NCBI GenBank assembly: GCA_017447265.1
Contig: JAFSOA010000016.1
Span: forward strand, 1 to 64,000
From: Bacteroidales bacterium
GTDB lineage: Bacteria; Bacteroidota; Bacteroidia; Bacteroidales; UBA932
DNA: 64,000 nucleotides
Direction of reading: 5' to 3'
A model generated the notes under the pieces. It did no database searches and was not told the origin of the DNA. It worked only from the letters and a program-made list of their open reading frames with translations. The position numbers and the translations under genes were made by a program. This document shows, piece by piece, positions 1-64,000 of this stretch; the stretch's first letter is position 1, and the number at the start of each line of letters is the position of its first letter.

Positions 1-220
1 GCAGCCTGCGCGTCCGTCCCTTGACGGCGAACTTCTCCCTTTTAGCTGTCGCTACGCTCCGCTAACGGTCGAAGAACCTGCGCCGTCACGAGACGGGACT
101 CCCGCTTGGCCGCGTATTTCCTGCCGCTCACAAATCGTCGCCCCGCAGTCAGCCTCTGCTGCTGTTCGCGCCTGTTGGGCGGCAGAGTTTTCCTCGGCCG
201 GAAACGGAGGGGAGTGAAAG
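1..220. repeat. non-coding, palindrome-rich stretch upstream of parDE
   Basis: No convincing gene is visible. The stretch is GC-rich with several short inverted repeats. Positions 156-183 match positions 17733-17760 at 26 of 28 bases, and both copies contain a hairpin of the type CGCCT-GTT-(G/A)GGCG. It is probably a dispersed intergenic repeat remnant. Confidence 0.4.
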
Positions 221-252
221 TTTGCAAAATATAAGAATAGTTCTTATATTTG
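221..252 (+). promoter_or_regulatory. parDE promoter with overlapping palindromic operator
   Basis: A TTTG at 221-224 and TATATTTG at 245-252 are spaced by 20 nt, matching the Bacteroidetes -33/-7 consensus. A perfect 11-bp inverted repeat (227-237 and 241-251, 3-nt spacer) overlaps the -7 box. This is what is expected for autorepression by a ribbon-helix-helix antitoxin. The ATG at 258 lies about where transcription should start, so the message may be leaderless. Confidence 0.65.
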
Positions 253-257
253 CTATT

Positions 258-506
258 ATGAAGACAACAACCATAGCACTTGGATCGCATCTGGAGGCCT
301 TTGTGCAGGAGTCTGTCACTTCCGGGCGATACAACAATGTCAGCGAAGTAATCAGAGCCGGAGTCAGACTGCTGGAAGAAAAGGAGAAGGCGCTGATGCA
401 GCTCGATGCAGCTCTTCTGGAAGGAGAGATGAGTGGATATACTGTGATGACGAAAGAAGAACTGATCAAAGAGCTCGAAGATGAAGCAAATACTATTCTC
501 CGGTAA
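258..506 (+). CDS. ParD/CC2985-type antitoxin
   Basis: Predicted 82-residue antitoxin of a type II module that neutralises the ParE-like toxin encoded next to it and represses its own promoter. The N-terminal third looks like a ribbon-helix-helix segment, followed by the family-typical stretch with NNVSEVIRAGVRLLEE and an acidic helical C-terminus that would wrap the toxin. The ATG at 258 is preferred over an upstream TTG at 222, because that TTG lies within the -33 element. The gene overlaps the toxin gene by 26 bp, the usual arrangement of co-translated TA pairs. The family call rests on motif and context only. Confidence 0.8.
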   Translation: MKTTTIALGSHLEAFVQESVTSGRYNNVSEVIRAGVRLLEEKEKALMQLDAALLEGEMSGYTVMTKEELIKELEDEANTILR

Positions 507-765
507 GGCCCGGCAAGATTTACTGGCAATCAAGACCTATACGGAATCTCTCTGGTCAGCGCAGCAGTCCATTTATTATCGCGACCTATTGCTGGATGAA
601 GGCTTCTCCATTCCTGAAAGAGAAGATATCATCTCATATCCGACATACAAAGCGTATTCGTATACGCATTGCGGACATCACTTTATCTTCTTTCAATCGA
701 CAGGGAGCGAAATACGAATAGTTCGTATTCTTCACGAGAAAATGAGCTTTGCGAATCATCTTTAA
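481..765 (+). CDS. ParE/RelE-superfamily toxin
   Basis: A 94-residue protein with the shape of ParE toxins: an N-terminal helical hairpin starting with KARQDLLAIKTYTESLW, a central strand with the aromatic patch YTHCGHHFIFFQ, and the C-terminal IRIVRILHEKM typical of ParE. ParE relatives poison DNA gyrase, whereas RelE relatives cleave mRNA; sequence alone favours ParE because of the C-terminal motif and the ParD-like partner. It starts inside the antitoxin gene. A 69-bp hairpin repeat follows shortly after the stop and may end the transcript. Confidence 0.78.
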   Translation: MKQILFSGKARQDLLAIKTYTESLWSAQQSIYYRDLLLDEGFSIPEREDIISYPTYKAYSYTHCGHHFIFFQSTGSEIRIVRILHEKMSFANHL

Positions 766-773
766 AGAGACGG

Positions 774-842
774 AAAACTGACGCTCAAGCCCAATGGCCA
801 CAGAATGGCTCTCCGCTCCGCCGCGGCCATTCTGTGGCCGAG
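774..842. repeat. 69-bp hairpin repeat, copy A (after parDE)
   Basis: Contains a long palindrome, GGCCACAGAATGGC paired with GCCATTCTGTGGCC. It is about 88% identical to positions 1609-1677, which lie directly after the hicAB module. It could act as a terminator or be a dispersed REP-like element. Confidence 0.7.
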
Positions 843-965
843 TCTTTTCACATTTACAATTTTTAATATCCGTTTAAAAACGTTTATAAACGGGTATACT
901 CGTTTTGCCTATGGATAAACTAGGGCATAAAGAATACCTTGCACCGTGAAAAGAAATTCCAATTG

Positions 966-999
966 TTTGAGTTTATATCGCAAAAATGTGCTATATTTG
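966..999 (+). promoter_or_regulatory. hicAB promoter
   Basis: TTTG at 966-969 and TATATTTG at 992-999 (22-nt spacing) fit the Bacteroidetes -33/-7 elements. The hicA ATG follows 15 nt after the -7 box, so the leader is very short. Confidence 0.55.
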
Positions 1000-1013
1000 T
1001 AATCGAATCGAAG

Positions 1014-1205
1014 ATGACGTGGAATGAGTTCAGGAAGATGATTCTCCGCAAGGGTTGGAAATTGGAGCGGCATGGTGGGAAACACGATATCTATCGTAAA
1101 ACTGGACGTGCTGATCCGTTACTGGTAGAAAGGCATTGGAACGAAGAAATCAAACCGAACTTGCAGAAGAGACTTTTCAAACAAGTCGATGGTGACGAAA
1201 AGTAG
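1014..1205 (+). CDS. hicA: HicA-family mRNA interferase toxin
   Basis: A 63-residue predicted RNase toxin that cleaves mRNA independently of ribosomes. It has the compact dsRBD-like HicA pattern: an N-terminal FRKMILRKGWKLER helix-strand, then the strand with GGKHDIYRK that contains the catalytic histidine, and a basic C-terminus. I place the start at the ATG at 1014 because it follows the -7 box at 992-999; a longer reading frame begins upstream of the promoter. The antitoxin gene starts 7 bp downstream, so the two are one operon. Confidence 0.82.
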   Translation: MTWNEFRKMILRKGWKLERHGGKHDIYRKTGRADPLLVERHWNEEIKPNLQKRLFKQVDGDEK

Positions 1206-1211
1206 AAAGAA

Positions 1212-1610
1212 ATGAAAACGCTAGTAATTATAGAAAAAGACCAGACGGGCTATGCCGCCTACACAGACAATTTGACCACTGTCCTTCATGGAAGCGGGAC
1301 TACTGTCCGGAATGCCAAAGAAGAACTGATGGCGGGTTATCATGAATTGCTTGATTATTACGCTGCCAGTGGTGAAACCCTTCCGGAGGAACTCAAAGAT
1401 TTGACCTTTGAGTACAAGTACGATATTTCCGCGATGTTCAATGTGTTCGATTTCCTGAATGCATCCAAGTTTGCCGAATGGGTTGGCATTTCTCCCAGCT
1501 TGATGCGTCATTACAAGAGTGGGAATACCTATATTTCTCAAAAACAGGCAAAGAAAATCGAATCTGGCCTGCACAGGATTGGCCAGGAATTCATCTCTTT
1601 CACTTTGTAA
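1212..1610 (+). CDS. hicB: HicB-family antitoxin
   Basis: A 132-residue partner of the preceding HicA. The N-terminal half is the degenerate RNase-H-like HicB fold that blocks the toxin (MKTLVIIEKDQTGYAAY...). The C-terminal half carries a helix-turn-helix (FAEWVGISPSLMRHYKSG) that would bind the operon's promoter. The toxin-first gene order is normal for hicAB. A copy of the 69-bp hairpin repeat begins at the stop codon. Confidence 0.82.
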   Translation: MKTLVIIEKDQTGYAAYTDNLTTVLHGSGTTVRNAKEELMAGYHELLDYYAASGETLPEELKDLTFEYKYDISAMFNVFDFLNASKFAEWVGISPSLMRHYKSGNTYISQKQAKKIESGLHRIGQEFISFTL

Positions 1611-1677
1611 AACTGACGGTCAAGCCCAATGGCCACAGAATGGCGCTGCGCCTCGCCACGGTCATTCTGTGGCCGAC
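1609..1677. repeat. 69-bp hairpin repeat, copy B (after hicAB)
   Basis: Second copy of the repeat at 774-842, with the same GGCCACAGAATGGC palindrome core and compensated changes in the spacer between the arms. It starts at the hicB stop codon. Confidence 0.7.
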
Positions 1678-1703
1678 ACCCGGGACAGGCGCGGGGAGGG
1701 GAT

Positions 1704-1748
1704 ACAACAAAGCCGCCCTGCATACCGGGGCGGCTTTGTTGTTTTTGC
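1704..1748 (+). terminator. strong intrinsic terminator after hicAB
   Basis: Perfect 15-bp arms (1704-1718 and 1728-1742; ACAACAAAGCCGCCC and its complement) with a 9-nt loop are followed by a T-run. The A-rich 5' flank may let it also stop the convergent lipoprotein operon. Confidence 0.8.
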
Positions 1749-1802
1749 TGTTTTGTCGCCGGCCGCACAGAGCGTCAGACGCGCTGTGCGTGAGAGAAGA
1801 AA

Positions 1803-3164
1803 TTAGAAGGCGAGGGCAGAACGGACTTTTTTAATGGAAGTCTTATTGCCACCGCTCCAAGTACTACTGGTGGAAAAATAGTATGCCGAGCTGATATCTG
1901 TTGATGATTCTGAACATGACCAGTAATCCAAGAACATATTCGTTCCGCCTCTTGATTCAAAAGAATTAAACAGACCCTTATTGCTTAAATCTTTGCAAGC
2001 CTTGATCATTAAATTCCATTGGTTACCTGATGGCAGGAACCAGTCGGAATAGTCCTGGCCTGGCTTGGGGGTGCCATTATTGGCCATCGCCGCCTGGAAG
2101 GCCGGATAGGTGTCGTTGTTGTGTGTCGCATTGTACTGCAGCCCGCTCTCATTTGTAAAACTGTTATTGTAGTAATTACAATTTGTATGGTCAGATTTGG
2201 TGTTTTCAGTTTTCCATTTCATTTCCCCTCCTAATCCGGCATTGCGCATTGCGACGGCTAGGCCGTGAACATATGGCTTTTTCTCGTTCGTATTAGAGCC
2301 CAGATAACTAATCATGGCTACGGCTGAATCACCTGGCGGGGTCGCATCATTATTGATATAGAACTTTCCGTTGTTGGCAATGACGTTGCCGATGGTGGCC
2401 ATTTTGACCGTGCTTTGATAATACTTGCCGGCTTCGGTTGCACTTGCCGTAGCCTTGGCAACGTAGGGCTGGCCGTTGATGGTGGCGCTGAACCAGCATG
2501 TTCCGGCTTCCAATACGGGCAGAACAACATACATTTCGCTGGTAGCCGTTTCCGGCTCAACGGAGGCTAACACATTGCCTCCGGAGTCGCCGACCTGGAA
2601 CTTAGAGACATCCTTGGCTGTGCCGGCGAGATCCTGAATCATGAACTTAAAGATACTGAGTAGCGGCGTGGGTTGTGTGGTTACCTCAAGGGATGACGTG
2701 CTGGTGTGGAAGATACCTTCCCCGATGCGGAAATCCAGTAGTGTATCAAGCACTCCTTTCTGTTTTTCCAGTAAATCGGCCGTTACCTTACTATTTGAGT
2801 AGTCGTATAGATTCTTTCCGGAGTAAGGATAGATGATAGTACATGTCGTACCGTCAGTTAAATTTGATTTTACTTCGAATGAAATGGTAGCCGTACCATT
2901 ACCGTCTACATGCGTAATCTCTGCATTGACCGAATAAGTGCCATCTTTCTTATAGTGAAGGGCGAGATGTTCACCTACGGCCCAGGTCGCCGTGATCTTG
3001 TTGTCGCCGTTATCGGCCACGGCCTTTGTTATCGGAGTCTTCGGCGCCAACTGGGCAGTGATCGTAATCATTCCGTCCTTCCCGGTCGGCTGATTGTCCA
3101 TTTCCATCGTGTTGCAGGCCGCGATTGCAAGGACCATTGCAACGAATCCTAATATCTTTTTCAT
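1803..3164 (-). CDS. fimbrillin-like lipoprotein with Lcl-type C-terminal domain
   Basis: A 453-residue predicted surface lipoprotein. The SPII signal ends in a lipobox at about residue 17 (LAIAAC). Residues ~30-250 resemble the N-terminal domain of Bacteroidetes fimbrillin/Mfa2-like lipoproteins (ITITAQLAPKTPITKA, ATWAVGEHLALHY). The C-terminal ~150 residues look like the Lcl/DUF1566 fold, with DWFLPSGNQWNLM, DYWSCSESS and the final KKVRSALAF. The start at 3164 is chosen over the ATG at 3170 because an AAGGAGGT ribosome site sits 6 nt before it. It is the last gene of a six-gene operon that starts near 6156, probably exported and displayed at the surface. The exact ligand is unknown. Confidence 0.75.
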   Translation of the reverse strand: MKKILGFVAMVLAIAACNTMEMDNQPTGKDGMITITAQLAPKTPITKAVADNGDNKITATWAVGEHLALHYKKDGTYSVNAEITHVDGNGTATISFEVKSNLTDGTTCTIIYPYSGKNLYDYSNSKVTADLLEKQKGVLDTLLDFRIGEGIFHTSTSSLEVTTQPTPLLSIFKFMIQDLAGTAKDVSKFQVGDSGGNVLASVEPETATSEMYVVLPVLEAGTCWFSATINGQPYVAKATASATEAGKYYQSTVKMATIGNVIANNGKFYINNDATPPGDSAVAMISYLGSNTNEKKPYVHGLAVAMRNAGLGGEMKWKTENTKSDHTNCNYYNNSFTNESGLQYNATHNNDTYPAFQAAMANNGTPKPGQDYSDWFLPSGNQWNLMIKACKDLSNKGLFNSFESRGGTNMFLDYWSCSESSTDISSAYYFSTSSTWSGGNKTSIKKVRSALAF

Positions 3165-3179
3165 GGTCATACCTCCTTG

Positions 3180-3311
3180 CTAATAAGTAAACGGATTACC
3201 GCCGTTGGAATAATCGGTGGGATCACCCAGGCTCTGGCAGATGACGCCTTCCGGCTTCAGTTCCACCGTCTCAATGTGGGGTGTTACGTAGTGTAGTTTG
3301 TGGGTTGTCAT
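3180..3311 (-). CDS. small Y-x-P peptide, copy 1
   Basis: A 43-residue peptide that I do not recognise as a named family. It shares the core Y-x-[TSA]-P-x3-[TV]-[VLI]-E-[LV]-K-x-[EQ]-G with the peptides at 5848-6018 and 61795-61920 (here YVTPHIETVELKPEG), then a cysteine and an aromatic last residue. No signal peptide is visible. Its TAG stop lies 2 nt before the lipoprotein gene's AAGGAGGT, so translation of the two is probably coupled. Similar short proteins are, from memory, common next to fimbrillin-like lipoproteins in this order; a role in their assembly or sensing is a guess. Confidence 0.65.
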   Translation of the reverse strand: MTTHKLHYVTPHIETVELKPEGVICQSLGDPTDYSNGGNPFTY

Positions 3312-3321
3312 AGGAACAACT

Positions 3322-3459
3322 TTATTTGGTTTGATTTTTATCTTGATGTGTTTCTTTTTCTTTTCGCAGAGCCCAGAAGACAGACAGCACAATCGCAGGG
3401 ACCCACACGAAAAGAGTGAGCCCTGAGATGATGAGAAGTGTCAGTGTGTCTTTGTCCAT
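3322..3459 (-). CDS. very small single-span membrane peptide, copy 1
   Basis: A 45-residue reading frame with one hydrophobic segment (residues ~5-31) and a charged lysine-rich tail. It matches the 34-residue peptide at 6030-6134 along its length: M-D-x-x-T-L-x-L, G-x-T-L-x-V-W-x-P-A-I-x-L, W-A-x-R-K. That match, and the same position 10-11 nt ahead of a Y-x-P peptide gene, are the grounds for calling it real. It begins 27 nt after the upstream lipoprotein gene. The orientation N-out/C-in is inferred from the basic tail. The function is unknown. Confidence 0.65.
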   Translation of the reverse strand: MDKDTLTLLIISGLTLFVWVPAIVLSVFWALRKEKETHQDKNQTK

Positions 3460-3486
3460 AAAGGAGGGGAGATTCACCGGATGGGA

Positions 3487-5835
3487 TTATTGATTATCAA
3501 CTGTCCAGTTGGAAGGGATGCCATTAACACCTGTTGTCCAGTCGTTCATCGTAGAAGCCTTTACAAATGTTCCGCTTGCTGCGACGCCCGAAAGCCAATC
3601 TATAGTGCAATTGGTAGCCGAAATGTTTGTTGCAAGACACTTGATGTAGTTAAGTAAAGTACAGCTATAGAACATTCTTTGATAGCAATTATCGGCAAGC
3701 GTTGTTGCGGGCAAGTCCGGCGCTGCGGTAAGGCTACTGCAGTTATTGAACATATCAAGATAGCATTGTTTAGCCAAAGTCTGTGCTGGCAGTGTCGGTG
3801 CAGTTGCAAGGCCGGTACAGTTGAAAAACATTTCTTTATAGCAGTAATCTTGAAGCGTTTCAGCAGGCAAGGTCGGAGCAGCGGTTATCTTGCTGCAACC
3901 CTTGAACATACCGAAGTAGCAAGATGGCTGTAGTGTCGTTAATGGTAACAAGTTATTGGGAATTGTCTCCAAATTGCTGCAATTCCGGAACATATACTGG
4001 TAGCACCCTTCAGCCAAAGTGGATACACTCCCCAAGAAGTCTGTCGGAATCTCGGTCAACCCCGTGCAACCGTCAAACATATTTTCGTAACAATCCTTGG
4101 CTAATACGCTTGCCGGCAACAAAGACGCAGGAAGCGCAGTCAAACCTGTGCAACCGGCAAACATGTACGCGTAACATAACCATTTCAATGTCGTTACAGG
4201 CAGCAGGCCCGCAGGGATAGAGGTCAGTTGGGTACAATTCATGAACATATAGCGATAGCAGACTTCGTTCAAAGTGGTTACATTGTTGAATAAGCCTGCC
4301 GGGATGGCGGTTAACCCTGTGCAATTCTTGAACATACCTTCATAACAATCTTTAGCCAGCGTTGCTGCGGGCAGCAGATTCTGGGGAATCGTTGTCAATC
4401 GTGTGCAGCCTTCAAACATCAAATAGTAGCAATATTTAGCCAGATTCGTTGATGGTAGATCCGGGACCCTGCTTAGGGAAGTGCCATGGAACATTTCCCG
4501 ATAGCAATACTCTGTCATTTGAGTGGCAGGCAGTTCCGGCGCTACGGACAATCCCGTGCAATCATAGAACATCCCCAAATAACAGTCGTTTTTCAATGTT
4601 GTGGCCGGCAATACCAGCGACTTTATTTCGTGACTCTTGATTTTCGTTCCCGATTTGCCATCATAATTAGTTTTGCCTTTAAACAGATTACAGAAGGTAT
4701 AGTTTGCATCAAGGGTCAAATCGGCTGTAGCGAAGTTCGAACCTTTCACAAGGCTCATGATATTGCCATAAACATAGCAAGAATCGGAAGACTCGAAACT
4801 ATAATACTTATCCATAGATTCTGCATATGACGTGTTTGTGCCGCGGAACTTGATTCTGTCGCCCGCGTTTTCGAGCGTAACGGACCCAGTGTATGTCTCC
4901 CAAGAACCACGATTGATTTGATATTGTAACGTACGATCAGCAGGCGTCCCATATTTCGTGAACGATACGGTAGTCCCATCATTAATGGCCTCGAAAGTGA
5001 GCGGAGAAGTCAACTCATTGAACATATATATAGAGATGTTGTATAATGTTCCATTATTGAGGGTTGTGTTGCTTTTCTCATAATAATATTTATTTCCATT
5101 CTGGTGGTGGGTAGCCTCAATGACAAGCTTTTCATTACTAAACCCCGGGAGCGCTATATACAAACAGAGCTCGCCGCTTTGAGTGCTGTTTGGAGAATAT
5201 GTGTTTTCCAATGTGAGGCCCGTAAGTGAAAAGACCCCACTGCTACCATAATGCAATGTGACACTTTCAGGACGAAAGAAATTGCCCATTTCATCATAAA
5301 AGACAAATCTAATTATTGCCTGTTGGCTGACAAAAAATGCATTTTCGGTCGTCACTTCATAGCTGTCAATATGATTTACTATGACAGTATCCAAGGCATA
5401 GTTACACTTGCTGCTGATGCTTGTTGACCTCGTGTTAAGCGTACCATCTTGTCCAGCATAGTTGTTTGTTCCGTATGAGAGAATAAGTTGATCATTCTCC
5501 GCAACAGGACCATGAAGGATTCCTGTCAACGTGGTTGAATTCGAACCCACCGTTTTCGGCTGCAGGGTACCGGTCAAGGCTACCCCTTTTGTTTTATTAT
5601 ATACACTTACTTGTTCATTATTTGCCCAGGTGGCAAGAATGCTTTGGGTGTCGTGATCATAGTCAAGTACCTTTGTCGTAGCGGCTTTTGATGCATTCAC
5701 CGTAAGGACAAAGGTCTCGTCTTGACCGGGAACGATTTCTTCCGGGTCGGGCTGCAGGTTATCAACGCATCCGGAAACGAGGGAAAGAAGCGCAGAAAAG
5801 GCTACGAACAAACAGAAATAATATACTTTTCTCAT
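3487..5835 (-). CDS. fimbrillin-like lipoprotein with 12 leucine-rich CYxxMF repeats
   Basis: A 782-residue surface lipoprotein with an SPII signal (lipobox LVSGC, residues 19-23). Residues ~40-290 form a fimbrillin-like domain (ATWANNEQVSVYNK). From ~410 to ~725 there are twelve tandem repeats of about 25 residues built on LPATTLA-x3-CYxxMFxxCTxL-x2-P, a BspA/DUF285-like leucine-rich-repeat pattern. It ends with GTFVKASTMNDW and GIPSNW, the usual end of such Bacteroidales proteins. Relatives bind host or matrix proteins. The start is supported by AGGAGG 8-9 nt upstream, which overlaps the stop of the small peptide gene before it. The regular cysteines may be packed in the repeat core. Confidence 0.8.
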   Translation of the reverse strand: MRKVYYFCLFVAFSALLSLVSGCVDNLQPDPEEIVPGQDETFVLTVNASKAATTKVLDYDHDTQSILATWANNEQVSVYNKTKGVALTGTLQPKTVGSNSTTLTGILHGPVAENDQLILSYGTNNYAGQDGTLNTRSTSISSKCNYALDTVIVNHIDSYEVTTENAFFVSQQAIIRFVFYDEMGNFFRPESVTLHYGSSGVFSLTGLTLENTYSPNSTQSGELCLYIALPGFSNEKLVIEATHHQNGNKYYYEKSNTTLNNGTLYNISIYMFNELTSPLTFEAINDGTTVSFTKYGTPADRTLQYQINRGSWETYTGSVTLENAGDRIKFRGTNTSYAESMDKYYSFESSDSCYVYGNIMSLVKGSNFATADLTLDANYTFCNLFKGKTNYDGKSGTKIKSHEIKSLVLPATTLKNDCYLGMFYDCTGLSVAPELPATQMTEYCYREMFHGTSLSRVPDLPSTNLAKYCYYLMFEGCTRLTTIPQNLLPAATLAKDCYEGMFKNCTGLTAIPAGLFNNVTTLNEVCYRYMFMNCTQLTSIPAGLLPVTTLKWLCYAYMFAGCTGLTALPASLLPASVLAKDCYENMFDGCTGLTEIPTDFLGSVSTLAEGCYQYMFRNCSNLETIPNNLLPLTTLQPSCYFGMFKGCSKITAAPTLPAETLQDYCYKEMFFNCTGLATAPTLPAQTLAKQCYLDMFNNCSSLTAAPDLPATTLADNCYQRMFYSCTLLNYIKCLATNISATNCTIDWLSGVAASGTFVKASTMNDWTTGVNGIPSNWTVDNQ

Positions 5836-5847
5836 CGTATAATCCTC

Positions 5848-6018
5848 CTAATACCAAACTTGATTATCTTTTGAATAGCCATTCAGGGTCCCTGACAATG
5901 CATTAATGGTTTCAGTTTGTGTACTTACGCAGAGCATTCCCTGCGTCTTCAACTCCAATGTCTCCGATGTTGGAGAGATGTACATCATTTTGTGATTCGT
6001 GTTCATATTTTTGATCAT
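5848..6018 (-). CDS. small Y-x-P peptide, copy 2
   Basis: 56 residues from the ATG at 6018, or 52 from the ATG at 6006; I cannot decide between them. The core YISPTSETLELKTQG matches the Y-x-P peptides at 3180-3311 and 61795-61920. A cysteine follows the core and the last residue is tyrosine. Its TAG stop is embedded in the ribosome-binding site (TAGGAGG) of the lipoprotein gene downstream, so the two are translationally coupled. It lies 11 nt after the small membrane peptide gene. The function is unknown. Confidence 0.65.
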   Translation of the reverse strand: MIKNMNTNHKMMYISPTSETLELKTQGMLCVSTQTETINALSGTLNGYSKDNQVWY

Positions 6019-6029
6019 TGATTTCCAAA

Positions 6030-6134
6030 TTAGTCTTTCCGCACAGCCCAATAACTGGTCAGCAGGATGGCGGGAATCCATACGAGAAGGGTGACTCCGG
6101 CGAGGATGAAAAGGATGAGCGTGACGGTATCCAT
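6030..6134 (-). CDS. very small single-span membrane peptide, copy 2
   Basis: A 34-residue peptide consisting almost entirely of one transmembrane helix (TLILFILAGVTLLVWIPAIL) and ending in RKD. It is clearly related to the 45-residue peptide at 3322-3459. It is the first gene of the operon, starting about 22 nt after a TAGTTTTG -7 box. Conservation between the two copies at the amino-acid level despite many base differences argues for a translated gene. The role is unknown; it could be an inner-membrane partner of the lipoprotein or of the adjacent membrane-bound regulator. Confidence 0.65.
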   Translation of the reverse strand: MDTVTLILFILAGVTLLVWIPAILLTSYWAVRKD

Positions 6135-6155
6135 ACGTACTTGTATAATTTCCCG

Positions 6156-6163
6156 CAAAACTA
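6156..6163 (-). promoter_or_regulatory. -7 box of the six-gene lipoprotein operon
   Basis: TAGTTTTG on the minus strand matches TAnnTTTG. No TTTG is present at the -33 position, which is instead occupied by the phased direct repeats at 6174-6243. This suggests an activator-dependent promoter. Confidence 0.55.
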
Positions 6164-6173
6164 CAGCTCCCGC

Positions 6174-6243
6174 GCGTCAACACTGTCCCCGGTGCGTCAA
6201 CGCGCTGTCCCTTTTGCGTCAACTTTGTCCCTTCTGCGTCAAA
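6174..6243. promoter_or_regulatory. four phased direct repeats between divergent promoters
   Basis: GCGTCAA(C) occurs at 6174, 6194, 6216 and 6236, spaced by 20, 22 and 20 bp (about two helical turns). The first three are each followed by TGTCCC. The array fills the gap between the -7 boxes of the lipoprotein operon (minus) and of the AraC-type regulator (plus). It is a likely binding array for that regulator. Confidence 0.65.
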
Positions 6244-6259
6244 AACGCGAAATTTTTCT

Positions 6260-6267
6260 TATTTTTG
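6260..6267 (+). promoter_or_regulatory. -7 box of the AraC-type regulator gene
   Basis: TATTTTTG matches TAnnTTTG. The ATG at 6276 follows within 9 nt, so the transcript is nearly leaderless. The fourth direct repeat covers the -33 region, which fits autoregulation. Confidence 0.55.
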
Positions 6268-6275
6268 AACCCGGT

Positions 6276-7406
6276 ATGACGCCTTTGTCCATCCATCTCT
6301 TCGGTTTGGCTGCAGCCGTATTCATCACCACGGGACTGGTGGTGGCGGCGGTGCGCTGGTTCCACATGTGCCAGCCCTTCGACAAGGATCCCCGCTATTA
6401 CTACCCGGGCCGTCCCTTCGTGGTGGGCATCTACCTGAACGCACTGGTCCTGATCCCTTACGCGATCCATCCGGAGAGTGCCGACGCCTGGCTTCTGGCA
6501 CGCATCTATTTCTTCCCCGTCACCCTCTTCCACTGCATCGTCCTGCTTTTCTCTTATTTCGGGATCATCATGCACTGGAAGCAGTGGCGGCTGTCCCTTT
6601 TCCTGGTGGGAGGTCCCGTGGCGTTCTTCCTGCTGGCCGCGTTGGTGCTGGCCGTATGGCCCGGGGAACAGTTCAGCCAGGAGGGGAAGGTCGCCGGGTA
6701 CATCTTGTATTCCCTGGGCGTCATCACGACGCTCGCCTGCCTGCTGGCCATGCAGCTGGTGCTGCGCGAGGCACGGCGCATCGACATGGATGAATACTCC
6801 AACCCGGACGACTTCCCGGTGGTTTCGGCCCGGCGCTGGATGCTGCTGGTCGTGTTGAATCTGGTGCTCTGCTGGACGGGTGCTTTTTCCAACAACCGCG
6901 TGGTGCTGGCGGCGGTCATGCTGCTGCTGGCGGCTTCGGCGCTGACCTTCCTCATCACGGTGCTGCACCCGAACCGCAACCGCCGGCTGGAAGACGAGAC
7001 GGCCGAAGTCGAGGCCGTGGCGCAGCTGGGCCTGTCGCCGGATCCCGAACCAGCTCCGGAGAACGGGCCGGAAGAGCCGCTCTACCAGCGCAGTCTTCCC
7101 CTCCAGAAGCGCCTGGAGATTCTCTCGGCGGTGACGACGGTCGTGGAGGAGCAGGAAGCCTTCCTGGAACCGCACCTGACCCTGCAGCAGGTGGCCGAGC
7201 GCAGCGGCTACAACCGTTCCTACGTGGCCGGACTCATCAAATCGGAGCTGGGCGGCTTCTTCGCCTATGTGAACCGGGTCCGGCTGGAACACGTGGACCG
7301 CTACCTGCAGGAGCATCCGACGGCCACCGTCCTGGAGGCCGCCGAAGAATCGGGCTTCATCTCGCGCAAGGCCTATTATTCGGCCAAGGCGAAGCTGCAG
7401 GGCTGA
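6276..7406 (+). CDS. membrane-anchored AraC-type transcriptional regulator
   Basis: A 376-residue protein with about seven hydrophobic segments in residues 5-235, a charged proline-rich linker (~235-270), and a C-terminal DNA-binding domain. The first helix-turn-helix is at LTLQQVAERSGYNRSYVAGL and the second at AAEESGFISRKAYYSAKA. The bundled-membrane plus AraC layout suggests a sensor that acts on DNA directly from the inner membrane. The ATG at 6276 is chosen because it follows the -7 box; an upstream in-frame start would overlap the opposing promoter. It is divergent from the duplicated lipoprotein cassettes and is the obvious candidate to bind the four direct repeats and control them. 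Confidence 0.75.
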   Translation: MTPLSIHLFGLAAAVFITTGLVVAAVRWFHMCQPFDKDPRYYYPGRPFVVGIYLNALVLIPYAIHPESADAWLLARIYFFPVTLFHCIVLLFSYFGIIMHWKQWRLSLFLVGGPVAFFLLAALVLAVWPGEQFSQEGKVAGYILYSLGVITTLACLLAMQLVLREARRIDMDEYSNPDDFPVVSARRWMLLVVLNLVLCWTGAFSNNRVVLAAVMLLLAASALTFLITVLHPNRNRRLEDETAEVEAVAQLGLSPDPEPAPENGPEEPLYQRSLPLQKRLEILSAVTTVVEEQEAFLEPHLTLQQVAERSGYNRSYVAGLIKSELGGFFAYVNRVRLEHVDRYLQEHPTATVLEAAEESGFISRKAYYSAKAKLQG

Positions 7407-7409
7407 TCC

Positions 7410-8183
7410 TTAAAACGGTACGGTCAGCCCGTCGAAAGCGGGCTGGAGGGAGAAGGGGAGGACGGAGAGTTCTTCTGTGAGTTCTGCGTGCCGCGGGAGC
7501 ATGTGCGACAGGTGTGTCAGGTAGCTCTGTCCGGCACCGACACGGCGGCAGATGTCGATGGCTTCTTCGAGGGCGTAGTGCGAGATGTGCCGGCCGCGCT
7601 TGACGGTGTTGAGGACGAAGACCTTGAGACCGCGGAGTTTGTCGAACTCGCTTTCGGGGATGTAGTTGGCGTCGGTGACGTAGGCGAGGTCGCCGAAGCG
7701 GAAGCCGAGGATGGGCAGTTTGTAGTGCATGGCCCGGATTGGGACGACAGGAACGCCGTCGATGGCGAAGGGCAGGCTGGTAATCAGGTGGATGTCCATT
7801 TCCGGCGCGCCGGGGTAGGGCTTTTCGGCGAAGACGTAGTAATATTCTTTCTTCAGGGATTCCAGCACGTTGGCTTCGCAGAAGATGGGGAACGAGCGTT
7901 TCTCGAGATAGTTGAACGAGCGCACGTCGTCGAGACCGCCGGTGTGGTCTTTATGGTTGTGGGTCAGGAGGATGGCATCGAGGTGGCGGATGTCTTCGCG
8001 GAGCATCTGCTGCCGGAAATCCGGCCCGGCATCGATCAGGAATGTCTTTCCTTCATACTTGACCAGGGCCGAGCACCGCAGCCGCTTGTCTCTCGGATCT
8101 TTCGACGTACACACTTCGCACTGGCATCCGATCATCGGAATGCCCTGCGAAGTTCCAGTCCCTAAAAACGTTATACTGTTCAT
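7410..8183 (-). CDS. PhnP-like metallo-beta-lactamase-fold phosphodiesterase
   Basis: A 257-residue cytosolic hydrolase. The N-terminus has LGTGTSQGIP and a cysteine pair (IGCQCEVC). The metal site is THNHKDHTGGLDD at ~74-86, and the later ligands are the aspartate in YVTDANY and the C-terminal histidine in SYLTHLSH. This pattern matches the PhnP/lipoate-linked 'MBL fold hydrolase' group that cleaves cyclic or linear phosphodiesters; the natural substrate in Bacteroidales is not established. It ends 3 bp after the convergent regulator gene. Confidence 0.78.
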   Translation of the reverse strand: MNSITFLGTGTSQGIPMIGCQCEVCTSKDPRDKRLRCSALVKYEGKTFLIDAGPDFRQQMLREDIRHLDAILLTHNHKDHTGGLDDVRSFNYLEKRSFPIFCEANVLESLKKEYYYVFAEKPYPGAPEMDIHLITSLPFAIDGVPVVPIRAMHYKLPILGFRFGDLAYVTDANYIPESEFDKLRGLKVFVLNTVKRGRHISHYALEEAIDICRRVGAGQSYLTHLSHMLPRHAELTEELSVLPFSLQPAFDGLTVPF

Positions 8184-8193
8184 GATCTGTCAA

Positions 8194-8335
8194 CTATTGA
8201 TGGAAGTGTGAGGGTATATGTCTTGAAGACCCTAACCACCCTCGGTTGATAGCGGGAGGGGCCCATGCGTCAGCATGGGAGGGAGACGCGAAGCGTCGGT
8301 CTGAAAGACATATACCGGAGCACTGGAGTCAATAG
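8194..8335. repeat. nested palindromic element filling the mtaB/MBL gap
   Basis: The outer arms are CTATTGA/TCAATAG (8194-8200, 8329-8335), followed by a perfect 12-bp pair GGTATATGTCTT/AAGACATATACC (8213-8224, 8305-8316). Inside are two small hairpins (CCCATGC-GTCA-GCATGGG, 8262-8279; GACGC-GAA-GCGTC, 8284-8296). The element ends at the mtaB stop codon. It could be a small mobile palindrome or a structured RNA in the transcript. Confidence 0.6.
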
Positions 8336-9598
8336 CTAAATAGTTATTTCAACGATTTTGTTAATCAATTCTTTATCGTACGGCCGCTCGATGCGGAGGT
8401 AGTTTTCCGTGTAACCGAACATCTTGCCGCCTTTCATCGTGCTCTCGAAGAGCACCTTCGCCGGACGGCCGGCATTGGCCGCCGTGAACGCCGCATGAAG
8501 CCGGTCGGAGAGCACCTGGAGGCGGGCGGCGCGGGCCGTCTTCACACTTTCCTGCACCTGGTCGGGCCGCTCGGCCGCCGGCGTACCCGCGCGGCGCGAA
8601 TAGGGGAAGATGTGCAGGAAGGCCGGCCGGACGCGCTCCAGCAGCCGGTAGGTCTCTTCAAAGTCCGCATCCGTCTCGCCCGGAAAGCCCACGATCACGT
8701 CGATGCCGAAGAAAACGCGCGTGCCGCGCTCCTCCGGCTGCTCGAGGATGTCCCGGATCAGCGCGATCTTCTCTTCGAACATCTCCGCCGTGTAGCGGCG
8801 GTGCATCGCCTTCAGGGTGCGGTTGCAGCCCGACTGGATGGGGATGTGGAAGTGCGGCAGGAACTTCGTGCCCGTGGCGATCCAGCGCAGGATCTCTTCC
8901 GTGAGCAGGTTCGGCTCGATGGAGGAGATGCGGTAGCGCTCGATGCCCGGCACGGCGTCCAGGGCCTTGAGCAGGTCGAGGAAACTTTCGCCCGTGCTCT
9001 TGCCGAAATCGCCCGTGTTCACGCCCGTGAGCACCACCTCCACGATGCCCTGCGCCGCAATGGCGCGGGCCTGCTCCACGATCTCGGCGATGGGGATGTT
9101 GCGGCTCTTGCCGCGGGCCAGGGGCACGGTGCAGTAGGCGCAGTGGTAGTCGCAGCCGTCCTGTACCTTCAGGAAGGAGCGGGTGCGCTCTCCCGAAGAA
9201 TAGGCCGGGAAGAAGCTCTCCACGGCGTCGATCTCGCAGGAATAGCCCTGCGAACCGCGTTCGCCGCCCAGCAGCAGCTTCACCAGCTCGCCCTTGCGGT
9301 CGGCGCCGACGACCAGGTCCACGCCGTCGATCGACAGGATTTCCTGCGGCTTGAGCTGCGCGTAGCAGCCCGTCACGGCGATCCTGGCGCCGGGCGCGGT
9401 CCTGTGGAGCTTGCGGATGAGGTTGCGGCATTTCTTGTCGGCGTGCTCGGTCACCGAGCAGGTGTTGACCACGAAAACGTCGGTGCCAGGTCCGGGCGCA
9501 GCCTCTTCGTAGCCCGCCGCGGCGAACTGCCGGGCGAGGGTCGAACTTTCCGAGAAATTGAGCTTGCAGCCGAGGGTGATGAACGAGACTTTATGCAT
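8336..9598 (-). CDS. mtaB: tRNA (t6A37) methylthiotransferase MtaB
   Basis: A 420-residue radical-SAM enzyme that adds a methylthio group to N6-threonylcarbamoyladenosine at tRNA position 37. It starts with TLGCKLNFSES, the UPF0004 domain carrying the auxiliary Fe-S cysteines (C11, with others in VNTCSVTEHADKKC). The radical-SAM CxxxCxxC is at GCDYHCAYC, and a TRAM-like C-terminus follows. The size is normal. It acts after TsaD, which is encoded 5 kb away. It overlaps folB by 8 bp in the same direction. Confidence 0.9.
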   Translation of the reverse strand: MHKVSFITLGCKLNFSESSTLARQFAAAGYEEAAPGPGTDVFVVNTCSVTEHADKKCRNLIRKLHRTAPGARIAVTGCYAQLKPQEILSIDGVDLVVGADRKGELVKLLLGGERGSQGYSCEIDAVESFFPAYSSGERTRSFLKVQDGCDYHCAYCTVPLARGKSRNIPIAEIVEQARAIAAQGIVEVVLTGVNTGDFGKSTGESFLDLLKALDAVPGIERYRISSIEPNLLTEEILRWIATGTKFLPHFHIPIQSGCNRTLKAMHRRYTAEMFEEKIALIRDILEQPEERGTRVFFGIDVIVGFPGETDADFEETYRLLERVRPAFLHIFPYSRRAGTPAAERPDQVQESVKTARAARLQVLSDRLHAAFTAANAGRPAKVLFESTMKGGKMFGYTENYLRIERPYDKELINKIVEITI

Positions 9599-9938
9599 AG
9601 ACGACGGTGACGGAAGAACTCTCGACCTTACCGTCGAGGGGGGGATTGTACTTGGTGACGGTCAGCTCCGCGTAACTGATGCGCGGGAAGCGGGCGATGA
9701 GGGTGTCGAGCATGCGGCTGGCGAGGTGCTCCAGCAGATTGGCCGGGACTTCCATCTCCGCGCGGATGTGCTCGTAGATCGCGCTGTAGTCGATGGCTTC
9801 GCGCAGGTCGTCGCTCCGGGCCGCCTTGCGCATGTCGTAGTCGTAGGCGAAATCGACCCGGAAACGGTTGCCTTCCCGGCGCTCGCTTTCGAGGCAGCCG
9901 TGGTAGGCGTAAAATTCCATATTGTTCAGTCGCACCAT
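9591..9938 (-). CDS. folB: dihydroneopterin aldolase
   Basis: A 115-residue enzyme of folate synthesis that converts 7,8-dihydroneopterin to 6-hydroxymethyl-dihydropterin and glycolaldehyde, working as a homo-octamer. Family landmarks are MEFYAYHGCLESERREGN at the N-terminus, DYSAIYEHI in the middle, LLEHLASRM with the conserved glutamate, and the end VTKYNPP. It is the full usual length. It overlaps mtaB by 8 bp and follows rsmI by 3 bp, so it belongs to a tamB-rsmI-folB-mtaB transcription unit. Confidence 0.88.
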   Translation of the reverse strand: MVRLNNMEFYAYHGCLESERREGNRFRVDFAYDYDMRKAARSDDLREAIDYSAIYEHIRAEMEVPANLLEHLASRMLDTLIARFPRISYAELTVTKYNPPLDGKVESSSVTVVYA

Positions 9939-9941
9939 AAG

Positions 9942-10676
9942 CTAACGGTTTTTTAGATCCTTCGCTTCGCTCAGGATGACAAAGACGCACGGGCGCTTGC
10001 CGATGACAAAGCCCTTTTTGCGCTCTTTTTGCCAGTCGGCGATGGATTTCGTGCGGATGAATTCGGTGGGGCAGGTGATGTCGGCGGCGACGCACAGGCG
10101 CGTGGACGGGCGGCAGGTCTCGGTCAGGTCTGCCAGCAGGGCGTCGTTGCGGTAGGGCGTCTCGATCATAATCTGCGACTGGTTGAGGCGCGCCGACGTG
10201 CGTTCCAGCGTGCTGATGGCCTCGCGCCGTGCCGGCGCTTTCACCGGCAGATAGCCCGTGAAGGCAAAGCACTGCCCGTTCAGCCCCGAAGCCATGAGGG
10301 CCATCATCAGCGAGGAAGGCCCGACCATCGGCACCACGTCCACCCCCTTGCGGTGCGCCAGCTCCACCAGCAGCGCGCCGGGATCGGCCACGGCGGGCAG
10401 GCCCGCTTCCGAGATCAGGCCCGCGTCCTGCTCGTCCAGCCGCGCCGCGAAGGCTTCAATCTGCTCGCGTGGCGTGTGTTCGTTGATCTCCAGCAGCTCC
10501 AGCTCCTCCACGTGCCCTTTCCAGCCGGCGGCGGAGAGAAAACGGCGCGCCGTGCGGAGCTCCTCCACGAAGAAGAGCCGCAGCGCGGCGATCCGCTCCA
10601 GCACGGGGGCAGGCAGGATGTCACTCGGTGCGTATTCGCCGAGGGGCGTTGGGATCAGGTAAAGCTTGGCTTTCAT
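9942..10676 (-). CDS. rsmI: 16S rRNA 2'-O-methyltransferase RsmI-like
   Basis: A 244-residue tetrapyrrole-methylase-fold protein that would methylate the ribose of C1402 in 16S rRNA using SAM. Motifs are YLIPTPLGE at the N-terminus, the SAM-binding LISEAGLPAVADPG (~87-100), VPMVGPSS and QIMIETPYRN. The last residues, VILSEAKDL, are encoded by a dispersed repeat (9957-9981), so the native C-terminus has been replaced or extended. The first 56 bp overlap the end of the tamB-like gene in another frame. Confidence 0.85.
   Translation of the reverse strand: MKAKLYLIPTPLGEYAPSDILPAPVLERIAALRLFFVEELRTARRFLSAAGWKGHVEELELLEINEHTPREQIEAFAARLDEQDAGLISEAGLPAVADPGALLVELAHRKGVDVVPMVGPSSLMMALMASGLNGQCFAFTGYLPVKAPARREAISTLERTSARLNQSQIMIETPYRNDALLADLTETCRPSTRLCVAADITCPTEFIRTKSIADWQKERKKGFVIGKRPCVFVILSEAKDLKNR
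9957..9981. repeat. dispersed palindrome (ATCCTTCGCTTCGCTCAGGA type)
   Basis: Matches the inverse of 50304-50330 and a variant at 60973-60999. Here it forms the last codons of rsmI. It is a small REP-like hairpin. Confidence 0.6.
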
Positions 10677-13600
10677 GGGCGGGAGTCTTGATGTGGAATA
10701 TCTTGCGCCAGAGTTCCTTGAAAGAGTTGAAATCTTCCTGGTAGACGATGCCGGCGCCGTTGCGCTGGCTCTGGTCGAGGTAGTTGCTGTACTGGTCGGC
10801 GGAGTGGGAGAAGAGCGTCAGGCGCAGCTGTCCCTGCCGGTTGAGCTTGATCTCGATGTCGAGGTCGCCCACGATGTCGCTGCGGCTCGACGACATGTAC
10901 TGCCGGTTGCCGATGTTGCCGTTGATGATCACGCGGTTGTTGAAGAGCTGCGTGGACACGGCGACGTCAAAGATGTTGCGCCCCGACTCGGTGGGCTGGT
11001 AGTTGAAGCCCAGGTCGAGCGGGATGTCGAGTTGCCGGAAGATATTGTTGAGCTGGCTCGACATCAGTTCGGACGCGTTCGAGAAGAGCAGGGTGGTGCT
11101 GTTGACGATGCCCGACTGCTCGTCCGGGACGAAGCCGCCGGAAATCAGCAGGGCCAGGGCCTGCTTCATGCGCTTGTCTTCGGTGTTGAGGGCCGTCTCC
11201 ACCCGTCCTTTCGTGGTCGGGTCGAGGTCCGGAATGTCGACATAGAAGCGGATCTCGGGATTCTCGAGCTTCCCGGTCACGCTGATGCCGCAGTCCACGT
11301 TGCGGCGCATGCTCACGGCGGTGGAGTCGGCGATCAGCGGGCTGATGGACGCTTTGGTGCGGTAGGTCGCGGTCAGGTCGAGGTCCGACTGCATGACGTC
11401 GCCGTTGAAGGCGATGGTGCCGCCCGGGTTGATGGAGAAATCGCGCGCGGTGATGCCCAGCATGCCGAAGTGGTAGCTGCCGCTCTGCACCTCGTAGTCG
11501 CCCTTGATGTCGAAATTGTCGCGGTCGACGGTGATGCCGATCCGGCCGTTGCCGCGAGCCTTGAGGATGTCGCCGGTATTCTTGTCGACCTCCAGCTGGA
11601 TCTCCGCGTCGGGCGTGGCGTTGAGGCGCAGGTTGACGCTGACGTCCGTGCCGCCGCCCTTGGCCTTTTCGGGCGCGTTGTGGGCCTGGATCACGGAGTC
11701 GATCAGGCTGATCTTCGATTCGTTGTTGATGAAGGTCAGCAGCGACTTGTTGTCCGAGGCGGAGGCACCGAGGGGAATATGGATGGTGGTGTTTTGGGTG
11801 GGAGTCAGGTTGAGGCTCAGGCGGATCTTGTTGAGCGGGCCGGAGACGCGGACCGTTCCGTCGGCGAAGGCGCGTCCGTAGAAGCTGTTGTTGTCCTCGC
11901 TGCCGGTGTTGAGCGCCATCATGTCCTGGAGGTCGATGCGCAGGTTGAGGCGGATGTCGTTGAAGTGGTCGTACGGAATGCCGCCGGTGAGTTGCCCTTC
12001 ATGACCGAAACGGTCGAAAAGCTGGACGTTCTCGAAGGTGACGCCGTCGTCACGCACCTGGAAAGGACCGTCGGCGATGTAGTTGACCTGGGTGAAGTCG
12101 AGCTTGAACTTGAACTGGTTGAGGCGGGTGTTCTCGCTGCTGATGGCCAGTTTGTTGAGCGGTCCGTGGGCCAGGATGTGGCCGGAGACCGTGCCGTCCA
12201 TGTCGGACGCCAGGCCGGTGACGAGCGGCTCGACGATGCCGAGGGCCAGCGAGTCGAGCCGGACGTCGAGGTCCAGGTGCTTGTCAGAGGGCCGCAGCGT
12301 GGCGTTGGCGATGACCGGATGCCGCTCGCCCATGGTATTGTCGATGGAGAAGATGAACTGCTTCGCAGGGTCGTCCCAGCGGCTCTGCATCAGGAAATGG
12401 CCCATGTCGATGCCTACGGCTGACACATAGCGGGCGTACAGGTCGAAGAGGATGCCTTTCTCGGGCCCCGTCAGGGCGAAGGCCTCGCCCTGGCCGGTCA
12501 GCAGGCCCTGCAGGTTGAGGGGTTGGGTCAGGAAAGAGTTGGCGAAGCCCAGATCGAAGTCGTTCATCATCAGGCGCACCGTATCGGTGAGCTTCGGGCC
12601 GATGACGCCGCCGGCATAGAGGCTCTGTTCGCCGTAGCTGAGGGAGAAATCTTCGATCTTGATGTCTTCCTTGCGGTAGTGGACGGAAGCGGGGGCGAGT
12701 TCCCACGGATGCCCGGCGATGGCCAGTTCGGAGGGCAGCAGGTCGATGCGGACCAGGTAGGGGTCCTCGTCGGCATCGGGGAAGGAGACCCGGGTGTTGA
12801 GCCGGGCGTAGGTGTCGGGGCCCTCGTCGTTGTGGAAAGCGAGCTGCAGGTTGATGATCGAATCGGCCTGGGCGTCGATGTCGATGTGTTCGGCCATCAT
12901 GCCGGCGGCCTGGAGCCGGTCGACGTCGACGAAGGCGAGGATGCGTTCGCCTTCGGTCAGGCAGCGCAGCTGGAGGTTCCGGAGCAGGATCTTCTCGACG
13001 GCCGCCAGCTCCGAAGACACGTTGAGGGTGATTTCGTCGTTGATCAGGTCGGCGCGGACGGTGGAGTAGGGCGACACGAACAGCGACGGGAAGAAGAAGT
13101 CGGTGAGCGGCTTCAGGTTGAGGACCTGCAGGTTGAACGAGCCGAACTGTTCGGGGTTCGGCACGTCGTCCTTCCGGCTGTGGTGGCCGCCGAACAGGTG
13201 TTCGAGGTTGTCCTGGTAGAGCAGGTGGATGGATTCTTCGAGGAAATCCGTTACGAAGATGTTGCCGTCATACACGCCCCGGAACAGTCCGCTGTCGATA
13301 CGGATCGCATAGAGTCCGTCTTCCTCCTTGGAATCCAGGGCGATGTCGCCCAGGCGGAATAGCTGGCCCGGCAGATAGGCCTGCAGGTCGCTGAGCTTCG
13401 CCTGGCCCAGGAATGCGCCGTCCGCTGTCTGCACGATGTCGGCGGCGAGTTTGAGTGACACGGCGGCACTGTCGCGCTGGTCGAGGTGGATGGCGTTCAG
13501 GTCCACGTGGTCGACGTCGAGGTCTACGACGTAGCGGCTTTCCTTTCCTTTGCCGCCCAGATTGAGGTCGGCGCGGCCCGCCAGCACGAGGTTCGGATCC

Positions 13601-15084
13601 TTGCTGTGGATGTCGGCATGGACGGCGCCGTTCCGGTAGGTGCCGGAGGCCACCAGGCCTGAATAGTCATAGCCGTTGAACTGGATATGGTCGATGTGGA
13701 GCGGCTCGATTTGGATGTCGAGGTTCTTGCCGTGCTTGGCGAAGACCACGTCGGTCTGGCAGTCCAGGGCGCCGAGCGACGAGATGCCCAGGATGCGGTC
13801 GAGCAGGAGTCCGGCGGTGGCCGCCTTGCCGGAGATGTCGAGATGGTTGTTCGTAATCTGCACCAGCGCGTCCACGTCGGCGTGCCCCAGGGTCGACACG
13901 TGCACCGTGGCGTTGGCCTGGAGATGGGACAGGGGACCGTTGGCCTTGGCTGTCAGCGTGATCTGCTCGCCCGGCGCATAGCGCGACAGGGTCGCGGGCT
14001 TGAAACCGGGCGAGATGCCGGCCATAAACTGGGCGATGTCTTCGGTCGTGGTTTCGCCGTGCAGCACTTCACCGTTGAATTGCGCTTTCGAGATGTATGG
14101 CAGGCCCTTGACCCGGGCCTTGATATCCAGGACGGTCTTGCCGGTGCCGGTGGCTACGCGCAGACGCTCTGTCTGGAGGTCGGATACCGTGCCCCTGACC
14201 TTGCCTTCCACGGTCGCGGAGAGCTGCATGTCCCGCAGCGACGGCAGGAAGGGATGGAGGGTCCGCATGTCGAAACGGGTCTGGTTCAGGGAAGCCTCCA
14301 GTTTGACTTTCTCCATGAACCGGGAAAAATCGGACGTATCGTTGAACGACAGGGTCAGGTAGTCGGCGTTCAGGTGCGAGAAGTCGTCTTCATAACGAAA
14401 GTTGCGCAGGGAAGCCGATCCGGCGGGGTCGTACTGGAATTCCGTTCCCAGCTGGCGGACGGCCAGTTCGTCGCCCTTGCGCAGGGTGAGGTTGTCGATG
14501 CGCCCCGACGCCCCGTCCTTCCCATAGCGGAGGTTGCGGGCCGACAGGTTGATGTCCTGCAGGGCCAGGCTGCTGTCGAGTGCGAAATCGATGTGCTTGA
14601 GGTTCAGCCGGTCCAGGCTGATGGCCTCCCAGGGCAGGCCGCCCTTTTCCGCCTCCGGGTCCGTCGCCTGTTTTTCCTTGGGCGGCCGGTTCTTCATGGG
14701 GGCGAGCAGCCGCGACAGGTTGGTGGTGCTGTCGTCGTAGCGCCGGATGGTGAAATGCCCGTTTTCCAGGCTGACGCGGCGGATGCGCGCCTCGTTCCCC
14801 AGCAGGGAGGAGGCCTTGACCTTCACCAGCAGCTTGCCCAGGTGTGCGACCGTGTCGCCGGCGCCCTGGATCAGGTCGATATCCTTCAAGATCAGGTTGT
14901 TGGGGTAGGAGAAATAGACTTTCCCCACATGCGCCGTGCCGTCGAGGTTCTTCGTCAGGACGCCCGCGACCTTGTCGACGGCATACGTCTGGATCGCCGG
15001 TATCTGAATGGCGATCATGGCGGCGACCGGGAGCGTGATCACCACCAGAATGAGGAGCCGGACGATTCGTTTCCAGGTTTTCAT
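10621..15084 (-). CDS. TamB-like translocation/assembly protein (AsmA/DUF490)
   Basis: A 1487-residue protein with an N-terminal inner-membrane anchor (LLILVVITLPVAAMIAI, residues ~10-26), a very long beta-rich periplasmic region of AsmA/TamB type, and a C-terminal DUF490-like domain (~1150-1450), including the stretch around ALALLISGGFVPDE and MSSQLNNIFRQLDIPLDLG. Such proteins bridge the periplasm and move lipid or help assemble outer-membrane proteins. A lipoprotein Omp85 (TamL-like) that could be its outer-membrane partner is encoded at 39701-41893. It is divergent from tsaD. Confidence 0.85.
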   Translation of the reverse strand: MKTWKRIVRLLILVVITLPVAAMIAIQIPAIQTYAVDKVAGVLTKNLDGTAHVGKVYFSYPNNLILKDIDLIQGAGDTVAHLGKLLVKVKASSLLGNEARIRRVSLENGHFTIRRYDDSTTNLSRLLAPMKNRPPKEKQATDPEAEKGGLPWEAISLDRLNLKHIDFALDSSLALQDINLSARNLRYGKDGASGRIDNLTLRKGDELAVRQLGTEFQYDPAGSASLRNFRYEDDFSHLNADYLTLSFNDTSDFSRFMEKVKLEASLNQTRFDMRTLHPFLPSLRDMQLSATVEGKVRGTVSDLQTERLRVATGTGKTVLDIKARVKGLPYISKAQFNGEVLHGETTTEDIAQFMAGISPGFKPATLSRYAPGEQITLTAKANGPLSHLQANATVHVSTLGHADVDALVQITNNHLDISGKAATAGLLLDRILGISSLGALDCQTDVVFAKHGKNLDIQIEPLHIDHIQFNGYDYSGLVASGTYRNGAVHADIHSKDPNLVLAGRADLNLGGKGKESRYVVDLDVDHVDLNAIHLDQRDSAAVSLKLAADIVQTADGAFLGQAKLSDLQAYLPGQLFRLGDIALDSKEEDGLYAIRIDSGLFRGVYDGNIFVTDFLEESIHLLYQDNLEHLFGGHHSRKDDVPNPEQFGSFNLQVLNLKPLTDFFFPSLFVSPYSTVRADLINDEITLNVSSELAAVEKILLRNLQLRCLTEGERILAFVDVDRLQAAGMMAEHIDIDAQADSIINLQLAFHNDEGPDTYARLNTRVSFPDADEDPYLVRIDLLPSELAIAGHPWELAPASVHYRKEDIKIEDFSLSYGEQSLYAGGVIGPKLTDTVRLMMNDFDLGFANSFLTQPLNLQGLLTGQGEAFALTGPEKGILFDLYARYVSAVGIDMGHFLMQSRWDDPAKQFIFSIDNTMGERHPVIANATLRPSDKHLDLDVRLDSLALGIVEPLVTGLASDMDGTVSGHILAHGPLNKLAISSENTRLNQFKFKLDFTQVNYIADGPFQVRDDGVTFENVQLFDRFGHEGQLTGGIPYDHFNDIRLNLRIDLQDMMALNTGSEDNNSFYGRAFADGTVRVSGPLNKIRLSLNLTPTQNTTIHIPLGASASDNKSLLTFINNESKISLIDSVIQAHNAPEKAKGGGTDVSVNLRLNATPDAEIQLEVDKNTGDILKARGNGRIGITVDRDNFDIKGDYEVQSGSYHFGMLGITARDFSINPGGTIAFNGDVMQSDLDLTATYRTKASISPLIADSTAVSMRRNVDCGISVTGKLENPEIRFYVDIPDLDPTTKGRVETALNTEDKRMKQALALLISGGFVPDEQSGIVNSTTLLFSNASELMSSQLNNIFRQLDIPLDLGFNYQPTESGRNIFDVAVSTQLFNNRVIINGNIGNRQYMSSSRSDIVGDLDIEIKLNRQGQLRLTLFSHSADQYSNYLDQSQRNGAGIVYQEDFNSFKELWRKIFHIKTPAHESQALPDPNAPRRIRTE

Positions 15085-15100
15085 GCGGGCGTTAAACTTA

Positions 15101-15108
15101 CAAATGTA
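15101..15108 (-). promoter_or_regulatory. -7 box of the tamB-rsmI-folB-mtaB unit
   Basis: TACATTTG on the minus strand, 16 nt before the tamB-like ATG. Confidence 0.5.
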
Positions 15109-15120
15109 CGAAATAATTGC

Positions 15121-15128
15121 TACTTTTG
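15121..15128 (+). promoter_or_regulatory. -7 box of tsaD
   Basis: TACTTTTG on the plus strand, 19 nt before the tsaD ATG. It lies back to back with the tamB promoter. Confidence 0.5.
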
Positions 15129-15147
15129 CGAAAATTTAACCGAACGC

Positions 15148-16176
15148 ATGGCACTCACCATTTTAGGCATTGAATCCTCCTGCGACGACACCTCTGCGGC
15201 CGTCCTTCGCGACACCTTTTTGCTGTCCAATGTGATGGCTTCGCAGGAAGTGCACCGCCGCTACGGCGGCGTGATCCCGGAGCTGGCCTCCCGCGCCCAC
15301 CAGCAGAACATCCTGCCGGTGGTTTCCGAAGCCCTGAAAATGGCGGGCGTCACGATGGCCGACGTGGATGCCATCGCCTTCACGCGCGGACCGGGCCTGC
15401 TCGGCTCGCTGCTGGTGGGCACCTCGTTCACCAAGGGCCTGGCACTGGCCACGGATAAGCCCATCATCGAAGTCAATCACCTGCAGGGACATATCCTGTC
15501 GCATTTCGTCAAGGTGGAAGGCCGCGACAACCGCTGTCCCGCCTTCCCGTTCCTCTGCCTGCTGGTGTCCGGCGGCCACACCCAGATCGTCCGGGTCGAC
15601 GACCCGCTGCATTTCGAGATCCTGGGCCACACCATCGACGACGCGGTGGGCGAGGCTTTCGACAAATGCGCCAAACTCATGGGCCTGGGCTATCCCGGCG
15701 GGCCCGTGGTGGACCGTCTGGCCAAAGAAGGCGACGAGACTCGTTTCCGTTTCGCCAAGCCCAACATCCCCGGGCTGGACTACAGTTTCAGCGGCATCAA
15801 GACTTCGCTGCTCTACTTCCTTCGCGACCGCATCGCGGAAGATCCTGATTTCCTGGAGAAAAACAAGGCCGACCTCTGCGCCTCGTTCCAGAAGGACCTG
15901 ATCGACATCCTGCTTAAGAAACTCATCCTGGCCACGAAGGATACCGGCATCCGGCAGGTGGCCATCGCCGGCGGCGTGTCGGCCAACAGCGGCCTGCGCA
16001 ACCGCATCGAGGCGGAAGGCCGCAAGCGCGGCTGGACCACCTTCCTGCCCGAGCTTCGCTTCACTACCGACAATGCGGCCATGATCGCCATCACGGGCCA
16101 CTACAAATACCTGGCAGGGCAGTTTGCGACGCTCGACATCGCGCCGCGCTCCCGTGCCGCCGAATACGGCGACTGA
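15148..16176 (+). CDS. tsaD: tRNA N6-adenosine threonylcarbamoyltransferase TsaD
   Basis: A 342-residue ASKHA-fold enzyme that transfers the threonylcarbamoyl group to A37 of ANN-decoding tRNAs, acting with TsaB, TsaE and TsaC. Signature features are LGIESSCDDTSAAVL at the N-terminus, the metal ligands in ELASRAHQQNI and EVNHLQGHI, the nucleotide-binding LVSGGHTQIV, and IAGGVSANSGLR. The ATG at 15148 follows a -7 box and gives the usual length; a longer frame extends back through the antisense of tamB and is not real. The next gene starts 2 bp after its stop. Confidence 0.95.
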   Translation: MALTILGIESSCDDTSAAVLRDTFLLSNVMASQEVHRRYGGVIPELASRAHQQNILPVVSEALKMAGVTMADVDAIAFTRGPGLLGSLLVGTSFTKGLALATDKPIIEVNHLQGHILSHFVKVEGRDNRCPAFPFLCLLVSGGHTQIVRVDDPLHFEILGHTIDDAVGEAFDKCAKLMGLGYPGGPVVDRLAKEGDETRFRFAKPNIPGLDYSFSGIKTSLLYFLRDRIAEDPDFLEKNKADLCASFQKDLIDILLKKLILATKDTGIRQVAIAGGVSANSGLRNRIEAEGRKRGWTTFLPELRFTTDNAAMIAITGHYKYLAGQFATLDIAPRSRAAEYGD

Positions 16177-16178
16177 CC

Positions 16179-17717
16179 ATGAAAGAGTTCGACATCGCCT
16201 TTCCCATCCAGCACGTTCCCACCGAGGCCGAGCTGCGGCAGGCGGCGGGGCGCGCCCTGGGCGTCAAGCCCGAGCGGGTGGCCGAAGTGCGCGTGGTGCG
16301 GCGTTCCCTCGACGCCCGCGGCGAAATCCTCTACCGCCACCGCGTGCAGGCCGTGGCGGTAGGTGAACAACTGGAAAGATATCAAATCCCTGACTATAAA
16401 GATGTTTCCAAGGCCGCTCCCGTGATTGTGGTGGGCAGCGGCCCGGCCGGCATGTTTGCGGCGCTGCGGCTGCTGATGGAAGGGCGCCGGCCTGTTGTGC
16501 TGGAGCGCGGCAAGGACGTGCACCGGCGCAAGACCGACATCGCCGCTGCGAACCAGCAGCAGCGCATCAATCCCGAATCGAACTACTGCTTCGGGGAGGG
16601 CGGGGCCGGCACCTTCTCCGACGGCAAGCTCTACACGCGTTCCACCAAGCGCGGCGACATCCGGGAAGTGCTGCACCAGCTGGTCGCTTTCGGTGCGAAG
16701 GAGAGCATCCTGGTGGACGCGCATCCGCACATCGGCAGCGACGCGCTTCCGCGCATCGTGGAGCAGATCCGCCACTGCATCGTGGAACACGGCGGGGAAT
16801 ATCATTTCGACGAGAAAGTGGTGGACCTGACGCCGGTCTCGGACGGTCGCCGAACGGGCTGGAAAGTGCTGTGTGCGGGTGGCGCGGTCTACGAAGCGCC
16901 GCAGGTCATCCTGGCTACGGGCCACTCCTCGCACGACATCTACCGGCTCTTCGCCGCGAAGGGCTGGCCGCTGGAAGCCAAGGGTTTCGCCCTGGGGGTC
17001 CGCGCCGAGCATCCCCAGTCGCTCATCAACAAGATCCAGTACCACGGCAAGTTCCAGCCCGGCATGCCCGCGGCGGAGTACGCGCTGGTGGAGCAGGTCG
17101 ACGGGCGCGGTGTCTTCTCGTTCTGCATGTGCCCGGGCGGCATTCTCGTGCCGTCGGCCACGGAGGCGGGGGAGGTGGTGCTCAACGGCATGTCCAACTC
17201 GCTGCGCAACTCGCCCTGGGCGAACGCGGGCATCGTCTGTTCGGTGGAGCCGGGCGACGTGCCGGATTTCGACCGGCACGGGGTGTTCGCGCTGCTGGCG
17301 TTCCAGCACGCCGTGGAGCGGGCCATGTTCGATTTCTCGGCGTCGCTCCGGGCGCCGGCCCAGCGGCTGGTGGATTTCTGCCGGAAGAAGGATTCGCAGG
17401 GGCTGCCGCGCACTTCGTACCAGCCGGGCGTCGTCAACGCGCCGCTCTACGAGCTCCTGCCCGCGCCGGTTTATGAGCGGCTTCGTGTGGCTTTCGCGGC
17501 GTTCGACCGCAAGATGAAAGGCTATTACACCAATGACGCGCTGGTGCTTGGCACCGAATCGAGAACATCGTCCCCGGTGCGCATTGTGCGCGATCCTGAA
17601 ACGATGTCCGTGCCCGGCCTCCCGGGTCTCTATCCCTGCGGCGAAGGGGCCGGCTATGCCGGCGGCATCGTCTCCAGCGCCCTCGACGGCATCCTGGTAG
17701 CCGCCGCCGTCGCTTAG
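16179..17717 (+). CDS. FAD-dependent dehydrogenase (COG2509 type)
   Basis: A 512-residue putative flavoprotein. An ~85-residue N-terminal extension with basic residues (RVVRRSLDARGEI) precedes the dinucleotide-binding motif VIVVGSGPAGMFAALRLL (~86-103). FGEGGAGTFSDGKLYTR and the C-terminal LYPCGEGAGYAGGI (the second FAD motif) are typical of the uncharacterised COG2509 dehydrogenases. The physiological substrate is unknown. It is probably co-transcribed with tsaD (2-bp gap). Confidence 0.85.
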   Translation: MKEFDIAFPIQHVPTEAELRQAAGRALGVKPERVAEVRVVRRSLDARGEILYRHRVQAVAVGEQLERYQIPDYKDVSKAAPVIVVGSGPAGMFAALRLLMEGRRPVVLERGKDVHRRKTDIAAANQQQRINPESNYCFGEGGAGTFSDGKLYTRSTKRGDIREVLHQLVAFGAKESILVDAHPHIGSDALPRIVEQIRHCIVEHGGEYHFDEKVVDLTPVSDGRRTGWKVLCAGGAVYEAPQVILATGHSSHDIYRLFAAKGWPLEAKGFALGVRAEHPQSLINKIQYHGKFQPGMPAAEYALVEQVDGRGVFSFCMCPGGILVPSATEAGEVVLNGMSNSLRNSPWANAGIVCSVEPGDVPDFDRHGVFALLAFQHAVERAMFDFSASLRAPAQRLVDFCRKKDSQGLPRTSYQPGVVNAPLYELLPAPVYERLRVAFAAFDRKMKGYYTNDALVLGTESRTSSPVRIVRDPETMSVPGLPGLYPCGEGAGYAGGIVSSALDGILVAAAVA

Positions 17718-17732
17718 CAGCCGCTGTCACCC

Positions 17733-17760
17733 CTGCTGCTGTTCACGCCTGTTAGGCGGC
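17733..17760. repeat. dispersed hairpin repeat, second copy
   Basis: A 28-bp match (26 identical) to positions 156-183, with the hairpin CGCCT-GTT-AGGCG. It lies just after the dehydrogenase gene. Confidence 0.5.
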
Positions 17761-17905
17761 GCTCTTCCTGCACGATTTCGAGATGAAGCAGAGGCCGTAA
17801 GCAGGGGAGAGGCGTCAGGAGCCGTCCTTCTCCATGATGAAGGAGAAGTTCTTGGCGTGGATAAATTACCAACAAATCAGGATTGACGGGCCTTGGAATG
17901 TGCGA

Positions 17906-17913
17906 TACCTTTG
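17906..17913 (+). promoter_or_regulatory. -7 box of the methyltransferase gene
   Basis: TACCTTTG, 40 nt before the ATG at 17954. Its position rules out the longer reading frame that starts at 17834. Confidence 0.45.
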
Positions 17914-17953
17914 CCGAAGATTGACAGGAAATCAGAAAAACTATTCAAGTAGT

Positions 17954-18580
17954 ATGGGACTTTTCAGTAAAATTTTCAGCAACACCCGCAAGCCGGAAGG
18001 CTTCTGGGGGCGAATGATAGTGTCCGGGATGAACGGCGGCTCCCATGGGGTGATGGCCTCCTGGGGCCTGGACTTTGTCAACGTCCCCGCAGAAGGGGAA
18101 ATAATCGACATCGGATGTGGCGGCGGGGCCAACCTTGCCCGCCTGATGGGCCGGAGCCTTCACGCAAAGGTTACCGGCGTGGACTACTCCCGAGTTTCAG
18201 TTGAGAAAACCCGCAAGGTCAATGCGGACGCGATTGCAGAAGGCCGCTGCCAGGTGCTGGAGGCAAGCGTTGCGGGACTTCCGTTCAAGGATGATACGTT
18301 CGGGATGGCCACCGCCTTCGAAACGGTCTATTTCTGGCCGGAAATCGAGAAGAGTTTTGCGGAAGTAAGGCGCATACTCTCGCCCGGGGGAATATTCCTC
18401 ATCGTAAATGAGGACGACGGCCTGTCCGGCAAAAACGAGAAATGGGAGAAGATGATCGAGGGAATGCACACCTACACGCCCGATGAACTGAGGACACATC
18501 TTGCTGCGGCGGGATTCAGGGACGTCGCTGTCCATCGTAACGAATCCAAGCACTGGCTTTGCATAACGACGGCAAAATGA
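17954..18580 (+). CDS. class I SAM-dependent methyltransferase
   Basis: A 208-residue small-molecule or lipid-type methyltransferase. The SAM-binding glycine loop is IDIGCGGGANLARL, motif II follows at VTGVDYSRVSVEKT, then ASVAGLPFKDDTF and the ILSPGGIFLIVNE strand, all in the UbiE/Methyltransf_11 order. The substrate cannot be read from sequence. The start at 17954 is chosen because a -7 box lies just upstream and the family core begins soon after. It is monocistronic; a double inverted repeat follows its stop. Confidence 0.82.
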   Translation: MGLFSKIFSNTRKPEGFWGRMIVSGMNGGSHGVMASWGLDFVNVPAEGEIIDIGCGGGANLARLMGRSLHAKVTGVDYSRVSVEKTRKVNADAIAEGRCQVLEASVAGLPFKDDTFGMATAFETVYFWPEIEKSFAEVRRILSPGGIFLIVNEDDGLSGKNEKWEKMIEGMHTYTPDELRTHLAAAGFRDVAVHRNESKHWLCITTAK

Positions 18581-18593
18581 AATGATCTTTCCC

Positions 18594-18680
18594 GTCCTCA
18601 AAAGTGGCCGCTATTGAGGACAGATGACGAAAAAACAGTCAGCCATCCTCAAAATAGTGCTTTTTTGAGGACGGCTGACT
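18594..18680. terminator. two tandem inverted repeats with related GTCCTCAA cores
   Basis: Hairpin one: GTCCTCAA/TTGAGGAC (18594-18601, 18614-18621). Hairpin two: 18-bp arms with one mismatch (18637-18654, 18663-18680), flanked by A/T runs. They lie between convergent genes and probably act as a bidirectional terminator. The shared core suggests duplication. Confidence 0.65.
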
Positions 18681-18742
18681 AGTTCAACGCCGGACCGGCT
18701 ATAATTTTGGTCAGCCTCGGTTGCGACAATGGTCTCCGCCGC

Positions 18743-19279
18743 TTAGGAATTGCAGTCGCCGCAGCCGCCGTTGCAGGATGAGCAATCGTGGGTGCAGGCG
18801 CGTTCGCCGTGCAGGCCGTCCGTCAGCTCTTTTTCGGTGGCGTCGCGGATGCCGACGACCTTGCCGGTGAAGTGCAGGTCCTTGCCGGCCAGCTCGTGGT
18901 TGAAGTCCATCTTCACCGTGTCGGCGCTGATTTCCAGCACCTTGCCGGGGATGACGCCGCCGGCCTGGTTCATCATCGGGATGACGCTGCCCACGAAGAG
19001 CAGCTGCTCCTGGAGCTTGCCGTCGACTTCGAAGATGTGCTTCGGCAGTTCGACGACGGCCTGCGCATCGTACACGCCGTAGCCTTCCCTGGGATCGAGC
19101 GTGAATTCGAAGCTGTCGCCGACTTGTTTGTCTTTCAGGTATTCTTCGAACTTGGGCAGCAGATAGCCGAGTCCGTAGATGAATTCAAGGGGTTTTTCTT
19201 CCGTGGCCTGGTCTTTCACTTCGCCGTCTACCACGAGGGTGTAGGTCAGCGAAACCACTTTTTCGTCTTGGATGGTCAT
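18743..19279 (-). CDS. slyD: SlyD-like FKBP-type peptidyl-prolyl isomerase
   Basis: A 178-residue cytosolic folding helper and metallochaperone. The FKBP half-barrel (residues ~5-70) contains PLEFIYGLGYLLPKFEEYL. The inserted-flap chaperone domain (~75-130) contains DPREGYGVYD. The cysteine- and histidine-rich tail (CTHDCSSCNGGCGDC) would bind nickel or other metals as in SlyD. The length is normal. It is last in a minus-strand group with the zeta-like and NamZ-like genes. Confidence 0.88.
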   Translation of the reverse strand: MTIQDEKVVSLTYTLVVDGEVKDQATEEKPLEFIYGLGYLLPKFEEYLKDKQVGDSFEFTLDPREGYGVYDAQAVVELPKHIFEVDGKLQEQLLFVGSVIPMMNQAGGVIPGKVLEISADTVKMDFNHELAGKDLHFTGKVVGIRDATEKELTDGLHGERACTHDCSSCNGGCGDCNS

Positions 19280-19284
19280 GGTTC

Positions 19285-19866
19285 TTAGATAGGATTTTCG
19301 GGGTTCAAAATCAAGTTGTATAATCGCTTGTTGTAGATGACGGGCGTCTCTTCGCCGGTCTTGCGCTCGGCGATCCAGTTGGCGTCGGTGGCGCTGTTGT
19401 CGATCAGCACCCAGCTGTCACAGCGGGGGAGGTAGATGTTGCGCAGGTTCTGCATGCCCTGCCAGTAGCGGCGGACGATGGTGTTTTCCGGAATGTTGTG
19501 GCCGCCCGAGGCGACGCGGATGGCCACACGCTTGACCGCCAGCTCCGGACTCTTGAGCCAGAAATAGAGCAGGCCTACCTTGTATCCGAGCTGCTGGGCG
19601 TTTTCAATGATACCGGCCAGGCTCTTGGTGGCCAGCGTGGTTTCGACAGCGAAGTCCTCGCCGCGTGCAATCAGCTGGTCCATCCGTTCGAGCATTAGCC
19701 GGAAGGCCCGGAGTGACTCCCGCTCCGGATCCTGTGGCGACAGTTCGTCGGCAATCTCGTCCGCATTGACGAACGTATGCAGGTTCAGCAGCTGCGGCAG
19801 CAGGGTATACGAAGCGGTCGTTTTTCCCGCTCCGTTGCATCCGCTGATGATGAAGAACCTGGGCAT
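19285..19866 (-). CDS. zeta-toxin-like P-loop kinase
   Basis: A 193-residue ATPase with the Walker A motif SGCNGAGKTTASYTLLP, FVNADEIADELSP and VETTLATKSL, all landmarks of the zeta-toxin/AAA_33 group. In true zeta toxins the protein phosphorylates UDP-N-acetylglucosamine and blocks wall synthesis. Here no epsilon antitoxin is present and the gene sits between a NamZ-like muramidase and slyD, so it may be a housekeeping relative. The ATG at 19866 follows the preceding stop by one base. Confidence 0.75.
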   Translation of the reverse strand: MPRFFIISGCNGAGKTTASYTLLPQLLNLHTFVNADEIADELSPQDPERESLRAFRLMLERMDQLIARGEDFAVETTLATKSLAGIIENAQQLGYKVGLLYFWLKSPELAVKRVAIRVASGGHNIPENTIVRRYWQGMQNLRNIYLPRCDSWVLIDNSATDANWIAERKTGEETPVIYNKRLYNLILNPENPI

Positions 19867-19867
19867 C

Positions 19868-20968
19868 TTATTTGATCCGGTACGGTTCGTCGCCGTAGAG
19901 GGTGTATTTCTTGGATTTGCGCATCCATTTCTGCTCCTCGGCCTTGATGTATTCACGGGTGCCGTCCCATTCGAGGCGGCCCTGGACATAGTTCATCAGG
20001 GTGGCGTCCTCCAGGTAGCGGTTGAGATTCCCGACGGTGAATTCCGGGCAGTTGTCGTGGAGGAAGCGGAGCCACTGCAGGGCGTGGTTCAGCGCGTGAT
20101 AAGCCGCGCCGGGGATGAACATGAGCTGGAAGCCGAAGCAGACCTGGCCGCTGTAGATGCCGTAGGACGGCTCGAAACGGGTCCAGCGGATATGCAGGCC
20201 GGGATGGGCGACGGGGCAGGCCGGATCGTTCCATCCCTGCAGGCCATGCTGGGCCGGATAGTCGAACAGCGGTTCCATCCACGGCGCGCCGAACTGCTCG
20301 AAGGGGCGGTTGGTGCCGTGGCCGTAGCTCACGTTGGTGCCCATCCAGAGGCACTGCCCGCTGTAGAAGTTCGAGGTGAACAGGCCGGAGAAGTCGGAGA
20401 AAGGCGGGATGGTCCATGCCATCAGCTCGCGGTTGACCGCTTCCGCGCCGGCGGCGATGATGTGGAGCGGGAACCGGGCGCCCAGCTCGCTGTAGAACAT
20501 GTTGGCCACTTCGCCGAGAGTCAGGCCGTGACGGTGAGGGAGGCCGATGATGCCCAGGGTGCCCTCGATCTGCCGGCCGCAGGGATTGATGCGGTCGATG
20601 AGGAAGACCGAAAGCTCCGAATCGTCGTTTTTCAGACGCTTGAACAGGTTGTAGAGCAGGGTTGTATAGTTGCTGTAGCGCGAGCCCACATCCTGCAGCT
20701 CGATGACCAGGGCGTCGAGGCCGGCCAGCTGCTCCGTTTCGATGACGGTCTCTACTTCCAGGGTGTCAATGCCTGGAACCATGGGCCCGTAGAGTGCGTG
20801 TTCGGGCGTGAATATCCGTACCAGATTGCCCCGGCGCGCCAGTGTTTCAAAGAGATACTCGCCCGTGTCGGGATGCCACGCCACCTGGTTGCAGAGCACG
20901 CCCACGCGCCCCTTCCGGAGCACCCGGTCTTCCTGTTCCAGCAGTGGTGTCGTCCTGAATGAAAACAT
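19868..20968 (-). CDS. namZ: NamZ-like exo-beta-N-acetylmuramidase (DUF1343)
   Basis: A 366-residue protein with DUF1343 landmarks: GRVGVLCNQ near the N-terminus, FTPEHALYG, LQDVGSRYSNY, LIDRINP and GLPHRHGLTLGEVANM. Characterised members release N-acetylmuramic acid from peptidoglycan fragments. No signal peptide is visible from this start, so it may act in the cytosol on imported muropeptides, or the start may be misjudged. The zeta-like gene begins one base after its stop. Confidence 0.78.
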   Translation of the reverse strand: MFSFRTTPLLEQEDRVLRKGRVGVLCNQVAWHPDTGEYLFETLARRGNLVRIFTPEHALYGPMVPGIDTLEVETVIETEQLAGLDALVIELQDVGSRYSNYTTLLYNLFKRLKNDDSELSVFLIDRINPCGRQIEGTLGIIGLPHRHGLTLGEVANMFYSELGARFPLHIIAAGAEAVNRELMAWTIPPFSDFSGLFTSNFYSGQCLWMGTNVSYGHGTNRPFEQFGAPWMEPLFDYPAQHGLQGWNDPACPVAHPGLHIRWTRFEPSYGIYSGQVCFGFQLMFIPGAAYHALNHALQWLRFLHDNCPEFTVGNLNRYLEDATLMNYVQGRLEWDGTREYIKAEEQKWMRKSKKYTLYGDEPYRIK

Positions 20969-20982
20969 AGCGTAAAGTTATT

Positions 20983-21012
20983 AAAAAAAACGGCAACCCA
21001 TCTGGCTGCCGT
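20983..21012 (-). terminator. intrinsic terminator of rpmE2
   Basis: On the minus strand, ACGGCAGCC-AGAT-GGGTTGCCGT forms a hairpin followed by eight T residues. It separates rpmE2 from the namZ-like gene. Confidence 0.75.
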
Positions 21013-21035
21013 TCCTTTTTCCTTTGCAGAAGCGG

Positions 21036-21287
21036 TTATTTCTTCTTCTGACCGTATCTTGAGTAGAATTTGTCCACGCGGCCGGCGGTGTCGACGAGTT
21101 TCATCTTGCCGGTGTAGAACGGGTGCGAGGTGTTCGAGATCTCGACCTTCACCAGCGGGAACTCCACGCCATTCACCTCGATGGTCTCCTTCGTGTTGAC
21201 GCAGGAGCGGGTGATGAAGACGTGCTCATTGGACATATCCTTGAATGCTACAAGACGGTAGGATTCGGGATGGATTCCTTTTTTCAT
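21036..21287 (-). CDS. rpmE2: 50S ribosomal protein L31 type B
   Basis: An 83-residue ribosomal protein. MKKGIHPESYRLVAFKDMS, the VEISNTSHPFYTG block and the end DKFYSRYG are characteristic of the zinc-free (type B, C-minus) L31: the CxxC pair of the zinc form is absent. It is single and bounded by its own promoter (21325-21332) and terminator. Confidence 0.95.
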   Translation of the reverse strand: MKKGIHPESYRLVAFKDMSNEHVFITRSCVNTKETIEVNGVEFPLVKVEISNTSHPFYTGKMKLVDTAGRVDKFYSRYGQKKK

Positions 21288-21324
21288 GGCTTATTGTTGT
21301 TGATTCAGTTTTCCAAACGGACCG

Positions 21325-21332
21325 CAAAAATA
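21325..21332 (-). promoter_or_regulatory. -7 box of rpmE2
   Basis: TATTTTTG on the minus strand, about 37 nt before the rpmE2 ATG. Confidence 0.5.
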
Positions 21333-21356
21333 GGAATAAAAAGCTTTTCTGCAAAA

Positions 21357-21998
21357 TTATTTTACCAATTTGAAGCCCGCGTACATCTGGTCGTACTGGT
21401 TGAGCAGCTGGTTGATGGTCTGAAGCGTTCCCTGGTTGTACATCGATGTGACCGACTTGATGAGTTTCATCAGCGTCGAGACGTCGAACTCAAGTTCCAT
21501 GTTGTTGCCTTTCACAGCCGCATAGCCCTTCATGTTGATGAGGTTCTTGATCTTCATGTTGATGACCGACTTGCCGGCGTCGAGGGTCCAGGTGCCGTTG
21601 AAGGTCTTGGAGCCGTATTTGACGTACATGGTGCCGTCTTCGTTGAAGGTGAAGCCGAAGAGGCCCTGGGAGATACCCACCTTGGCCAGATACTGGTCAA
21701 GTTTCTTCTCGATGGCGGCGGTGGCGGCGGTGCCGGCCAGGTTGGAGAGCGCGTTCGTGCTGGACTTGAAGGTGATGGCGCTGCCGGTGTAGTTCCAGGT
21801 GCCGGTGATCTTGTCGGGGGTCAGGTTGCCTTTGCCGGAGAGCAGGTCGGTGATGCTGGTGATCAGGCTGCCGGCACTGTTGTCGCCGGAGTTGGACGAA
21901 CCGCCCAGCGCACCCACGATGGAGCCCAGGTTGATCTGGGCGGAAGCGGAAACAGACATGATCAGCACAGCGGCTGCAGCAATAAGGATTCTTTTCAT
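21357..21998 (-). CDS. DUF4923 family secreted protein
   Basis: A 213-residue exported protein with a cleavable signal peptide (LIAAAAVLIMSVSASA, cut near residue 20). A glycine/serine-rich segment follows, then a lipocalin-like region with GTWNYTGSAITFKS, FTFNEDGTMYVKYG and FNGTWTLDAG. I recognise this as the Bacteroidales DUF4923 type; its function is unknown. It is divergent from glmM. The gene ends in an A/T-rich stretch just before the rpmE2 promoter. Confidence 0.75.
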   Translation of the reverse strand: MKRILIAAAAVLIMSVSASAQINLGSIVGALGGSSNSGDNSAGSLITSITDLLSGKGNLTPDKITGTWNYTGSAITFKSSTNALSNLAGTAATAAIEKKLDQYLAKVGISQGLFGFTFNEDGTMYVKYGSKTFNGTWTLDAGKSVINMKIKNLINMKGYAAVKGNNMELEFDVSTLMKLIKSVTSMYNQGTLQTINQLLNQYDQMYAGFKLVK

Positions 21999-22015
21999 AT
22001 TATTTTCGATTTTTA

Positions 22016-22023
22016 TAACTTTG
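22016..22023 (+). promoter_or_regulatory. -7 box of glmM
   Basis: TAACTTTG, about 43 nt before the glmM ATG. Confidence 0.5.
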
Positions 22024-22066
22024 CAGAATAGATTATCTCTGCGAAGATACGAAATTTTTTACCAAT

Positions 22067-23449
22067 ATGACACTCATCAAATCCATTTCCGGTATTCGGG
22101 GCACCATCGGCGGCACCATCGGCGACGCCCTCACCCCCATCGACATCGTCAAATTCACGGCGGCATACGCCCGCCAGCTCAAGATGAAGTTCCCGGGTAA
22201 GGAACGTTACAAAGTGGTGGTCGGCCGCGACGCCCGCATCTCCGGCGAGATGGTCGACAGCATCGTTTCCGGCACCCTGCTGGCCTGCGGCGTCGACGTA
22301 GTCAACGCGGGCCTGGCTTCCACCCCGACCACGGAAATGGCGGTGCTCTTCGAAATAGCCGACGGCGGCATCATCCTGACCGCCTCGCACAACCCCAAGC
22401 AGTGGAACGCCCTCAAGCTCCTCAACGAGAAAGGCGAGTTCCTGACCGATGCCGAAGGCAAGGCGCTGCAGCAGGTGGCGGAGGCCGAAGATTTTGAGTT
22501 CATGGACGTGGACGCGCTGGGCACGATGACCCGCAAGGATTTCACCCAGGCCCACATCGACGCCGTCAAAAACTATCCGCTGGTGGACCTGAAGGCCATC
22601 CGCGACGCCAGGTTCAAAGTGGTGCTCGACGCCATCAACTCCGTGGGCGGCATCTGCATGCCCGCCCTGTTCAAGGCCCTCGGCGTGGAATGCGTGACCA
22701 TCAACGGCGAACCGAACGGCCGCTTCGCCCACAACCCGGAGCCGCTGCCGGCCAACCTCGTCGGCCTCTCCGAGGCGGTCGTCCGGGAAAAAGCCGACCT
22801 GGGCGTCTCTGTCGACCCGGATGTCGACCGTCTGGCCTTCATCTGCGAAGACGGCGTCCCCTTCGGGGAAGAATATACGCTCGTGGCCGTCTCGGACTAC
22901 GTGCTCTCCGTCAAGAAAGGCCCGACCGTGTCGAACATCTCCTCTTCGCGCGCCCTGCGCGACGTGACCGAAGCCCACGGTTGCCGCTACCATGCCTGCA
23001 AGGTCGGTGAGGTGAACGCCTCGACGATGATGCAGGAAGTGGGGGCCGTCATCGGCGGCGAAGGCAATGGCGGCGTGATCGTGCCCGACCTGCACTATGG
23101 CCGCGACGCCCTCATCGGCGTAGCCCTCTTCCTGAGCAACATGGCTCACAAGAAGCTGAGCGCCACCGCCCTTCGCGCCACCTACCCGGATTATTTCGTG
23201 TCGAAGAACCGCATCGAGATGAGCGACCCTGCCCAAATCGAGGCCGCCCTGGCCGCCGTTGAGAAGCACTTCGCCGGTGCCGCCATCAACAAGATGGACG
23301 GCCTGCGCATCGACTTCGAGGCGGAGCGCAAGTGGTTCGTCCTCCGCAAGTCGAACACCGAACCCATCATCCGCATCTACGCAGAAGCGCCCACCGAGGC
23401 CGTCGCCGACGCCCTTGCGCAGGAAGTCATCCGGGTCATTAACGGCTAA
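22067..23449 (+). CDS. glmM: phosphoglucosamine mutase
   Basis: A 460-residue alpha-D-phosphohexomutase that makes glucosamine-1-phosphate for UDP-GlcNAc, and thus peptidoglycan and LPS. Features in order: GIRGTIGG at the N-terminus, the phosphoserine loop TASHNPKQWNALKLL (~104-118), the metal loop DPDVDRLAF (~246-254), the sugar-binding GEGNGGVIVPD, and the phosphate loop RKSNTEPIIRIY. Its length fits the Bacteroidetes GlmM form. A dispersed palindrome follows the stop, between it and the convergent ispG. Confidence 0.9.
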   Translation: MTLIKSISGIRGTIGGTIGDALTPIDIVKFTAAYARQLKMKFPGKERYKVVVGRDARISGEMVDSIVSGTLLACGVDVVNAGLASTPTTEMAVLFEIADGGIILTASHNPKQWNALKLLNEKGEFLTDAEGKALQQVAEAEDFEFMDVDALGTMTRKDFTQAHIDAVKNYPLVDLKAIRDARFKVVLDAINSVGGICMPALFKALGVECVTINGEPNGRFAHNPEPLPANLVGLSEAVVREKADLGVSVDPDVDRLAFICEDGVPFGEEYTLVAVSDYVLSVKKGPTVSNISSSRALRDVTEAHGCRYHACKVGEVNASTMMQEVGAVIGGEGNGGVIVPDLHYGRDALIGVALFLSNMAHKKLSATALRATYPDYFVSKNRIEMSDPAQIEAALAAVEKHFAGAAINKMDGLRIDFEAERKWFVLRKSNTEPIIRIYAEAPTEAVADALAQEVIRVING

Positions 23450-23453
23450 ACGA

Positions 23454-23479
23454 GATGCCGGATCAAGTCCGGCATGACG
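23454..23479. repeat. dispersed palindrome (GATGCCGGATCAAGTCCGGC type)
   Basis: A perfect ATGCCGGA/TCCGGCAT hairpin between convergent glmM and ispG. Relatives occur inside the NtrC-type gene (50082-50108) and inside the TrmH-type gene (37760-37795). Confidence 0.65.
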
Positions 23480-23480
23480 A

Positions 23481-24788
23481 TCATTTCCGGTCGCCTTCTA
23501 TCAATTCCAGGAGCTTGTCGATGGCTTCCTCTTGCGGGATATACCGCAGGACGGGCGTCTTGCCGCGGTAGAGCGTGACGTGGCCGCGGCCCTCGCCGAC
23601 GTAGCCGTAGTCGGCGTCGGCCATCTCGCCGGGCCCGTTCACCACGCAGCCCATGACGGCAATCTTGACGCCGGCCAGATGGGCCGTGCGGCGCTTCACC
23701 TCATTGAAGGTCGACTCCAGGTCGTAGAGCGTGCGGCCGCAGCCGGGGCAGGCGATGTATTCGGGCCGCGTGAAACGGCGCCGGCAGGCCTGCAGCAGCA
23801 TGTCGCGGAAACGTTCGCCGTCGGCTGCCGGAACCGGGGCGCCGCCGATGGACGACCCTTCCAGCGGGAAATCGTCGATCTTCTTGTCGAGCAGGGAAGG
23901 CCCCCAGAGGCAGGAAGCTTTGATGATGAAATCGTTCCAGTCGGACGCCTCTACCCGGGTACGGCCGCCGCGGGGGCAGTATCCGTCGGCGATGGCCGCC
24001 ACGATCTGCCGGCCGGCCGGAATCTCGTGGACCGGATCTTCCGTCAGGGACACGCGGATCGTGTCGCCGATGCCTTCGCCCAGCAGCGTGCCGATGCCCA
24101 CGGCCGACTTGATGCGTCCCTCGTCGCCGTTCCCCGCCTCGGTCACGCCCAGGTGCAGCGGGAAGAGGCAGCCCAGTTCGTCGCGCATCGCCGCGTAAAG
24201 CAGGCGGTAGGCCTCCGTCATCACCAGCGCGTTGCTTGCCTTGAGCGAGACCACCACGTTGAAGAAATCCTCCTCGACGCACATGCGCAGCCATTCCATC
24301 ACCGCTTCCTTCATGGCCAGTGGCGTGGCGCCGTAGCGCTGCGTGATGCGCTCGCCCAGCGAGCCGTGGTTCAGGCCGATGCGGATGGCCGTTCCGCTCT
24401 GCTTGCACAGGGCGATCAGCTCCCGGAACTTGGCGCAGGCCACTTCGTGCTCCCTGGCGAAATTGCCCGGATTGATGCGGACCTTGTCGGCCACGGATGC
24501 CGCTGCCAGCGCGGCGTCGGCCAGGAAATGGATGTCGGCCACCAGCGGCGTGACGATGCCTTCGGCCCGCAGCCGGCGCTTGATCTCCCGGAGCGATTCC
24601 ACCTGCTTGAGCCCCTGCGTCGTGAGCCGGATCAGGTCGGCGCCCGCCGCGGCCATCGCCCGGCACTGGGCCACCGAGGCCTCGATGTCGTCGGTCGACG
24701 TGTTGCACATGGTCTGGACGAGGATGGGCTGGCCGCCCCCGATGGGGACGCGGCCGGCAATGCGGAAAGAAACGGAACGTGCTACCAT
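23481..24788 (-). CDS. ispG: 4-hydroxy-3-methylbut-2-enyl diphosphate synthase IspG
   Basis: A 435-residue iron-sulfur enzyme of the MEP isoprenoid pathway. The N-terminal TIM barrel (GQPILVQTMCNT, PLVADIHF, VRINPGNFA) is followed by a ~90-residue linker and the C-terminal domain with cluster cysteines in YIACPGCGRTLYDL and VMGCVVNGPGEM. Many Bacteroidetes IspG are above 600 residues with an extra central domain; this one lacks most of that domain and is nearer the short form. It overlaps the next gene by 7 bp in a minus-strand operon. Confidence 0.9.
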   Translation of the reverse strand: MVARSVSFRIAGRVPIGGGQPILVQTMCNTSTDDIEASVAQCRAMAAAGADLIRLTTQGLKQVESLREIKRRLRAEGIVTPLVADIHFLADAALAAASVADKVRINPGNFAREHEVACAKFRELIALCKQSGTAIRIGLNHGSLGERITQRYGATPLAMKEAVMEWLRMCVEEDFFNVVVSLKASNALVMTEAYRLLYAAMRDELGCLFPLHLGVTEAGNGDEGRIKSAVGIGTLLGEGIGDTIRVSLTEDPVHEIPAGRQIVAAIADGYCPRGGRTRVEASDWNDFIIKASCLWGPSLLDKKIDDFPLEGSSIGGAPVPAADGERFRDMLLQACRRRFTRPEYIACPGCGRTLYDLESTFNEVKRRTAHLAGVKIAVMGCVVNGPGEMADADYGYVGEGRGHVTLYRGKTPVLRYIPQEEAIDKLLELIEGDRK

Positions 24789-25465
24789 AGATGGACGTGC
24801 AGCGAAGCGCTGATCATGATGTTCTGGGGATAGGTGAAGATCCAGTAAATGTCACTGTACTTGTTGGTGTGATAGATGCTGGCCAGGGCGTATTTGTAAT
24901 TGGCCTCGATGTGGAATTCGAGCGGTTTGAAGACCACGGCGAAGCCGGCGCCGGCGATGACGCCGTAGTCGTGCCGCTGGTCGTATTTCGTGAAGCCTCC
25001 CTCCTTGTCGGTGGAGAGCCGGTAGCCGTAGTAGGGCCCGAGGTTGATCAGCACGCGGAAGCGTGAGAGATCGATCTTGAACTGCGACAGGAGCGGGAAT
25101 TCCAGGATCTCGAAGGTCTCGCCGTAGCCGTCGTAGGGCGAGGTGAAACCCTCGTAGCCGTGCTTGGCGCCGACCACCACGCCGAAATTGAAGAGGTGGT
25201 TCCACATCGCGTGGTAGTAGGTGTAGCTCACGCCGAAGTTCTTGAAGGTCCAGATGCGTTCCTGCCCGATCTTGGGCGTGGAGGTGACACCGCTCAGGTT
25301 GACCGTGTAGGACACGCCGATCATGTGGATGTTCTTGAACTTGGGCTTCGTCGGCACCGTGTCCAGCGCCGCGAAGTCATTGGGCATGTCGAAGATGAAA
25401 TTGTCCTGGGCGCCGGCCGTCCCGGCTGCCAGCAGCAGGATCAGGATCCAGAGCAGTCTTCTCAT
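24782..25465 (-). CDS. outer-membrane beta-barrel protein (PorT-like)
   Basis: A 227-residue protein with a signal peptide (LLWILILLLAAGTAGA) and alternating amphipathic strands ending in an aromatic residue (SASLHVHLW), as in outer-membrane barrels. The general character resembles PorT-type barrels of type IX secretion, but no diagnostic motif is visible, so only the barrel call is firm. It is joined to the upstream lipoprotein gene by an ATGA start-stop overlap. Confidence 0.65.
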   Translation of the reverse strand: MRRLLWILILLLAAGTAGAQDNFIFDMPNDFAALDTVPTKPKFKNIHMIGVSYTVNLSGVTSTPKIGQERIWTFKNFGVSYTYYHAMWNHLFNFGVVVGAKHGYEGFTSPYDGYGETFEILEFPLLSQFKIDLSRFRVLINLGPYYGYRLSTDKEGGFTKYDQRHDYGVIAGAGFAVVFKPLEFHIEANYKYALASIYHTNKYSDIYWIFTYPQNIMISASLHVHLW

Positions 25466-27264
25466 TGGAACATTTTTTTAAGGTCGATGTGCTGCTCGAT
25501 TTCCGCCGATTCAGGAATCTCGAACACTTTGTTGCCGGGGGTCGACTCGTAGAAGCGCACCACTTCGGGCTGCTTGCGGGCGAGCAGGTTGCCGGTATCG
25601 GCGTAGCCGTTCCGGTTCTTGTCGCAGGTGATGCGGATCATGTACTTGCCGGCCTGCAGGTAGGGGAAGACCAGCGACCCTTCCTTGTCCGTATGGTAGG
25701 TCCGGTAGACCCGCGAACCTTTCTCGTCGGTCAGTTCCACGATATAGCGGTCTTCCACGCCGGAAAGCCGGAGGTCGAGCAGGCTCAGGTTCTCCGCCTG
25801 CGGCACCTTGAACTTGGCTGAATTCTTCTCGTTGGGGAGCTTGTACAGGTTGATGAAGCTGCCCTGCGGAATCGTCAGCTCATATTCGTAGCCGCGGACA
25901 AGGGCCTGTTCAGGGGTGATGATAAAGCGGCGGATGTCGCTCGAATCCTGCTTGAAATGGAATGACTTCCGGGATTTCTGCCCTTTCGGGTTGGTTTCCT
26001 CGAGGATGATGGAGTCGCGATGGACCTGCAGGAGGGGCAGGGCGCTCGCCAGGCTGACACCCAACTGCTCGACCGTCTCGTCGTTGGCTGAGACCTGCAG
26101 CTTGAAGACGGTGTCGGGCGCCTGCTTCTCCTTGTCTTTGTCTTTCCGGAGCGTGCTTTCTTCTTCCACTTTCTTGACGGCGAGCATCACGCTCGTGTCG
26201 ACTGGCGCCAGCTGGCCGGTGGAATCGGTCTTGAGGTAGTTGAGGCGGATCAGCAGGCTGTCGTCGAGTTTGTAGTCGGTATTGATCCAGAAGTCGAGGC
26301 TGTCGCGCGTGGTGTTGTACTGCAGGATGATGGAGGAGTCGGGGAGGCCGACGAACTCCAGGCTGTTGATCTGCACGTCGCCGGCGCTGAATTTCAAGTA
26401 GCCCTGGCGCTCGGTGCTCCGGCCGATGTTCTGAAGGTACTGCACGGTCTGCAGCTCCTTGAAGGTGACCATCGAGACCATCGATTCCCGGGCCTGGCAG
26501 TGGAGGGTGTCCTTCATGTCGAAGGAATGGAGCTCGGCCACGGAATCGTTCACGACGCGCACGGGATGGTACAGGGAGTCCAGGAAGCCGATCTCGTCTT
26601 CGTCCGGATTGTACTTATAGTCATTGTCTTTATCGGAGTAGACAAATAGCTGGTAGACAGTGTCTTTCAAATTCCGTAAAACGAAGTATCCCCAGTCGTC
26701 GGTCTTGACCGCGGCATCCGGGCGCGCGTTGAAGCAGGCCGAGTCGGACTGGTCGATGTAGGCGGCCACCAGGGCGGCTTTGACCGGCTGCAGGGTCTGG
26801 CTGTTGATGACCGTGCCGGTGAAATAGAGCGAGTCGAGGACGTCGCCGGTGGAGAAGGCGTACACGAGACGGGGCGCCAGGTTACCCTCGTTGTTGTCGG
26901 CCAGGGCGCTGCCGAAGTCAATGGTGTAGGTCTGGTCGGCACGCAGGGTGTCCTGCAGCGTGACCACGATGTTCTTGCCCTTGACCTTGGCCTGCGGCCT
27001 TCTCCGCGTAGGCGGGGAAAGCAGGATGTCGGTGGCCGTCTTGACGACGGTGTATTCGTTGTACTGGAGGGTAATCTTGCCACCGGCCGTGGGGAAATTC
27101 GTGGTTCCGGTCGGGGGCGTGAGCTTGACCAGTATGGGGGGAATGGTATCCTTCGGCCCGCCGCTCGGCGCCGTGGTGGTATTGGCGCAGGAATGGCTCG
27201 ACAGGCAGGCCCCGATAAAGAGGGTCAGGAGGATGACCGTTGCGGTGATTCTTCTCATGATCAT
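25462..27264 (-). CDS. Ig-like (Big_5-type) domain lipoprotein
   Basis: A 600-residue exported protein. The signal region has cysteines at ACLSSHSC; the second, followed by ANTTTAPSGGPKDTIPP, fits the usual lipoprotein start of this family. Residues ~40-135 form a Big_5-like domain (ITLQYNEYTVVK, YTIDFGSALADNNEGN, YAFSTGD). A carboxypeptidase-regulatory-like domain follows (~147-230, with DKDNDYKYNPDEDEIGF). The last part resembles a second such region. It starts in an ATGA overlap with relA/spoT. Its role in the envelope is unknown. Confidence 0.75.
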   Translation of the reverse strand: MIMRRITATVILLTLFIGACLSSHSCANTTTAPSGGPKDTIPPILVKLTPPTGTTNFPTAGGKITLQYNEYTVVKTATDILLSPPTRRRPQAKVKGKNIVVTLQDTLRADQTYTIDFGSALADNNEGNLAPRLVYAFSTGDVLDSLYFTGTVINSQTLQPVKAALVAAYIDQSDSACFNARPDAAVKTDDWGYFVLRNLKDTVYQLFVYSDKDNDYKYNPDEDEIGFLDSLYHPVRVVNDSVAELHSFDMKDTLHCQARESMVSMVTFKELQTVQYLQNIGRSTERQGYLKFSAGDVQINSLEFVGLPDSSIILQYNTTRDSLDFWINTDYKLDDSLLIRLNYLKTDSTGQLAPVDTSVMLAVKKVEEESTLRKDKDKEKQAPDTVFKLQVSANDETVEQLGVSLASALPLLQVHRDSIILEETNPKGQKSRKSFHFKQDSSDIRRFIITPEQALVRGYEYELTIPQGSFINLYKLPNEKNSAKFKVPQAENLSLLDLRLSGVEDRYIVELTDEKGSRVYRTYHTDKEGSLVFPYLQAGKYMIRITCDKNRNGYADTGNLLARKQPEVVRFYESTPGNKVFEIPESAEIEQHIDLKKMFQ

Positions 27265-29498
27265 TTGATTTCAACACGTTTGACCCGCTCGATGCCCTTG
27301 ACTTTCGACAGTTCGCGGATCAGTTTGTCGAGGTCGTCGGTATTGTGGACATAGAGGTCGATGAAGCCTTCGAAGATCTCGTCGTGCGCCTCGATGTGGA
27401 GCTGGCGCATGTTGACGCCCAGCACCAGCGAGATCACACGGGCGAGGTCGCTCAGGACGCCGACCCGGTCGATTCCTTCCAGCGAAATTCTTGCCAGATA
27501 CGACATCATGAAGTGTTTGCTCCATTTGGCCGATACGATGCGGTGCCCTTCCTTCGAGGCGAGGTTGGTGGCCACGGCGCAGCTCTTCTTGTGGATGGTG
27601 ACCGTGCCGTCGTCTTCGATGAACGCCACCACGCTGTCGCCCGGTATCGGCGAGCAGCACTGGGCGATGTTGAAGGAGATGGTGCCCTGGTCGATGTCTT
27701 CCTGCAACAGGAACTCGCTCTTCTTGTTGATGGAGGTGTTGCGGATCGGGTTGAGCAGTTTTACGCCCCACATCTGCACGTTGCGCCGCTCGGCGTTGGT
27801 CTTGAGGGCCTTGTCGAGGTCGCTCAGGTCGATCACGCCGATGCCGATCTTGTTGTAGAGGTCATCCTTGCCGCCGATGGTCTTGTAATAGTCCACCAGC
27901 TTCTTGATGACGCGGCTGCGCTCGGTGATGTTGCGCTCGTCGAGTTTGCGGTCGAGGATCTCCATGCCCTCCTTGATGTTGTTTTTCTTGTCGGACTTGA
28001 GGTAGTCCATCACCTGGCTCTTCGCACGGCTGGTGGTCAGAAAATCGAGCCATTCGCGGCGGGGCCGGGCGCTTTCGGAGCTGATGATCTCCACCTGGTC
28101 GCCGTTGGTCAGGACCTGGGAGAGGGGCACCAGCCGCTGGTTGACCTTGGCGGCGATGGCGTGGTTGCCCACTTCGGAGTGGATGCTGTAGGCGAAGTCG
28201 AGGGCCGTGGAGCCCTTGGCCAGACTCTTCGATTCGCCCTTCGGCGTAAAGACGTAGATCGTCGTGGTGACCAGTTCCTGGTGGAACTCGTCGAGGAACT
28301 GCATGGCGTCGATGTTGGGGTTCTCGAGGATTTCTCCCACCTGTTCGATCCAGCGGTCGATCTCGGTGTCGCCCCGTCCGCCCGTGCCAGCGTCCTTGTA
28401 GAGCCAGTGGGCGGCGATGCCGCGCTCGGCGATGGAGTTCATCCGCTGCGAGCGGATCTGCACCTCCACCCAGTTGCCAGCATTGCTCATCACGGTCAGG
28501 TGGAGCGCCTCGTAGCCGTTGGCCTTCGGATTGTCCACCCAGTCCCGGGTGCGGTCGGGCTTATAAGAATACAGGCCGGTAATCATCGAGAAGATGTACC
28601 AGCACTGTTCACGTTCGTTGAATTCGCCCCGCGGCTCGAAAATGATGCGCACCGCATAGATGTCGAAGATCTGCTCGAACGGGATGTTCTTGGTGGTCAT
28701 CTTCTTCCAGATGGAGTAGGGGGTCTTGAGCCGCTTGAGGATCGTATACTGGTAGCCCGCCTTGTCGAGCTCCTGACGGATGGGGGCGATGAAGTCGTCG
28801 ATGGCGGCGCCGCGTTCCGACATGATCTGGTCGAGCTGATGCACGATGGAGGCGTAGGCGGCGGGTTCACGGTATCTGAGCCAGATGTTCTCCATCTCCG
28901 ACTTGATGCTGTAGAGGCCCAGGCGGTGTGCGAGCGGGATGAAGAGGTACATGGTCTCGCTGAGGATCTTGTCGCGCTTGTAGTCCGGCATGAACTGGAT
29001 GGTGCGTACGTTGTGGAGCCGGTCGGCGAGTTTGATGAGGACGATGCGCACGTCGTCGTTGAGCGTCACCAGGATGCGGCGGAAGTTCTCGGCCTGCAGG
29101 CTCACGCGGTTGGGCTGCCACTTGTTCTTGTTGTCGTTGTCGAGCGCCGTCTTGATCTTGGTCAGTCCGTCCACAAGCGACGCGATCTTGGCACCGAAAA
29201 GCCGTTCGATGTCCTCGACCGTGAATTCGGTGTCTTCCACCACGTCGTGCAGCAGGGCGGCGCAGATGGACTTGCAGCCGAGCCCGATCTCGTCGACCAC
29301 GATCTTGGCCACGGCGATCGGATGCAGGATGTACGGCTCGCCGCTGCGACGCCGCACGCCCTTGTGCGCTTCGTTGGCAAACTCGAAGGCCTTGAGCACC
29401 AGCTTGTACTGCTCCTCGTCGGCGCAGCGCTTGAGACTGGACTGCCGAAGTCCTTCGAATTCCCTTTCAATCAGTTTAATGTCCTCTTCTGTAAACAT
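27261..29498 (-). CDS. relA: bifunctional (p)ppGpp synthetase/hydrolase (Rel/SpoT)
   Basis: A 745-residue stringent-response enzyme that makes and breaks (p)ppGpp. The HD hydrolase domain (~40-190) has the intact HDVVEDTEF motif. The synthetase domain (~240-360) contains RIIFEPRGEF and NGYEALHLTV. TGS (~395-455, TPKGESKSLAKGSTALDFAY), a helical part, and a C-terminal ACT domain follow. Both catalytic halves look intact, so this may be the only long RSH protein of the cell. It is in the operon ligA-BrkB-relA-Ig lipoprotein-OMP-ispG. Confidence 0.93.
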   Translation of the reverse strand: MFTEEDIKLIEREFEGLRQSSLKRCADEEQYKLVLKAFEFANEAHKGVRRRSGEPYILHPIAVAKIVVDEIGLGCKSICAALLHDVVEDTEFTVEDIERLFGAKIASLVDGLTKIKTALDNDNKNKWQPNRVSLQAENFRRILVTLNDDVRIVLIKLADRLHNVRTIQFMPDYKRDKILSETMYLFIPLAHRLGLYSIKSEMENIWLRYREPAAYASIVHQLDQIMSERGAAIDDFIAPIRQELDKAGYQYTILKRLKTPYSIWKKMTTKNIPFEQIFDIYAVRIIFEPRGEFNEREQCWYIFSMITGLYSYKPDRTRDWVDNPKANGYEALHLTVMSNAGNWVEVQIRSQRMNSIAERGIAAHWLYKDAGTGGRGDTEIDRWIEQVGEILENPNIDAMQFLDEFHQELVTTTIYVFTPKGESKSLAKGSTALDFAYSIHSEVGNHAIAAKVNQRLVPLSQVLTNGDQVEIISSESARPRREWLDFLTTSRAKSQVMDYLKSDKKNNIKEGMEILDRKLDERNITERSRVIKKLVDYYKTIGGKDDLYNKIGIGVIDLSDLDKALKTNAERRNVQMWGVKLLNPIRNTSINKKSEFLLQEDIDQGTISFNIAQCCSPIPGDSVVAFIEDDGTVTIHKKSCAVATNLASKEGHRIVSAKWSKHFMMSYLARISLEGIDRVGVLSDLARVISLVLGVNMRQLHIEAHDEIFEGFIDLYVHNTDDLDKLIRELSKVKGIERVKRVEIK

Positions 29499-29507
29499 AA
29501 TGTGCCT

Positions 29508-30494
29508 CTATTCTTGTTTGATGACCGCCTCTTCCGCCGTCAGGTCGGACAGGCCGCGCTCCTTGGCTTCCCGGTAGTCCACAAGGGTGTAGCCCCGGGA
29601 AAGTTCCGCGCCGAACAGGATGGTCTGCCAGCACAGGTTCAGCCAGACCATGAACAGGGGGATGAAGGCCAGGGCCCCGTAGACGGCGCCCAGACGCAGC
29701 ACCATCACCTGTGTCCCCATGTAGAATGCCTGGATGGCCAGGAATACCACACCCACGATCAGGGCGGCTTTCAGGGCCGATCCGTACCGCACCTTGGCGT
29801 GCGGAATGAATTTGTACATCACCGACAGGGCCAGCACGACCACGCCGTAGAACGCCAGCCAGAACATGTTGGTGGTGATGAAGTCGAAAGCGCCCAGATG
29901 GCCTTCCAGTAGGCCGATGAAACGCGCGTACCAGGCCCAGCCCGAAAAAAGCAGGATCAGCACGAAGGGCGTGACGAACAGGATGGCGAAATACACCGCC
30001 ACGCGCCGCCAGAGCTTGCGGGGCTCCCGGACCCGCCAGATGCGGTTGAAGGAGACCTCGATGTTGATCATCAGCCAGAAGATGGTCCACACGAAGCTCA
30101 GGAAGGAGATCCAGCCGAAAGCGCCGCTCTCGGTGGATCGGATCAGGTTCCGGGCGTATTCGATGATGACCTGCACCAGCTGGGTGCTGGTGGGAAACGA
30201 TTCGGTCAGGGTCTTGTAGAGCAGCTGGTCGAAGCCGAAACCGTTGGATATGAACAGGATCACCGCGATCATGGGCACGAAGGCCAGGGTGGTGAACCAG
30301 CTCAGGGCGATGGCTTCGCGGCCTACATGCTCGCGCCGGAAGTTCCTGGCTGTCAGCATGATGGCCTGGGCGCTCTTGACCATCTGTTTGCGCGCTGCGC
30401 TCAGCTCGCTGAAATCGAGCACCCAGATATCCTTCGTCATGAATTTGACGAAGCTGTGCAGGAGGTCTCGTATGCGGGCGAAGAACAGGCGCAT
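29508..30494 (-). CDS. YihY/BrkB family membrane protein
   Basis: A 328-residue inner-membrane protein with about six hydrophobic segments and the family hallmarks ALSWFTTLAFVPMIAVIL near the first segment and FGAELSRGYTLV near the end. The biological function of the family is unsettled; it was once misannotated as RNase BN. It lies between ligA (4-bp gap) and relA/spoT (9-bp gap). Confidence 0.85.
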   Translation of the reverse strand: MRLFFARIRDLLHSFVKFMTKDIWVLDFSELSAARKQMVKSAQAIMLTARNFRREHVGREAIALSWFTTLAFVPMIAVILFISNGFGFDQLLYKTLTESFPTSTQLVQVIIEYARNLIRSTESGAFGWISFLSFVWTIFWLMINIEVSFNRIWRVREPRKLWRRVAVYFAILFVTPFVLILLFSGWAWYARFIGLLEGHLGAFDFITTNMFWLAFYGVVVLALSVMYKFIPHAKVRYGSALKAALIVGVVFLAIQAFYMGTQVMVLRLGAVYGALAFIPLFMVWLNLCWQTILFGAELSRGYTLVDYREAKERGLSDLTAEEAVIKQE

Positions 30495-30498
30495 GGGC

Positions 30499-32535
<2,037 letters not shown>

Positions 32536-32546
32536 TCAATAAACTA

Positions 32547-32554
32547 CAAAATTA
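32547..32554 (-). promoter_or_regulatory. -7 box of the ligA operon
   Basis: TAATTTTG on the minus strand, 17 nt before the ligA ATG. Confidence 0.5.
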
Positions 32555-32576
32555 GCGATTATTTAGCAAAAAGTAA

Positions 32577-32584
32577 TATCTTTG
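32577..32584 (+). promoter_or_regulatory. -7 box of the PPi-PFK/GH13 operon
   Basis: TATCTTTG. It rules out the upstream TTG start and leaves ATG 32594 or 32621. Confidence 0.55.
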
Positions 32585-32620
32585 CGGGGTCAAATGAGAA
32601 GAAGAAACACTAAACATACT

Positions 32621-33853
32621 ATGAGGGAATCTATTGTTATTTTGGCAGGCGGTGGCCCGGCCCCGGGCATCAATACCGTCGAAGGAACGATTGCCAAGGC
32701 TTTCATGGCTGAGGGTTATCGCGTTCTCGGTCTTCACGGAGGTTATTCCGGACTCTTTTCCGCATCTCCCAACTTCATCGAATTCAACTTCGCGCTGGCA
32801 GATTCGATCTTCAACCGCGGTGGCTCTTTCCTGCAGATGAGCCGCTACAAACCGACCCAGGAAGACTTTGACCGCTATTTCAACCTGAAATTCTTCCAGC
32901 AGAACAACATCCGTCTGCTGGTGACCATCGGCGGCGACGACACCGCATCGACGGCCAACCGCATCGGCAAGTTCCTGAAAGAGAAGAAATACCCCATCCA
33001 GAACATCCACGTGCCCAAGACCATCGACAACGACCTTCCGCTGCCGATGAACGCGCCGACCTTCGGTTACAATTCCGCCAAGGCGGAAGGTACCCGTATC
33101 GCGACGACCGTGTACGAGGATGCCCGCACGTCCGGCAACTGGTTCATCGTTTCGGCCATGGGCCGCAGCGCTGGTCACCTGGCCATGGGTATCGGTGCTT
33201 CCTGCCACTATCCGATGATCATCATCCCCGAGATGTTCAACAAGAGCGAGATCACGGTCGACAAGATCGTGCGCCTGTCGGTGAGTGCCATCATCAAGCG
33301 CAAGCTGCGCGGCATCGAGTACGGCGGTATCATCGTCTCCGAGGGTGTGTTCCACATGCTCAGCGACGAACAGCTCAAGGAAACGGGCATCAAGTTCACC
33401 TACGACGACCACGGCCATCCGGAACTCGGCAAGATTTCCAAGGCTCAGCTGTTCAACGATATGCTTGAGATCAAGCTCAAGGAGATCGGCATGAAGGTGA
33501 AGACCCGTCCGGTGGAGATCGGCTACGACATCCGCTGCCAGCAGCCGATTGCCTATGACCTCTTCTACTGCTCGCAGCTCGGCGCCGGCGTCTACGAACT
33601 CTTCATCAAGGGCGAGACCGGCTGCATGGTGTTCGTCGACCAGATCGGAACCATCCGTCCGCTCTATCTCGAAGAGCTCCAGGATCCCGAGACGGGCAAG
33701 ATTCCGCCGCGGCTTGTGGACATCGAGGGCGACCAGGCCCAGGTCGTGTACAAGCACCTGCTCAACTACATCACCCCGCGTGACTACGAGGCGGCCAAGC
33801 AGTATGTCCCCAATCCGGAGGACTACGACTTCTACAAGATTCTGAACTGGTAG
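32621..33853 (+). CDS. pfp: pyrophosphate-type 6-phosphofructokinase
   Basis: A 410-residue glycolytic enzyme interconverting fructose-6-phosphate and fructose-1,6-bisphosphate. Two residues point to PPi rather than ATP as phosphoryl donor: GGDD at 104-107 (the second aspartate blocks ATP) and the lysine in PKTIDNDLP. The N-terminal ILAGGGPAPGINT is the phosphate-binding loop. The ATG at 32621 fits the family start; an in-frame ATG at 32594 would add nine residues. Its stop codon overlaps the GTG of the GH13 gene by one base. Confidence 0.9.
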   Translation: MRESIVILAGGGPAPGINTVEGTIAKAFMAEGYRVLGLHGGYSGLFSASPNFIEFNFALADSIFNRGGSFLQMSRYKPTQEDFDRYFNLKFFQQNNIRLLVTIGGDDTASTANRIGKFLKEKKYPIQNIHVPKTIDNDLPLPMNAPTFGYNSAKAEGTRIATTVYEDARTSGNWFIVSAMGRSAGHLAMGIGASCHYPMIIIPEMFNKSEITVDKIVRLSVSAIIKRKLRGIEYGGIIVSEGVFHMLSDEQLKETGIKFTYDDHGHPELGKISKAQLFNDMLEIKLKEIGMKVKTRPVEIGYDIRCQQPIAYDLFYCSQLGAGVYELFIKGETGCMVFVDQIGTIRPLYLEELQDPETGKIPPRLVDIEGDQAQVVYKHLLNYITPRDYEAAKQYVPNPEDYDFYKILNW

Positions 33854-35328
33854 TGATTATTTATCAGCTTCTGTTGAGAGCCTTCGGGAACCGCAGCTGT
33901 GTTCCCGGAGGCTCTTATGCGAAGAACGGCTCCGGCAAGTTCAACGACATCGACGAGGAGGAATTTTCGCGCCTCAAGCGCCTCTCGGTCGATGCCGTCT
34001 GGTACACCGGCGTCATTTCGCACGCCACCCGCACGCATTTCCGCTCCGTGCCCGACAACGACCCTTCGCTCGTGAAGGGGGAGGCCGGTTCGCCCTACGC
34101 CATCCGCAACTGGTTCGACGTCGATCCGGCCCTGGCCGTCAATGTCGACAACCGCATGGCCGAGTTCGAGGCGCTGGTGCGGCGTACCCACGCGGCCGGC
34201 ATGAAGGTCATCATCGACTTCGTGCCCAACCATGTGTACCGGGAGTACCGCAGCTACTTCTCCGACGAAAACTTCTACAGGCTCGACGGGCCGCTGCACC
34301 TGCCCGCATCGCTCAAGAGTTCTTATGTCGAGGATCCGGCCCTTGCCACCGGCAACGACGTGTTCCACGCCTGGCCCTCGGAGACGGACTGGTTCGATAC
34401 CATCAAACTGAACTACGGGCAGCGCAGTACCTGGAGCAAGATGCTCTCCGTCTTGAAGTTCTGGGTGGAAAAGGGGGTGGACGGCTTCCGCTGCGACATG
34501 GTGGAGCTCGTGCCTGCCGAGTTCTTCGAATGGGCTTTCCGGGCGCTGCGGGCGCAGCATCCGGGCCTGATCTTCATCGCGGAGGTCTACGACAAGAAGA
34601 ATTACCGGCGCTATGGCAGCGCGGGTTTCGATTTGCTCTACGACAAGTCGGGTTTCTACGATGCGCTTCGCGGTATCGTGCAGGGCGAACGGCCGGCCTC
34701 CTGCCTGACGCAGGAGTGGCAGCATCTCGGCGAGCATCAGCCGCAGATGCTCAATTTTCTGGAGAACCACGACGAACAGCGCCTCGCCTCCGATTTCTTC
34801 GCCGGCAGTGCCAAGGCCGGCATGGCCGCTTTCGCGGTCTCCCTGCTTTTCAACACGGCTTCGTTCATGCTTTATTTCGGGCAGGAATATGGTGAGCGGG
34901 GCATGGAGGCGGAGGGTTACAGCGGCCGGGACGGCCGTACGTCGATTTTCGACTATTGTTCCGTTCCTTCGATCTGCCGGGCGTTGTCCGGCCGTCTGAC
35001 GGTCGAGGAGTCGGTCGTGTACAAGGAATACTGCCGGCTGCTGCGCATCGCGAGTGCCGACGCCATTTTCTCGAAGGGCAAGACCTTCGATCTGATGTAT
35101 GCCAATCCGGCTTCCGATCATTTCAATCCGGACCGCCAGTTCGCGTGGATGCGGGGTTATGCGGGCAGCGGCATGGCCATCGTCGCCAATTTCGCTCCCT
35201 CGCCTGTCGACGTGGACGTCTTCATCCCGCAGGAGGCTTTCGATTATCTGGGTGTCGCCGCCCAGGCTCACACGGTCCATTTCCACGTGGCCGCCCACGA
35301 TTACACCCGCATCGACGTAACGAAATAA
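33853..35328 (+). CDS. GH13 alpha-amylase-family glycosidase
   Basis: A 491-residue TIM-barrel enzyme acting on alpha-glucosidic bonds. The catalytic set is intact: nucleophile D215 in DGFRCDMVE, acid/base E244 in FIAEVYD and D307 in ENHDEQR, plus DFVPNH at ~122-127. No signal peptide is visible, so it probably works in the cytosol, for example on maltodextrin or glycogen. The GTG start overlaps the stop of the PPi-PFK gene, indicating coupled translation with glycolysis. Subfamily and exact substrate are undetermined. Confidence 0.87.
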   Translation: MIIYQLLLRAFGNRSCVPGGSYAKNGSGKFNDIDEEEFSRLKRLSVDAVWYTGVISHATRTHFRSVPDNDPSLVKGEAGSPYAIRNWFDVDPALAVNVDNRMAEFEALVRRTHAAGMKVIIDFVPNHVYREYRSYFSDENFYRLDGPLHLPASLKSSYVEDPALATGNDVFHAWPSETDWFDTIKLNYGQRSTWSKMLSVLKFWVEKGVDGFRCDMVELVPAEFFEWAFRALRAQHPGLIFIAEVYDKKNYRRYGSAGFDLLYDKSGFYDALRGIVQGERPASCLTQEWQHLGEHQPQMLNFLENHDEQRLASDFFAGSAKAGMAAFAVSLLFNTASFMLYFGQEYGERGMEAEGYSGRDGRTSIFDYCSVPSICRALSGRLTVEESVVYKEYCRLLRIASADAIFSKGKTFDLMYANPASDHFNPDRQFAWMRGYAGSGMAIVANFAPSPVDVDVFIPQEAFDYLGVAAQAHTVHFHVAAHDYTRIDVTK

Positions 35329-35345
35329 CTTTCTTATTTTTTCGT

Positions 35346-35353
35346 TATATTTG
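35346..35353 (+). promoter_or_regulatory. -7 box of the alpha-galactosidase gene
   Basis: TATATTTG, 25 nt before the ATG at 35379. Confidence 0.5.
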
Positions 35354-35378
35354 GAGTTATAATCAATATTTCTCCACG

Positions 35379-36674
35379 ATGAAAAAGTCATTACTACTAC
35401 TCGTGGCGTTGCTGTTGTGCAGCTTCGCCGGTGCTCAGGACCGCAAACCCGACGGCAATCTTCCGAAATGGGAAGGGTTGGCCGACACGCCGCAGATGGG
35501 CTGGAGCTCCTGGAACAAGTTCCAGACGGAAATCAACGAAACGCTTATCAAGGATATTGCCGACAAGATGGTCGAGCTGGGTCTCGTCGACGCCGGCTAC
35601 GTCTATCTCAATCTCGATGACGGCTGGCACGGGGAGCGTGACGCGCAGGGCTTCGTGCACGAAGATCCCGCCAAATTCCCGTCCGGCATGAAGGCGCTGG
35701 CCGATTATCTGCATGCCCGCGGCCTCAAGCTGGGCATCTACAGCGATGCCGGCACCAATACCTGCGCTTGCTATACCGGCAGTCTTGGACACGAGTATCA
35801 GGATGCCTTCACCTATGCGCAGTGGGGGGTCGATTATCTCAAATACGACTGGTGCTACACCAACAACATCAATCCGAAAGGGGCCTATGCACTGATGCGC
35901 GACGCGCTCCGCTGGGCGGGCCGTCCAATCTTCTTCAGCATGTGCGAGTGGGGCAACAGCAAGCCCTGGGAGTGGGCGGCGGAGGTCGGTCATTCATGGC
36001 GGACCACCGGCGACATCGGCGTGGGCTTCCTGGCCATCCCGCAGCGATACGATGAGAACGGGAATCCCATGTGGACGCCGCTGGGCGTGATGCCGATCGT
36101 GGATATGAACGAGCCGCTGCGGAAATATGCGGGTCCGGGTCATTGGAACGACCCCGACATGCTGGAGGTGGGCAACGGGATGAGCGTTGCGGAAGACCGC
36201 GCGCACTTCACCCTCTGGTGCATGATGGCCGCACCCCTGATCCTGGGCAACGACATCACGAACATGACGCCGGAAACGCTTGCTACCATCACCAACAGAG
36301 ACGTGATCGCTATCGACCAGGATCCCCTTGGTATCCAGGGCCTTCGCCTGAAGTGCGAGGGGGACGTACAATACTGGTTCAAGCCGCTGTCCGGCGGTGA
36401 CTGGGCGTTCTGCATCCTGAACGTCGGTGAAGCGCCGGCGACGGTCTGCATTGACTGGACCGCGCTCGAGGTCGACGATGAACTGAGCGGTCGCCGGACG
36501 GATTTCGCCACGGTGAACTATCGTGTCAAGGACCTGTGGAACGCTGCTGCCAAGCCGTTCACGACCCTCGTGAAAGGTAAGGGCAAACTGCGCCGCCAGC
36601 TGGTCCCGAATCCGGTCTCCGCGACCGTCGGCTCCCACGACGTCGTTGTCTACCGCCTCAGCCCTGTTTCTTAG
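35379..36674 (+). CDS. GH27 alpha-galactosidase
   Basis: A 431-residue secreted glycosidase that removes alpha-galactose. The signal peptide is at residues 1-20 (LLLLVALLLCSFAGA). The family start TPQMGWSSWNKF, LNLDDGW, the nucleophile D157 in LKYDWCY and the acid/base D212 in RTTGDIG are all present. A beta-sandwich domain closes the protein. The ATG at 35379 follows a -7 box. It is convergent with, and overlaps by 4 bp, the PAP2 phosphatase gene. Confidence 0.92.
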   Translation: MKKSLLLLVALLLCSFAGAQDRKPDGNLPKWEGLADTPQMGWSSWNKFQTEINETLIKDIADKMVELGLVDAGYVYLNLDDGWHGERDAQGFVHEDPAKFPSGMKALADYLHARGLKLGIYSDAGTNTCACYTGSLGHEYQDAFTYAQWGVDYLKYDWCYTNNINPKGAYALMRDALRWAGRPIFFSMCEWGNSKPWEWAAEVGHSWRTTGDIGVGFLAIPQRYDENGNPMWTPLGVMPIVDMNEPLRKYAGPGHWNDPDMLEVGNGMSVAEDRAHFTLWCMMAAPLILGNDITNMTPETLATITNRDVIAIDQDPLGIQGLRLKCEGDVQYWFKPLSGGDWAFCILNVGEAPATVCIDWTALEVDDELSGRRTDFATVNYRVKDLWNAAAKPFTTLVKGKGKLRRQLVPNPVSATVGSHDVVVYRLSPVS

Positions 36675-37420
36675 TGCTGGTTAAAGCGTGAGCATTTCGC
36701 GTGGCAGGGTTCCAGGACGGCCTGAAACTCTGCGCGCGCCCTCTCCAGGTCGTGCTGGAAATCCGGATTGCCTTGCAGGACGGCGAAACCGATGCAGGCG
36801 GCAGTGGCGCTGGCATCGATGTCGCTCTGCCAGTGGCAGCCGGCAATGACCCGACTCTCTCCGCTTTCGACGGCCCGGTGGAAGAGCGCTTCTGCTGCGG
36901 CGGGGTTCACTTCCGAGAGCAGGAGGGCGGCGCCCCAGGCGCGGATGGTGTGACCGGAAGGATAGGAGCCGTCCGTGGAAAGCCATTCGTCATCCTGCGG
37001 GAAAATGGAGCTCTCGTGGAAGCGGGCGTAGGGCCGCATCCGGAAATAATAGGCCTTGGGGCGGAGGCGGATCTGCTCGATGGTCGAGATGCCGTTCATG
37101 AACAGCCGGTAGATTTCGGGCGTCTTTTCCTTGTCGATCTTCAGGCCGAAAGGCTCGCTGTAAATGGCAGAAAGGGTGTCGAGGTCCCAGACCGCATCGC
37201 GTTTGGCTTGTGCGAGCCGGACCGTGTCCAGGCGCTGGGTCTTGCCCCACATATAACGCATGATGTCGTGGGTGAAGGCTTCGCCGATGGTGTCGGGCGG
37301 GGCCGGAAGGCAATTGACCAGGTTAGGCAGCTGTTCTTCCTGGAGATAGAGATGGACATCTTGTGCCCGAAGGGAACCGATGCCTGCGAGCAGGGCAAGG
37401 AGTAGCAGGATTTTTTTCAT
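36671..37420 (-). CDS. class A PAP2-type acid phosphatase
   Basis: A 249-residue periplasmic phosphatase with a signal peptide (LLLLALLAGIGSLRA). The three PAP2 motifs are present: K-x6-RP in KAYYFRMRP, GSYPSGHT, and SRVIAGCHWQSDID. The layout (soluble, single domain, no membrane spans) is that of class A nonspecific acid phosphatases such as PhoN/PhoC. The true substrate is unknown. It lies 11 bp after the methyltransferase gene in the same direction. Confidence 0.88.
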   Translation of the reverse strand: MKKILLLLALLAGIGSLRAQDVHLYLQEEQLPNLVNCLPAPPDTIGEAFTHDIMRYMWGKTQRLDTVRLAQAKRDAVWDLDTLSAIYSEPFGLKIDKEKTPEIYRLFMNGISTIEQIRLRPKAYYFRMRPYARFHESSIFPQDDEWLSTDGSYPSGHTIRAWGAALLLSEVNPAAAEALFHRAVESGESRVIAGCHWQSDIDASATAACIGFAVLQGNPDFQHDLERARAEFQAVLEPCHAKCSRFNQH

Positions 37421-37431
37421 ATTCAGGGGGG

Positions 37432-38241
37432 TTATGCCATTCTGCGGCGGAATTCTGCGCAGGTGATGGCGGTGGCGACAGCGACGTTGAGGGATTCGCT
37501 GGTATGGGCGTTGGCAGGGAAAGGCGGGATATAGAGGCGGTGGGTGATGGTGCTGGCGACTGCGGGCGAGATGCCGTTGGCTTCTGATCCCATGACGATA
37601 ATGCCACTTTTTGTCAAGGGCATTTCATAGATACTGTCGCCGTCCAGGAAAGTTCCATAGATGGGGATCTCAGACTCGCTCTGCTTCGCTCTGGTAATGC
37701 GTTCTCCTCGCGAAAAAGCTGCGTCGCACGCATTACCACCCGCTTCGCTCCGCTCGTCCGTCATGCCGGGCTTGACACGGCATTTCAGCATCTCAATCAG
37801 GTCTCCATAGTGTATGCGGACGCGGAAGATGGCGCCCATCGTCGCCTGGACGACTTTCGGGTTGTAGACTTCAACCGTGTCTTCGGAGGCGAGGATCTGG
37901 TGGATGCCGAACCAGTCGGCGATGCGCAGGATGGTACCCAGGTTGCCGGGATCACGGATGCCGTCGAGGGCGAGGACGAGTTCGTCGGGGGCGGGGGTGA
38001 AGGCTCCCGGTGCCGGCTGGCGGACGATGGCGAGGGCGGGGGACGGGTGGGTCAGCTGGCTGATGCGGGCCATGGCCTCTTCGCCGATGTCTTCGACGCG
38101 GTAGTGGGCGACGACATCAAAGCCGGACTGCACGGCCTCGGCCACGAGTTTTTCGCCTTCGACGACAAACAAGCCCCGCTCGTCGCGGAACTTCTTCTGT
38201 CCCAGCGCCTTGATTTCCTTTATTTCGTTCTTTGAAAGCAT
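37432..38241 (-). CDS. TrmH/SpoU-type RNA 2'-O-methyltransferase with in-frame insertion
   Basis: A 269-residue SPOUT methyltransferase of the RlmB/TrmH kind. LDGIRDPGNLGTILRIADWF, IIVMGSEANGIS and IPPFPANAHTSESLNVAVA are the three family motifs; the last two form the trefoil knot. Residues ~149-189, between GDLIEML and IPIYGTFLDG, are a foreign segment translated from two dispersed palindromic elements (37676-37795), inserted without breaking the frame. The start at 38241 is preferred because conserved sequence begins there. Confidence 0.85.
   Translation of the reverse strand: MLSKNEIKEIKALGQKKFRDERGLFVVEGEKLVAEAVQSGFDVVAHYRVEDIGEEAMARISQLTHPSPALAIVRQPAPGAFTPAPDELVLALDGIRDPGNLGTILRIADWFGIHQILASEDTVEVYNPKVVQATMGAIFRVRIHYGDLIEMLKCRVKPGMTDERSEAGGNACDAAFSRGERITRAKQSESEIPIYGTFLDGDSIYEMPLTKSGIIVMGSEANGISPAVASTITHRLYIPPFPANAHTSESLNVAVATAITCAEFRRRMA
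37676..37795. repeat. two palindromic elements inside the TrmH-type gene
   Basis: Element one has arms GGTAATGCG/CGCATTACC (37693-37701, 37729-37737) and matches the layout of the intergenic copy at 38243-38330. Element two (37760-37795) is of the ATGCCGGGCTTGAC type seen at 23454 and 50082. Both are read through in frame. Confidence 0.65.
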
Positions 38242-38242
38242 T

Positions 38243-38330
38243 TGTTGTCGCTTCACTCGCTCTGGTATTTGTCTCGCTCCCGAAAAAAGGTCGCTTCGCC
38301 AAATACCACCCGCTCCGTTACGCTCAAACT
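38243..38330. repeat. palindromic element between rfbB and the TrmH-type gene
   Basis: Arms GGTATTTG/CAAATACC (38264-38271, 38300-38307), with GAAAAA in the spacer and CACCCGCT after the right arm. It has the same layout as the copy inside the neighbouring gene at 37680-37757. Confidence 0.6.
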
Positions 38331-39552
38331 AGCGATTCTTGTACATGTCGTCGTAGTACTTCTGGTAGTCGCCGGACGTGACGTTGTCCATCCAGGCCTG
38401 GTTGTCCAGATACCAGCGGACCGTCTTTTCAATGCCTTCTTCGAACTGGAGGGAAGGCTCCCAGCCGAGTTCTTTCTGGAGCTTTGTCGAGTCGATGGCG
38501 TAACGCAAGTCATGGCCGGCTCGGTCGGTAACATAGGTGATCAGGTGTTCGCTCGCGCCTTCCGGCTTCCCAAGCAGGCGGTCGACCGTCTTGATGAGCA
38601 CCTTGATCAGGTCGATGTTCTTCCATTCGTTGAAGCCGCCGATGTTGTAGGTTTCCGCATCTCTGCCTTCATGGAAGATCAGGTCGATGGCGCGGGCATG
38701 GTCTTCGACGTAGAGCCAGTCGCGCACGTTCTCGCCCTTTCCATAGACCGGCAGGGGTTTGCCGTGACGGATATTGTTGATGAACAGCGGGATGAGTTTC
38801 TCGGGGAACTGGTACGGGCCGTAGTTGTTCGAGCAGTTGGTTACCACGACGGGCAGGCCGTAGGTGTCGTGGTAGGCGCGCACGAAGTGGTCGCTTGAGG
38901 CCTTGGCGGCACTGTACGGGCTGTGCGGCTGGTATTTGAGGTCTTCCGTGAAGAACTGCGTGCCGTAGGCCAGGTGGTGCTTGCCGGAAGAGGCTTTTGT
39001 CGTGAACGGCGGCTCCACACCGGCCGGATCGGTAATCTCCAGGGCGCCGTAAACCTCGTCGGTAGAAATATGATAGAACCGGCATTTCGTTTCGGGAGAT
39101 GTCCCTTCACATCCGCTACGGCGATCCGCACCCGCCTTCCCGCAAAAACTCCGTGAAGGGGTTTCTTCCGCAACGGGCAGCCGGTATCCATGCGGCTCCC
39201 AGCAGAGCTTCGCGGCCTGCAGGAGGGTCAGCGTGCCCATCACGTTGGTCTTGGCGAACGTGAAAGGATCCTTGATCGAGCGGTCCACATGGCTCTCGGC
39301 GGCCAGGTGGATGACGCCGTCCACCTTTTCGTCCTGCATCAACTTCAGCACAGCGTCAAAATCGCAGATGTCCATCTTGACGAAACGGTAGTTGGGCTTG
39401 TTTTCCACGTCTTTCAGATTGGCCAGATTGCCCGCGTAGGTCAACTTGTCCAGGTTGATGATCTTGTAATCGGGATATTTGTTGACGAACAGCCGCACGA
39501 CGTGCGAGCCGATAAACCCGGCCCCGCCGGTGATGAGGATTGTGCGTTTCAT
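38329..39552 (-). CDS. rfbB: dTDP-glucose 4,6-dehydratase with in-frame insertion
   Basis: A 407-residue NAD-dependent SDR enzyme making dTDP-4-keto-6-deoxyglucose for rhamnose and other surface sugars. The NAD motif is GGAGFIGSHV; catalytic residues are in STDEVYG and YSAAKASSDH. Most RfbB proteins have about 350-380 residues. Here residues ~119-157 (EPHGYRLPVAEETP to ETKC), between LLQAAKLCW and the conserved FYHISTDEVYG, are an in-frame insertion rich in small inverted repeats. The site is a surface loop in homologues, so activity may survive. No other rhamnose genes are adjacent. Confidence 0.9.
   Translation of the reverse strand: MKRTILITGGAGFIGSHVVRLFVNKYPDYKIINLDKLTYAGNLANLKDVENKPNYRFVKMDICDFDAVLKLMQDEKVDGVIHLAAESHVDRSIKDPFTFAKTNVMGTLTLLQAAKLCWEPHGYRLPVAEETPSRSFCGKAGADRRSGCEGTSPETKCRFYHISTDEVYGALEITDPAGVEPPFTTKASSGKHHLAYGTQFFTEDLKYQPHSPYSAAKASSDHFVRAYHDTYGLPVVVTNCSNNYGPYQFPEKLIPLFINNIRHGKPLPVYGKGENVRDWLYVEDHARAIDLIFHEGRDAETYNIGGFNEWKNIDLIKVLIKTVDRLLGKPEGASEHLITYVTDRAGHDLRYAIDSTKLQKELGWEPSLQFEEGIEKTVRWYLDNQAWMDNVTSGDYQKYYDDMYKNR
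39082..39198. repeat. candidate inserted element inside rfbB
   Basis: An extra ~117-bp coding stretch with an inverted repeat CCCTTCAC/GTGAAGGG, lying where other RfbB proteins have only a short loop. Confidence 0.5.
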
Positions 39553-39686
39553 AAAGCAAAGGTTAAGATTAACAAAAATAATGATTTTTGTGCAATCCTT
39601 TGCAAACTGCCGGGAACAAAAAGCAGGAGAATCAGGCTATGCCTGACCGAATGCGCCCTGCGAGCCGTATTTCTCATAAATTTTCT

Positions 39687-39694
39687 TATATTTG
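39687..39694 (+). promoter_or_regulatory. -7 box of the TamL-like gene (leaderless start)
   Basis: TATATTTG with the ATG only 6 nt downstream, so transcription would begin at or next to the start codon. Confidence 0.55.
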
Positions 39695-39700
39695 CATAAT

Positions 39701-41893
39701 ATGCGGAAATTCGGGGTGTTCCTGATCGGGATGATGCTTCTGGCAACAGGATGCTCGACGACGAAAATGTTGTCGGAAGACGAGTTGCGCCTGGCGGAGA
39801 ACAAGGTCGTCATTACCAACAGCAGCAGCTACAACCCCTCGAGCCTGGCTCCGTATATCAAGCAGAAGTCCAACTACTATGTCTTCGGCAAGTGGCACCC
39901 GGGCCTGTATATCTACAACTGGCAGAACGGCAAGGGAAAAGGCTGGGACCGCTTCTGCCAGAAGATCGGCCAGGCTCCCGTCGTCTTCGAAGAATCCCTG
40001 ATCGACAAGTCCGTCACCAGCATGCTGGACCACCTGACCTACCAGGGCTACTACAACTCCCATATCGACACCAGAACCGAGGTCAAGAACCAGACCGCCC
40101 GGGTCGAGTACGACGTGACCCTTGGGAAGCAGTTTCCCATCCGCTCCATCGACTACCAGGTGAAAGATTCCACGCTGGCCCGCCTGATGGCCGCCGACTC
40201 CAGCAACTACACCGTCGTGCCCGGCAATTTCCTCTCGGAGGAAGAACTCGAGAAAGAAAGCGAGCGCTTCACCAGCCTCTTCCGTAACAACGGCTACTGG
40301 GGCTTCTCCAAGAACTATTTCTTCTTCTACGCCGATACGACGACCCACCGCGACGAGGCGGACCTCATCGTCAAGATTGAAAACTACACCCGCAACGAAA
40401 GCGAAGACGCCGCCCGCGAGCACCGGCAGTACACCATCGGCACCGTCGCGCTTATGCCGCAGCCGGGCATGCGCGTCCGCCAGAAGTTCCTGCAGAACCT
40501 CAACCAGCTGAAACCCGGCGAACTCTACAGCGAAGAGAAGATCAAGCGGGAGTACGACCGCTATTCCAGCATTCCGCTTTTCAGCAGCGTCAACATGATG
40601 CTCCGGGAGTCCGAGTCTGACTCTACGGCCGTGGATTGCCGCGTCTTGCTGCAGCAGGCCCGCCTCCAGGCCCTCAAACTCAACCTGGAAGGTTCCTTCA
40701 ATTCCACCGGCCTCTTCGGCGTGACGCCTTCCGTGTCGTACAGCCACAAGAACATCTTCGGCGGGGGAGAAGTGCTCTCGCTGGGTTTCCGTGGCAACTT
40801 CCAGTTCATGTTCCGCTCGCCGACCCGCGCGACCGAGCTGGCCGTCAACGCGGGCCTGAAGATCCCCTGGTATCCCGATTTCATCCTGCGCATGCCCTTT
40901 GTCAACCTGCCGCAGATGGACATCAACTTCACCTACAATTTCCAGAACCGGCCGGAGTATACCCGCAACATCGTGACGGGCGCCTATGGCTTCAACTGGA
41001 ACATTGCCAAGAAATTCTACTACCAGTTCAAACCGGTCCAGCTGAGTGCCGTCAGCGCCACGCGTCTCGACTCCACCTTCATCGCGGGCATCCGGGACCC
41101 TTACCTGAAGAATTCCTTCCGCAGCCACCTGGACCTGGGCGGCAGCGGCACTTTCTACTTCTCCACCAACACCTCGGTCAACCCGAAAGTCACCTATTTC
41201 TACACCCGCTTCCAGTATGATATGTCGGGCAATCTGATGCGCCTGCTGGGCAAGACGGGTATGTTCAAGAAAGGGGAAAGGGGCGAGGACCTGATCGCCG
41301 GTATTCCGTATGCGCAGTATGTTCGCGGCGAACTGCAGGCCGTGGGCACCTTCCGCCTCGGCGATGTGGGGCAGTACGCCCTGGCGGTGCGGGCGCTGGC
41401 GGGCATGGGCTTCGCCTACGGGAATTCCGTGTCGCTGCCCTTCGAGAAGCTCTTCTATGCCGGCGGCGCGAGCAGCATGCGCGGCTGGCGGGCCCGGGCG
41501 GTCGGTCCGGGTATGGCGCCGCGCGACACGAGTTTCGCCATCGCCAACCAGTCGGGCGACATGCACCTGGAAGCCAACGTGGAGATGCGTTTCCCCTTGT
41601 TCTGGAAGCTGGAAGGGGCGGTGTTTGCCGATATCGGCAATGTGTGGAACATTGACGCGGACGGCCTGGACGGACAGTCACGCGATCCGCGGAGCCTCTT
41701 TTCGTTCAAGAATCTGTTCCGCAGCACGGCCATGGACGTCGGGCTGGGTGCACGCCTCGATTTCGGCATGGTGCTCATCCGTTTCGACATGGGTCTGGTT
41801 GTCTATGATCCCTACAAACAGGAATTCATGGGCATCAACGACTGGTTCAACGGCAATTACGCCTTCCACTTCGGCATCGGATACCCGTTCTGA
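39701..41893 (+). CDS. lipoprotein Omp85 (BamA/TamA family, TamL-like)
   Basis: A 730-residue outer-membrane assembly protein. The lipoprotein signal ends at LLATGCSTTKML (cysteine ~18), which is the hallmark of the Bacteroidetes TamL form. POTRA-like domains occupy ~25-330. The C-terminal 16-strand barrel begins near GSFNSTGLFGVTPS and contains FYAGGASSMRGWRARAVGPG, the lid-lock R-G-[WF] motif. It ends in FHFGIGYPF with the terminal aromatic signal. It may partner the TamB-like protein encoded at 10621-15084, although in many Bacteroidetes the two genes are adjacent. Confidence 0.87.
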   Translation: MRKFGVFLIGMMLLATGCSTTKMLSEDELRLAENKVVITNSSSYNPSSLAPYIKQKSNYYVFGKWHPGLYIYNWQNGKGKGWDRFCQKIGQAPVVFEESLIDKSVTSMLDHLTYQGYYNSHIDTRTEVKNQTARVEYDVTLGKQFPIRSIDYQVKDSTLARLMAADSSNYTVVPGNFLSEEELEKESERFTSLFRNNGYWGFSKNYFFFYADTTTHRDEADLIVKIENYTRNESEDAAREHRQYTIGTVALMPQPGMRVRQKFLQNLNQLKPGELYSEEKIKREYDRYSSIPLFSSVNMMLRESESDSTAVDCRVLLQQARLQALKLNLEGSFNSTGLFGVTPSVSYSHKNIFGGGEVLSLGFRGNFQFMFRSPTRATELAVNAGLKIPWYPDFILRMPFVNLPQMDINFTYNFQNRPEYTRNIVTGAYGFNWNIAKKFYYQFKPVQLSAVSATRLDSTFIAGIRDPYLKNSFRSHLDLGGSGTFYFSTNTSVNPKVTYFYTRFQYDMSGNLMRLLGKTGMFKKGERGEDLIAGIPYAQYVRGELQAVGTFRLGDVGQYALAVRALAGMGFAYGNSVSLPFEKLFYAGGASSMRGWRARAVGPGMAPRDTSFAIANQSGDMHLEANVEMRFPLFWKLEGAVFADIGNVWNIDADGLDGQSRDPRSLFSFKNLFRSTAMDVGLGARLDFGMVLIRFDMGLVVYDPYKQEFMGINDWFNGNYAFHFGIGYPF

Positions 41894-41923
41894 GTTGACG
41901 GGGCTCTGCTCCGGCTCCCGCAG

Positions 41924-42661
41924 CTAATTCAGCAGGAAAGTAAAGGCCGTCATCGCGGCGGCTTCCTTCTGGAAGTCGTCCGGTGCGAGCTGGTAGCGGT
42001 AGATGGGGCATTTCATCGGCCAGGTGGCATTCGGGTACGTGCCCTGCACCAGTTTGAAACTGCCCAGCGGGGCCATGTAGCCCGGGATGACCTCGATCAG
42101 CGTCTTGGCGAAGACGGGTGATTCATCCAGGACAAACGTATGCTTCGGCTGCTCGCCGCGCGAACTCAACTCGATGTCGAACTGAACCATCTCGGCGGAT
42201 TCCCGGATATCCCGGTTGGCCAGGCTCAGGCCGTTGCGGCCGGTGGAATCGGCAGCGGGCGAGTAGAAGAGGGCCCGGATGGTGTTCTTATGCTGGATTT
42301 TGATCTTCTTGTAGGCTTCCAGGACTTCCAGGATCGTCGCGCAGGCCGTCGGATCGTCGAGGGAGGCGGAGATCAGCGAGATCTGGGGGTTCTTTTTCTC
42401 CTTGCCCGGGAATTCGGCCACGAGCACTTGCTGCCCGTCGTCTTCCAGGGTCCAGAGGTCCTTGGCACCGAGTTCCTGCATCAGCTGGAGGGTCAGGTAG
42501 TCAAGCTGTTTTTCTCCTGTGAATTGCTGGAGTTTGGCGTTGTAGACGGCTTCTTTGCCATTGAAGAACTGGTCGATCTGGGCGATGCGGGTTTCAGGGG
42601 TGATGGTTTTGCAGGCGACCGCCGACAGGACGACGAGCGACAGAAGCAGGAGTCTTTTCAT
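41924..42661 (-). CDS. lipoprotein resembling a degenerate M28 peptidase
   Basis: A 245-residue lipoprotein (signal ending SAVACKTI). Its middle has the order of an M28 aminopeptidase: a strand ISLISASLDDPTACATILEV where active enzymes have H-x-D and D-N-A-S-G, then KKIKIQHKNTIRALFYSPA. The zinc ligands appear lost (S-A-S for H-x-D), so it is probably not an active peptidase. This call is by pattern only and could be wrong. The downstream order yidC-yggS-this gene suggests one operon. Confidence 0.5.
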   Translation of the reverse strand: MKRLLLLSLVVLSAVACKTITPETRIAQIDQFFNGKEAVYNAKLQQFTGEKQLDYLTLQLMQELGAKDLWTLEDDGQQVLVAEFPGKEKKNPQISLISASLDDPTACATILEVLEAYKKIKIQHKNTIRALFYSPAADSTGRNGLSLANRDIRESAEMVQFDIELSSRGEQPKHTFVLDESPVFAKTLIEVIPGYMAPLGSFKLVQGTYPNATWPMKCPIYRYQLAPDDFQKEAAAMTAFTFLLN

Positions 42662-42666
42662 CTCTT

Positions 42667-43311
42667 TCAATTTCTTTTTCCAAAAATAAACGTCCCGATA
42701 CGTACAATTGTCGTGCCTTCCTCGACGGCGATGCGCCAGTCCTCACTCATGCCCATCGAAACCTGGTCGCAGCCCGGAATGTCGGATAGCCGTTGCGAGA
42801 GGGCCTTGAGCGTGCGGAATTCCTGCCGCACCTCTTCGAAGTCGTCGGTGAAGGTGGCCATGCCCATCACGCCGCGCAGGCGGACGTTCGGGTATTCGCC
42901 CATGTGCCGGGCGATCGCTTCGGCTTCTTCCGGAAGGAAGCCTTGCTTGGTGGTCTCCCGGGCGATGTGCACTTCGAGCAGGCAGTCGACCGTCTTGCTC
43001 AGGGCGCTGGCCTGCTTGTCGATCTCGGCGAGCAGGCGCTCCGAATCCACCGAGTGGATCAGGGTGACGTAGGGAAGGATGAGCTTGACCTTGTTGGTCT
43101 GCAGGTGCCCGATGAAGTGCCATTGGATGTCGGCGGGGAGGAGCGGGGCCTTGAGGGCCAGCTCCTGGGGACGGTTCTCGCCGAAGGCGCGCTGACCGGC
43201 GTCGTAGGCCAGCCGGATGTCTTCGACGGGCTTGAATTTGGAAACTGCCACCAACTGGACGGTTGATGGCAGTTCGTGTCTGATTTGCTCGATGGCAGTT
43301 GCGATGGACAT
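42667..43311 (-). CDS. yggS: YggS-family PLP homeostasis protein
   Basis: A 214-residue PLP-binding TIM-barrel protein that buffers pyridoxal phosphate. Landmarks are LVAVSKFKP with the PLP lysine, FGENRPQEL, WHFIGHLQTNK, and the phosphate-binding SMGMSEDWRIAVEEG. No catalytic reaction is known for the family. It starts 6 bp after yidC and precedes the M28-like lipoprotein gene by a few bases. Confidence 0.93.
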   Translation of the reverse strand: MSIATAIEQIRHELPSTVQLVAVSKFKPVEDIRLAYDAGQRAFGENRPQELALKAPLLPADIQWHFIGHLQTNKVKLILPYVTLIHSVDSERLLAEIDKQASALSKTVDCLLEVHIARETTKQGFLPEEAEAIARHMGEYPNVRLRGVMGMATFTDDFEEVRQEFRTLKALSQRLSDIPGCDQVSMGMSEDWRIAVEEGTTIVRIGTFIFGKRN

Positions 43312-43317
43312 GATCGA

Positions 43318-45165
43318 TTATTTCTTGTTCTGCCGCGCCTGTTCCTGCTGGGCCTTGTAGGCAGCTTCCAGACGCTGCTGGAACTTCGATTTCTTGACTG
43401 GTTCCTTCGAATTGGCCTTCTTCTTCAGGTCTTCGTAGATCTTGTCTTCGTCGATGAACCATTTGCGGATGGCCCAGTTCTGCCCGATGGTGATGATGTT
43501 GGAGAGCAGGTAGTAGTAGCTCAGACCGGCCGAGAGGTTGTTGCAGATGAACACCATCATGATCGGCATCAGCCAAACCTGCATGAATTCCATGCCGGGC
43601 ATGGTCTGCGTGCTGGCCTGCTGCGACATCGTCATCTTGGAGTAGCCCCACATGGAAACACCCATCAGCAGGGCGAAGAGCGAGATGTGGTCGCCGTAGA
43701 GCGGAATCTTGAAGCCGAAGTCCAGGATCGAGTCGTAGGCGCTCAGGTCGTGGCACCAGAGAAAGCCCTGCTGGCGCAACTCGATGGAAGCCGGGAAGAA
43801 GCGGAACATGGCCCACAGGATCGGGAACTGGAGCAGGATGGGGAGGCATCCGCCCCACATGCTCACGCCGGCCCGCTTGTAGAGGTCCATGGTGGCCTGC
43901 TGCTTCTTCATGGCATCTTCCTGGCGGGGGTATTTCTCGTTGATCTTGTCGATCTCAGGCTTGAGTACCCGCATCTTGGCGGTGGACGCGTAGGATTTCC
44001 AGGTGAGCGGCGAGATCACGAGCTTGATCATGATGGTCAGGATCAGGATGATCAGGCCGTAGCTGCTGATGAAACGGCTCAGCCAGTTGAAAGTCGGGAT
44101 GATGACAAAGCGGCTGATGGTGCCGATGACCTTACCACCCAGCGGAATCACCTTCTCAAAGTCTTCGCCGTAGCTCTTCAGGGTGTAGAAGTGGTTCGGA
44201 CCGAAGTAGAAATTGAAGGGGAGGGTGAAGTCGGCGCTGCGGTTGTCGAGGGCGACGCTCATCTCGGCGCCCGACTGCATCAGGTTGCCTTCGGGATCCT
44301 TGTCGGGATAGAAGCGGTTGACCAGCTTGCCGGCAGGGAAACCGTTCTCCGACACGAAGATGGCCGAGAAGAACTGCTGCTGGAAGCCGAACCAGCGGAT
44401 GGTGGAGTTGAAGTTTTCCTCCGCCATGTCGCGGCGCTTGCCAAGGGTCTTTACTTCGTTGTTGGCCAGATATTTATAAGCGACACCCGAGTAGTTGCGC
44501 TCGTTCTGGTAGCCTTTCTCGAGGCGGGGCACGTCGAGTACCCACTTGAGGGTCATCTGTCCGGTGCGGCGGTCGAGCACCTGGTCCATGCCCACGAAGT
44601 GCAGCCGGTAGCCCAGCATGTAGCTGTCGCCGGCCAGGGAGTACACGGCGTCCACCCAGGCGTGCTCCTCGAACTGGAGGCGCAGGGTGAGGGTGCTGTC
44701 GGTGCTCTCGACGGGGCGGAAATGCAGGTCGCTGGTGTTCACCCACTGGTTGGTGTTGAGCTCCAGGTCGAAGAGGCTCTTGTCGGGACGCACCAGGAAG
44801 AGGGCGGCGCTGTCATAGGTATAGTAGTCCTTGATGCGCACCTCGTAGGGTTGGGCGCCCTTGGAACTGATCCGGATGGCCACCTTGCTGTTTTCCAGGG
44901 TATAGTAGGCGGTTTCGGCCTGACTGGCCTGGTTGAGGTACTGGTCCTGATAGTCTTCACCGGCATCCGGGACGCTTTCGTCGAGGCCGGTGCTGTCGGC
45001 GTCGGCCTCCTCGCCGCGTTCAAGGGCGGCGACGGTGGCCAGGGAATCCCGCAGGAGTGCCTCCTGCTGGCGCTGGTTGACCTGCTTGGTGTTGTACCAG
45101 CTGAACAACAGCAGGATAACGCCGATCAGGGCAAAGCCGATGATGCTGCTTCTCTTGTCGTTCAT
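43318..45165 (-). CDS. yidC: membrane protein insertase YidC
   Basis: A 615-residue inner-membrane insertase in the gram-negative form. One N-terminal transmembrane helix (IIGFALIGVILLLFSWY) is followed by a large periplasmic domain (~50-355). The five-helix core contains the hydrophilic-groove arginine in MIKLVISPLTWKSYAS and the hairpin ending in GGCLPILLQFPILWAMF. The cytosolic tail is basic. It follows the DUF349 gene by 3 bp. Confidence 0.95.
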   Translation of the reverse strand: MNDKRSSIIGFALIGVILLLFSWYNTKQVNQRQQEALLRDSLATVAALERGEEADADSTGLDESVPDAGEDYQDQYLNQASQAETAYYTLENSKVAIRISSKGAQPYEVRIKDYYTYDSAALFLVRPDKSLFDLELNTNQWVNTSDLHFRPVESTDSTLTLRLQFEEHAWVDAVYSLAGDSYMLGYRLHFVGMDQVLDRRTGQMTLKWVLDVPRLEKGYQNERNYSGVAYKYLANNEVKTLGKRRDMAEENFNSTIRWFGFQQQFFSAIFVSENGFPAGKLVNRFYPDKDPEGNLMQSGAEMSVALDNRSADFTLPFNFYFGPNHFYTLKSYGEDFEKVIPLGGKVIGTISRFVIIPTFNWLSRFISSYGLIILILTIMIKLVISPLTWKSYASTAKMRVLKPEIDKINEKYPRQEDAMKKQQATMDLYKRAGVSMWGGCLPILLQFPILWAMFRFFPASIELRQQGFLWCHDLSAYDSILDFGFKIPLYGDHISLFALLMGVSMWGYSKMTMSQQASTQTMPGMEFMQVWLMPIMMVFICNNLSAGLSYYYLLSNIITIGQNWAIRKWFIDEDKIYEDLKKKANSKEPVKKSKFQQRLEAAYKAQQEQARQNKK

Positions 45166-45168
45166 GCG

Positions 45169-47040
45169 CTACTCCTGCTCGTGCTGACGGTCGAATTCCT
45201 TGATCTCTTCTTCGAGCTGGGCAAGTTCCTGTCTGGCGATGTCAATCTTTTTGTTGAGCTCTTCCAGCAGGGCTTCGGCGTTCTTCGAAGAGGCGAAGAA
45301 GCCCATGTTGTTCTCCCAGGTGGCGATCTCCTGTTCCTTCTTCATGAATTTCTGGACCAGGCGGTCGCGTTCGCTGCGGACGGTGCGCTCAGCCTTGCCG
45401 GCGAAGCGGCCGGCCGACTCGCGGAATTCACCGAATTTCTCGCTGACAGCCTTGCGGAACGCATCCTGGATGCGGGCCTTTTCCTTGAAAGGCACGAAGC
45501 CGATGGCATTCCAGCGCTCCTGGAATTCGCGCAGGGCTTCGCGGGCTTCTTCCTTGCCCTCCACCTCGAAGGCACGGATCTCGTCGATGAGCGCGCGTTT
45601 CTTCTGGAGGTTTTCGGTCTGCTCGGAGTTCACGTTGCCGAAGTGCTTGTCGCGATTGTCGAAGAAGGCGTCGCAGGCGGCGCGGAAGCGCTTCCAGACC
45701 TGCTCGGATTTCTTGCGGGAGACGGGGCCGATCTCTTTCCACTGCTTCTGAAGCTCGATGAAGGCTTCGGACGTCTTCTTCCAGTCGTCGTTGTCTTTCA
45801 AGGCCTCGGCCTTCTCGCAGAGTTCCAGCTTCCTGGTCAGGTTCTCCTGCATCTGGCTCTTGAAGTCGGAATAGAATTCACGCTTCTTGGCGAAGAACTC
45901 GTCGCAGGCAGCGCGGAAGCGGTCGTATACTTTCTGGTTGTCTTTCTTGGAAGCGAAACCGATCTTCTTCCATTCTTTCTGGATGTTCTCGATCTCCTTG
46001 GTCAGGGCGTTCCAGTCGGTGGAATCCTTGACTTCGCTTTGGGCGATGGCTTCCACCTTCTCGCAGAGGGCCGTCTTGGCTTCCAGGTTCTCTTTCTGGT
46101 TGCCTTTCTGACTTTCGAAGAAAGCCTGATGTTTCTTGTTGATCACGGCGGTGGCGGCGCGGAAACGCTCCCATACCGATTCGCGGAATTCCTTGCTCAC
46201 CGGACCCAGTTCCTTCCACTGCTCGTGGAGCTTCTGCAGGGTGCGGAAGGCGCCCACGACATCCTCCTGCTCAGCGAGGTTTTCAGCCTTCTCGCAGAGG
46301 TTCTCCTTCGCTTCGAGGTTCTTCTTGAAGTCGAGGTCGCGGAACTCCTTGTTGATTTTTACATAGTCGTAGAATTTCTCCACATAGTGCTGGTAGGTGT
46401 CGTACAGGTCCTTGACCTTGGCCTGCGGCACGGGGCCGATGGCACGCCAGCGGTTCTGGATCTCGCGGAAGCGGGGGAAGGTCTGGTTGAGGTCTTCGCT
46501 GGCTTCGACGAGGGCCTTGAGGTCTTCGATCACGGCGAGCTTGGCCTGGTAGTTTTCTTCCTTGTTCTTCTCGAGTTCCTGGGTGTAAGCGGAACGTCTT
46601 ACCTTATATTGGCTGTAAAGATCCTTGAATCCGCGTTCGATCTCGGCGAAGGGATTGACGGAGACGGGCTCGTCGGCCGGCGCTTCGGCATTTTCAGCCG
46701 TTTCGGCGGGCTGTTCGAGGCCCGAGGCGATCTTCTCTTTGCGCAGGTTCTTGTAGAATGCCGCCTTGAGGGCTTCGGCATGCTTGTAGAGCTGCTGCAT
46801 GTTCTCGCCTTCAATCAGGCCCTTGAACGTGTCGACAATCTCCTTGAGACCCTGGTTCGAAAAATCCGTCTTCTCGTTTTCCGTTTCTTTTGCGGTTTCC
46901 GTTTCGGTTTCGGCCGCCGGCACGGCAGGGGTTTCCACTTGTGTTTCCACTTGGGGCTCCGCCTGGGTTTCGACAACTTCTTCCTTTACTTCTACGGGCT
47001 GTTCCTCGATGGGAGCAACCGGGTTCAGATCTTCACTCAT
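45169..47040 (-). CDS. DUF349 repeat protein
   Basis: A 623-residue, highly charged, helical protein. After an acidic, glutamate/valine-rich N-terminus (~1-75) it has about six DUF349 repeats of ~75 residues, each with a core such as W-x-x-I-G-x-[VA]-x-x-x-x-x-x-x-[VL]-[YW]-x-[RT]-[FY]. The end is a coiled coil. The function is unknown. The true ATG is at 47040, just downstream of a -7 box; the longer frame runs into trmD antisense. It is first in the yidC-yggS operon. Confidence 0.85.
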   Translation of the reverse strand: MSEDLNPVAPIEEQPVEVKEEVVETQAEPQVETQVETPAVPAAETETETAKETENEKTDFSNQGLKEIVDTFKGLIEGENMQQLYKHAEALKAAFYKNLRKEKIASGLEQPAETAENAEAPADEPVSVNPFAEIERGFKDLYSQYKVRRSAYTQELEKNKEENYQAKLAVIEDLKALVEASEDLNQTFPRFREIQNRWRAIGPVPQAKVKDLYDTYQHYVEKFYDYVKINKEFRDLDFKKNLEAKENLCEKAENLAEQEDVVGAFRTLQKLHEQWKELGPVSKEFRESVWERFRAATAVINKKHQAFFESQKGNQKENLEAKTALCEKVEAIAQSEVKDSTDWNALTKEIENIQKEWKKIGFASKKDNQKVYDRFRAACDEFFAKKREFYSDFKSQMQENLTRKLELCEKAEALKDNDDWKKTSEAFIELQKQWKEIGPVSRKKSEQVWKRFRAACDAFFDNRDKHFGNVNSEQTENLQKKRALIDEIRAFEVEGKEEAREALREFQERWNAIGFVPFKEKARIQDAFRKAVSEKFGEFRESAGRFAGKAERTVRSERDRLVQKFMKKEQEIATWENNMGFFASSKNAEALLEELNKKIDIARQELAQLEEEIKEFDRQHEQE

Positions 47041-47067
47041 GACTTTACATGTTTTAATAGTAGCTTG

Positions 47068-47075
47068 CAAATATA
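47068..47075 (-). promoter_or_regulatory. -7 box of the DUF349-yidC-yggS operon
   Basis: TATATTTG on the minus strand, 27 nt before the ATG at 47040. Confidence 0.5.
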
Positions 47076-47097
47076 GTCTTTTTTTACAAATAATCGC

Positions 47098-47105
47098 TAT
47101 TTTTG
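47098..47105 (+). promoter_or_regulatory. -7 box of trmD
   Basis: TATTTTTG, 19 nt before the trmD ATG. Confidence 0.5.
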
Positions 47106-47124
47106 TGGGACCGAAGAAAAGCCT

Positions 47125-47799
47125 ATGAGAATCGATATTCTGACCGTCGTTCCGGAACTGCTCGAAAGCCCGCTGGGCTATTCCATCGTCAAGCGCGCCC
47201 AGGACAAGGGGCTCGTTGAAATCCACGTCCACAACATCCGTGAATACGGCAAGGGCCGCTGGCGCCAGGTCGACGACTACAGTTTCGGCGGCGACGCCGG
47301 CATGGTGATGATGATCGAGCCGGTCTATACCTTGATGGAGAGGCTCAAGGCCGAGCGTCATTACGACGAGATCATCTTCACTTCGCCCGACGGGGAACCT
47401 TTTACACAGGCCGTTGCCAACGAACTGTCCATCAAGGAGAACCTCCTGATTCTCTGCGGCCATTACAAGGGTGTGGACCATCGCATCCGCGAGCATCTGA
47501 TCACGCGCGAGATCACGGTGGGGGATTATGTGCTTTCCGGCGGCGAGCTCCCGGCCGCCATCATGACCGACGCTGTCGTGCGGCTGCTGCCGGGCGCCCT
47601 CGGCGACGAGACTTCCGCTCTTTCGGATTCGTTCCAGGACGGCCTGCTGGCCCCGCCGGTCTATACCCGTCCCGCCGAATTCAACGGCTGGAAAGTGCCC
47701 GAAGTCCTGTTGTCGGGCGACCCCAGGAAAATCGCCGCCTGGCAGGACGAACAGGCCCTCGCCCGCACGAAGGCCCTGCGTCCGGAATTGTTGAAATAG
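47125..47799 (+). CDS. trmD: tRNA (guanine37-N1)-methyltransferase
   Basis: A 224-residue SPOUT enzyme that methylates G37 of tRNAs reading CNN codons, preventing frameshifts. Key segments are [39 protein letters not shown] and the knot [38 protein letters not shown] contains the catalytic aspartate region. The length is normal. It converges with the aldo/keto reductase gene (3-bp gap). Confidence 0.95.
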
Positions 47800-47802
47800 C
47801 CT

Positions 47803-48819
47803 TTACCGCAGCTGGATGGGGGCAGAGAGCTCCTCGATGCGCTGAAGCTCCGTGGCGCTGAACGTGGTGTTGTTCAGGGTCGTGAGGTTGTCCGCCAGCT
47901 GGCTCACGGAGCTGGCGCCGATGATGACCGAGGTTACGCGGCTGTCGTTGAGCAGCCAGGCCAGGGACATCTGTGCGAGGCTCTGCCCGCGCTGGAGTGC
48001 CAGTTCGTTCAGCGCTTTCAACGCTTCCAGCATGCCGGGCGTAAGCATTTCTTCCCGCAGGGAGGTGCCGCGGCGCGCCATGCGGGAATCGGCCGGGACG
48101 CCGTTGAGGTAGCGGCCCGTCAGCAGGCCCTGCTGGAGTGGCGAGAATGCGATGAAGCCGGCGCCGTGCTCATGGCAGAGATCGATGAGGCCCTTTTCCT
48201 GCGGAACGCGGTCCATGATGTTGTAACGGTCCTGATAGAGCAGGCAGGGCACGTCGTGTGATGCGAGATAGCGGTACGCTTCCTGCGCCTTGTCGGCGGG
48301 ATAGCGCGACAGGCCCACGTACAGCGCTTTCCCTTGGCGGACGGCATCCACCAACGCCTGCATCGTTTCCTCAATGGGGGTTTCCGGATCCCAGCGATGG
48401 GAGTAAAAGATGTCAACGTAATCGAGCTTCATCCGCCGAAGGCTCTGGTCCAGGCTGGCCATCAAGTACTTGCGGGAGCCGAAATTACCATAGGGCCCCG
48501 GCCACATGTCCCAGCCCGCCTTGGTGCTGATGAAAAGTTCGTCGCGGTAAGGGCGAAAGGAAACTTCCATCAGCCGGCCGAAGTTCTCCTCCGCCGTGCC
48601 GTATTCCGGGCCGTAGTTGTTGGCCAGGTCGAAGTGGCAGATGCCCTTGTCGAAAGCGTAGTGGGCCATCGCCTTCACGTCCTGGAAGGGTTTGTAGGAG
48701 CCGAAGTTGTGCCACAGGCCCAGGGAAAGGGCGGGAAGCTGGATGCCGGAGCGTCCGCAGCGGCGGTAGGCCATCGTCTCGTACCGGTTGGGGGAAGGGG
48801 CGTAGACAGGTTCAATCAT
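47803..48819 (-). CDS. YghZ-type aldo/keto reductase
   Basis: A 338-residue NADPH-dependent TIM-barrel reductase. RCGRSGIQLPALSLGLWHNFG, the catalytic tyrosine in LANNYGPEYGTAE, and IFYSHRWDPETP with the active-site histidine match the YghZ/Kv-beta-like group, which reduces L-glyceraldehyde-3-phosphate and methylglyoxal. The ATG at 48819 is used, 24 nt after a -7 box at 48843-48850; an earlier in-frame start overlaps that promoter. Confidence 0.87.
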   Translation of the reverse strand: MIEPVYAPSPNRYETMAYRRCGRSGIQLPALSLGLWHNFGSYKPFQDVKAMAHYAFDKGICHFDLANNYGPEYGTAEENFGRLMEVSFRPYRDELFISTKAGWDMWPGPYGNFGSRKYLMASLDQSLRRMKLDYVDIFYSHRWDPETPIEETMQALVDAVRQGKALYVGLSRYPADKAQEAYRYLASHDVPCLLYQDRYNIMDRVPQEKGLIDLCHEHGAGFIAFSPLQQGLLTGRYLNGVPADSRMARRGTSLREEMLTPGMLEALKALNELALQRGQSLAQMSLAWLLNDSRVTSVIIGASSVSQLADNLTTLNNTTFSATELQRIEELSAPIQLR

Positions 48820-48842
48820 GGTGGATTCGTTTTTACTTGCTA

Positions 48843-48850
48843 CAAATATA
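48843..48850 (-). promoter_or_regulatory. -7 box of the aldo/keto reductase gene
   Basis: TATATTTG on the minus strand. Confidence 0.5.
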
Positions 48851-48885
48851 ATCTTTTTCTGATAGCGCAAGTGGGGAGTTTTTTG

Positions 48886-48893
48886 TAATTTTG
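48886..48893 (+). promoter_or_regulatory. -7 box of the two-component operon
   Basis: TAATTTTG, with the ATG at 48903 only 9 nt away, so the leader is minimal. Confidence 0.5.
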
Positions 48894-48902
48894 GCTTCGC
48901 TT

Positions 48903-50303
48903 ATGATGCTCAGAAAAGGAAAAATCCTCATTGTAGATGACAACGCCGGCATCCGCCAGGCGTTGCAGATCCTCTTGCCGGCGCATTTTTCGGAGGTGGA
49001 GACACTGCCTTCTCCGAGGACGCTGGTCAGCACGCTGGAGCATTTCCGGCCCGACGTGGTGCTGCTGGACATGAATTTCAACACGTCCATCAATACGGGA
49101 AATGAAGGCCTATACTGGGCCGGGGAGATCAAGAAGATGATGCCGGAAGTGGAAGTGGTGTTGTTTACGGCGTATGCCGACATTCAGCTGGCGGTGGAAG
49201 GGATGAAGCGCGGCGCTTTCGACTTCATCGTAAAGCCCTGGGACAACGAGAAACTCATCGAGGTGCTGACCGCGGCGCGAGACAAGGCCCGGAAGGCGAT
49301 GGGACGGGATGAACGGAAGGCCGATGCACCTGCTGGTGACAGTCCGATGTTCTGGGGCAGTTCCAGGCCGATGGCAGCCATCCGGAAAACCGTCGATAAG
49401 ATTGCCCCTACCGATGCCACCGTCCTGATTACGGGGGAGAACGGCACCGGCAAGGATGTGCTGGCCCGGGAAATCCACGCCCGCAGCCTCCGGAGCGGGA
49501 AACCCATGGTGGCGGTGGATGCCGGCGCCATTACCGAAACCCTGTTCGAAAGCGAGCTTTTCGGCCACGTCAAAGGCGCCTTCACCGACGCCTATACCGA
49601 CCATGTGGGCAAGTTCGAGCAGGCCGACGGCGGCACGCTCTTCCTGGATGAAATCGGCAATATCCCGTTGCACCTGCAGGCCAAGCTGCTGCGGGTGATC
49701 CAGAACCGCAGCGTGGTGCGCGTGGGCGGCACCCAGGCTATTCCGGTAAACATCCGGCTCATCTGCGCAACGAACATGGACCTGGCGGCGCTGGTCCGGG
49801 AAGGGCGCTTCCGCGAGGACCTGTATTATCGGATCAATACGGTACATATCGCGCTGCCGCCGCTCCGGGAACGCCAGGAGGACATCGTCCCGCTGGCGGA
49901 ACTGTTTCTGGAACGGTTTGCCCAGCAGTATCACCGGCCTTTGCGTGGCATCGCCCCCGATGCGGCCGCCAGGCTGACGGAGGGCCGCTGGAGCGGCAAT
50001 ATCCGCGAACTGCAGAACTGTATCGAGAAAGCGGTCATTCTTTCTGACGGTAAGGAGCTGACGGAAAAGGATATCCGAAGAGATGCCGGATCGGGGTCCG
50101 GCATGACGGATGGCGGCTCCGTCATTCCGGGCACGTCCGTCACTCCGGGCTTGACCCGGAATCTCCTGCACGACGAAGTCGAAGAGGAACGTCTGGTCCG
50201 CGAAGCGGTCACGCGCTGCAACGGCAACATCTCCGCTGCTGCCAAGATGCTGGGCGTCAGCCGGCCTACGCTGTACGCCAAAATGAAGAAATACGGGCTG
50301 TAA
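48903..50303 (+). CDS. NtrC-type response regulator with in-frame repeat insertion
   Basis: A 466-residue regulator with a receiver (ILIVDDNAGIRQ; phosphorylated aspartate in VVLLDMNF), an AAA+ sigma-54 activator domain (Walker A GENGTGKDVLA, Walker B TLFLDEIGN) and a C-terminal Fis helix-turn-helix (ISAAAKMLGVSRPTLYAKMK). The usual GAFTGA loop reads GAFTDA. From memory this change is common in Bacteroidetes and may mean it works on a different sigma form. Residues ~394-421 are translated from dispersed palindromes (50082-50165) inserted in the linker before the Fis helix. The cognate kinase gene follows. Confidence 0.88.
   Translation: MMLRKGKILIVDDNAGIRQALQILLPAHFSEVETLPSPRTLVSTLEHFRPDVVLLDMNFNTSINTGNEGLYWAGEIKKMMPEVEVVLFTAYADIQLAVEGMKRGAFDFIVKPWDNEKLIEVLTAARDKARKAMGRDERKADAPAGDSPMFWGSSRPMAAIRKTVDKIAPTDATVLITGENGTGKDVLAREIHARSLRSGKPMVAVDAGAITETLFESELFGHVKGAFTDAYTDHVGKFEQADGGTLFLDEIGNIPLHLQAKLLRVIQNRSVVRVGGTQAIPVNIRLICATNMDLAALVREGRFREDLYYRINTVHIALPPLRERQEDIVPLAELFLERFAQQYHRPLRGIAPDAAARLTEGRWSGNIRELQNCIEKAVILSDGKELTEKDIRRDAGSGSGMTDGGSVIPGTSVTPGLTRNLLHDEVEEERLVREAVTRCNGNISAAAKMLGVSRPTLYAKMKKYGL
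50082..50165. repeat. two palindromes read in frame within the NtrC-type gene
   Basis: 50082-50108 is an ATGCCGGA/TCCGGCAT hairpin matching 23454-23479. 50121-50165 is of the CATTCCGGGCTTGACCCGGA kind. Together they add about 28 residues rich in G, S and T. Confidence 0.7.
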
Positions 50304-50330
50304 TGTCATTCTGAGCGAAGCGAAGAATCT
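50304..50330. repeat. dispersed palindrome directly before the kinase gene
   Basis: TGTCATTCTGAGCGAAGCGA type, the inverse of the copy at 9957-9981. It fills the whole gap between the regulator stop and the kinase ATG, so it also replaces the kinase ribosome-binding region. Confidence 0.65.
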
Positions 50331-51206
50331 ATGTCCACCTGGCAAATCATCCTTCTCTGCGTCATCGTTGCCGTCATCGCGGCAGTGATTGCAACCCTCC
50401 GGACTCGCCGGAAGGACATCAAGAAGGTGGCCTACATGATGGATGCGATGGAGGACGGGGAACTGAATTTCCGTTTTCAGGACAGGAACAAGTTCAATCG
50501 TACACTGAACCGTATCCGGACCATCTTCGAGAAGCAGCGCCAGGCCCACGAGCAGGATTCCTGGACCAAGCTCATCCGCGTGCTCACGCACGAGATCATG
50601 AATACGGTGTCGCCGATTGCGTCCCTCTCCGATGCCCTGGCCCAGTCGATGGACGAAAACGGCCACAGCGAACTGGACGTGAAGACCGGGCTGGATACCA
50701 TCAGTGACTCTTCCAAAAACCTCATCAAGTTTGTGGAGACCTACCGCCAGCTCTCCGGCGTGGCCCGGCCTTTGCGAAAGGCTGTTGACTTGCAGGAGCT
50801 GATGGACCAGGTCATATCGCTGAACAGCGAGTATGCCGCCTCCTGCGGCGCAACCTGCGTCTATCGACCCGAAGAGCCGGACCTGATGCTTTACGCCGAT
50901 GAGGGGCAAATCTCGCAGATCTTCATCAACCTGATCAAGAATGCCCTGCAGGCCGGGGCGAAGCACATCGACATCAGTGCCAGGATGGGCAAAGAGGATG
51001 ATGTCATCATTCAGGTTACCAATGATGGTGCGCCTATTCCTGTCTCTGCACAGGAGCAAATCTTTGTGCCTTTCTATACCACCAAGAAGGAAGGATCGGG
51101 CATCGGCCTCTCCCTGGCCCGCCAGATCATGCGGCAGCACAACGGCACCATCGACCTCGTCCGGAGCGATACGGAGCGGACGGTCTTCCAGCTGGTGTTC
51201 CGATAG
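50331..51206 (+). CDS. compact sensor histidine kinase
   Basis: A 291-residue kinase with one N-terminal transmembrane helix (IILLCVIVAVIAAVIATL), a short HAMP-like linker and almost no periplasmic sensor. The phosphorylated histidine is in LTHEIMNTVSPI. The ATPase domain has the N box (NLIKNALQAG), the G1-like VTNDGAPI and the G2 box GSGIGLSLARQIM. It is probably the partner of the NtrC-type regulator encoded upstream. It likely senses a cytosolic or membrane signal. The start follows directly on a repeat element. Confidence 0.85.
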   Translation: MSTWQIILLCVIVAVIAAVIATLRTRRKDIKKVAYMMDAMEDGELNFRFQDRNKFNRTLNRIRTIFEKQRQAHEQDSWTKLIRVLTHEIMNTVSPIASLSDALAQSMDENGHSELDVKTGLDTISDSSKNLIKFVETYRQLSGVARPLRKAVDLQELMDQVISLNSEYAASCGATCVYRPEEPDLMLYADEGQISQIFINLIKNALQAGAKHIDISARMGKEDDVIIQVTNDGAPIPVSAQEQIFVPFYTTKKEGSGIGLSLARQIMRQHNGTIDLVRSDTERTVFQLVFR

Positions 51207-51393
51207 GCGAAAGTGTAAAGTTTTTGACACCCTGCTGTAAATCAGTCGTTTATAGGGTGTGTGGTACAAATGTGATACGGCCGATGGAGAGGTTTTCGTA
51301 AGGAAATCCGAGCAAAAATAAATGTGATTGGGGCCGAAATAATTTTCAAAAATCTTCAATTTTTTTGTCCGGTCCGTCAAATAGCATAAGAAA

Positions 51394-51423
51394 ACCCTCC
51401 GGAATCTCACGACTGCGGAGGGT
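51394..51423. terminator. hairpin next to the gene fragment
   Basis: Perfect 8-bp arms flanked by A-rich (5') and T-poor (3') sequence; on the minus strand it is followed by T residues, so it suits the minus-strand fragment. Confidence 0.5.
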
Positions 51424-51464
51424 AAAATGGTTAGGTTTGGCGGAAACGCCAGAGAGAGTTTCGA

Positions 51465-51552
51465 CTACGGCTCACCGCCACCGGCCGCAGCAGCGGCCCA
51501 CTTGACTTCGGCCAGCATAGTGCCGGACTTCTCGCCGGTGCTGGAGTTGACG
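51465..51552 (-). pseudogene. 3' fragment duplicated from the gene at 54862-55648
   Basis: 87 of 90 bases of 51463-51552 match 54860-54949. It would encode the same last residues (VNSSTGEKSGTM...GGGEP, stop), but nothing of the gene is present upstream of 51552. It is a remnant of a duplication or a rearrangement endpoint. Confidence 0.7.
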
Positions 51553-51645
51553 ATGCAAAAGATAGACTGTATTTAAGGTCAATTAGTTACGTGATTCGTG
51601 GTACAAATGCGGTACAGAATCTAACGAAACAAGGATTAACAAGCA

Positions 51646-53118
51646 TTACTGCTTGTTGATGGGGAAGTAGCCACCGGTCTTCTTGGATCCGCGATGCTCA
51701 ATGTATCCCTTAGCGGTAAGTTCAGCAATATACCTTTTGACGGACGGAAGGCTCAGTCCGGTTTGAGCCATTATCCCGCTACGGCCGATACCTGGATGGG
51801 ATTTGATGGCATCGTGGGTAGTTTTAACCTGGATGTTGGAATAATTTAACGGCTCATTTAATGGCTCATTTATCGGTTCACTCGATGAGCCATTACCACC
51901 TTTACCACTCAAATATGGTGTGAGCGGGGTTTTGAATCGGAAGATAATCCGTGTAATCCAGGGAGCCTTGATGAATTCAGGCTTGGGGAGACCGGCCTGC
52001 TCGCAGGCATCCATTATGTTGGCGATTCCGCGGCCCCAGGACTCCATCCAGCCACTGCGGAAGAGGACATTGGCAATATCCGGGTTCTGTGGCTTGGAGC
52101 GAGGCGTCTCGATGAAATCCTCAACGCTGGTGCCGATGGGGAAGTGGCCGGGATTGGTGAACTCGATGCGGTCGTCAAAGATGGCCACGCTCAGTGATTC
52201 GTCCTCGTCCCACCAGCTTCTGTGCGCCAGCATGTTCAGAACCGTTTCCCTGATAGCCAGGAATGGGACCGTGAGTGTGTCAATACGCTGGCCGGTTTCC
52301 ATTGTGCCAGCGAGGAACATATGCTTCTGGCAGAAGTTGATGATGGCGTCGTATTGTTCGAAAAGGTTACCCTCGCAGACCGTCTGATCACGGAACTGGC
52401 GCATAGAGGTGCCTTCGAATCGTGCGAGTCGGACCTTGCACTGATTAAAGAAACGAGTGGGTTCTTTGCCGAAGAGAACGACGGCCGCATTGTGGATCCC
52501 ATCTTTCTCGCCTCCGATTTTGAAATGCGCGAGCTGGGCAGGTACATCCTGGAGCTGGAGAGAGGAAGAGGGAATACGCCCGACATTGACGCCGGCCTGA
52601 ATGGTACCGCGGATGCGCTTGGCGTCCAGGTCCTCAAGGATTGCCTTGTGGCAGATCTCCTTCTCCCAGCTGAACTTCTCCGGATGATTCTCCCGAATCA
52701 GGCGTTCAAAAAGCTGCCTTGGCATCAAGGTCGTTGTGTTCTCAACTTTGTAGTAAGGGCGTCCATCGTAGGAGTAGGGGACATCTGAATATTCGGCCGG
52801 GTCAAAGTAAATCGCGATAACCTTTTTGCCGTCACTCTCGGGTACGTCGACATACTGGACGTAAGGATTGATGAGCGGGTCGAACTTGCGGAGGTGGTTG
52901 GCAATCTCCTGTTTCGTAGGGTCAGTGACGTCCTGACCAAGAATCTTGAGAGATTTAGGGGCGATACCGAAAAGCAACCAGCCACCATCCGTGTTCAAGA
53001 AGGCGCAGCCGGAACTCATGCCGGCATCAATCTCACCAGTCGTCTTCTTGACTTCCAGGATGCGGTTCTCATCACTACGGATGATGGTTTCAATATCTTG
53101 TATCGTCAGTTCTCTCAT
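51646..53118 (-). CDS. AlbA_2/Schlafen-type ATP-binding putative regulator
   Basis: A 490-residue protein. The N-terminal AlbA_2 domain (~10-130) has ILEVKKTTGEI and FLNTDGGWLLFGI. The middle carries a GHKL-like ATPase part with AIRETVLNMLAHR (~295) and RIEFTNPGHFP, MESWGRGIANIM. The C-terminus is a winged helix (GRSGIMAQTGLSLPSVKRYI). Such proteins are usually called transcriptional regulators or DNA-binding proteins; some sit in defence islands. A short N-E-P-L/I repeat (~434-446) links the domains. Confidence 0.8.
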   Translation of the reverse strand: MRELTIQDIETIIRSDENRILEVKKTTGEIDAGMSSGCAFLNTDGGWLLFGIAPKSLKILGQDVTDPTKQEIANHLRKFDPLINPYVQYVDVPESDGKKVIAIYFDPAEYSDVPYSYDGRPYYKVENTTTLMPRQLFERLIRENHPEKFSWEKEICHKAILEDLDAKRIRGTIQAGVNVGRIPSSSLQLQDVPAQLAHFKIGGEKDGIHNAAVVLFGKEPTRFFNQCKVRLARFEGTSMRQFRDQTVCEGNLFEQYDAIINFCQKHMFLAGTMETGQRIDTLTVPFLAIRETVLNMLAHRSWWDEDESLSVAIFDDRIEFTNPGHFPIGTSVEDFIETPRSKPQNPDIANVLFRSGWMESWGRGIANIMDACEQAGLPKPEFIKAPWITRIIFRFKTPLTPYLSGKGGNGSSSEPINEPLNEPLNYSNIQVKTTHDAIKSHPGIGRSGIMAQTGLSLPSVKRYIAELTAKGYIEHRGSKKTGGYFPINKQ

Positions 53119-53249
53119 ATCTCATATACTTTTGACTTACAAAAATACGGATTATTTCCGAGTAACGCCAAGATTCTTTGCAGTTTGTAATGGGTTGCAA
53201 CCGTATGCGCTGGCGCGTTCCGGCCGCGTTCGCGGGACGTTCCCCCTAC

Positions 53250-53290
53250 ACAGTAAGACCCCTGAAACCCATAAGGTCTGCAGGGGCCTA
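53250..53290. terminator. possible alternative hairpins
   Basis: CCCCTG/CAGGGG (53259-53264, 53281-53286) competes with AGACC/GGTCT in the same stretch, between two minus-strand genes. Confidence 0.3.
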
Positions 53291-53297
53291 TTTCGTT

Positions 53298-53313
53298 CGA
53301 TAAACAGGGAATT
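53298..53313. repeat. 16-bp direct repeat, copy 1
   Basis: CGATAAACAGGGAATT, identical to 54119-54134. Each copy lies 2-3 bp beyond the stop codon of a minus-strand gene. Confidence 0.5.
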
Positions 53314-53316
53314 TAA

Positions 53317-54012
53317 TTAACGGATTTTCGGTGAGAAAGGACAACGCTTTCCGATGCACTGGTTATTGCGGGAAGAGTACTTGCAGATGATCTCCGGGTG
53401 CTCCATCTCCACACCGAAATGCTCCTTCACGAAGTCAATGGCGGATAAAAGTGAGAGGAAAGAATCCCGCTTACAGCAGCGTGGACCTCCGACTTTTCCA
53501 ATCTCATCCAGCGATTTCGCAGTCATTCTATTTGCCAGTCCAAATGGCTCCTGAGCAAGAGGCGTAGACTTTGAGATAATAGATATGAACATTCCGGAAC
53601 TCACTCCAGCACCGCACGCACCCCAGAAACCACAGGCTCCACCAGGGACGCTCTTTCCCCGGCGGATCATCTCTGCAAGTGCCGAACTGAGGTCAATGTC
53701 GCCGCCTGCGTTTTTATAGGCGGTGAGAAGAGCCGAGCCCACCATCACGTGATGCTCAGGACCGTGCATATGGCAGAACGGCATTGCCATCATCTTCTCG
53801 ATGATTTCCACCGGGTTCTTTGAAGTTTCCGTGAGACATAGCCCGATGATGGCATCAATCCCTGCCGTATGGCAATCGTTGCACACATAGTGGCCATTGA
53901 CACAACGGGTCTTGCTGTATTCTTTCTTGTGGCAGATTTCACATTCCATCAATTCATCCGTCTCAAGATATTCCAGTGGGGCTTTGCATATGAGGCATTC
54001 TTCCTTTGTCAT
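53317..54012 (-). CDS. DUF5714 cysteine-rich protein
   Basis: A 231-residue protein with two N-terminal CxxC zinc-ribbon pairs (CLICKAPL, CEICHKKE) and further CxxC/H clusters (CVNGHYVCNDCH). Conserved blocks follow: FCHMHGPEHHVMVG, LTAYKNAGGDIDL, VPGGACGFWGACGAG and GGPRCCKR. I recognise these as the DUF5714 pattern, found mostly in anaerobic archaea and bacteria. The many cysteines suggest a metal or Fe-S site. The function is unknown. Confidence 0.75.
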   Translation of the reverse strand: MTKEECLICKAPLEYLETDELMECEICHKKEYSKTRCVNGHYVCNDCHTAGIDAIIGLCLTETSKNPVEIIEKMMAMPFCHMHGPEHHVMVGSALLTAYKNAGGDIDLSSALAEMIRRGKSVPGGACGFWGACGAGVSSGMFISIISKSTPLAQEPFGLANRMTAKSLDEIGKVGGPRCCKRDSFLSLLSAIDFVKEHFGVEMEHPEIICKYSSRNNQCIGKRCPFSPKIR

Positions 54013-54118
54013 TGTCAGTGCGGTAAATTACGATTTATCGGACGCAATTTACGCATTCCCCTTGAAAACTCAATAAAGCACCGCCAACAAATACGATGCT
54101 GCCGGAGCTTGTTTATGC

Positions 54119-54134
54119 CGATAAACAGGGAATT
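54119..54134. repeat. 16-bp direct repeat, copy 2
   Basis: Identical to 53298-53313. The two copies bracket the DUF5714 gene and its upstream region. Confidence 0.5.
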
Positions 54135-54136
54135 GG

Positions 54137-54739
54137 TTAAAAGCGATAACCGATACCGAGGGAGACAAAATAGTTGGTGAGCCAGGGGTTGATGTCTGTA
54201 GGCCCTCCCAGCTGCACGAACGAATAGTCGAACTCGGAAGGGCAGAATGCGATTGTCGGGCTGAGGACAAATTCCAGATGCTTACCGCATTTGACGATCC
54301 AGTTCAGGCTTGCGTTTAAATAGGGAATAACTTTATCTTTGCCGGCGAAGCTATCGTCAAAGATGTCGTGATACCCAAGACCGAAGCCGGCGCCTGGTCT
54401 GAGCAAAACGATATCTTTGATGACAGGAAGCCTATAATAAAACATGGCATCAGCCTTATAGATATTCTGGTCGATCGTGTTTCTGTATGGACTTTTTCCG
54501 GTGCCGTCCCAGTCGTATTGAACAGGATGTCCAAGGAAGTACGTTCCGCTCAATCTTGCTCCCCAATACCAGTTTCCGTTAAGCTGGCGGTTGTATTCCA
54601 TGCCAATATAGGCTCCCATATTATTGTGCGATCCAAAATAAGAGCCTCCGTTCAAGTATATAATGGCTTCCTTATTGTCCTGGGCATAAAGGGCGACCGA
54701 ACAGAGCGCCGTGAAAAGGAAGAACATTATCCTTTTCAT
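54137..54739 (-). CDS. small outer-membrane beta-barrel protein
   Basis: A 200-residue exported protein. The signal peptide is IMFFLFTALCSVALYA (cut ~residue 19). Alternating strands such as GAYIGMEYNRQL, YWGARLSGTYFLG and the end YFVSLGIGYRF, with a terminal aromatic residue, indicate an 8-stranded porin-like barrel. No specific family is recognised. Start: the ATG at 54739 gives the better signal peptide; ATGs at 54745 and 54748 are possible. Confidence 0.65.
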   Translation of the reverse strand: MKRIMFFLFTALCSVALYAQDNKEAIIYLNGGSYFGSHNNMGAYIGMEYNRQLNGNWYWGARLSGTYFLGHPVQYDWDGTGKSPYRNTIDQNIYKADAMFYYRLPVIKDIVLLRPGAGFGLGYHDIFDDSFAGKDKVIPYLNASLNWIVKCGKHLEFVLSPTIAFCPSEFDYSFVQLGGPTDINPWLTNYFVSLGIGYRF

Positions 54740-54806
54740 AACCATCATGCAAATTTCGATTTAACGGCCTAAAGTTAATCATTATCCGCCACTTGTCCAA
54801 ACGAAA

Positions 54807-54832
54807 GGCCCCCTGGAGCGAATCCAGAGGGC
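54807..54832. terminator. hairpin after the interrupted gene
   Basis: GCCCCCTGGA/TCCAGAGGGC with one mismatch and a 4-5-nt loop, downstream of the minus-strand pseudogene. Confidence 0.5.
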
Positions 54833-54861
54833 TTGACAGGTTCAGGTCTCAGTCCCGGAGA

Positions 54862-55648
54862 CTACGGCTCACCGCCACCGGCCGCGGCAGCGGCCCACTT
54901 GACTTCTGCCAGCATGGTGCCGGACTTCTCGCCGGTGCTGGAGTTGACGTAGTAGTAGCGGAAGAAGATCTTCGGGGCCGCGGCACTGGGGGCGCCGTAC
55001 TTGGCCACGTAATCCGCACGGATGTCGATGGCCTCGGCGGTGGGCTCTTCTACGAGCTTGATGCCGGAAGCCTTGGCATGGGCGCGAGTCACACCGTTGG
55101 ACTGACCTTCGGTGGCCTCAATCACGAGGTAGATACCGCCGTTGTCGGCGAGGGCCTGGTCCAGCTTGAAGGTGAAGGTCTCACCTTGGCAGACGATGGT
55201 GGCGCTGGAGGGGTTCTCCACACCGACGAGCTCGGGAGGAGTCACGGAGGGCTGGCCGCCGCAGGCGACGATCCAGTAGTTGAGACGGGTGAACAGGTTG
55301 GCGCCGCCGATCTTGGCCTAGGAGCCCAGGACGCTGCGGCCTTCCTGCGAGAGGGCCAGCTTGTTCCAGGCGAGAATCTGGGCGAGAGTCAGGCTCTTCC
55401 ACATGGTGGTAAGACGCTTGAACACGCCCTTGACCTTGGCCTGGTCGGCGGTGCGGACAGAGCCCCCGTAACCGCGGTTGCGGATGTACTTGCGGCTCTT
55501 CATCTTGGCTGCGGTCACGCCCTTGGCGCTGCCGCTCATCTCCTCGAAGGCGATTGACGGGCTGGAGAGCACTGTTAGACCCAGCCGTAAGTCTCTGGAC
55601 AGGCTCTCCCGGGCAGAGTCTTGCGGTTGACCGCTTCTTTCTGGCCAT
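54862..55648 (-). pseudogene. nonsense-interrupted Bacteroidales hypothetical gene
   Basis: One frame reads SPSIAFEEMSGSAKGVT...RSVLGS, then TAG at 55318-55320, and then continues in the same frame as AKIGGANLFTRLNYW...GGGEP with normal composition. The sequence on both sides belongs together (both parts match a Bacteroidales hypothetical family known to me by pattern only, not by name). The plausible N-terminus (MARKKRSTARL, from 55648) is in a different frame, so there may also be a frameshift near 55560. Amber readthrough is a less likely alternative. Its 3' end is duplicated at 51465-51552. Confidence 0.6.
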
Positions 55649-55896
55649 GGCATCAGGGTGACGCAGATTCGTGGCAGTGACGCCCGCACCGGGTCGCGGA
55701 ACGGCCGCGAGTCTCTCCCTGGAGCGGCGTCAGCCCGGAAGGGCGAGTCTCGCAGTGGAGCTGCCATAAGTGGAGTTCGCAGGGGCGCGTCAGTGCCCCG
55801 GAGGACGGAACCAAAGCAAGTGAGCGCAGCTTCAGCGGAGCGAACTGGCTTTGACCGCTTTGATATTGACATCGGCATGGAAAGTCGACAATGTAT
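55649..55896. other. GC-rich gap between the pseudogene and the LuxR-type gene
   Basis: No gene is supported. Positions 55854-55883 (TTGACCGCTTTGATATTGAC) are close to 58969-58998, so a short repeat is shared with the intergenic DNA after 58955. Confidence 0.4.
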
Positions 55897-56652
55897 CTAT
55901 ATTAAGCCGTAGTTGGTAGCGAACGCAAGGGCTTCGGTAATACTGGTGACTTCAAGTTTCTCGAAAAGGGCTTTGCGGTAGAACTTGACTGTGTTTTCGG
56001 AACGGAAGAGTTGCTCGCCAATTTCCTTTGTGGTGAATCCTTGGGCGGCAAGTGTGAGGATCTGCTTCTCTTCTGGCTTGAGTATTATAGCTTCGCATGT
56101 ATGCCAGCTATGGTCGGCAAGGTCATATTCCTTGTGGCTGCTTTGTCCAAGAATGCGAAAGTAGATGTGTCCTGGTTCTTTGCGGGAGGAAAGGGCTACC
56201 GTACATAGAGCAAGCCATACTTTTCCCGTTGGTGTCAGCAAAAGTGGAGTGATTTTGTGGTTAATCATCATCTTCTTGCCGTGAATCAGAAGGTGGAAGT
56301 CATAGGACATCGTGCAGCTCGGCCTGTCCTCTGGACTAACCTGTTCGAAAGCGGAAAAACCGGCAGAGTTGATTTCTGTCAACATCGCTTGCTCCTCCTT
56401 GGGAACATTGTTAAGGTAGAAGGTATAGCCCATCTCTTTTACTCGCTGGGCGGAATGGCCGCACAGAAAGAGTGGGTTGTCGGAGACATAAAAGAAATTC
56501 CGGCGATTGTAATCGATGACATAGACGCTTTGGTAGGCAGTCTGGGAGATGGCTTTTACGGCATCAAGGGTACGCTCGGCAAGGATGTAGTCTTCGTCGG
56601 TAATACCGGTGATGCGGTTGCTGTCGATGAAAAAGTCTCCTATTTGTGTCAC
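55897..56652 (-). CDS. LuxR-type regulator with PAS-like sensor domain
   Basis: A 251-residue regulator. Residues ~30-170 look like a PAS/sensor domain (VYVIDYNRRNFFYVSDNPLF). The C-terminal LuxR helix-turn-helix is ILTLAAQGFTTKEIGEQL and VKFYRKALFEKLEV (~185-250). The start is set at the GTG at 56652 because a TAACTTTG -7 box lies at 56674-56681; a longer frame would pass through the promoter region of the divergent gene. It probably controls that divergent serine-hydrolase operon, with an imperfect 13-bp palindrome between them as a candidate site. Confidence 0.75.
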   Translation of the reverse strand: MTQIGDFFIDSNRITGITDEDYILAERTLDAVKAISQTAYQSVYVIDYNRRNFFYVSDNPLFLCGHSAQRVKEMGYTFYLNNVPKEEQAMLTEINSAGFSAFEQVSPEDRPSCTMSYDFHLLIHGKKMMINHKITPLLLTPTGKVWLALCTVALSSRKEPGHIYFRILGQSSHKEYDLADHSWHTCEAIILKPEEKQILTLAAQGFTTKEIGEQLFRSENTVKFYRKALFEKLEVTSITEALAFATNYGLI

Positions 56653-56673
56653 TATCAGTATTGTTAGGTGGTA

Positions 56674-56681
56674 CAAAGTTA
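56674..56681 (-). promoter_or_regulatory. -7 box of the LuxR-type gene
   Basis: TAACTTTG on the minus strand. It supports the GTG start at 56652. Confidence 0.5.
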
Positions 56682-56715
56682 CGGATTTTTGTCGGGTCAA
56701 CAATAGGACTTCTCC

Positions 56716-56762
56716 CCGAGAGGGTAAATCTAAAAGAGTTGTATAGCTTTTTACCCTTTCGG
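56716..56762. promoter_or_regulatory. interrupted palindrome in the divergent LuxR/hydrolase region
   Basis: 13-bp arms, CCGAGAGGGTAAA (56716-56728) and TTTACCCTTTCGG (56750-56762), with one mismatch and a 21-nt spacer, lying between the two -7 boxes. A candidate operator for the LuxR-type regulator. Confidence 0.5.
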
Positions 56763-56788
56763 GTAGAGATGGTAGAGGCTTGTTTGTG

Positions 56789-56796
56789 TATCTTTG
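56789..56796 (+). promoter_or_regulatory. -7 box of the serine-hydrolase operon
   Basis: TATCTTTG, 63 nt before the ATG at 56860. Confidence 0.45.
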
Positions 56797-56859
56797 CATC
56801 CGTAGAACTAAAATGCGTGACTTTAACACGATTAATTGGAATTCAATTGGGATCAACAG

Positions 56860-58023
56860 ATGAATAAATATTTCAGTTTCATAGCGTTATTACTACTATC
56901 GTCCTGCACGATTGTTCGGGGCTACCTGGCCGATGGGGCTTATGGCCCAACGAGTTTCAGCTATGAGAAACAGTTGAAGGATACCATCGTCAACCGAGGC
57001 GAGGTGTTTTCTTTCGAGAAAGCATCGGCCCAGTGCGACTGGATTGACACGCTGCATTTCTTCAACCAGGGCCAGATGTATTCGAATACCACGATGTGGG
57101 AGGCTATCGGCCCCAAAACGGAGACGCAGGGCGTTCTGATTGTCCAGAATGACAGTATCGTCTATGAGAAATGCACGGGTGACATTACCCCTGATAAGAT
57201 TGCCGGCGTTTTCTCAGTCACCAAGTCGGTCACTTCGCTGCTTTGTGGCATTGCGGTAGATGAAGGGTATATCAAGAGCATCGATGATGTTGTGACGGAG
57301 TATCTTCCCGAATTGAAGAAGAGTGACCCGATGTGGCAGAAGTTGACCATCCGGCATCTGCTGGATATGCAGAGCGGCCTTGACTTCGATGATACCTATT
57401 CGCTGAGGCTGCAGGATTTGAAACGTTTGAATGCTATGTCCAGGTTGTACTATGGACGCAACATCAAGGCGCAGGTTAAGAAACTGAAGTTTCGCTGCGA
57501 GCCTGGCACGGAGTATAGATACGAGAGCATGACCACCGAAATTCTGGGACTTGTCATCGAGCGGGCCACGGGACGCCGTTTTGCCGACTACCTGGAAGAA
57601 AAGGTGTGGACGCCGCTGGGCATGGAGTCATCGGCCTACCTTTCCTATGACAGCAAAAAGCATCATGCGCCCCACGCCTTTGGCGGACTGGCCGTGACCA
57701 TGCTGGATTTGGCTAAAATCGGCCGGCTTTATCTGCATAAGGGTCTTTGGGAAGGGAAGAGGATTGTGAGTGAGTCCTGGATTGAGCAGTCAACGGCCTA
57801 TTCATCTGACAACGAAGGCTATCACTTCTGCTGGTACAATACCAGTTGCATTGGAGCCGAAAAGGCAGAATATCCCGGGTATTATGCAATGGGAATCCGC
57901 GGACAAATCCTTTTCGTGAATCCGTACAAGGATCTGATTATGGTGCGCCTGGGGCTGAAAGATGACACTTATGCCCATATCCCGTACCTCTTTGAACAGT
58001 TGAGTAACCTTTGGCCCGAATAA
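56860..58023 (+). CDS. serine hydrolase lipoprotein (class C beta-lactamase family)
   Basis: A 387-residue periplasmic or surface enzyme of the penicillin-binding-protein/class C beta-lactamase fold. The lipobox is LLLSSC (cysteine ~16). The S-x-x-K catalytic pair is SVTK at 119-122; the second motif reads Y-x-S (YES in EYRYESM) instead of Y-x-N. LLDMQSGLDFD is typical of family esterases and peptidases. Many relatives are not lactamases, so I make no resistance claim. The next gene starts 5 bp after its stop. Confidence 0.85.
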   Translation: MNKYFSFIALLLLSSCTIVRGYLADGAYGPTSFSYEKQLKDTIVNRGEVFSFEKASAQCDWIDTLHFFNQGQMYSNTTMWEAIGPKTETQGVLIVQNDSIVYEKCTGDITPDKIAGVFSVTKSVTSLLCGIAVDEGYIKSIDDVVTEYLPELKKSDPMWQKLTIRHLLDMQSGLDFDDTYSLRLQDLKRLNAMSRLYYGRNIKAQVKKLKFRCEPGTEYRYESMTTEILGLVIERATGRRFADYLEEKVWTPLGMESSAYLSYDSKKHHAPHAFGGLAVTMLDLAKIGRLYLHKGLWEGKRIVSESWIEQSTAYSSDNEGYHFCWYNTSCIGAEKAEYPGYYAMGIRGQILFVNPYKDLIMVRLGLKDDTYAHIPYLFEQLSNLWPE

Positions 58024-58028
58024 TAGCG

Positions 58029-58955
58029 ATGCAAGAAAAAATCATTGTTACATTGGTTGCAGCGTGCATGCTACAAACGGCATTCGCACAAGATAAGGAA
58101 CTGCTGATTATCGGGACGATGCACGAAGTCCCGGGTATCGTGAGTCACAGTTACCGGCCTTTACTTCAATACGCCAAGCGGTATGGTCCGGAGGCTATTT
58201 TTACGGAGGACATTCGTCCGGATGATACATTGAGCCTCAAGAATTTTACGCCTCGGTTCCTGCACCTTGCGGACTCTCTCTCGCGGGTCAATGTTGTCGA
58301 TGAAGAACGTTTCCAGGATTTGCGGACAAAACAGCTGTCGGATATGGATTCCAGTGATTTTGCTTTCCTCTCTGACGCCTATTTGCAGAAGCGGGACCGG
58401 GCGAATTATGCCTACTATGATTATCTGAAAACGTATGGCACTGCAGGAGCAGAGAAACCGACGAGACGGGAGAACGGGGATTTGATATTTCCCCTTGCCG
58501 TTTCGATGGGGATAACTGAACTGCTGCCTGTCGATGACCATCAGACGGAACCGGAATACCAACGTGCATGGGATAGCGCAATGAGGGCCATCCAGAACTC
58601 GGATGATGAACAGATTCTCCTCAAGTTGCTAAAGAAGGACACCCGCGGCAGTATCTGGCCAGGACTTTGGGGCAGGCTGGGGAATCATACCAACAAACCG
58701 GCAACGCTCCATAGATTCTATGAAATCAACTCCTGCCGATTTGTTACCGAGCCTGACGAATACAGCCAAGCCGTCCGGCAGTTATGGGATGGCAGGAACC
58801 TGCGGATAGCAACCAATATTGCCGATCAGATTAAGGGTCATTCTTATCGGAAGAGTATCTTGATTATCGGCGCAGGTCATGTCATCAGCGTCAAGGAAAT
58901 GCTAAAGCAGGTTTATCCGGAACTGCACGTAGTCTTGATGTACGATGAAGAATGA
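58029..58955 (+). CDS. DUF5694-like secreted protein
   Basis: A 308-residue exported protein with a signal peptide (IIVTLVAACMLQTAFA). The mature part opens with ELLIIGTMHEVPG, followed by FTEDIRP, LLPVDDHQTEPEY and ILIIGAGHVISVKEML near the end. This resembles the DUF5694 group and, more distantly, the TraB/GumN (ChaN-like) fold with its G-[ST]-x-H motif. The activity is unknown. It is probably co-expressed with the serine hydrolase (5-bp gap). Confidence 0.65.
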   Translation: MQEKIIVTLVAACMLQTAFAQDKELLIIGTMHEVPGIVSHSYRPLLQYAKRYGPEAIFTEDIRPDDTLSLKNFTPRFLHLADSLSRVNVVDEERFQDLRTKQLSDMDSSDFAFLSDAYLQKRDRANYAYYDYLKTYGTAGAEKPTRRENGDLIFPLAVSMGITELLPVDDHQTEPEYQRAWDSAMRAIQNSDDEQILLKLLKKDTRGSIWPGLWGRLGNHTNKPATLHRFYEINSCRFVTEPDEYSQAVRQLWDGRNLRIATNIADQIKGHSYRKSILIIGAGHVISVKEMLKQVYPELHVVLMYDEE

Positions 58956-59127
58956 TGACTGAAGGCTTGACCGCTTTCTCATTGACATCGGCAAGGGTGC
59001 GGGCGTTGCGCCATAAGGTAATGTCGTGATAAAGTGCTATCTGTATTCGATAAATCAAAATCTATAAACATGAAAGAGAGACTCCGTTGAATTCGGTTTT
59101 TAACAGGCCTCACCCTAACAGTAATTT
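58956..59127. other. intergenic stretch without a gene
   Basis: No gene seen. Contains the short repeat TTGACCGCTTTCTCATTGAC at 58969-58998, related to 55854-55883. Confidence 0.4.
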
Positions 59128-59919
59128 ATGCGTGAATTGATTGACACTATCAGAAAATCAAAGTGGGCTACTTTGGTTTTGATAATACTAGGATGCGTTC
59201 TTGTATTTTGGGTTCAGTGGAATGCATCTGAATGGCTTGCACCACTTCATCTGCAATCTCGCTCTTTAGGCCAGTATATCTTAAAATGGTTATTGACCTT
59301 CATTCCAGTGATAATCATTCTTTTGATATTGCATAGGCCATCAACTATATTAGAATCTCTCGGCCTTAAAGGTTCAATTCTGAAAGGAGTATCATTCGGT
59401 TTCCTGTTTACGACCCCTTTGTATATAGGATTTGCCATTATCGGGAAATTCAATTCTGAACTGACTTTCATCTATGTCCTGCAATGGTGTTTGCTTGCGG
59501 CGTTAATCGAAGAAATCTTGTTCAGGGGGTTTCTCTTCGGGCAATTATTTCGGGTAGGAAAATTTGGATTCTTTTGGGCGGCCTTACTGCCTGCCGTTTT
59601 TTTCGGGATGTTCCACATATACCAAGGTCACGACTTCCTCTCCTCTTTGGCTGCTTTTGGAGTAACGATGGCGGGTTCATTCTTCTTTAGTTGGATGTTT
59701 GTAGCATGGAATTACAACTTATGGGTTCCTATCTTTCTTCACTTTTTCATGAATCTGGCTTGGGCTTTATTTGTGGTTGAAGGTACGGAAAACGCTGCCG
59801 GAGGATTGATTTCAAATATTTTGCGTGTGGTTTGTGTGTTATTTGCGATTGTGTTTACCGTCTTCTATGATAGGAAAAGAAACAAGGAGGCATTGAATAT
59901 CCCTGTCTTCAAGATATAA
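59128..59919 (+). CDS. CPBP-family intramembrane metalloprotease
   Basis: A 263-residue protein with about eight hydrophobic segments. The protease motifs are EEILFRGFLFG (EExxxR, ~129-139), FFGMFH (FxxxH) and HFFMNL (HxxxN). Relatives process prenylated proteins or give bacteriocin self-protection; no bacteriocin gene is visible here. The gene is clearly more AT-rich than the genes before 51 kb, which suggests recent transfer. Confidence 0.85.
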   Translation: MRELIDTIRKSKWATLVLIILGCVLVFWVQWNASEWLAPLHLQSRSLGQYILKWLLTFIPVIIILLILHRPSTILESLGLKGSILKGVSFGFLFTTPLYIGFAIIGKFNSELTFIYVLQWCLLAALIEEILFRGFLFGQLFRVGKFGFFWAALLPAVFFGMFHIYQGHDFLSSLAAFGVTMAGSFFFSWMFVAWNYNLWVPIFLHFFMNLAWALFVVEGTENAAGGLISNILRVVCVLFAIVFTVFYDRKRNKEALNIPVFKI

Positions 59920-59948
59920 AGAATTCCAATTTCTAGGTCTGAACACTG

Positions 59949-60449
59949 ATGGCGATTAACCTTCATACCTGGACCCCCGCTGATAAACCGGCGCTGATGG
60001 CGCTGTGCAATGCCGTGGACCGGACCTTCCTGTCGGACCGGCTTCCGTATCCATACACGGAGGCGGATGCCGACTGGTGGCTTGGAATGGTGGCGGAGAA
60101 TGAGGGAAAGGAGGGTGTCTGGCGGGCCATCGTCGTGGACGAACAGATTGTCGGCAGTATTTCCGTGGAAAGGATGGCCAATGAGAATCGCTCCGTTGGG
60201 TCGATTGGCTATATGATCCTGACGCCGTTCTGGTCCCAGGGTATCGGCACAGAAGCGGTTCGGCAGATCTGCGGGATTGCTTTCCGGGAGCTGGTGCTGG
60301 AACGCATAATCGGCGAGGTGTTCCCGGAGAACCTGGCATCGGCCCGGGTGCTGGAGAAGAATGGGTTCCTGCTGGAGGAGATGAAGATCGGGGCTATTGA
60401 GAAGGGAGGAAAGGCGATGGACGTGAGATTGTATCGCCAGAATCGCTGA
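59949..60449 (+). CDS. GNAT-family N-acetyltransferase (RimJ/RimL-like)
   Basis: A 166-residue acetyltransferase that would use acetyl-CoA. IVGSISVERM and SIGYMILTPFWSQGIGTEAV form the core and the acetyl-CoA loop (Q-G-I-G-T-E), and NLASARVLEKNGF is the typical final block. The substrate is unknown. The gene is as GC-rich as the housekeeping part, unlike the CPBP gene before it. Confidence 0.85.
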   Translation: MAINLHTWTPADKPALMALCNAVDRTFLSDRLPYPYTEADADWWLGMVAENEGKEGVWRAIVVDEQIVGSISVERMANENRSVGSIGYMILTPFWSQGIGTEAVRQICGIAFRELVLERIIGEVFPENLASARVLEKNGFLLEEMKIGAIEKGGKAMDVRLYRQNR

Positions 60450-60564
60450 TATTCCTCATTGATTTATCGTATGTGTACAATACGTTTGAAAAGAAAAAAA
60501 AGTGTTTCTTTGTAAGCAGTGTTTAAGACTTTTGTGTGTTTAATAGTAAAAGGAGGAACAAAAG

Positions 60565-60972
60565 ATGAAAAGCATTCTGAGATTATCAATCTGCGCGGCG
60601 CTGCTGGTGGCAGGACTGTGCGGGTGTGAGAAGATCGATGTGAACAAGCTGGAAGGAACCTGGTCTGAGCAGTATGATCCGACGGTGTTTGCGATGGATG
60701 GTTCGGTGACGTACACCTTTGATGGGAACGGCAATTATCAGAAACATGTTTATGTCCTGGGCTGTGAATCGCAACACTACACCGGCACGTATGCCATCGA
60801 CCTTATTGACAAGGGTACCATTACCATCAATCCGGAGATGTCTGACTTCAGCAATGTCACCTACAAGCTTGTGAAGCTGACATCAAATGAGATGGAATGG
60901 CAAAAGGAGGGAACGACTTATTCTGTCGGGACCTGGGGCTCTGATTACCGGCACTTTGTAAGGGGAAAGTAG
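60565..60972 (+). CDS. lipocalin-like small lipoprotein
   Basis: A 135-residue lipoprotein (LLVAGLCGCEKID, cysteine ~21). The mature part has a lipocalin-like opening LEGTWSEQYDP and repeated beta strands (VTYTFDGNGNYQKHV), as in Bacteroidales lipocalin/DUF5004-type proteins; I cannot name the exact family. It is a single gene with an intrinsic terminator (61017-61044) after it. Confidence 0.6.
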   Translation: MKSILRLSICAALLVAGLCGCEKIDVNKLEGTWSEQYDPTVFAMDGSVTYTFDGNGNYQKHVYVLGCESQHYTGTYAIDLIDKGTITINPEMSDFSNVTYKLVKLTSNEMEWQKEGTTYSVGTWGSDYRHFVRGK

Positions 60973-60999
60973 ATCCTTCGGCTTTGCCTCAGGATGACA
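60973..60999. repeat. dispersed palindrome (ATCCTTCGGCTTTGCCTCAG variant)
   Basis: A variant of the repeat at 9957-9981 and 50304-50330, starting at the stop codon of the lipocalin-like gene. Confidence 0.5.
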
Positions 61000-61016
61000 T
61001 TCCTTAGAATGATATA

Positions 61017-61050
61017 ACTGCTGTCACGTTGAGGTGGCGGCAGTTTATTT
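61017..61050 (+). terminator. terminator after the lipocalin-like gene
   Basis: ACTGCTGTCAC/GTGGCGGCAGT pair (with G-U pairs), loop GTTGAG, followed by TTATTT. Confidence 0.65.
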
Positions 61051-61066
61051 GATTGGGTTTTAAAGA

Positions 61067-61675
61067 CTACTTGCGGAGGGCCTGATAGAAGCCCATCATC
61101 TGGGCCTGGAGGGCGGCGGGGTCGAAGGCTTTGCCGACGGCGGCGTGGAAGGAGTAGCCGTAGAAAAGGGACTGGAAAGTGGCGGCAACGGTGTCCAGGT
61201 CTTGCTGCGGGCCGATTTCACCAGAGGTCACGGCATCGGTGAGAACCTTCTTCCAGAGGGCGACTTCTTCCTGCATAATCTCGTAATAGCGTTCGCCAAG
61301 GTCCGGATAGTAGCGCTTGATCTGAAGGACGAGGAGAAGGTAGGCGTGGGTGGGATTATCGGGTAAAGCCTCACTGACAGAATCCAGATAGTATGTCCTG
61401 GTGTGGACCACGCCCTCAAGATAAGCCTGGATGAAGTCCTTGAGGGACATCCCCTTCGTGTAGTTCACTTTCCGGTGGATGTCCTGCTTTTCCAGTACCT
61501 CGCTGATGATGACCTGGCGGAAGAAGTCCAGTTTGGTTTTGGCATAATAGAAGATAGCCCCCCGGGTAAAGCCCGTAGCCTTTTCCACTTCGTCCAAGGT
61601 GAGATCGCCGATGTTATGGGTGAGCAGCAGCGAGAAGGTTTGGGCGAAGAGCTTATCCTTATTGTTCTCTCTCAT
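61067..61675 (-). CDS. TetR-family transcriptional regulator
   Basis: A 202-residue repressor. The N-terminal helix-turn-helix is at ~20-45 (IGDLTLDEVEKATGFTRGAI, then FYYAKTKLDF). The rest is the variable ligand-binding helical domain. It is divergent from the third small-peptide/lipoprotein pair; two tandem palindromes (61724-61762) lie between the promoters. It probably represses both its own gene and the lipoprotein operon. The ATG at 61675 is used. Confidence 0.85.
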   Translation of the reverse strand: MRENNKDKLFAQTFSLLLTHNIGDLTLDEVEKATGFTRGAIFYYAKTKLDFFRQVIISEVLEKQDIHRKVNYTKGMSLKDFIQAYLEGVVHTRTYYLDSVSEALPDNPTHAYLLLVLQIKRYYPDLGERYYEIMQEEVALWKKVLTDAVTSGEIGPQQDLDTVAATFQSLFYGYSFHAAVGKAFDPAALQAQMMGFYQALRK

Positions 61676-61696
61676 TGCCAAAAATGTAGGTTTTCA

Positions 61697-61704
61697 CAAA
61701 GATA
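61697..61704 (-). promoter_or_regulatory. -7 box of the TetR-type gene
   Basis: TATCTTTG on the minus strand, 21 nt before the ATG. Confidence 0.5.
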
Positions 61705-61716
61705 CGCACTTTTTTT

Positions 61717-61762
61717 TTATTAGCATACTGTTCGGTATGTTATTAGCATACTTTTTAGTATC
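61717..61762. promoter_or_regulatory. tandem TetR-type operators
   Basis: CATAC-N6-GTATG (61724-61739) and CATAC-N6-GTATC (61747-61762), each preceded by TTATTAG, so the unit is repeated after 23 bp. The second overlaps the -7 box of the lipoprotein operon (61759-61766). Confidence 0.65.
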
Positions 61763-61766
61763 TTTG
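61759..61766 (+). promoter_or_regulatory. -7 box of the third peptide/lipoprotein operon
   Basis: TATCTTTG, overlapping the second palindrome of the TetR-type operator pair. Confidence 0.5.
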
Positions 61767-61794
61767 CAGCCTTGTTAGTAGAACCTTAAAGCAA

Positions 61795-61920
61795 ATGGAA
61801 ACGATTAAGCACGATTTGTATGAAGCCCCTACAACAACAGTTATAGAAGTAAAAGCCGAGGGAGCCATCCTCGTTGTCTCTGGTGATGCACCACAGTATG
61901 AAGGACCAGAAGAGTTTTAG
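61795..61920 (+). CDS. small Y-x-P peptide, copy 3
   Basis: A 41-residue peptide with the same core as those at 3180-3311 and 5848-6018 (YEAPTTTVIEVKAEG). The cysteine after the core is missing here; the last residue is aromatic (F). Its TAG stop is part of the TAGGAGG ribosome site of the lipoprotein gene, as in copy 2, so translation is coupled. There is no small membrane peptide gene ahead of it. The function is unknown; conservation with a separate locus argues for a real gene. Confidence 0.62.
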   Translation: METIKHDLYEAPTTTVIEVKAEGAILVVSGDAPQYEGPEEF

Positions 61921-61931
61921 GAGGAAGCATT

Positions 61932-64000
61932 ATGAAGAATAGCAAGTTAATCATACCTGTTTTATTGAGCCTCAGCCTGGGATTCGCCTCCTGCAACAAG
62001 ATAGATGAGATCATTGAGGAAGAGACTCCCAACACTGTAGCTGAGGAGGAAGTTTGGACATTGAAGGTAGAAGCCGGCGAGAAGGGTGATGCTGTTACCA
62101 AAGCGTTGTCGTTGAACGACAATGGCACCATCAAGTCGGAATGGGTGCAAGGTGACGAGATCAAGGTTCATAAATATCTGGACAACGGGCAACTAACGCT
62201 CGTTGCCAACATCGGGACACTCTCAGCTGAAACAAGCGGTGCCCATACCACATTCTCCGGCTCTCTGACTTCCGTCGATGGTCTCTCCGTAGGGTCGAAG
62301 TTGCGTCTATCCTATCCGGATTACAATACTGATTATCGGGGCCAGAATGGCACGCTGCAGTATATCTCCGATCATTGCAACTTCTCTTTTGCCGAGGTGG
62401 AGATTACGGAGTTGAACACGGATACGAAAGTGATCACTACTACCAATGCTGCCTTCAAAAACTGCCAGGCCATCTGGAAAATGAAGTTCAAGGATGCGAA
62501 TGGCGACATCAACGTGACAAGCGTTACGATTGCTGCAGACTACATTAAGAACTATACAAGCGGTAGCCTGGCTTTTGTAGGGCAGATAACCATTACTCCT
62601 GCAACACCAACTAATGAAATATGGGTGGCCGTCAGTTCTATGAATCGTGATAATAACTATGTAATCAAATGTGTCACTGACAATTTAAGAAAACTGAGTT
62701 GCGTAAAGAAAGGAAATCTTCAGGCTGGGAAGTATTATACTTCGACCTTGACGATGACGCCGTTGGATGCAAACTTCATTACGGAAATCAACACGGTATC
62801 TGATTTGGTTCAGTTATCCAATGAAGTTAGTATCGGTAAGACCTATGAAGGTCAGACGGTGACGCTAAAGAATGATTTGGACCTTTCCGAAATAGTCAAT
62901 TTCCAGCCCATTGGCCTAAGTGCTACGCTTCCTTTCAAAGGGAGTTTCAACGGTAATCACAAGACCATCTCCAATCTAAAGATCACTACTGAAAGCAGCT
63001 CTGCAAATTATACTGGTTTGTTTGGTTATATGGCCGGTGCTTCAAGTTCTGTCTATGACCTCACGCTGTCGGAGTGTGCTATACTATCAAACAACAATAA
63101 TAAAACAGGCGGAATGGCCGGTTACGCTGAAGGCGCGTTTACTAATTGTCACGTGACCGGGAGCGTCACTGGGCAAACAAGTGTTGGCGGCATCATCGGC
63201 AATGCATCAAATAATAATGTTTCAATAAGTGGATGTACTTTTGACGGCTCTGTAACTGCTGAGAAAGCCAATGGAGGCAATGCCGGCGGAATCGTCAGTC
63301 TTTGTGGTCCTAAACTAGTGAATTGCACCAATTACGGAACGGTTACTGGAACGGAAAGAGCCGGAGGTATCACATCGCAAACCCAGAACTCCGCCATGGA
63401 TGCAATCACCTCCTGCATAAACTATGGTGATGTGACAGGAAGAACGCGCGTAGGCGGTATTGTCGGCCAAGCCACCGGAGCAATGGGGATTATCAATTGC
63501 ACCAATCACGGGAAGGTAAAGAGTAATGGTAAAGGATGGTTTAACCACAACTCTTCAAAGTACGAGGACTTATATGGCAGTTTTACGGGTGGTATAGTCG
63601 GATGGAACGATCATCAAGGAAGCGAGACGATCATATCCGGCTGTATTAATAATGGAGCCGTAGAGGCCGTTGACAATTATGTCGGTGGCATCATAGGTTG
63701 GGCCTCCTTAACTAATAATTTTACGGACAATTTTTATACTTATATAACGATTACCGGATGTAAGAATCACGGCGCGGTGCAATCGGCAAAGAATTGTGTC
63801 GGAGGTATCATCGGAGCAACTTCCGTGGGGCATAAGAATGCCATTATCCGGATCCTCTCTTGTGTAAATGAGAGTTCTGTCACCGGAGTCAACTATGTGG
63901 GCGGCATCGCCGGACAATTGAATGGAACCACGTATGACTATGCGGAAATCAGCGGTGCAGGACCGTCCAAGAACAATCTTGAGAACAATCTCAATCTGGG
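61932..64000 (+). CDS. fimbrillin-like/GLUG-repeat surface lipoprotein (partial, runs off the window)
   Basis: At least 689 residues; the 3' end is missing. The SPII signal ends at LSLGFASCNK (cysteine ~21). Residues ~40-270 are fimbrillin-like (VTKALSLND, SEWVQGDEIKVH). From ~330 there are GLUG-type repeats (TGLFGYMAG, GGMAGYAEGAFTNCHVTGSV, GGIVGQATGAMGIINC) forming a beta-solenoid typical of surface adhesins. The ATG at 61932 follows TAGGAGG by 6-7 nt. It is controlled by the divergent TetR-type gene, if the operators are real. Confidence 0.8.
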   Translation, partial: MKNSKLIIPVLLSLSLGFASCNKIDEIIEEETPNTVAEEEVWTLKVEAGEKGDAVTKALSLNDNGTIKSEWVQGDEIKVHKYLDNGQLTLVANIGTLSAETSGAHTTFSGSLTSVDGLSVGSKLRLSYPDYNTDYRGQNGTLQYISDHCNFSFAEVEITELNTDTKVITTTNAAFKNCQAIWKMKFKDANGDINVTSVTIAADYIKNYTSGSLAFVGQITITPATPTNEIWVAVSSMNRDNNYVIKCVTDNLRKLSCVKKGNLQAGKYYTSTLTMTPLDANFITEINTVSDLVQLSNEVSIGKTYEGQTVTLKNDLDLSEIVNFQPIGLSATLPFKGSFNGNHKTISNLKITTESSSANYTGLFGYMAGASSSVYDLTLSECAILSNNNNKTGGMAGYAEGAFTNCHVTGSVTGQTSVGGIIGNASNNNVSISGCTFDGSVTAEKANGGNAGGIVSLCGPKLVNCTNYGTVTGTERAGGITSQTQNSAMDAITSCINYGDVTGRTRVGGIVGQATGAMGIINCTNHGKVKSNGKGWFNHNSSKYEDLYGSFTGGIVGWNDHQGSETIISGCINNGAVEAVDNYVGGIIGWASLTNNFTDNFYTYITITGCKNHGAVQSAKNCVGGIIGATSVGHKNAIIRILSCVNESSVTGVNYVGGIAGQLNGTTYDYAEISGAGPSKNNLENNLNL

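Follow-up and report, generated by a model that had tools for sequence, protein, structure and literature searches.

Two tandem units of three genes lie near the start of the window (the whole 64,000-nt stretch of DNA analysed), each made up of a very short peptide gene (peptide A), a second short peptide gene (peptide B) and a lipoprotein gene, the product of which is here also called the cargo. A regulator gene lies next to the first unit on the opposite strand, and the region between them holds tandem direct repeats and a promoter-like box (Table 1). All six frames of the original prediction (A1, B1, lipoprotein 1, A2, B2 and lipoprotein 2) were recovered where it had placed them, on the minus strand, as was its A-to-B spacing, with 11 nt in unit 1 and 10 nt in unit 2. 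The genome to which the window belongs (G000) is a 2.13-Mb draft of 19 contigs that is 78.7% complete. The nearest relatives having the locus, G033 and G026, are drafts of uncultured Bacteroidales, one of them from red deer.

Table 1. Genes and putative control features of the locus, with coordinates in the window
Feature	Position	Strand	Description
Terminator-like hairpin after lipoprotein 2	1710-1745	-	Homology to G033 picks up inside the hairpin
Lipoprotein 2	1803-3170	-	455 aa; C-terminal domain of Lcl type, weak Mfa likeness; replaced in G033
Peptide B2	3180-3311	-	43 aa; first 25 codons common to G033, remainder unrelated
Peptide A2	3322-3459	-	45 aa; retained in G033 and G026
Lipoprotein 1	3487-5835	-	782 aa; repeats of PARCEL / BspA type; replaced in G033 and G026
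Peptide B1	5848-6018	-	56 aa; Y-x-x-P, without span
Peptide A1	6030-6134	-	34 aa; single predicted span, basic C-terminus
Putative -7 box, TAGTTTTG	6156-6163	-	29 nt before A1; Bacteroidetes-type
Tandem direct repeats, GACGCA-N4-GGACA	6164-6245	-	Cores start at 6240, 6220 and 6198; candidate operators
Regulator gene	6276-7406	+	376 aa; seven predicted spans followed by a putative AraC-type helix-turn-helix

The kinship of the two A peptides is not random, as a search of the whole 2.1-Mb draft with A1 returns A2 at an E value of 8.7e-9 and 56% identity. The C-terminal signature W-A-x-R-K, which had been proposed as a shared motif, does not extend to the whole family; the A2 peptides of G033 and G026 read R-A-L-R-K at this position. 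The dN/dS between copies had been set beforehand as a check, and A1 against A2 gives 0.20 (NG86). Over the first 25 codons of B2, compared with G033, three synonymous changes and one non-synonymous change give a ratio of 0.09. The small frames are thus genuine, conserved and under purifying selection. By the same NG86 method, A2 of the window gives 0.44 against G033 (4 synonymous and 6 non-synonymous changes) and 0.22 against G026. Of the 105 pairs formed by 15 A genes, 102 have a pN smaller than pS. As judged from these sequences, the A genes are real and purifying selection acts on them.

Searches with a single A sequence found it in 3 of 100 relatives, own genome counted, and a profile built from five A peptides gave matches in 14 of 398 sampled genomes of the family, representing 3 of 25 genera. 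Discarding one match, a chance frame within a lipoprotein gene of G286, leaves 13 of the 398 sampled genomes, with 14 loci and 17 A genes between them. No Pfam, NCBIfam or described name was found for peptides A and B, and no description of a module of A, B and regulator was found in the open-licence literature of PubMed Central.

Both lipoproteins carry lipoboxes (IAAC and VSGC). The C-terminal repeat domain anticipated in lipoprotein 1 is borne out by a match to TIGR02167 'PARCEL' (E 1.4e-15; 56.6 bits against a cut-off of 30). The Lcl-type domain assigned to lipoprotein 2 is weak when matched directly (Lcl_C, E 0.68), yet it is upheld by way of a homologue that the same genome encodes and that matches Lcl_C at 1.2e-9 and, at 9.5e-13, the C-terminal half of lipoprotein 2. 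The description of both proteins as fimbrillin-like lipoproteins stands for the lipoprotein signal but not for the family: in lipoprotein 2 a match to Mfa_like_1 (PF13149) spans positions 169-233 at 20.7 bits, below the cut-off of 27, and in lipoprotein 1 the same search gave no match. Pfam searches of the lipoproteins gave no fimbrillin match, and a profile search of solved structures likewise reached no fimbrillin. A fimbrillin-like identity is weakly supported by these matches. In the search of solved structures with a profile of the cargo N-termini, weak antibody-like matches (best E 0.026) were treated as noise.

The regulator gives seven segments in a hydropathy scan at a threshold of 1.4, and HTH_18 matches residues 296-359 of the translated 365 (E 2.5e-6; 28.1 bits, against a Pfam cut-off of 33.6). 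A homologue of this regulator adjoins A at all 14 A loci, divergently at 12 and codirectionally at two (G026:C7, and G424, where about 1.5 kb separates regulator and A). Around paralogues of the regulator, ten further loci were retrieved and searched for A, with none found (0/10); A is therefore not essential to this type of regulator.

The TTGACGCA repeats between the regulator and A1 are spaced 20 and 22 bp apart, with a degenerate fourth copy from 6180, and form the sole tandem cluster of the motif in the 64-kb window. Their intergenic position and 20-22 bp interval agree with the direct-repeat operators of AraC-type regulators, and they are likely to be operators of this regulator. A generalised form of the motif gave 15 matches at 9 of 12 loci within the 200-bp regions upstream of A, against about 0.2 expected from dinucleotide shuffles (about 0.1 for each of two groups), a significance that is optimistic because the motif was defined after viewing all upstream sequences, so that no group is a true hold-out. 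The opposite strand of the upstream regions has no match, and none of the 500 shuffles reaches the observed sum; the motif is missing upstream of A in 3 of the 12 regions (L102, L104 and L105). With a looser motif applied to 35 loci, tandem clusters were found upstream of A at seven loci and in two places elsewhere. In a separate scan of window positions 1-8000 with Rfam, a single Thr_leader match scored 27.9 against 55 bits and was rejected as sub-threshold.

Between these repeats and A1 lies TAGTTTTG, which we take to be a Bacteroidetes-type -7 box of consensus TAnnTTTG. At 10 of the 12 loci where A is the first gene, a box of this kind precedes it by 16-47 nt, with 0.38 expected from shuffles, and thus makes A the promoter-proximal gene; none was found before A2. 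This placement raises the alternative that A is a translated leader, for which translation or early position in the mRNA would matter and not the peptide itself. At most loci A is indeed the first frame, starting about 20-40 nt after the promoter box, and the DNA of A1 is nearly unchanged between species (no nucleotide difference from G033 and one from G026). However, constraint on A is seen at the protein level across genera where synonymous sites are saturated, the span and basic tail are conserved, and A2 sits in the middle of the operon. A role as leader only is therefore improbable.

Peptide B has further copies in the own genome. A search of this genome with B2 returned B1 at an E value of 1.1e-4 and six other places at E values of up to 10, and a B profile located eight places in the draft. 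All eight B genes located by the profile alone lie upstream of a lipoprotein open reading frame (ORF). The six units scanned other than those of the locus have no A beside them (0/6). In the window, the gap from B to the lipoprotein gene is 9 nt for B2 and 12 nt for B1. B follows A at 13 of the 14 A loci, the exception being G372, where regulator, repeats and A are found without B. At 12 of these 13 loci an ORF for a lipoprotein or secreted protein comes directly after B; at the 13th, G275, the cargo ORF is taken to be present from 80% DNA identity to G312 over 1.4 kb. A scan of 19 loci, picked in part via the regulator or A, gave 27 B genes. For 26 of these an ORF starts between 20 nt before and 66 nt after the B stop codon, 21 of these with a lipobox by pattern, and the 27th (L019) likewise has a lipoprotein ORF. 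At three loci (L101, L103 and L106) B and cargo are repeated alone.

Outside the family, B-like peptides occur in five other genomes of 198 in the order, one of which (G507) has ten. An ORF of at least 80 aa was found within 250 nt of the B-like peptide at only 4 of 16 of these loci, one of them not secreted-looking, so the coupling of B to cargo is not general there.

Comparison with the nearest relatives indicates that the cargo of the locus is exchanged. The window and G033 are 98.8% identical over 1.7 kb of the left flank (1-1718) and 98.6% identical over 6 kb of the right flank (5988-12000), and long blocks at 96-98% continue out to 50 kb. Compared at their own slots, both lipoproteins are unrelated in DNA. 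Between the flanks only 223 bp (3237-3459), holding A2 and 25 codons of B2, is retained, at 93%. The two genomes thus have different surface genes within near-identical flanks, the arrangement of an exchangeable surface allele. The seams are sharp: homology ends at the A1 stop codon (6030), restarts exactly at the A2 start codon, is lost again past the Leu-Cys codons of B2 and picks up once more within the terminator-like stem. In G026 the flanks are 84-91% identical, and A1 and the first half of B1 are common at 95-100%; homology ends after '..MLCVST' of B1 (about 5917), and a third lipoprotein occupies slot 1. The G026 contig ends within B2, which places its slot-2 cargo outside the comparison. 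The slots take cargo of different kinds, with lipoprotein 1 of the window resembling the second lipoprotein of G033 (36% identity) and the first lipoprotein of G033 resembling cargo of G026. As a separate observation, positions 51221-64000 find no homologous counterpart in the part of the G033 contig that was retrieved, the preceding 45 kb being mostly colinear.

Silent cassettes were searched for as second DNA copies of the window and G033 cargoes in G000, G033, G026 and G001, drafts whose completeness of 76-89% could hide such cassettes. None was found beyond one residual match in G000, at 74% over about 160 bp. As a control, two B-lipoprotein units of G000:C10 were compared and are absent as DNA from G033, G026 and G001, with the exception of an interspersed repeat and of a single match, at 70% over about 180 bp, close to the query start. 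These units also turn over; turnover is therefore not confined to the window locus, and any claim that the site is special is weakened.

The sharpness of the seams at the A2 start, the A1 stop and just past the Leu-Cys codons of B raises the possibility of dedicated site-specific shuffling (integron-like, by an invertase or by a diversity-generating retroelement), with the edges of A and B as recombination sites, and the neighbouring toxin-antitoxin pairs also end in palindromic repeats. However, the seams vary by locus (at the A stop, inside B, or 8 nt before B), the cargoes are unrelated proteins and not mutated copies, and no reservoir copies were found in the own genome. Additionally, the draft has two matches to the tyrosine recombinase family PF00589, on contigs C11 and C6, with none on the window contig, and nothing links the palindromic repeats to the cargo swap; the integron/attC idea was rejected. 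Dedicated shuffling is, on balance, very improbable.

Exchange is also apparent on the regulator side. G312 and G190, which belong to another genus than the window genome, are 79% identical in the flank beyond the regulator and 93% identical over 7.8 kb from B onward, whereas their blocks of regulator and A have no DNA match and the regulators are of different types. Unbroken identity between the two starts 8 nt before the B start codon. Conversely, G312 and G306 have flank, regulator and A in common (85%) but not the first cargo, and a match at about 70% over some 270 bp still links the second G312 unit to units of G306. These two patterns indicate that two modules recombine at the A-B seam.

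Sequence divergence follows the same division. In Mantel comparisons across ten loci, the seven-span part of the regulator correlates with A (r 0.52, p 0.0014), and this is unchanged with genus partialled out. The regulator does not correlate with B (r -0.15, p 0.76, with B distances taken from 28-residue pieces), and A against B gives r 0.29 (p 0.067), or r 0.53 (p 0.0018) when the near-duplicate G026 locus is added to make 11 loci. Distances from the regulator helix-turn-helix were left unused, the L107 regulator being cut by a contig end. Linkage alone may explain the co-variation of A and regulator in part. B is as closely linked yet does not follow the regulator, which counts against linkage as the whole of the A signal. 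Taken with the separate exchange, the co-variation assigns A to the switch and B to the cargo.

This division bears on the original prediction of a three-gene display cassette, in which A, B and lipoprotein would form one unit and the peptides would help in export, assembly or sensing. Part of it is upheld, in that the frames are real and B is coupled to the lipoprotein; A goes with the regulator instead. The constant distance of 10-11 nt between A and B in both tandem units, the duplication of A along with B and lipoprotein in the window, and the lack of a regulator of its own for A2 would fit a single unit. Against a single unit stand the regulator and A without B in G372, the exchange of regulator and A separately from B and cargo (G312 and G190), the units of B and cargo that have no A beside them, both in the own genome and at L101, L103 and L106, and the co-variation of A, but not B, with the regulator. 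The tandem duplication of all three genes, moreover, was seen in no genome other than that of the window and those of its two nearest relatives. A single display unit of all three genes is thus unlikely.

The reading preferred here, to which a probability of roughly 55% is given, is a two-module surface locus in which a membrane AraC-type regulator with its partner A drives an operon of recombining modules of B and lipoprotein. The gene order, its conservation, the purifying selection on A, the operator-like repeats, the promoter boxes and the exchange of either module, with seams that fall at an edge of A or within B, are established at the level of sequence. The control module would comprise the membrane-embedded regulator with its repeated operators, together with a promoter and, in first position of the operon, A; the display module would comprise B with a lipoprotein or secreted protein, at times in tandem. 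The regulator would sense a signal via its seven spans, bind the repeats and turn the operon on. Peptide A may enter the inner membrane and tune the regulator, as feedback or as a stabilising partner; such an action in the membrane is suggested by co-inheritance, co-variation and topology. Peptide B may work with the lipoprotein translated just after it, be it in assembly, in targeting or in early folding. The first half of B, which is constant, would serve the cell machinery, and its variable second half would change with the cargo; an action with the cargo is suggested by adjacency and by this variation. Cargo would pass between strains by homologous recombination, anchored by the control module upstream, A2 and the 5' part of B2 in the middle, and the downstream flank. 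A cargo inserted between these anchors would come immediately under the existing sensor as a new surface protein. That A2 sits within the operon and lacks its own regulator counts against this two-module reading.

A more tentative extension, held to be possible but less probable than the two-module reading itself, is a plug-and-socket system. The seven-span sensor and A would form one inherited control complex with the A-B seam as the plug, unrelated surface proteins would bring their own B, or a new sensor and A would be placed over old cargo, and the variable half of B would be the cargo-matched partner of the lipoprotein. If true, two annotation-invisible peptide families would define a general surface-diversifying architecture of gut Bacteroidales. 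Encounters of Bacteroidales in the gut and rumen with food particles, phages and hosts are decided by surface lipoproteins. Should the two-module reading hold, the two micropeptide families mark sites of surface rewiring, and A would be a membrane micropeptide inherited with, and probably tuning, a membrane-embedded one-component regulator. The A-B seam could serve as a marker for finding such loci and for tracking surface-protein turnover in metagenomes.

Membrane micropeptides that tune membrane regulators include MgrB with PhoQ, and partners of the ToxS/TcpH type. By analogy, A would likewise be a small protein of one span, its gene next to that of a sensor or transcription factor embedded in the membrane; it differs in that the regulator of the window is putatively of AraC type with seven predicted spans, and in that the partnership is a putative one. 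The Mfa1 and FimA fimbrillins are comparable in being lipoproteins, in operon context and in the weak Mfa_like_1 match of lipoprotein 2. However, that match is below cut-off, no pilus assembly or tip genes were seen in the operon of the window, and the cargo C-termini are Lcl-like or leucine-rich repeats.

For the exchange itself, the nearest precedent is that of fimA alleles in Porphyromonas gingivalis, which are swapped whole between strains by homologous recombination within near-identical flanks, other genes of the fimA locus being swappable as well (PMC3953592). Both cases have a Bacteroidales surface-protein gene replaced within near-identical flanks. In P. gingivalis the alleles are variants of a single fimbrillin encoded in a pilus operon (PMC3953592), whereas here unrelated lipoproteins occupy the slots. 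Additionally, the constant parts of the window locus are micropeptide genes, and regulator and A can be swapped instead. The terms 'AraC' and 'small open reading' are absent from the main text of the fimA paper (PMC3953592). PARCEL repeats (TIGR02167), such as those carried by lipoprotein 1, are described as an element that horizontal transfer and shuffling have disseminated in surface proteins; the abstract of that paper treats the repeat domain and makes no mention of a micropeptide or regulator module (PMC2996958). Exchangeable surface loci are already known; the micropeptides and the exchange on the switch side are filed as the new part.

Several further observations concern units and peptides elsewhere. 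A third B-lipoprotein unit lies at 61795-64000 of the window, with a B that does not have the conserved Cys. At L103 (G306) two tandem B-lipoprotein units have identical B proteins, and their DNA is 82% identical over the first 0.8 kb and mostly diverged beyond. At an apparently orthologous regulator site, a B-lipoprotein unit is found in L093 (G001:C13) and none in L090 (G000:C11). Loci L122-L144 (G507 and others, of another Bacteroidales family) have at least 10 short Y-x-x-P peptides with W/D/E-rich tails, mostly with no ORF found immediately downstream.

Repeats also lie at the left end of the window. An interspersed repeat of roughly 134 bp lies at 68-201, with copies on contigs C10, C3, C1, C14 and C4 of the own genome, the C10 copy at the end of a B-lipoprotein region, and others in G033, G026 and G001. 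Two palindromic repeats, at 774-841 and 1609-1676, fold at about -30 to -35 kcal/mol and have further copies in G033 and G026. The first is located at the 3' end of a ParDE pair (222-765), and the second at the 3' end of a HicA and HicB-like pair (939-1610), the second protein of which has no Pfam match.
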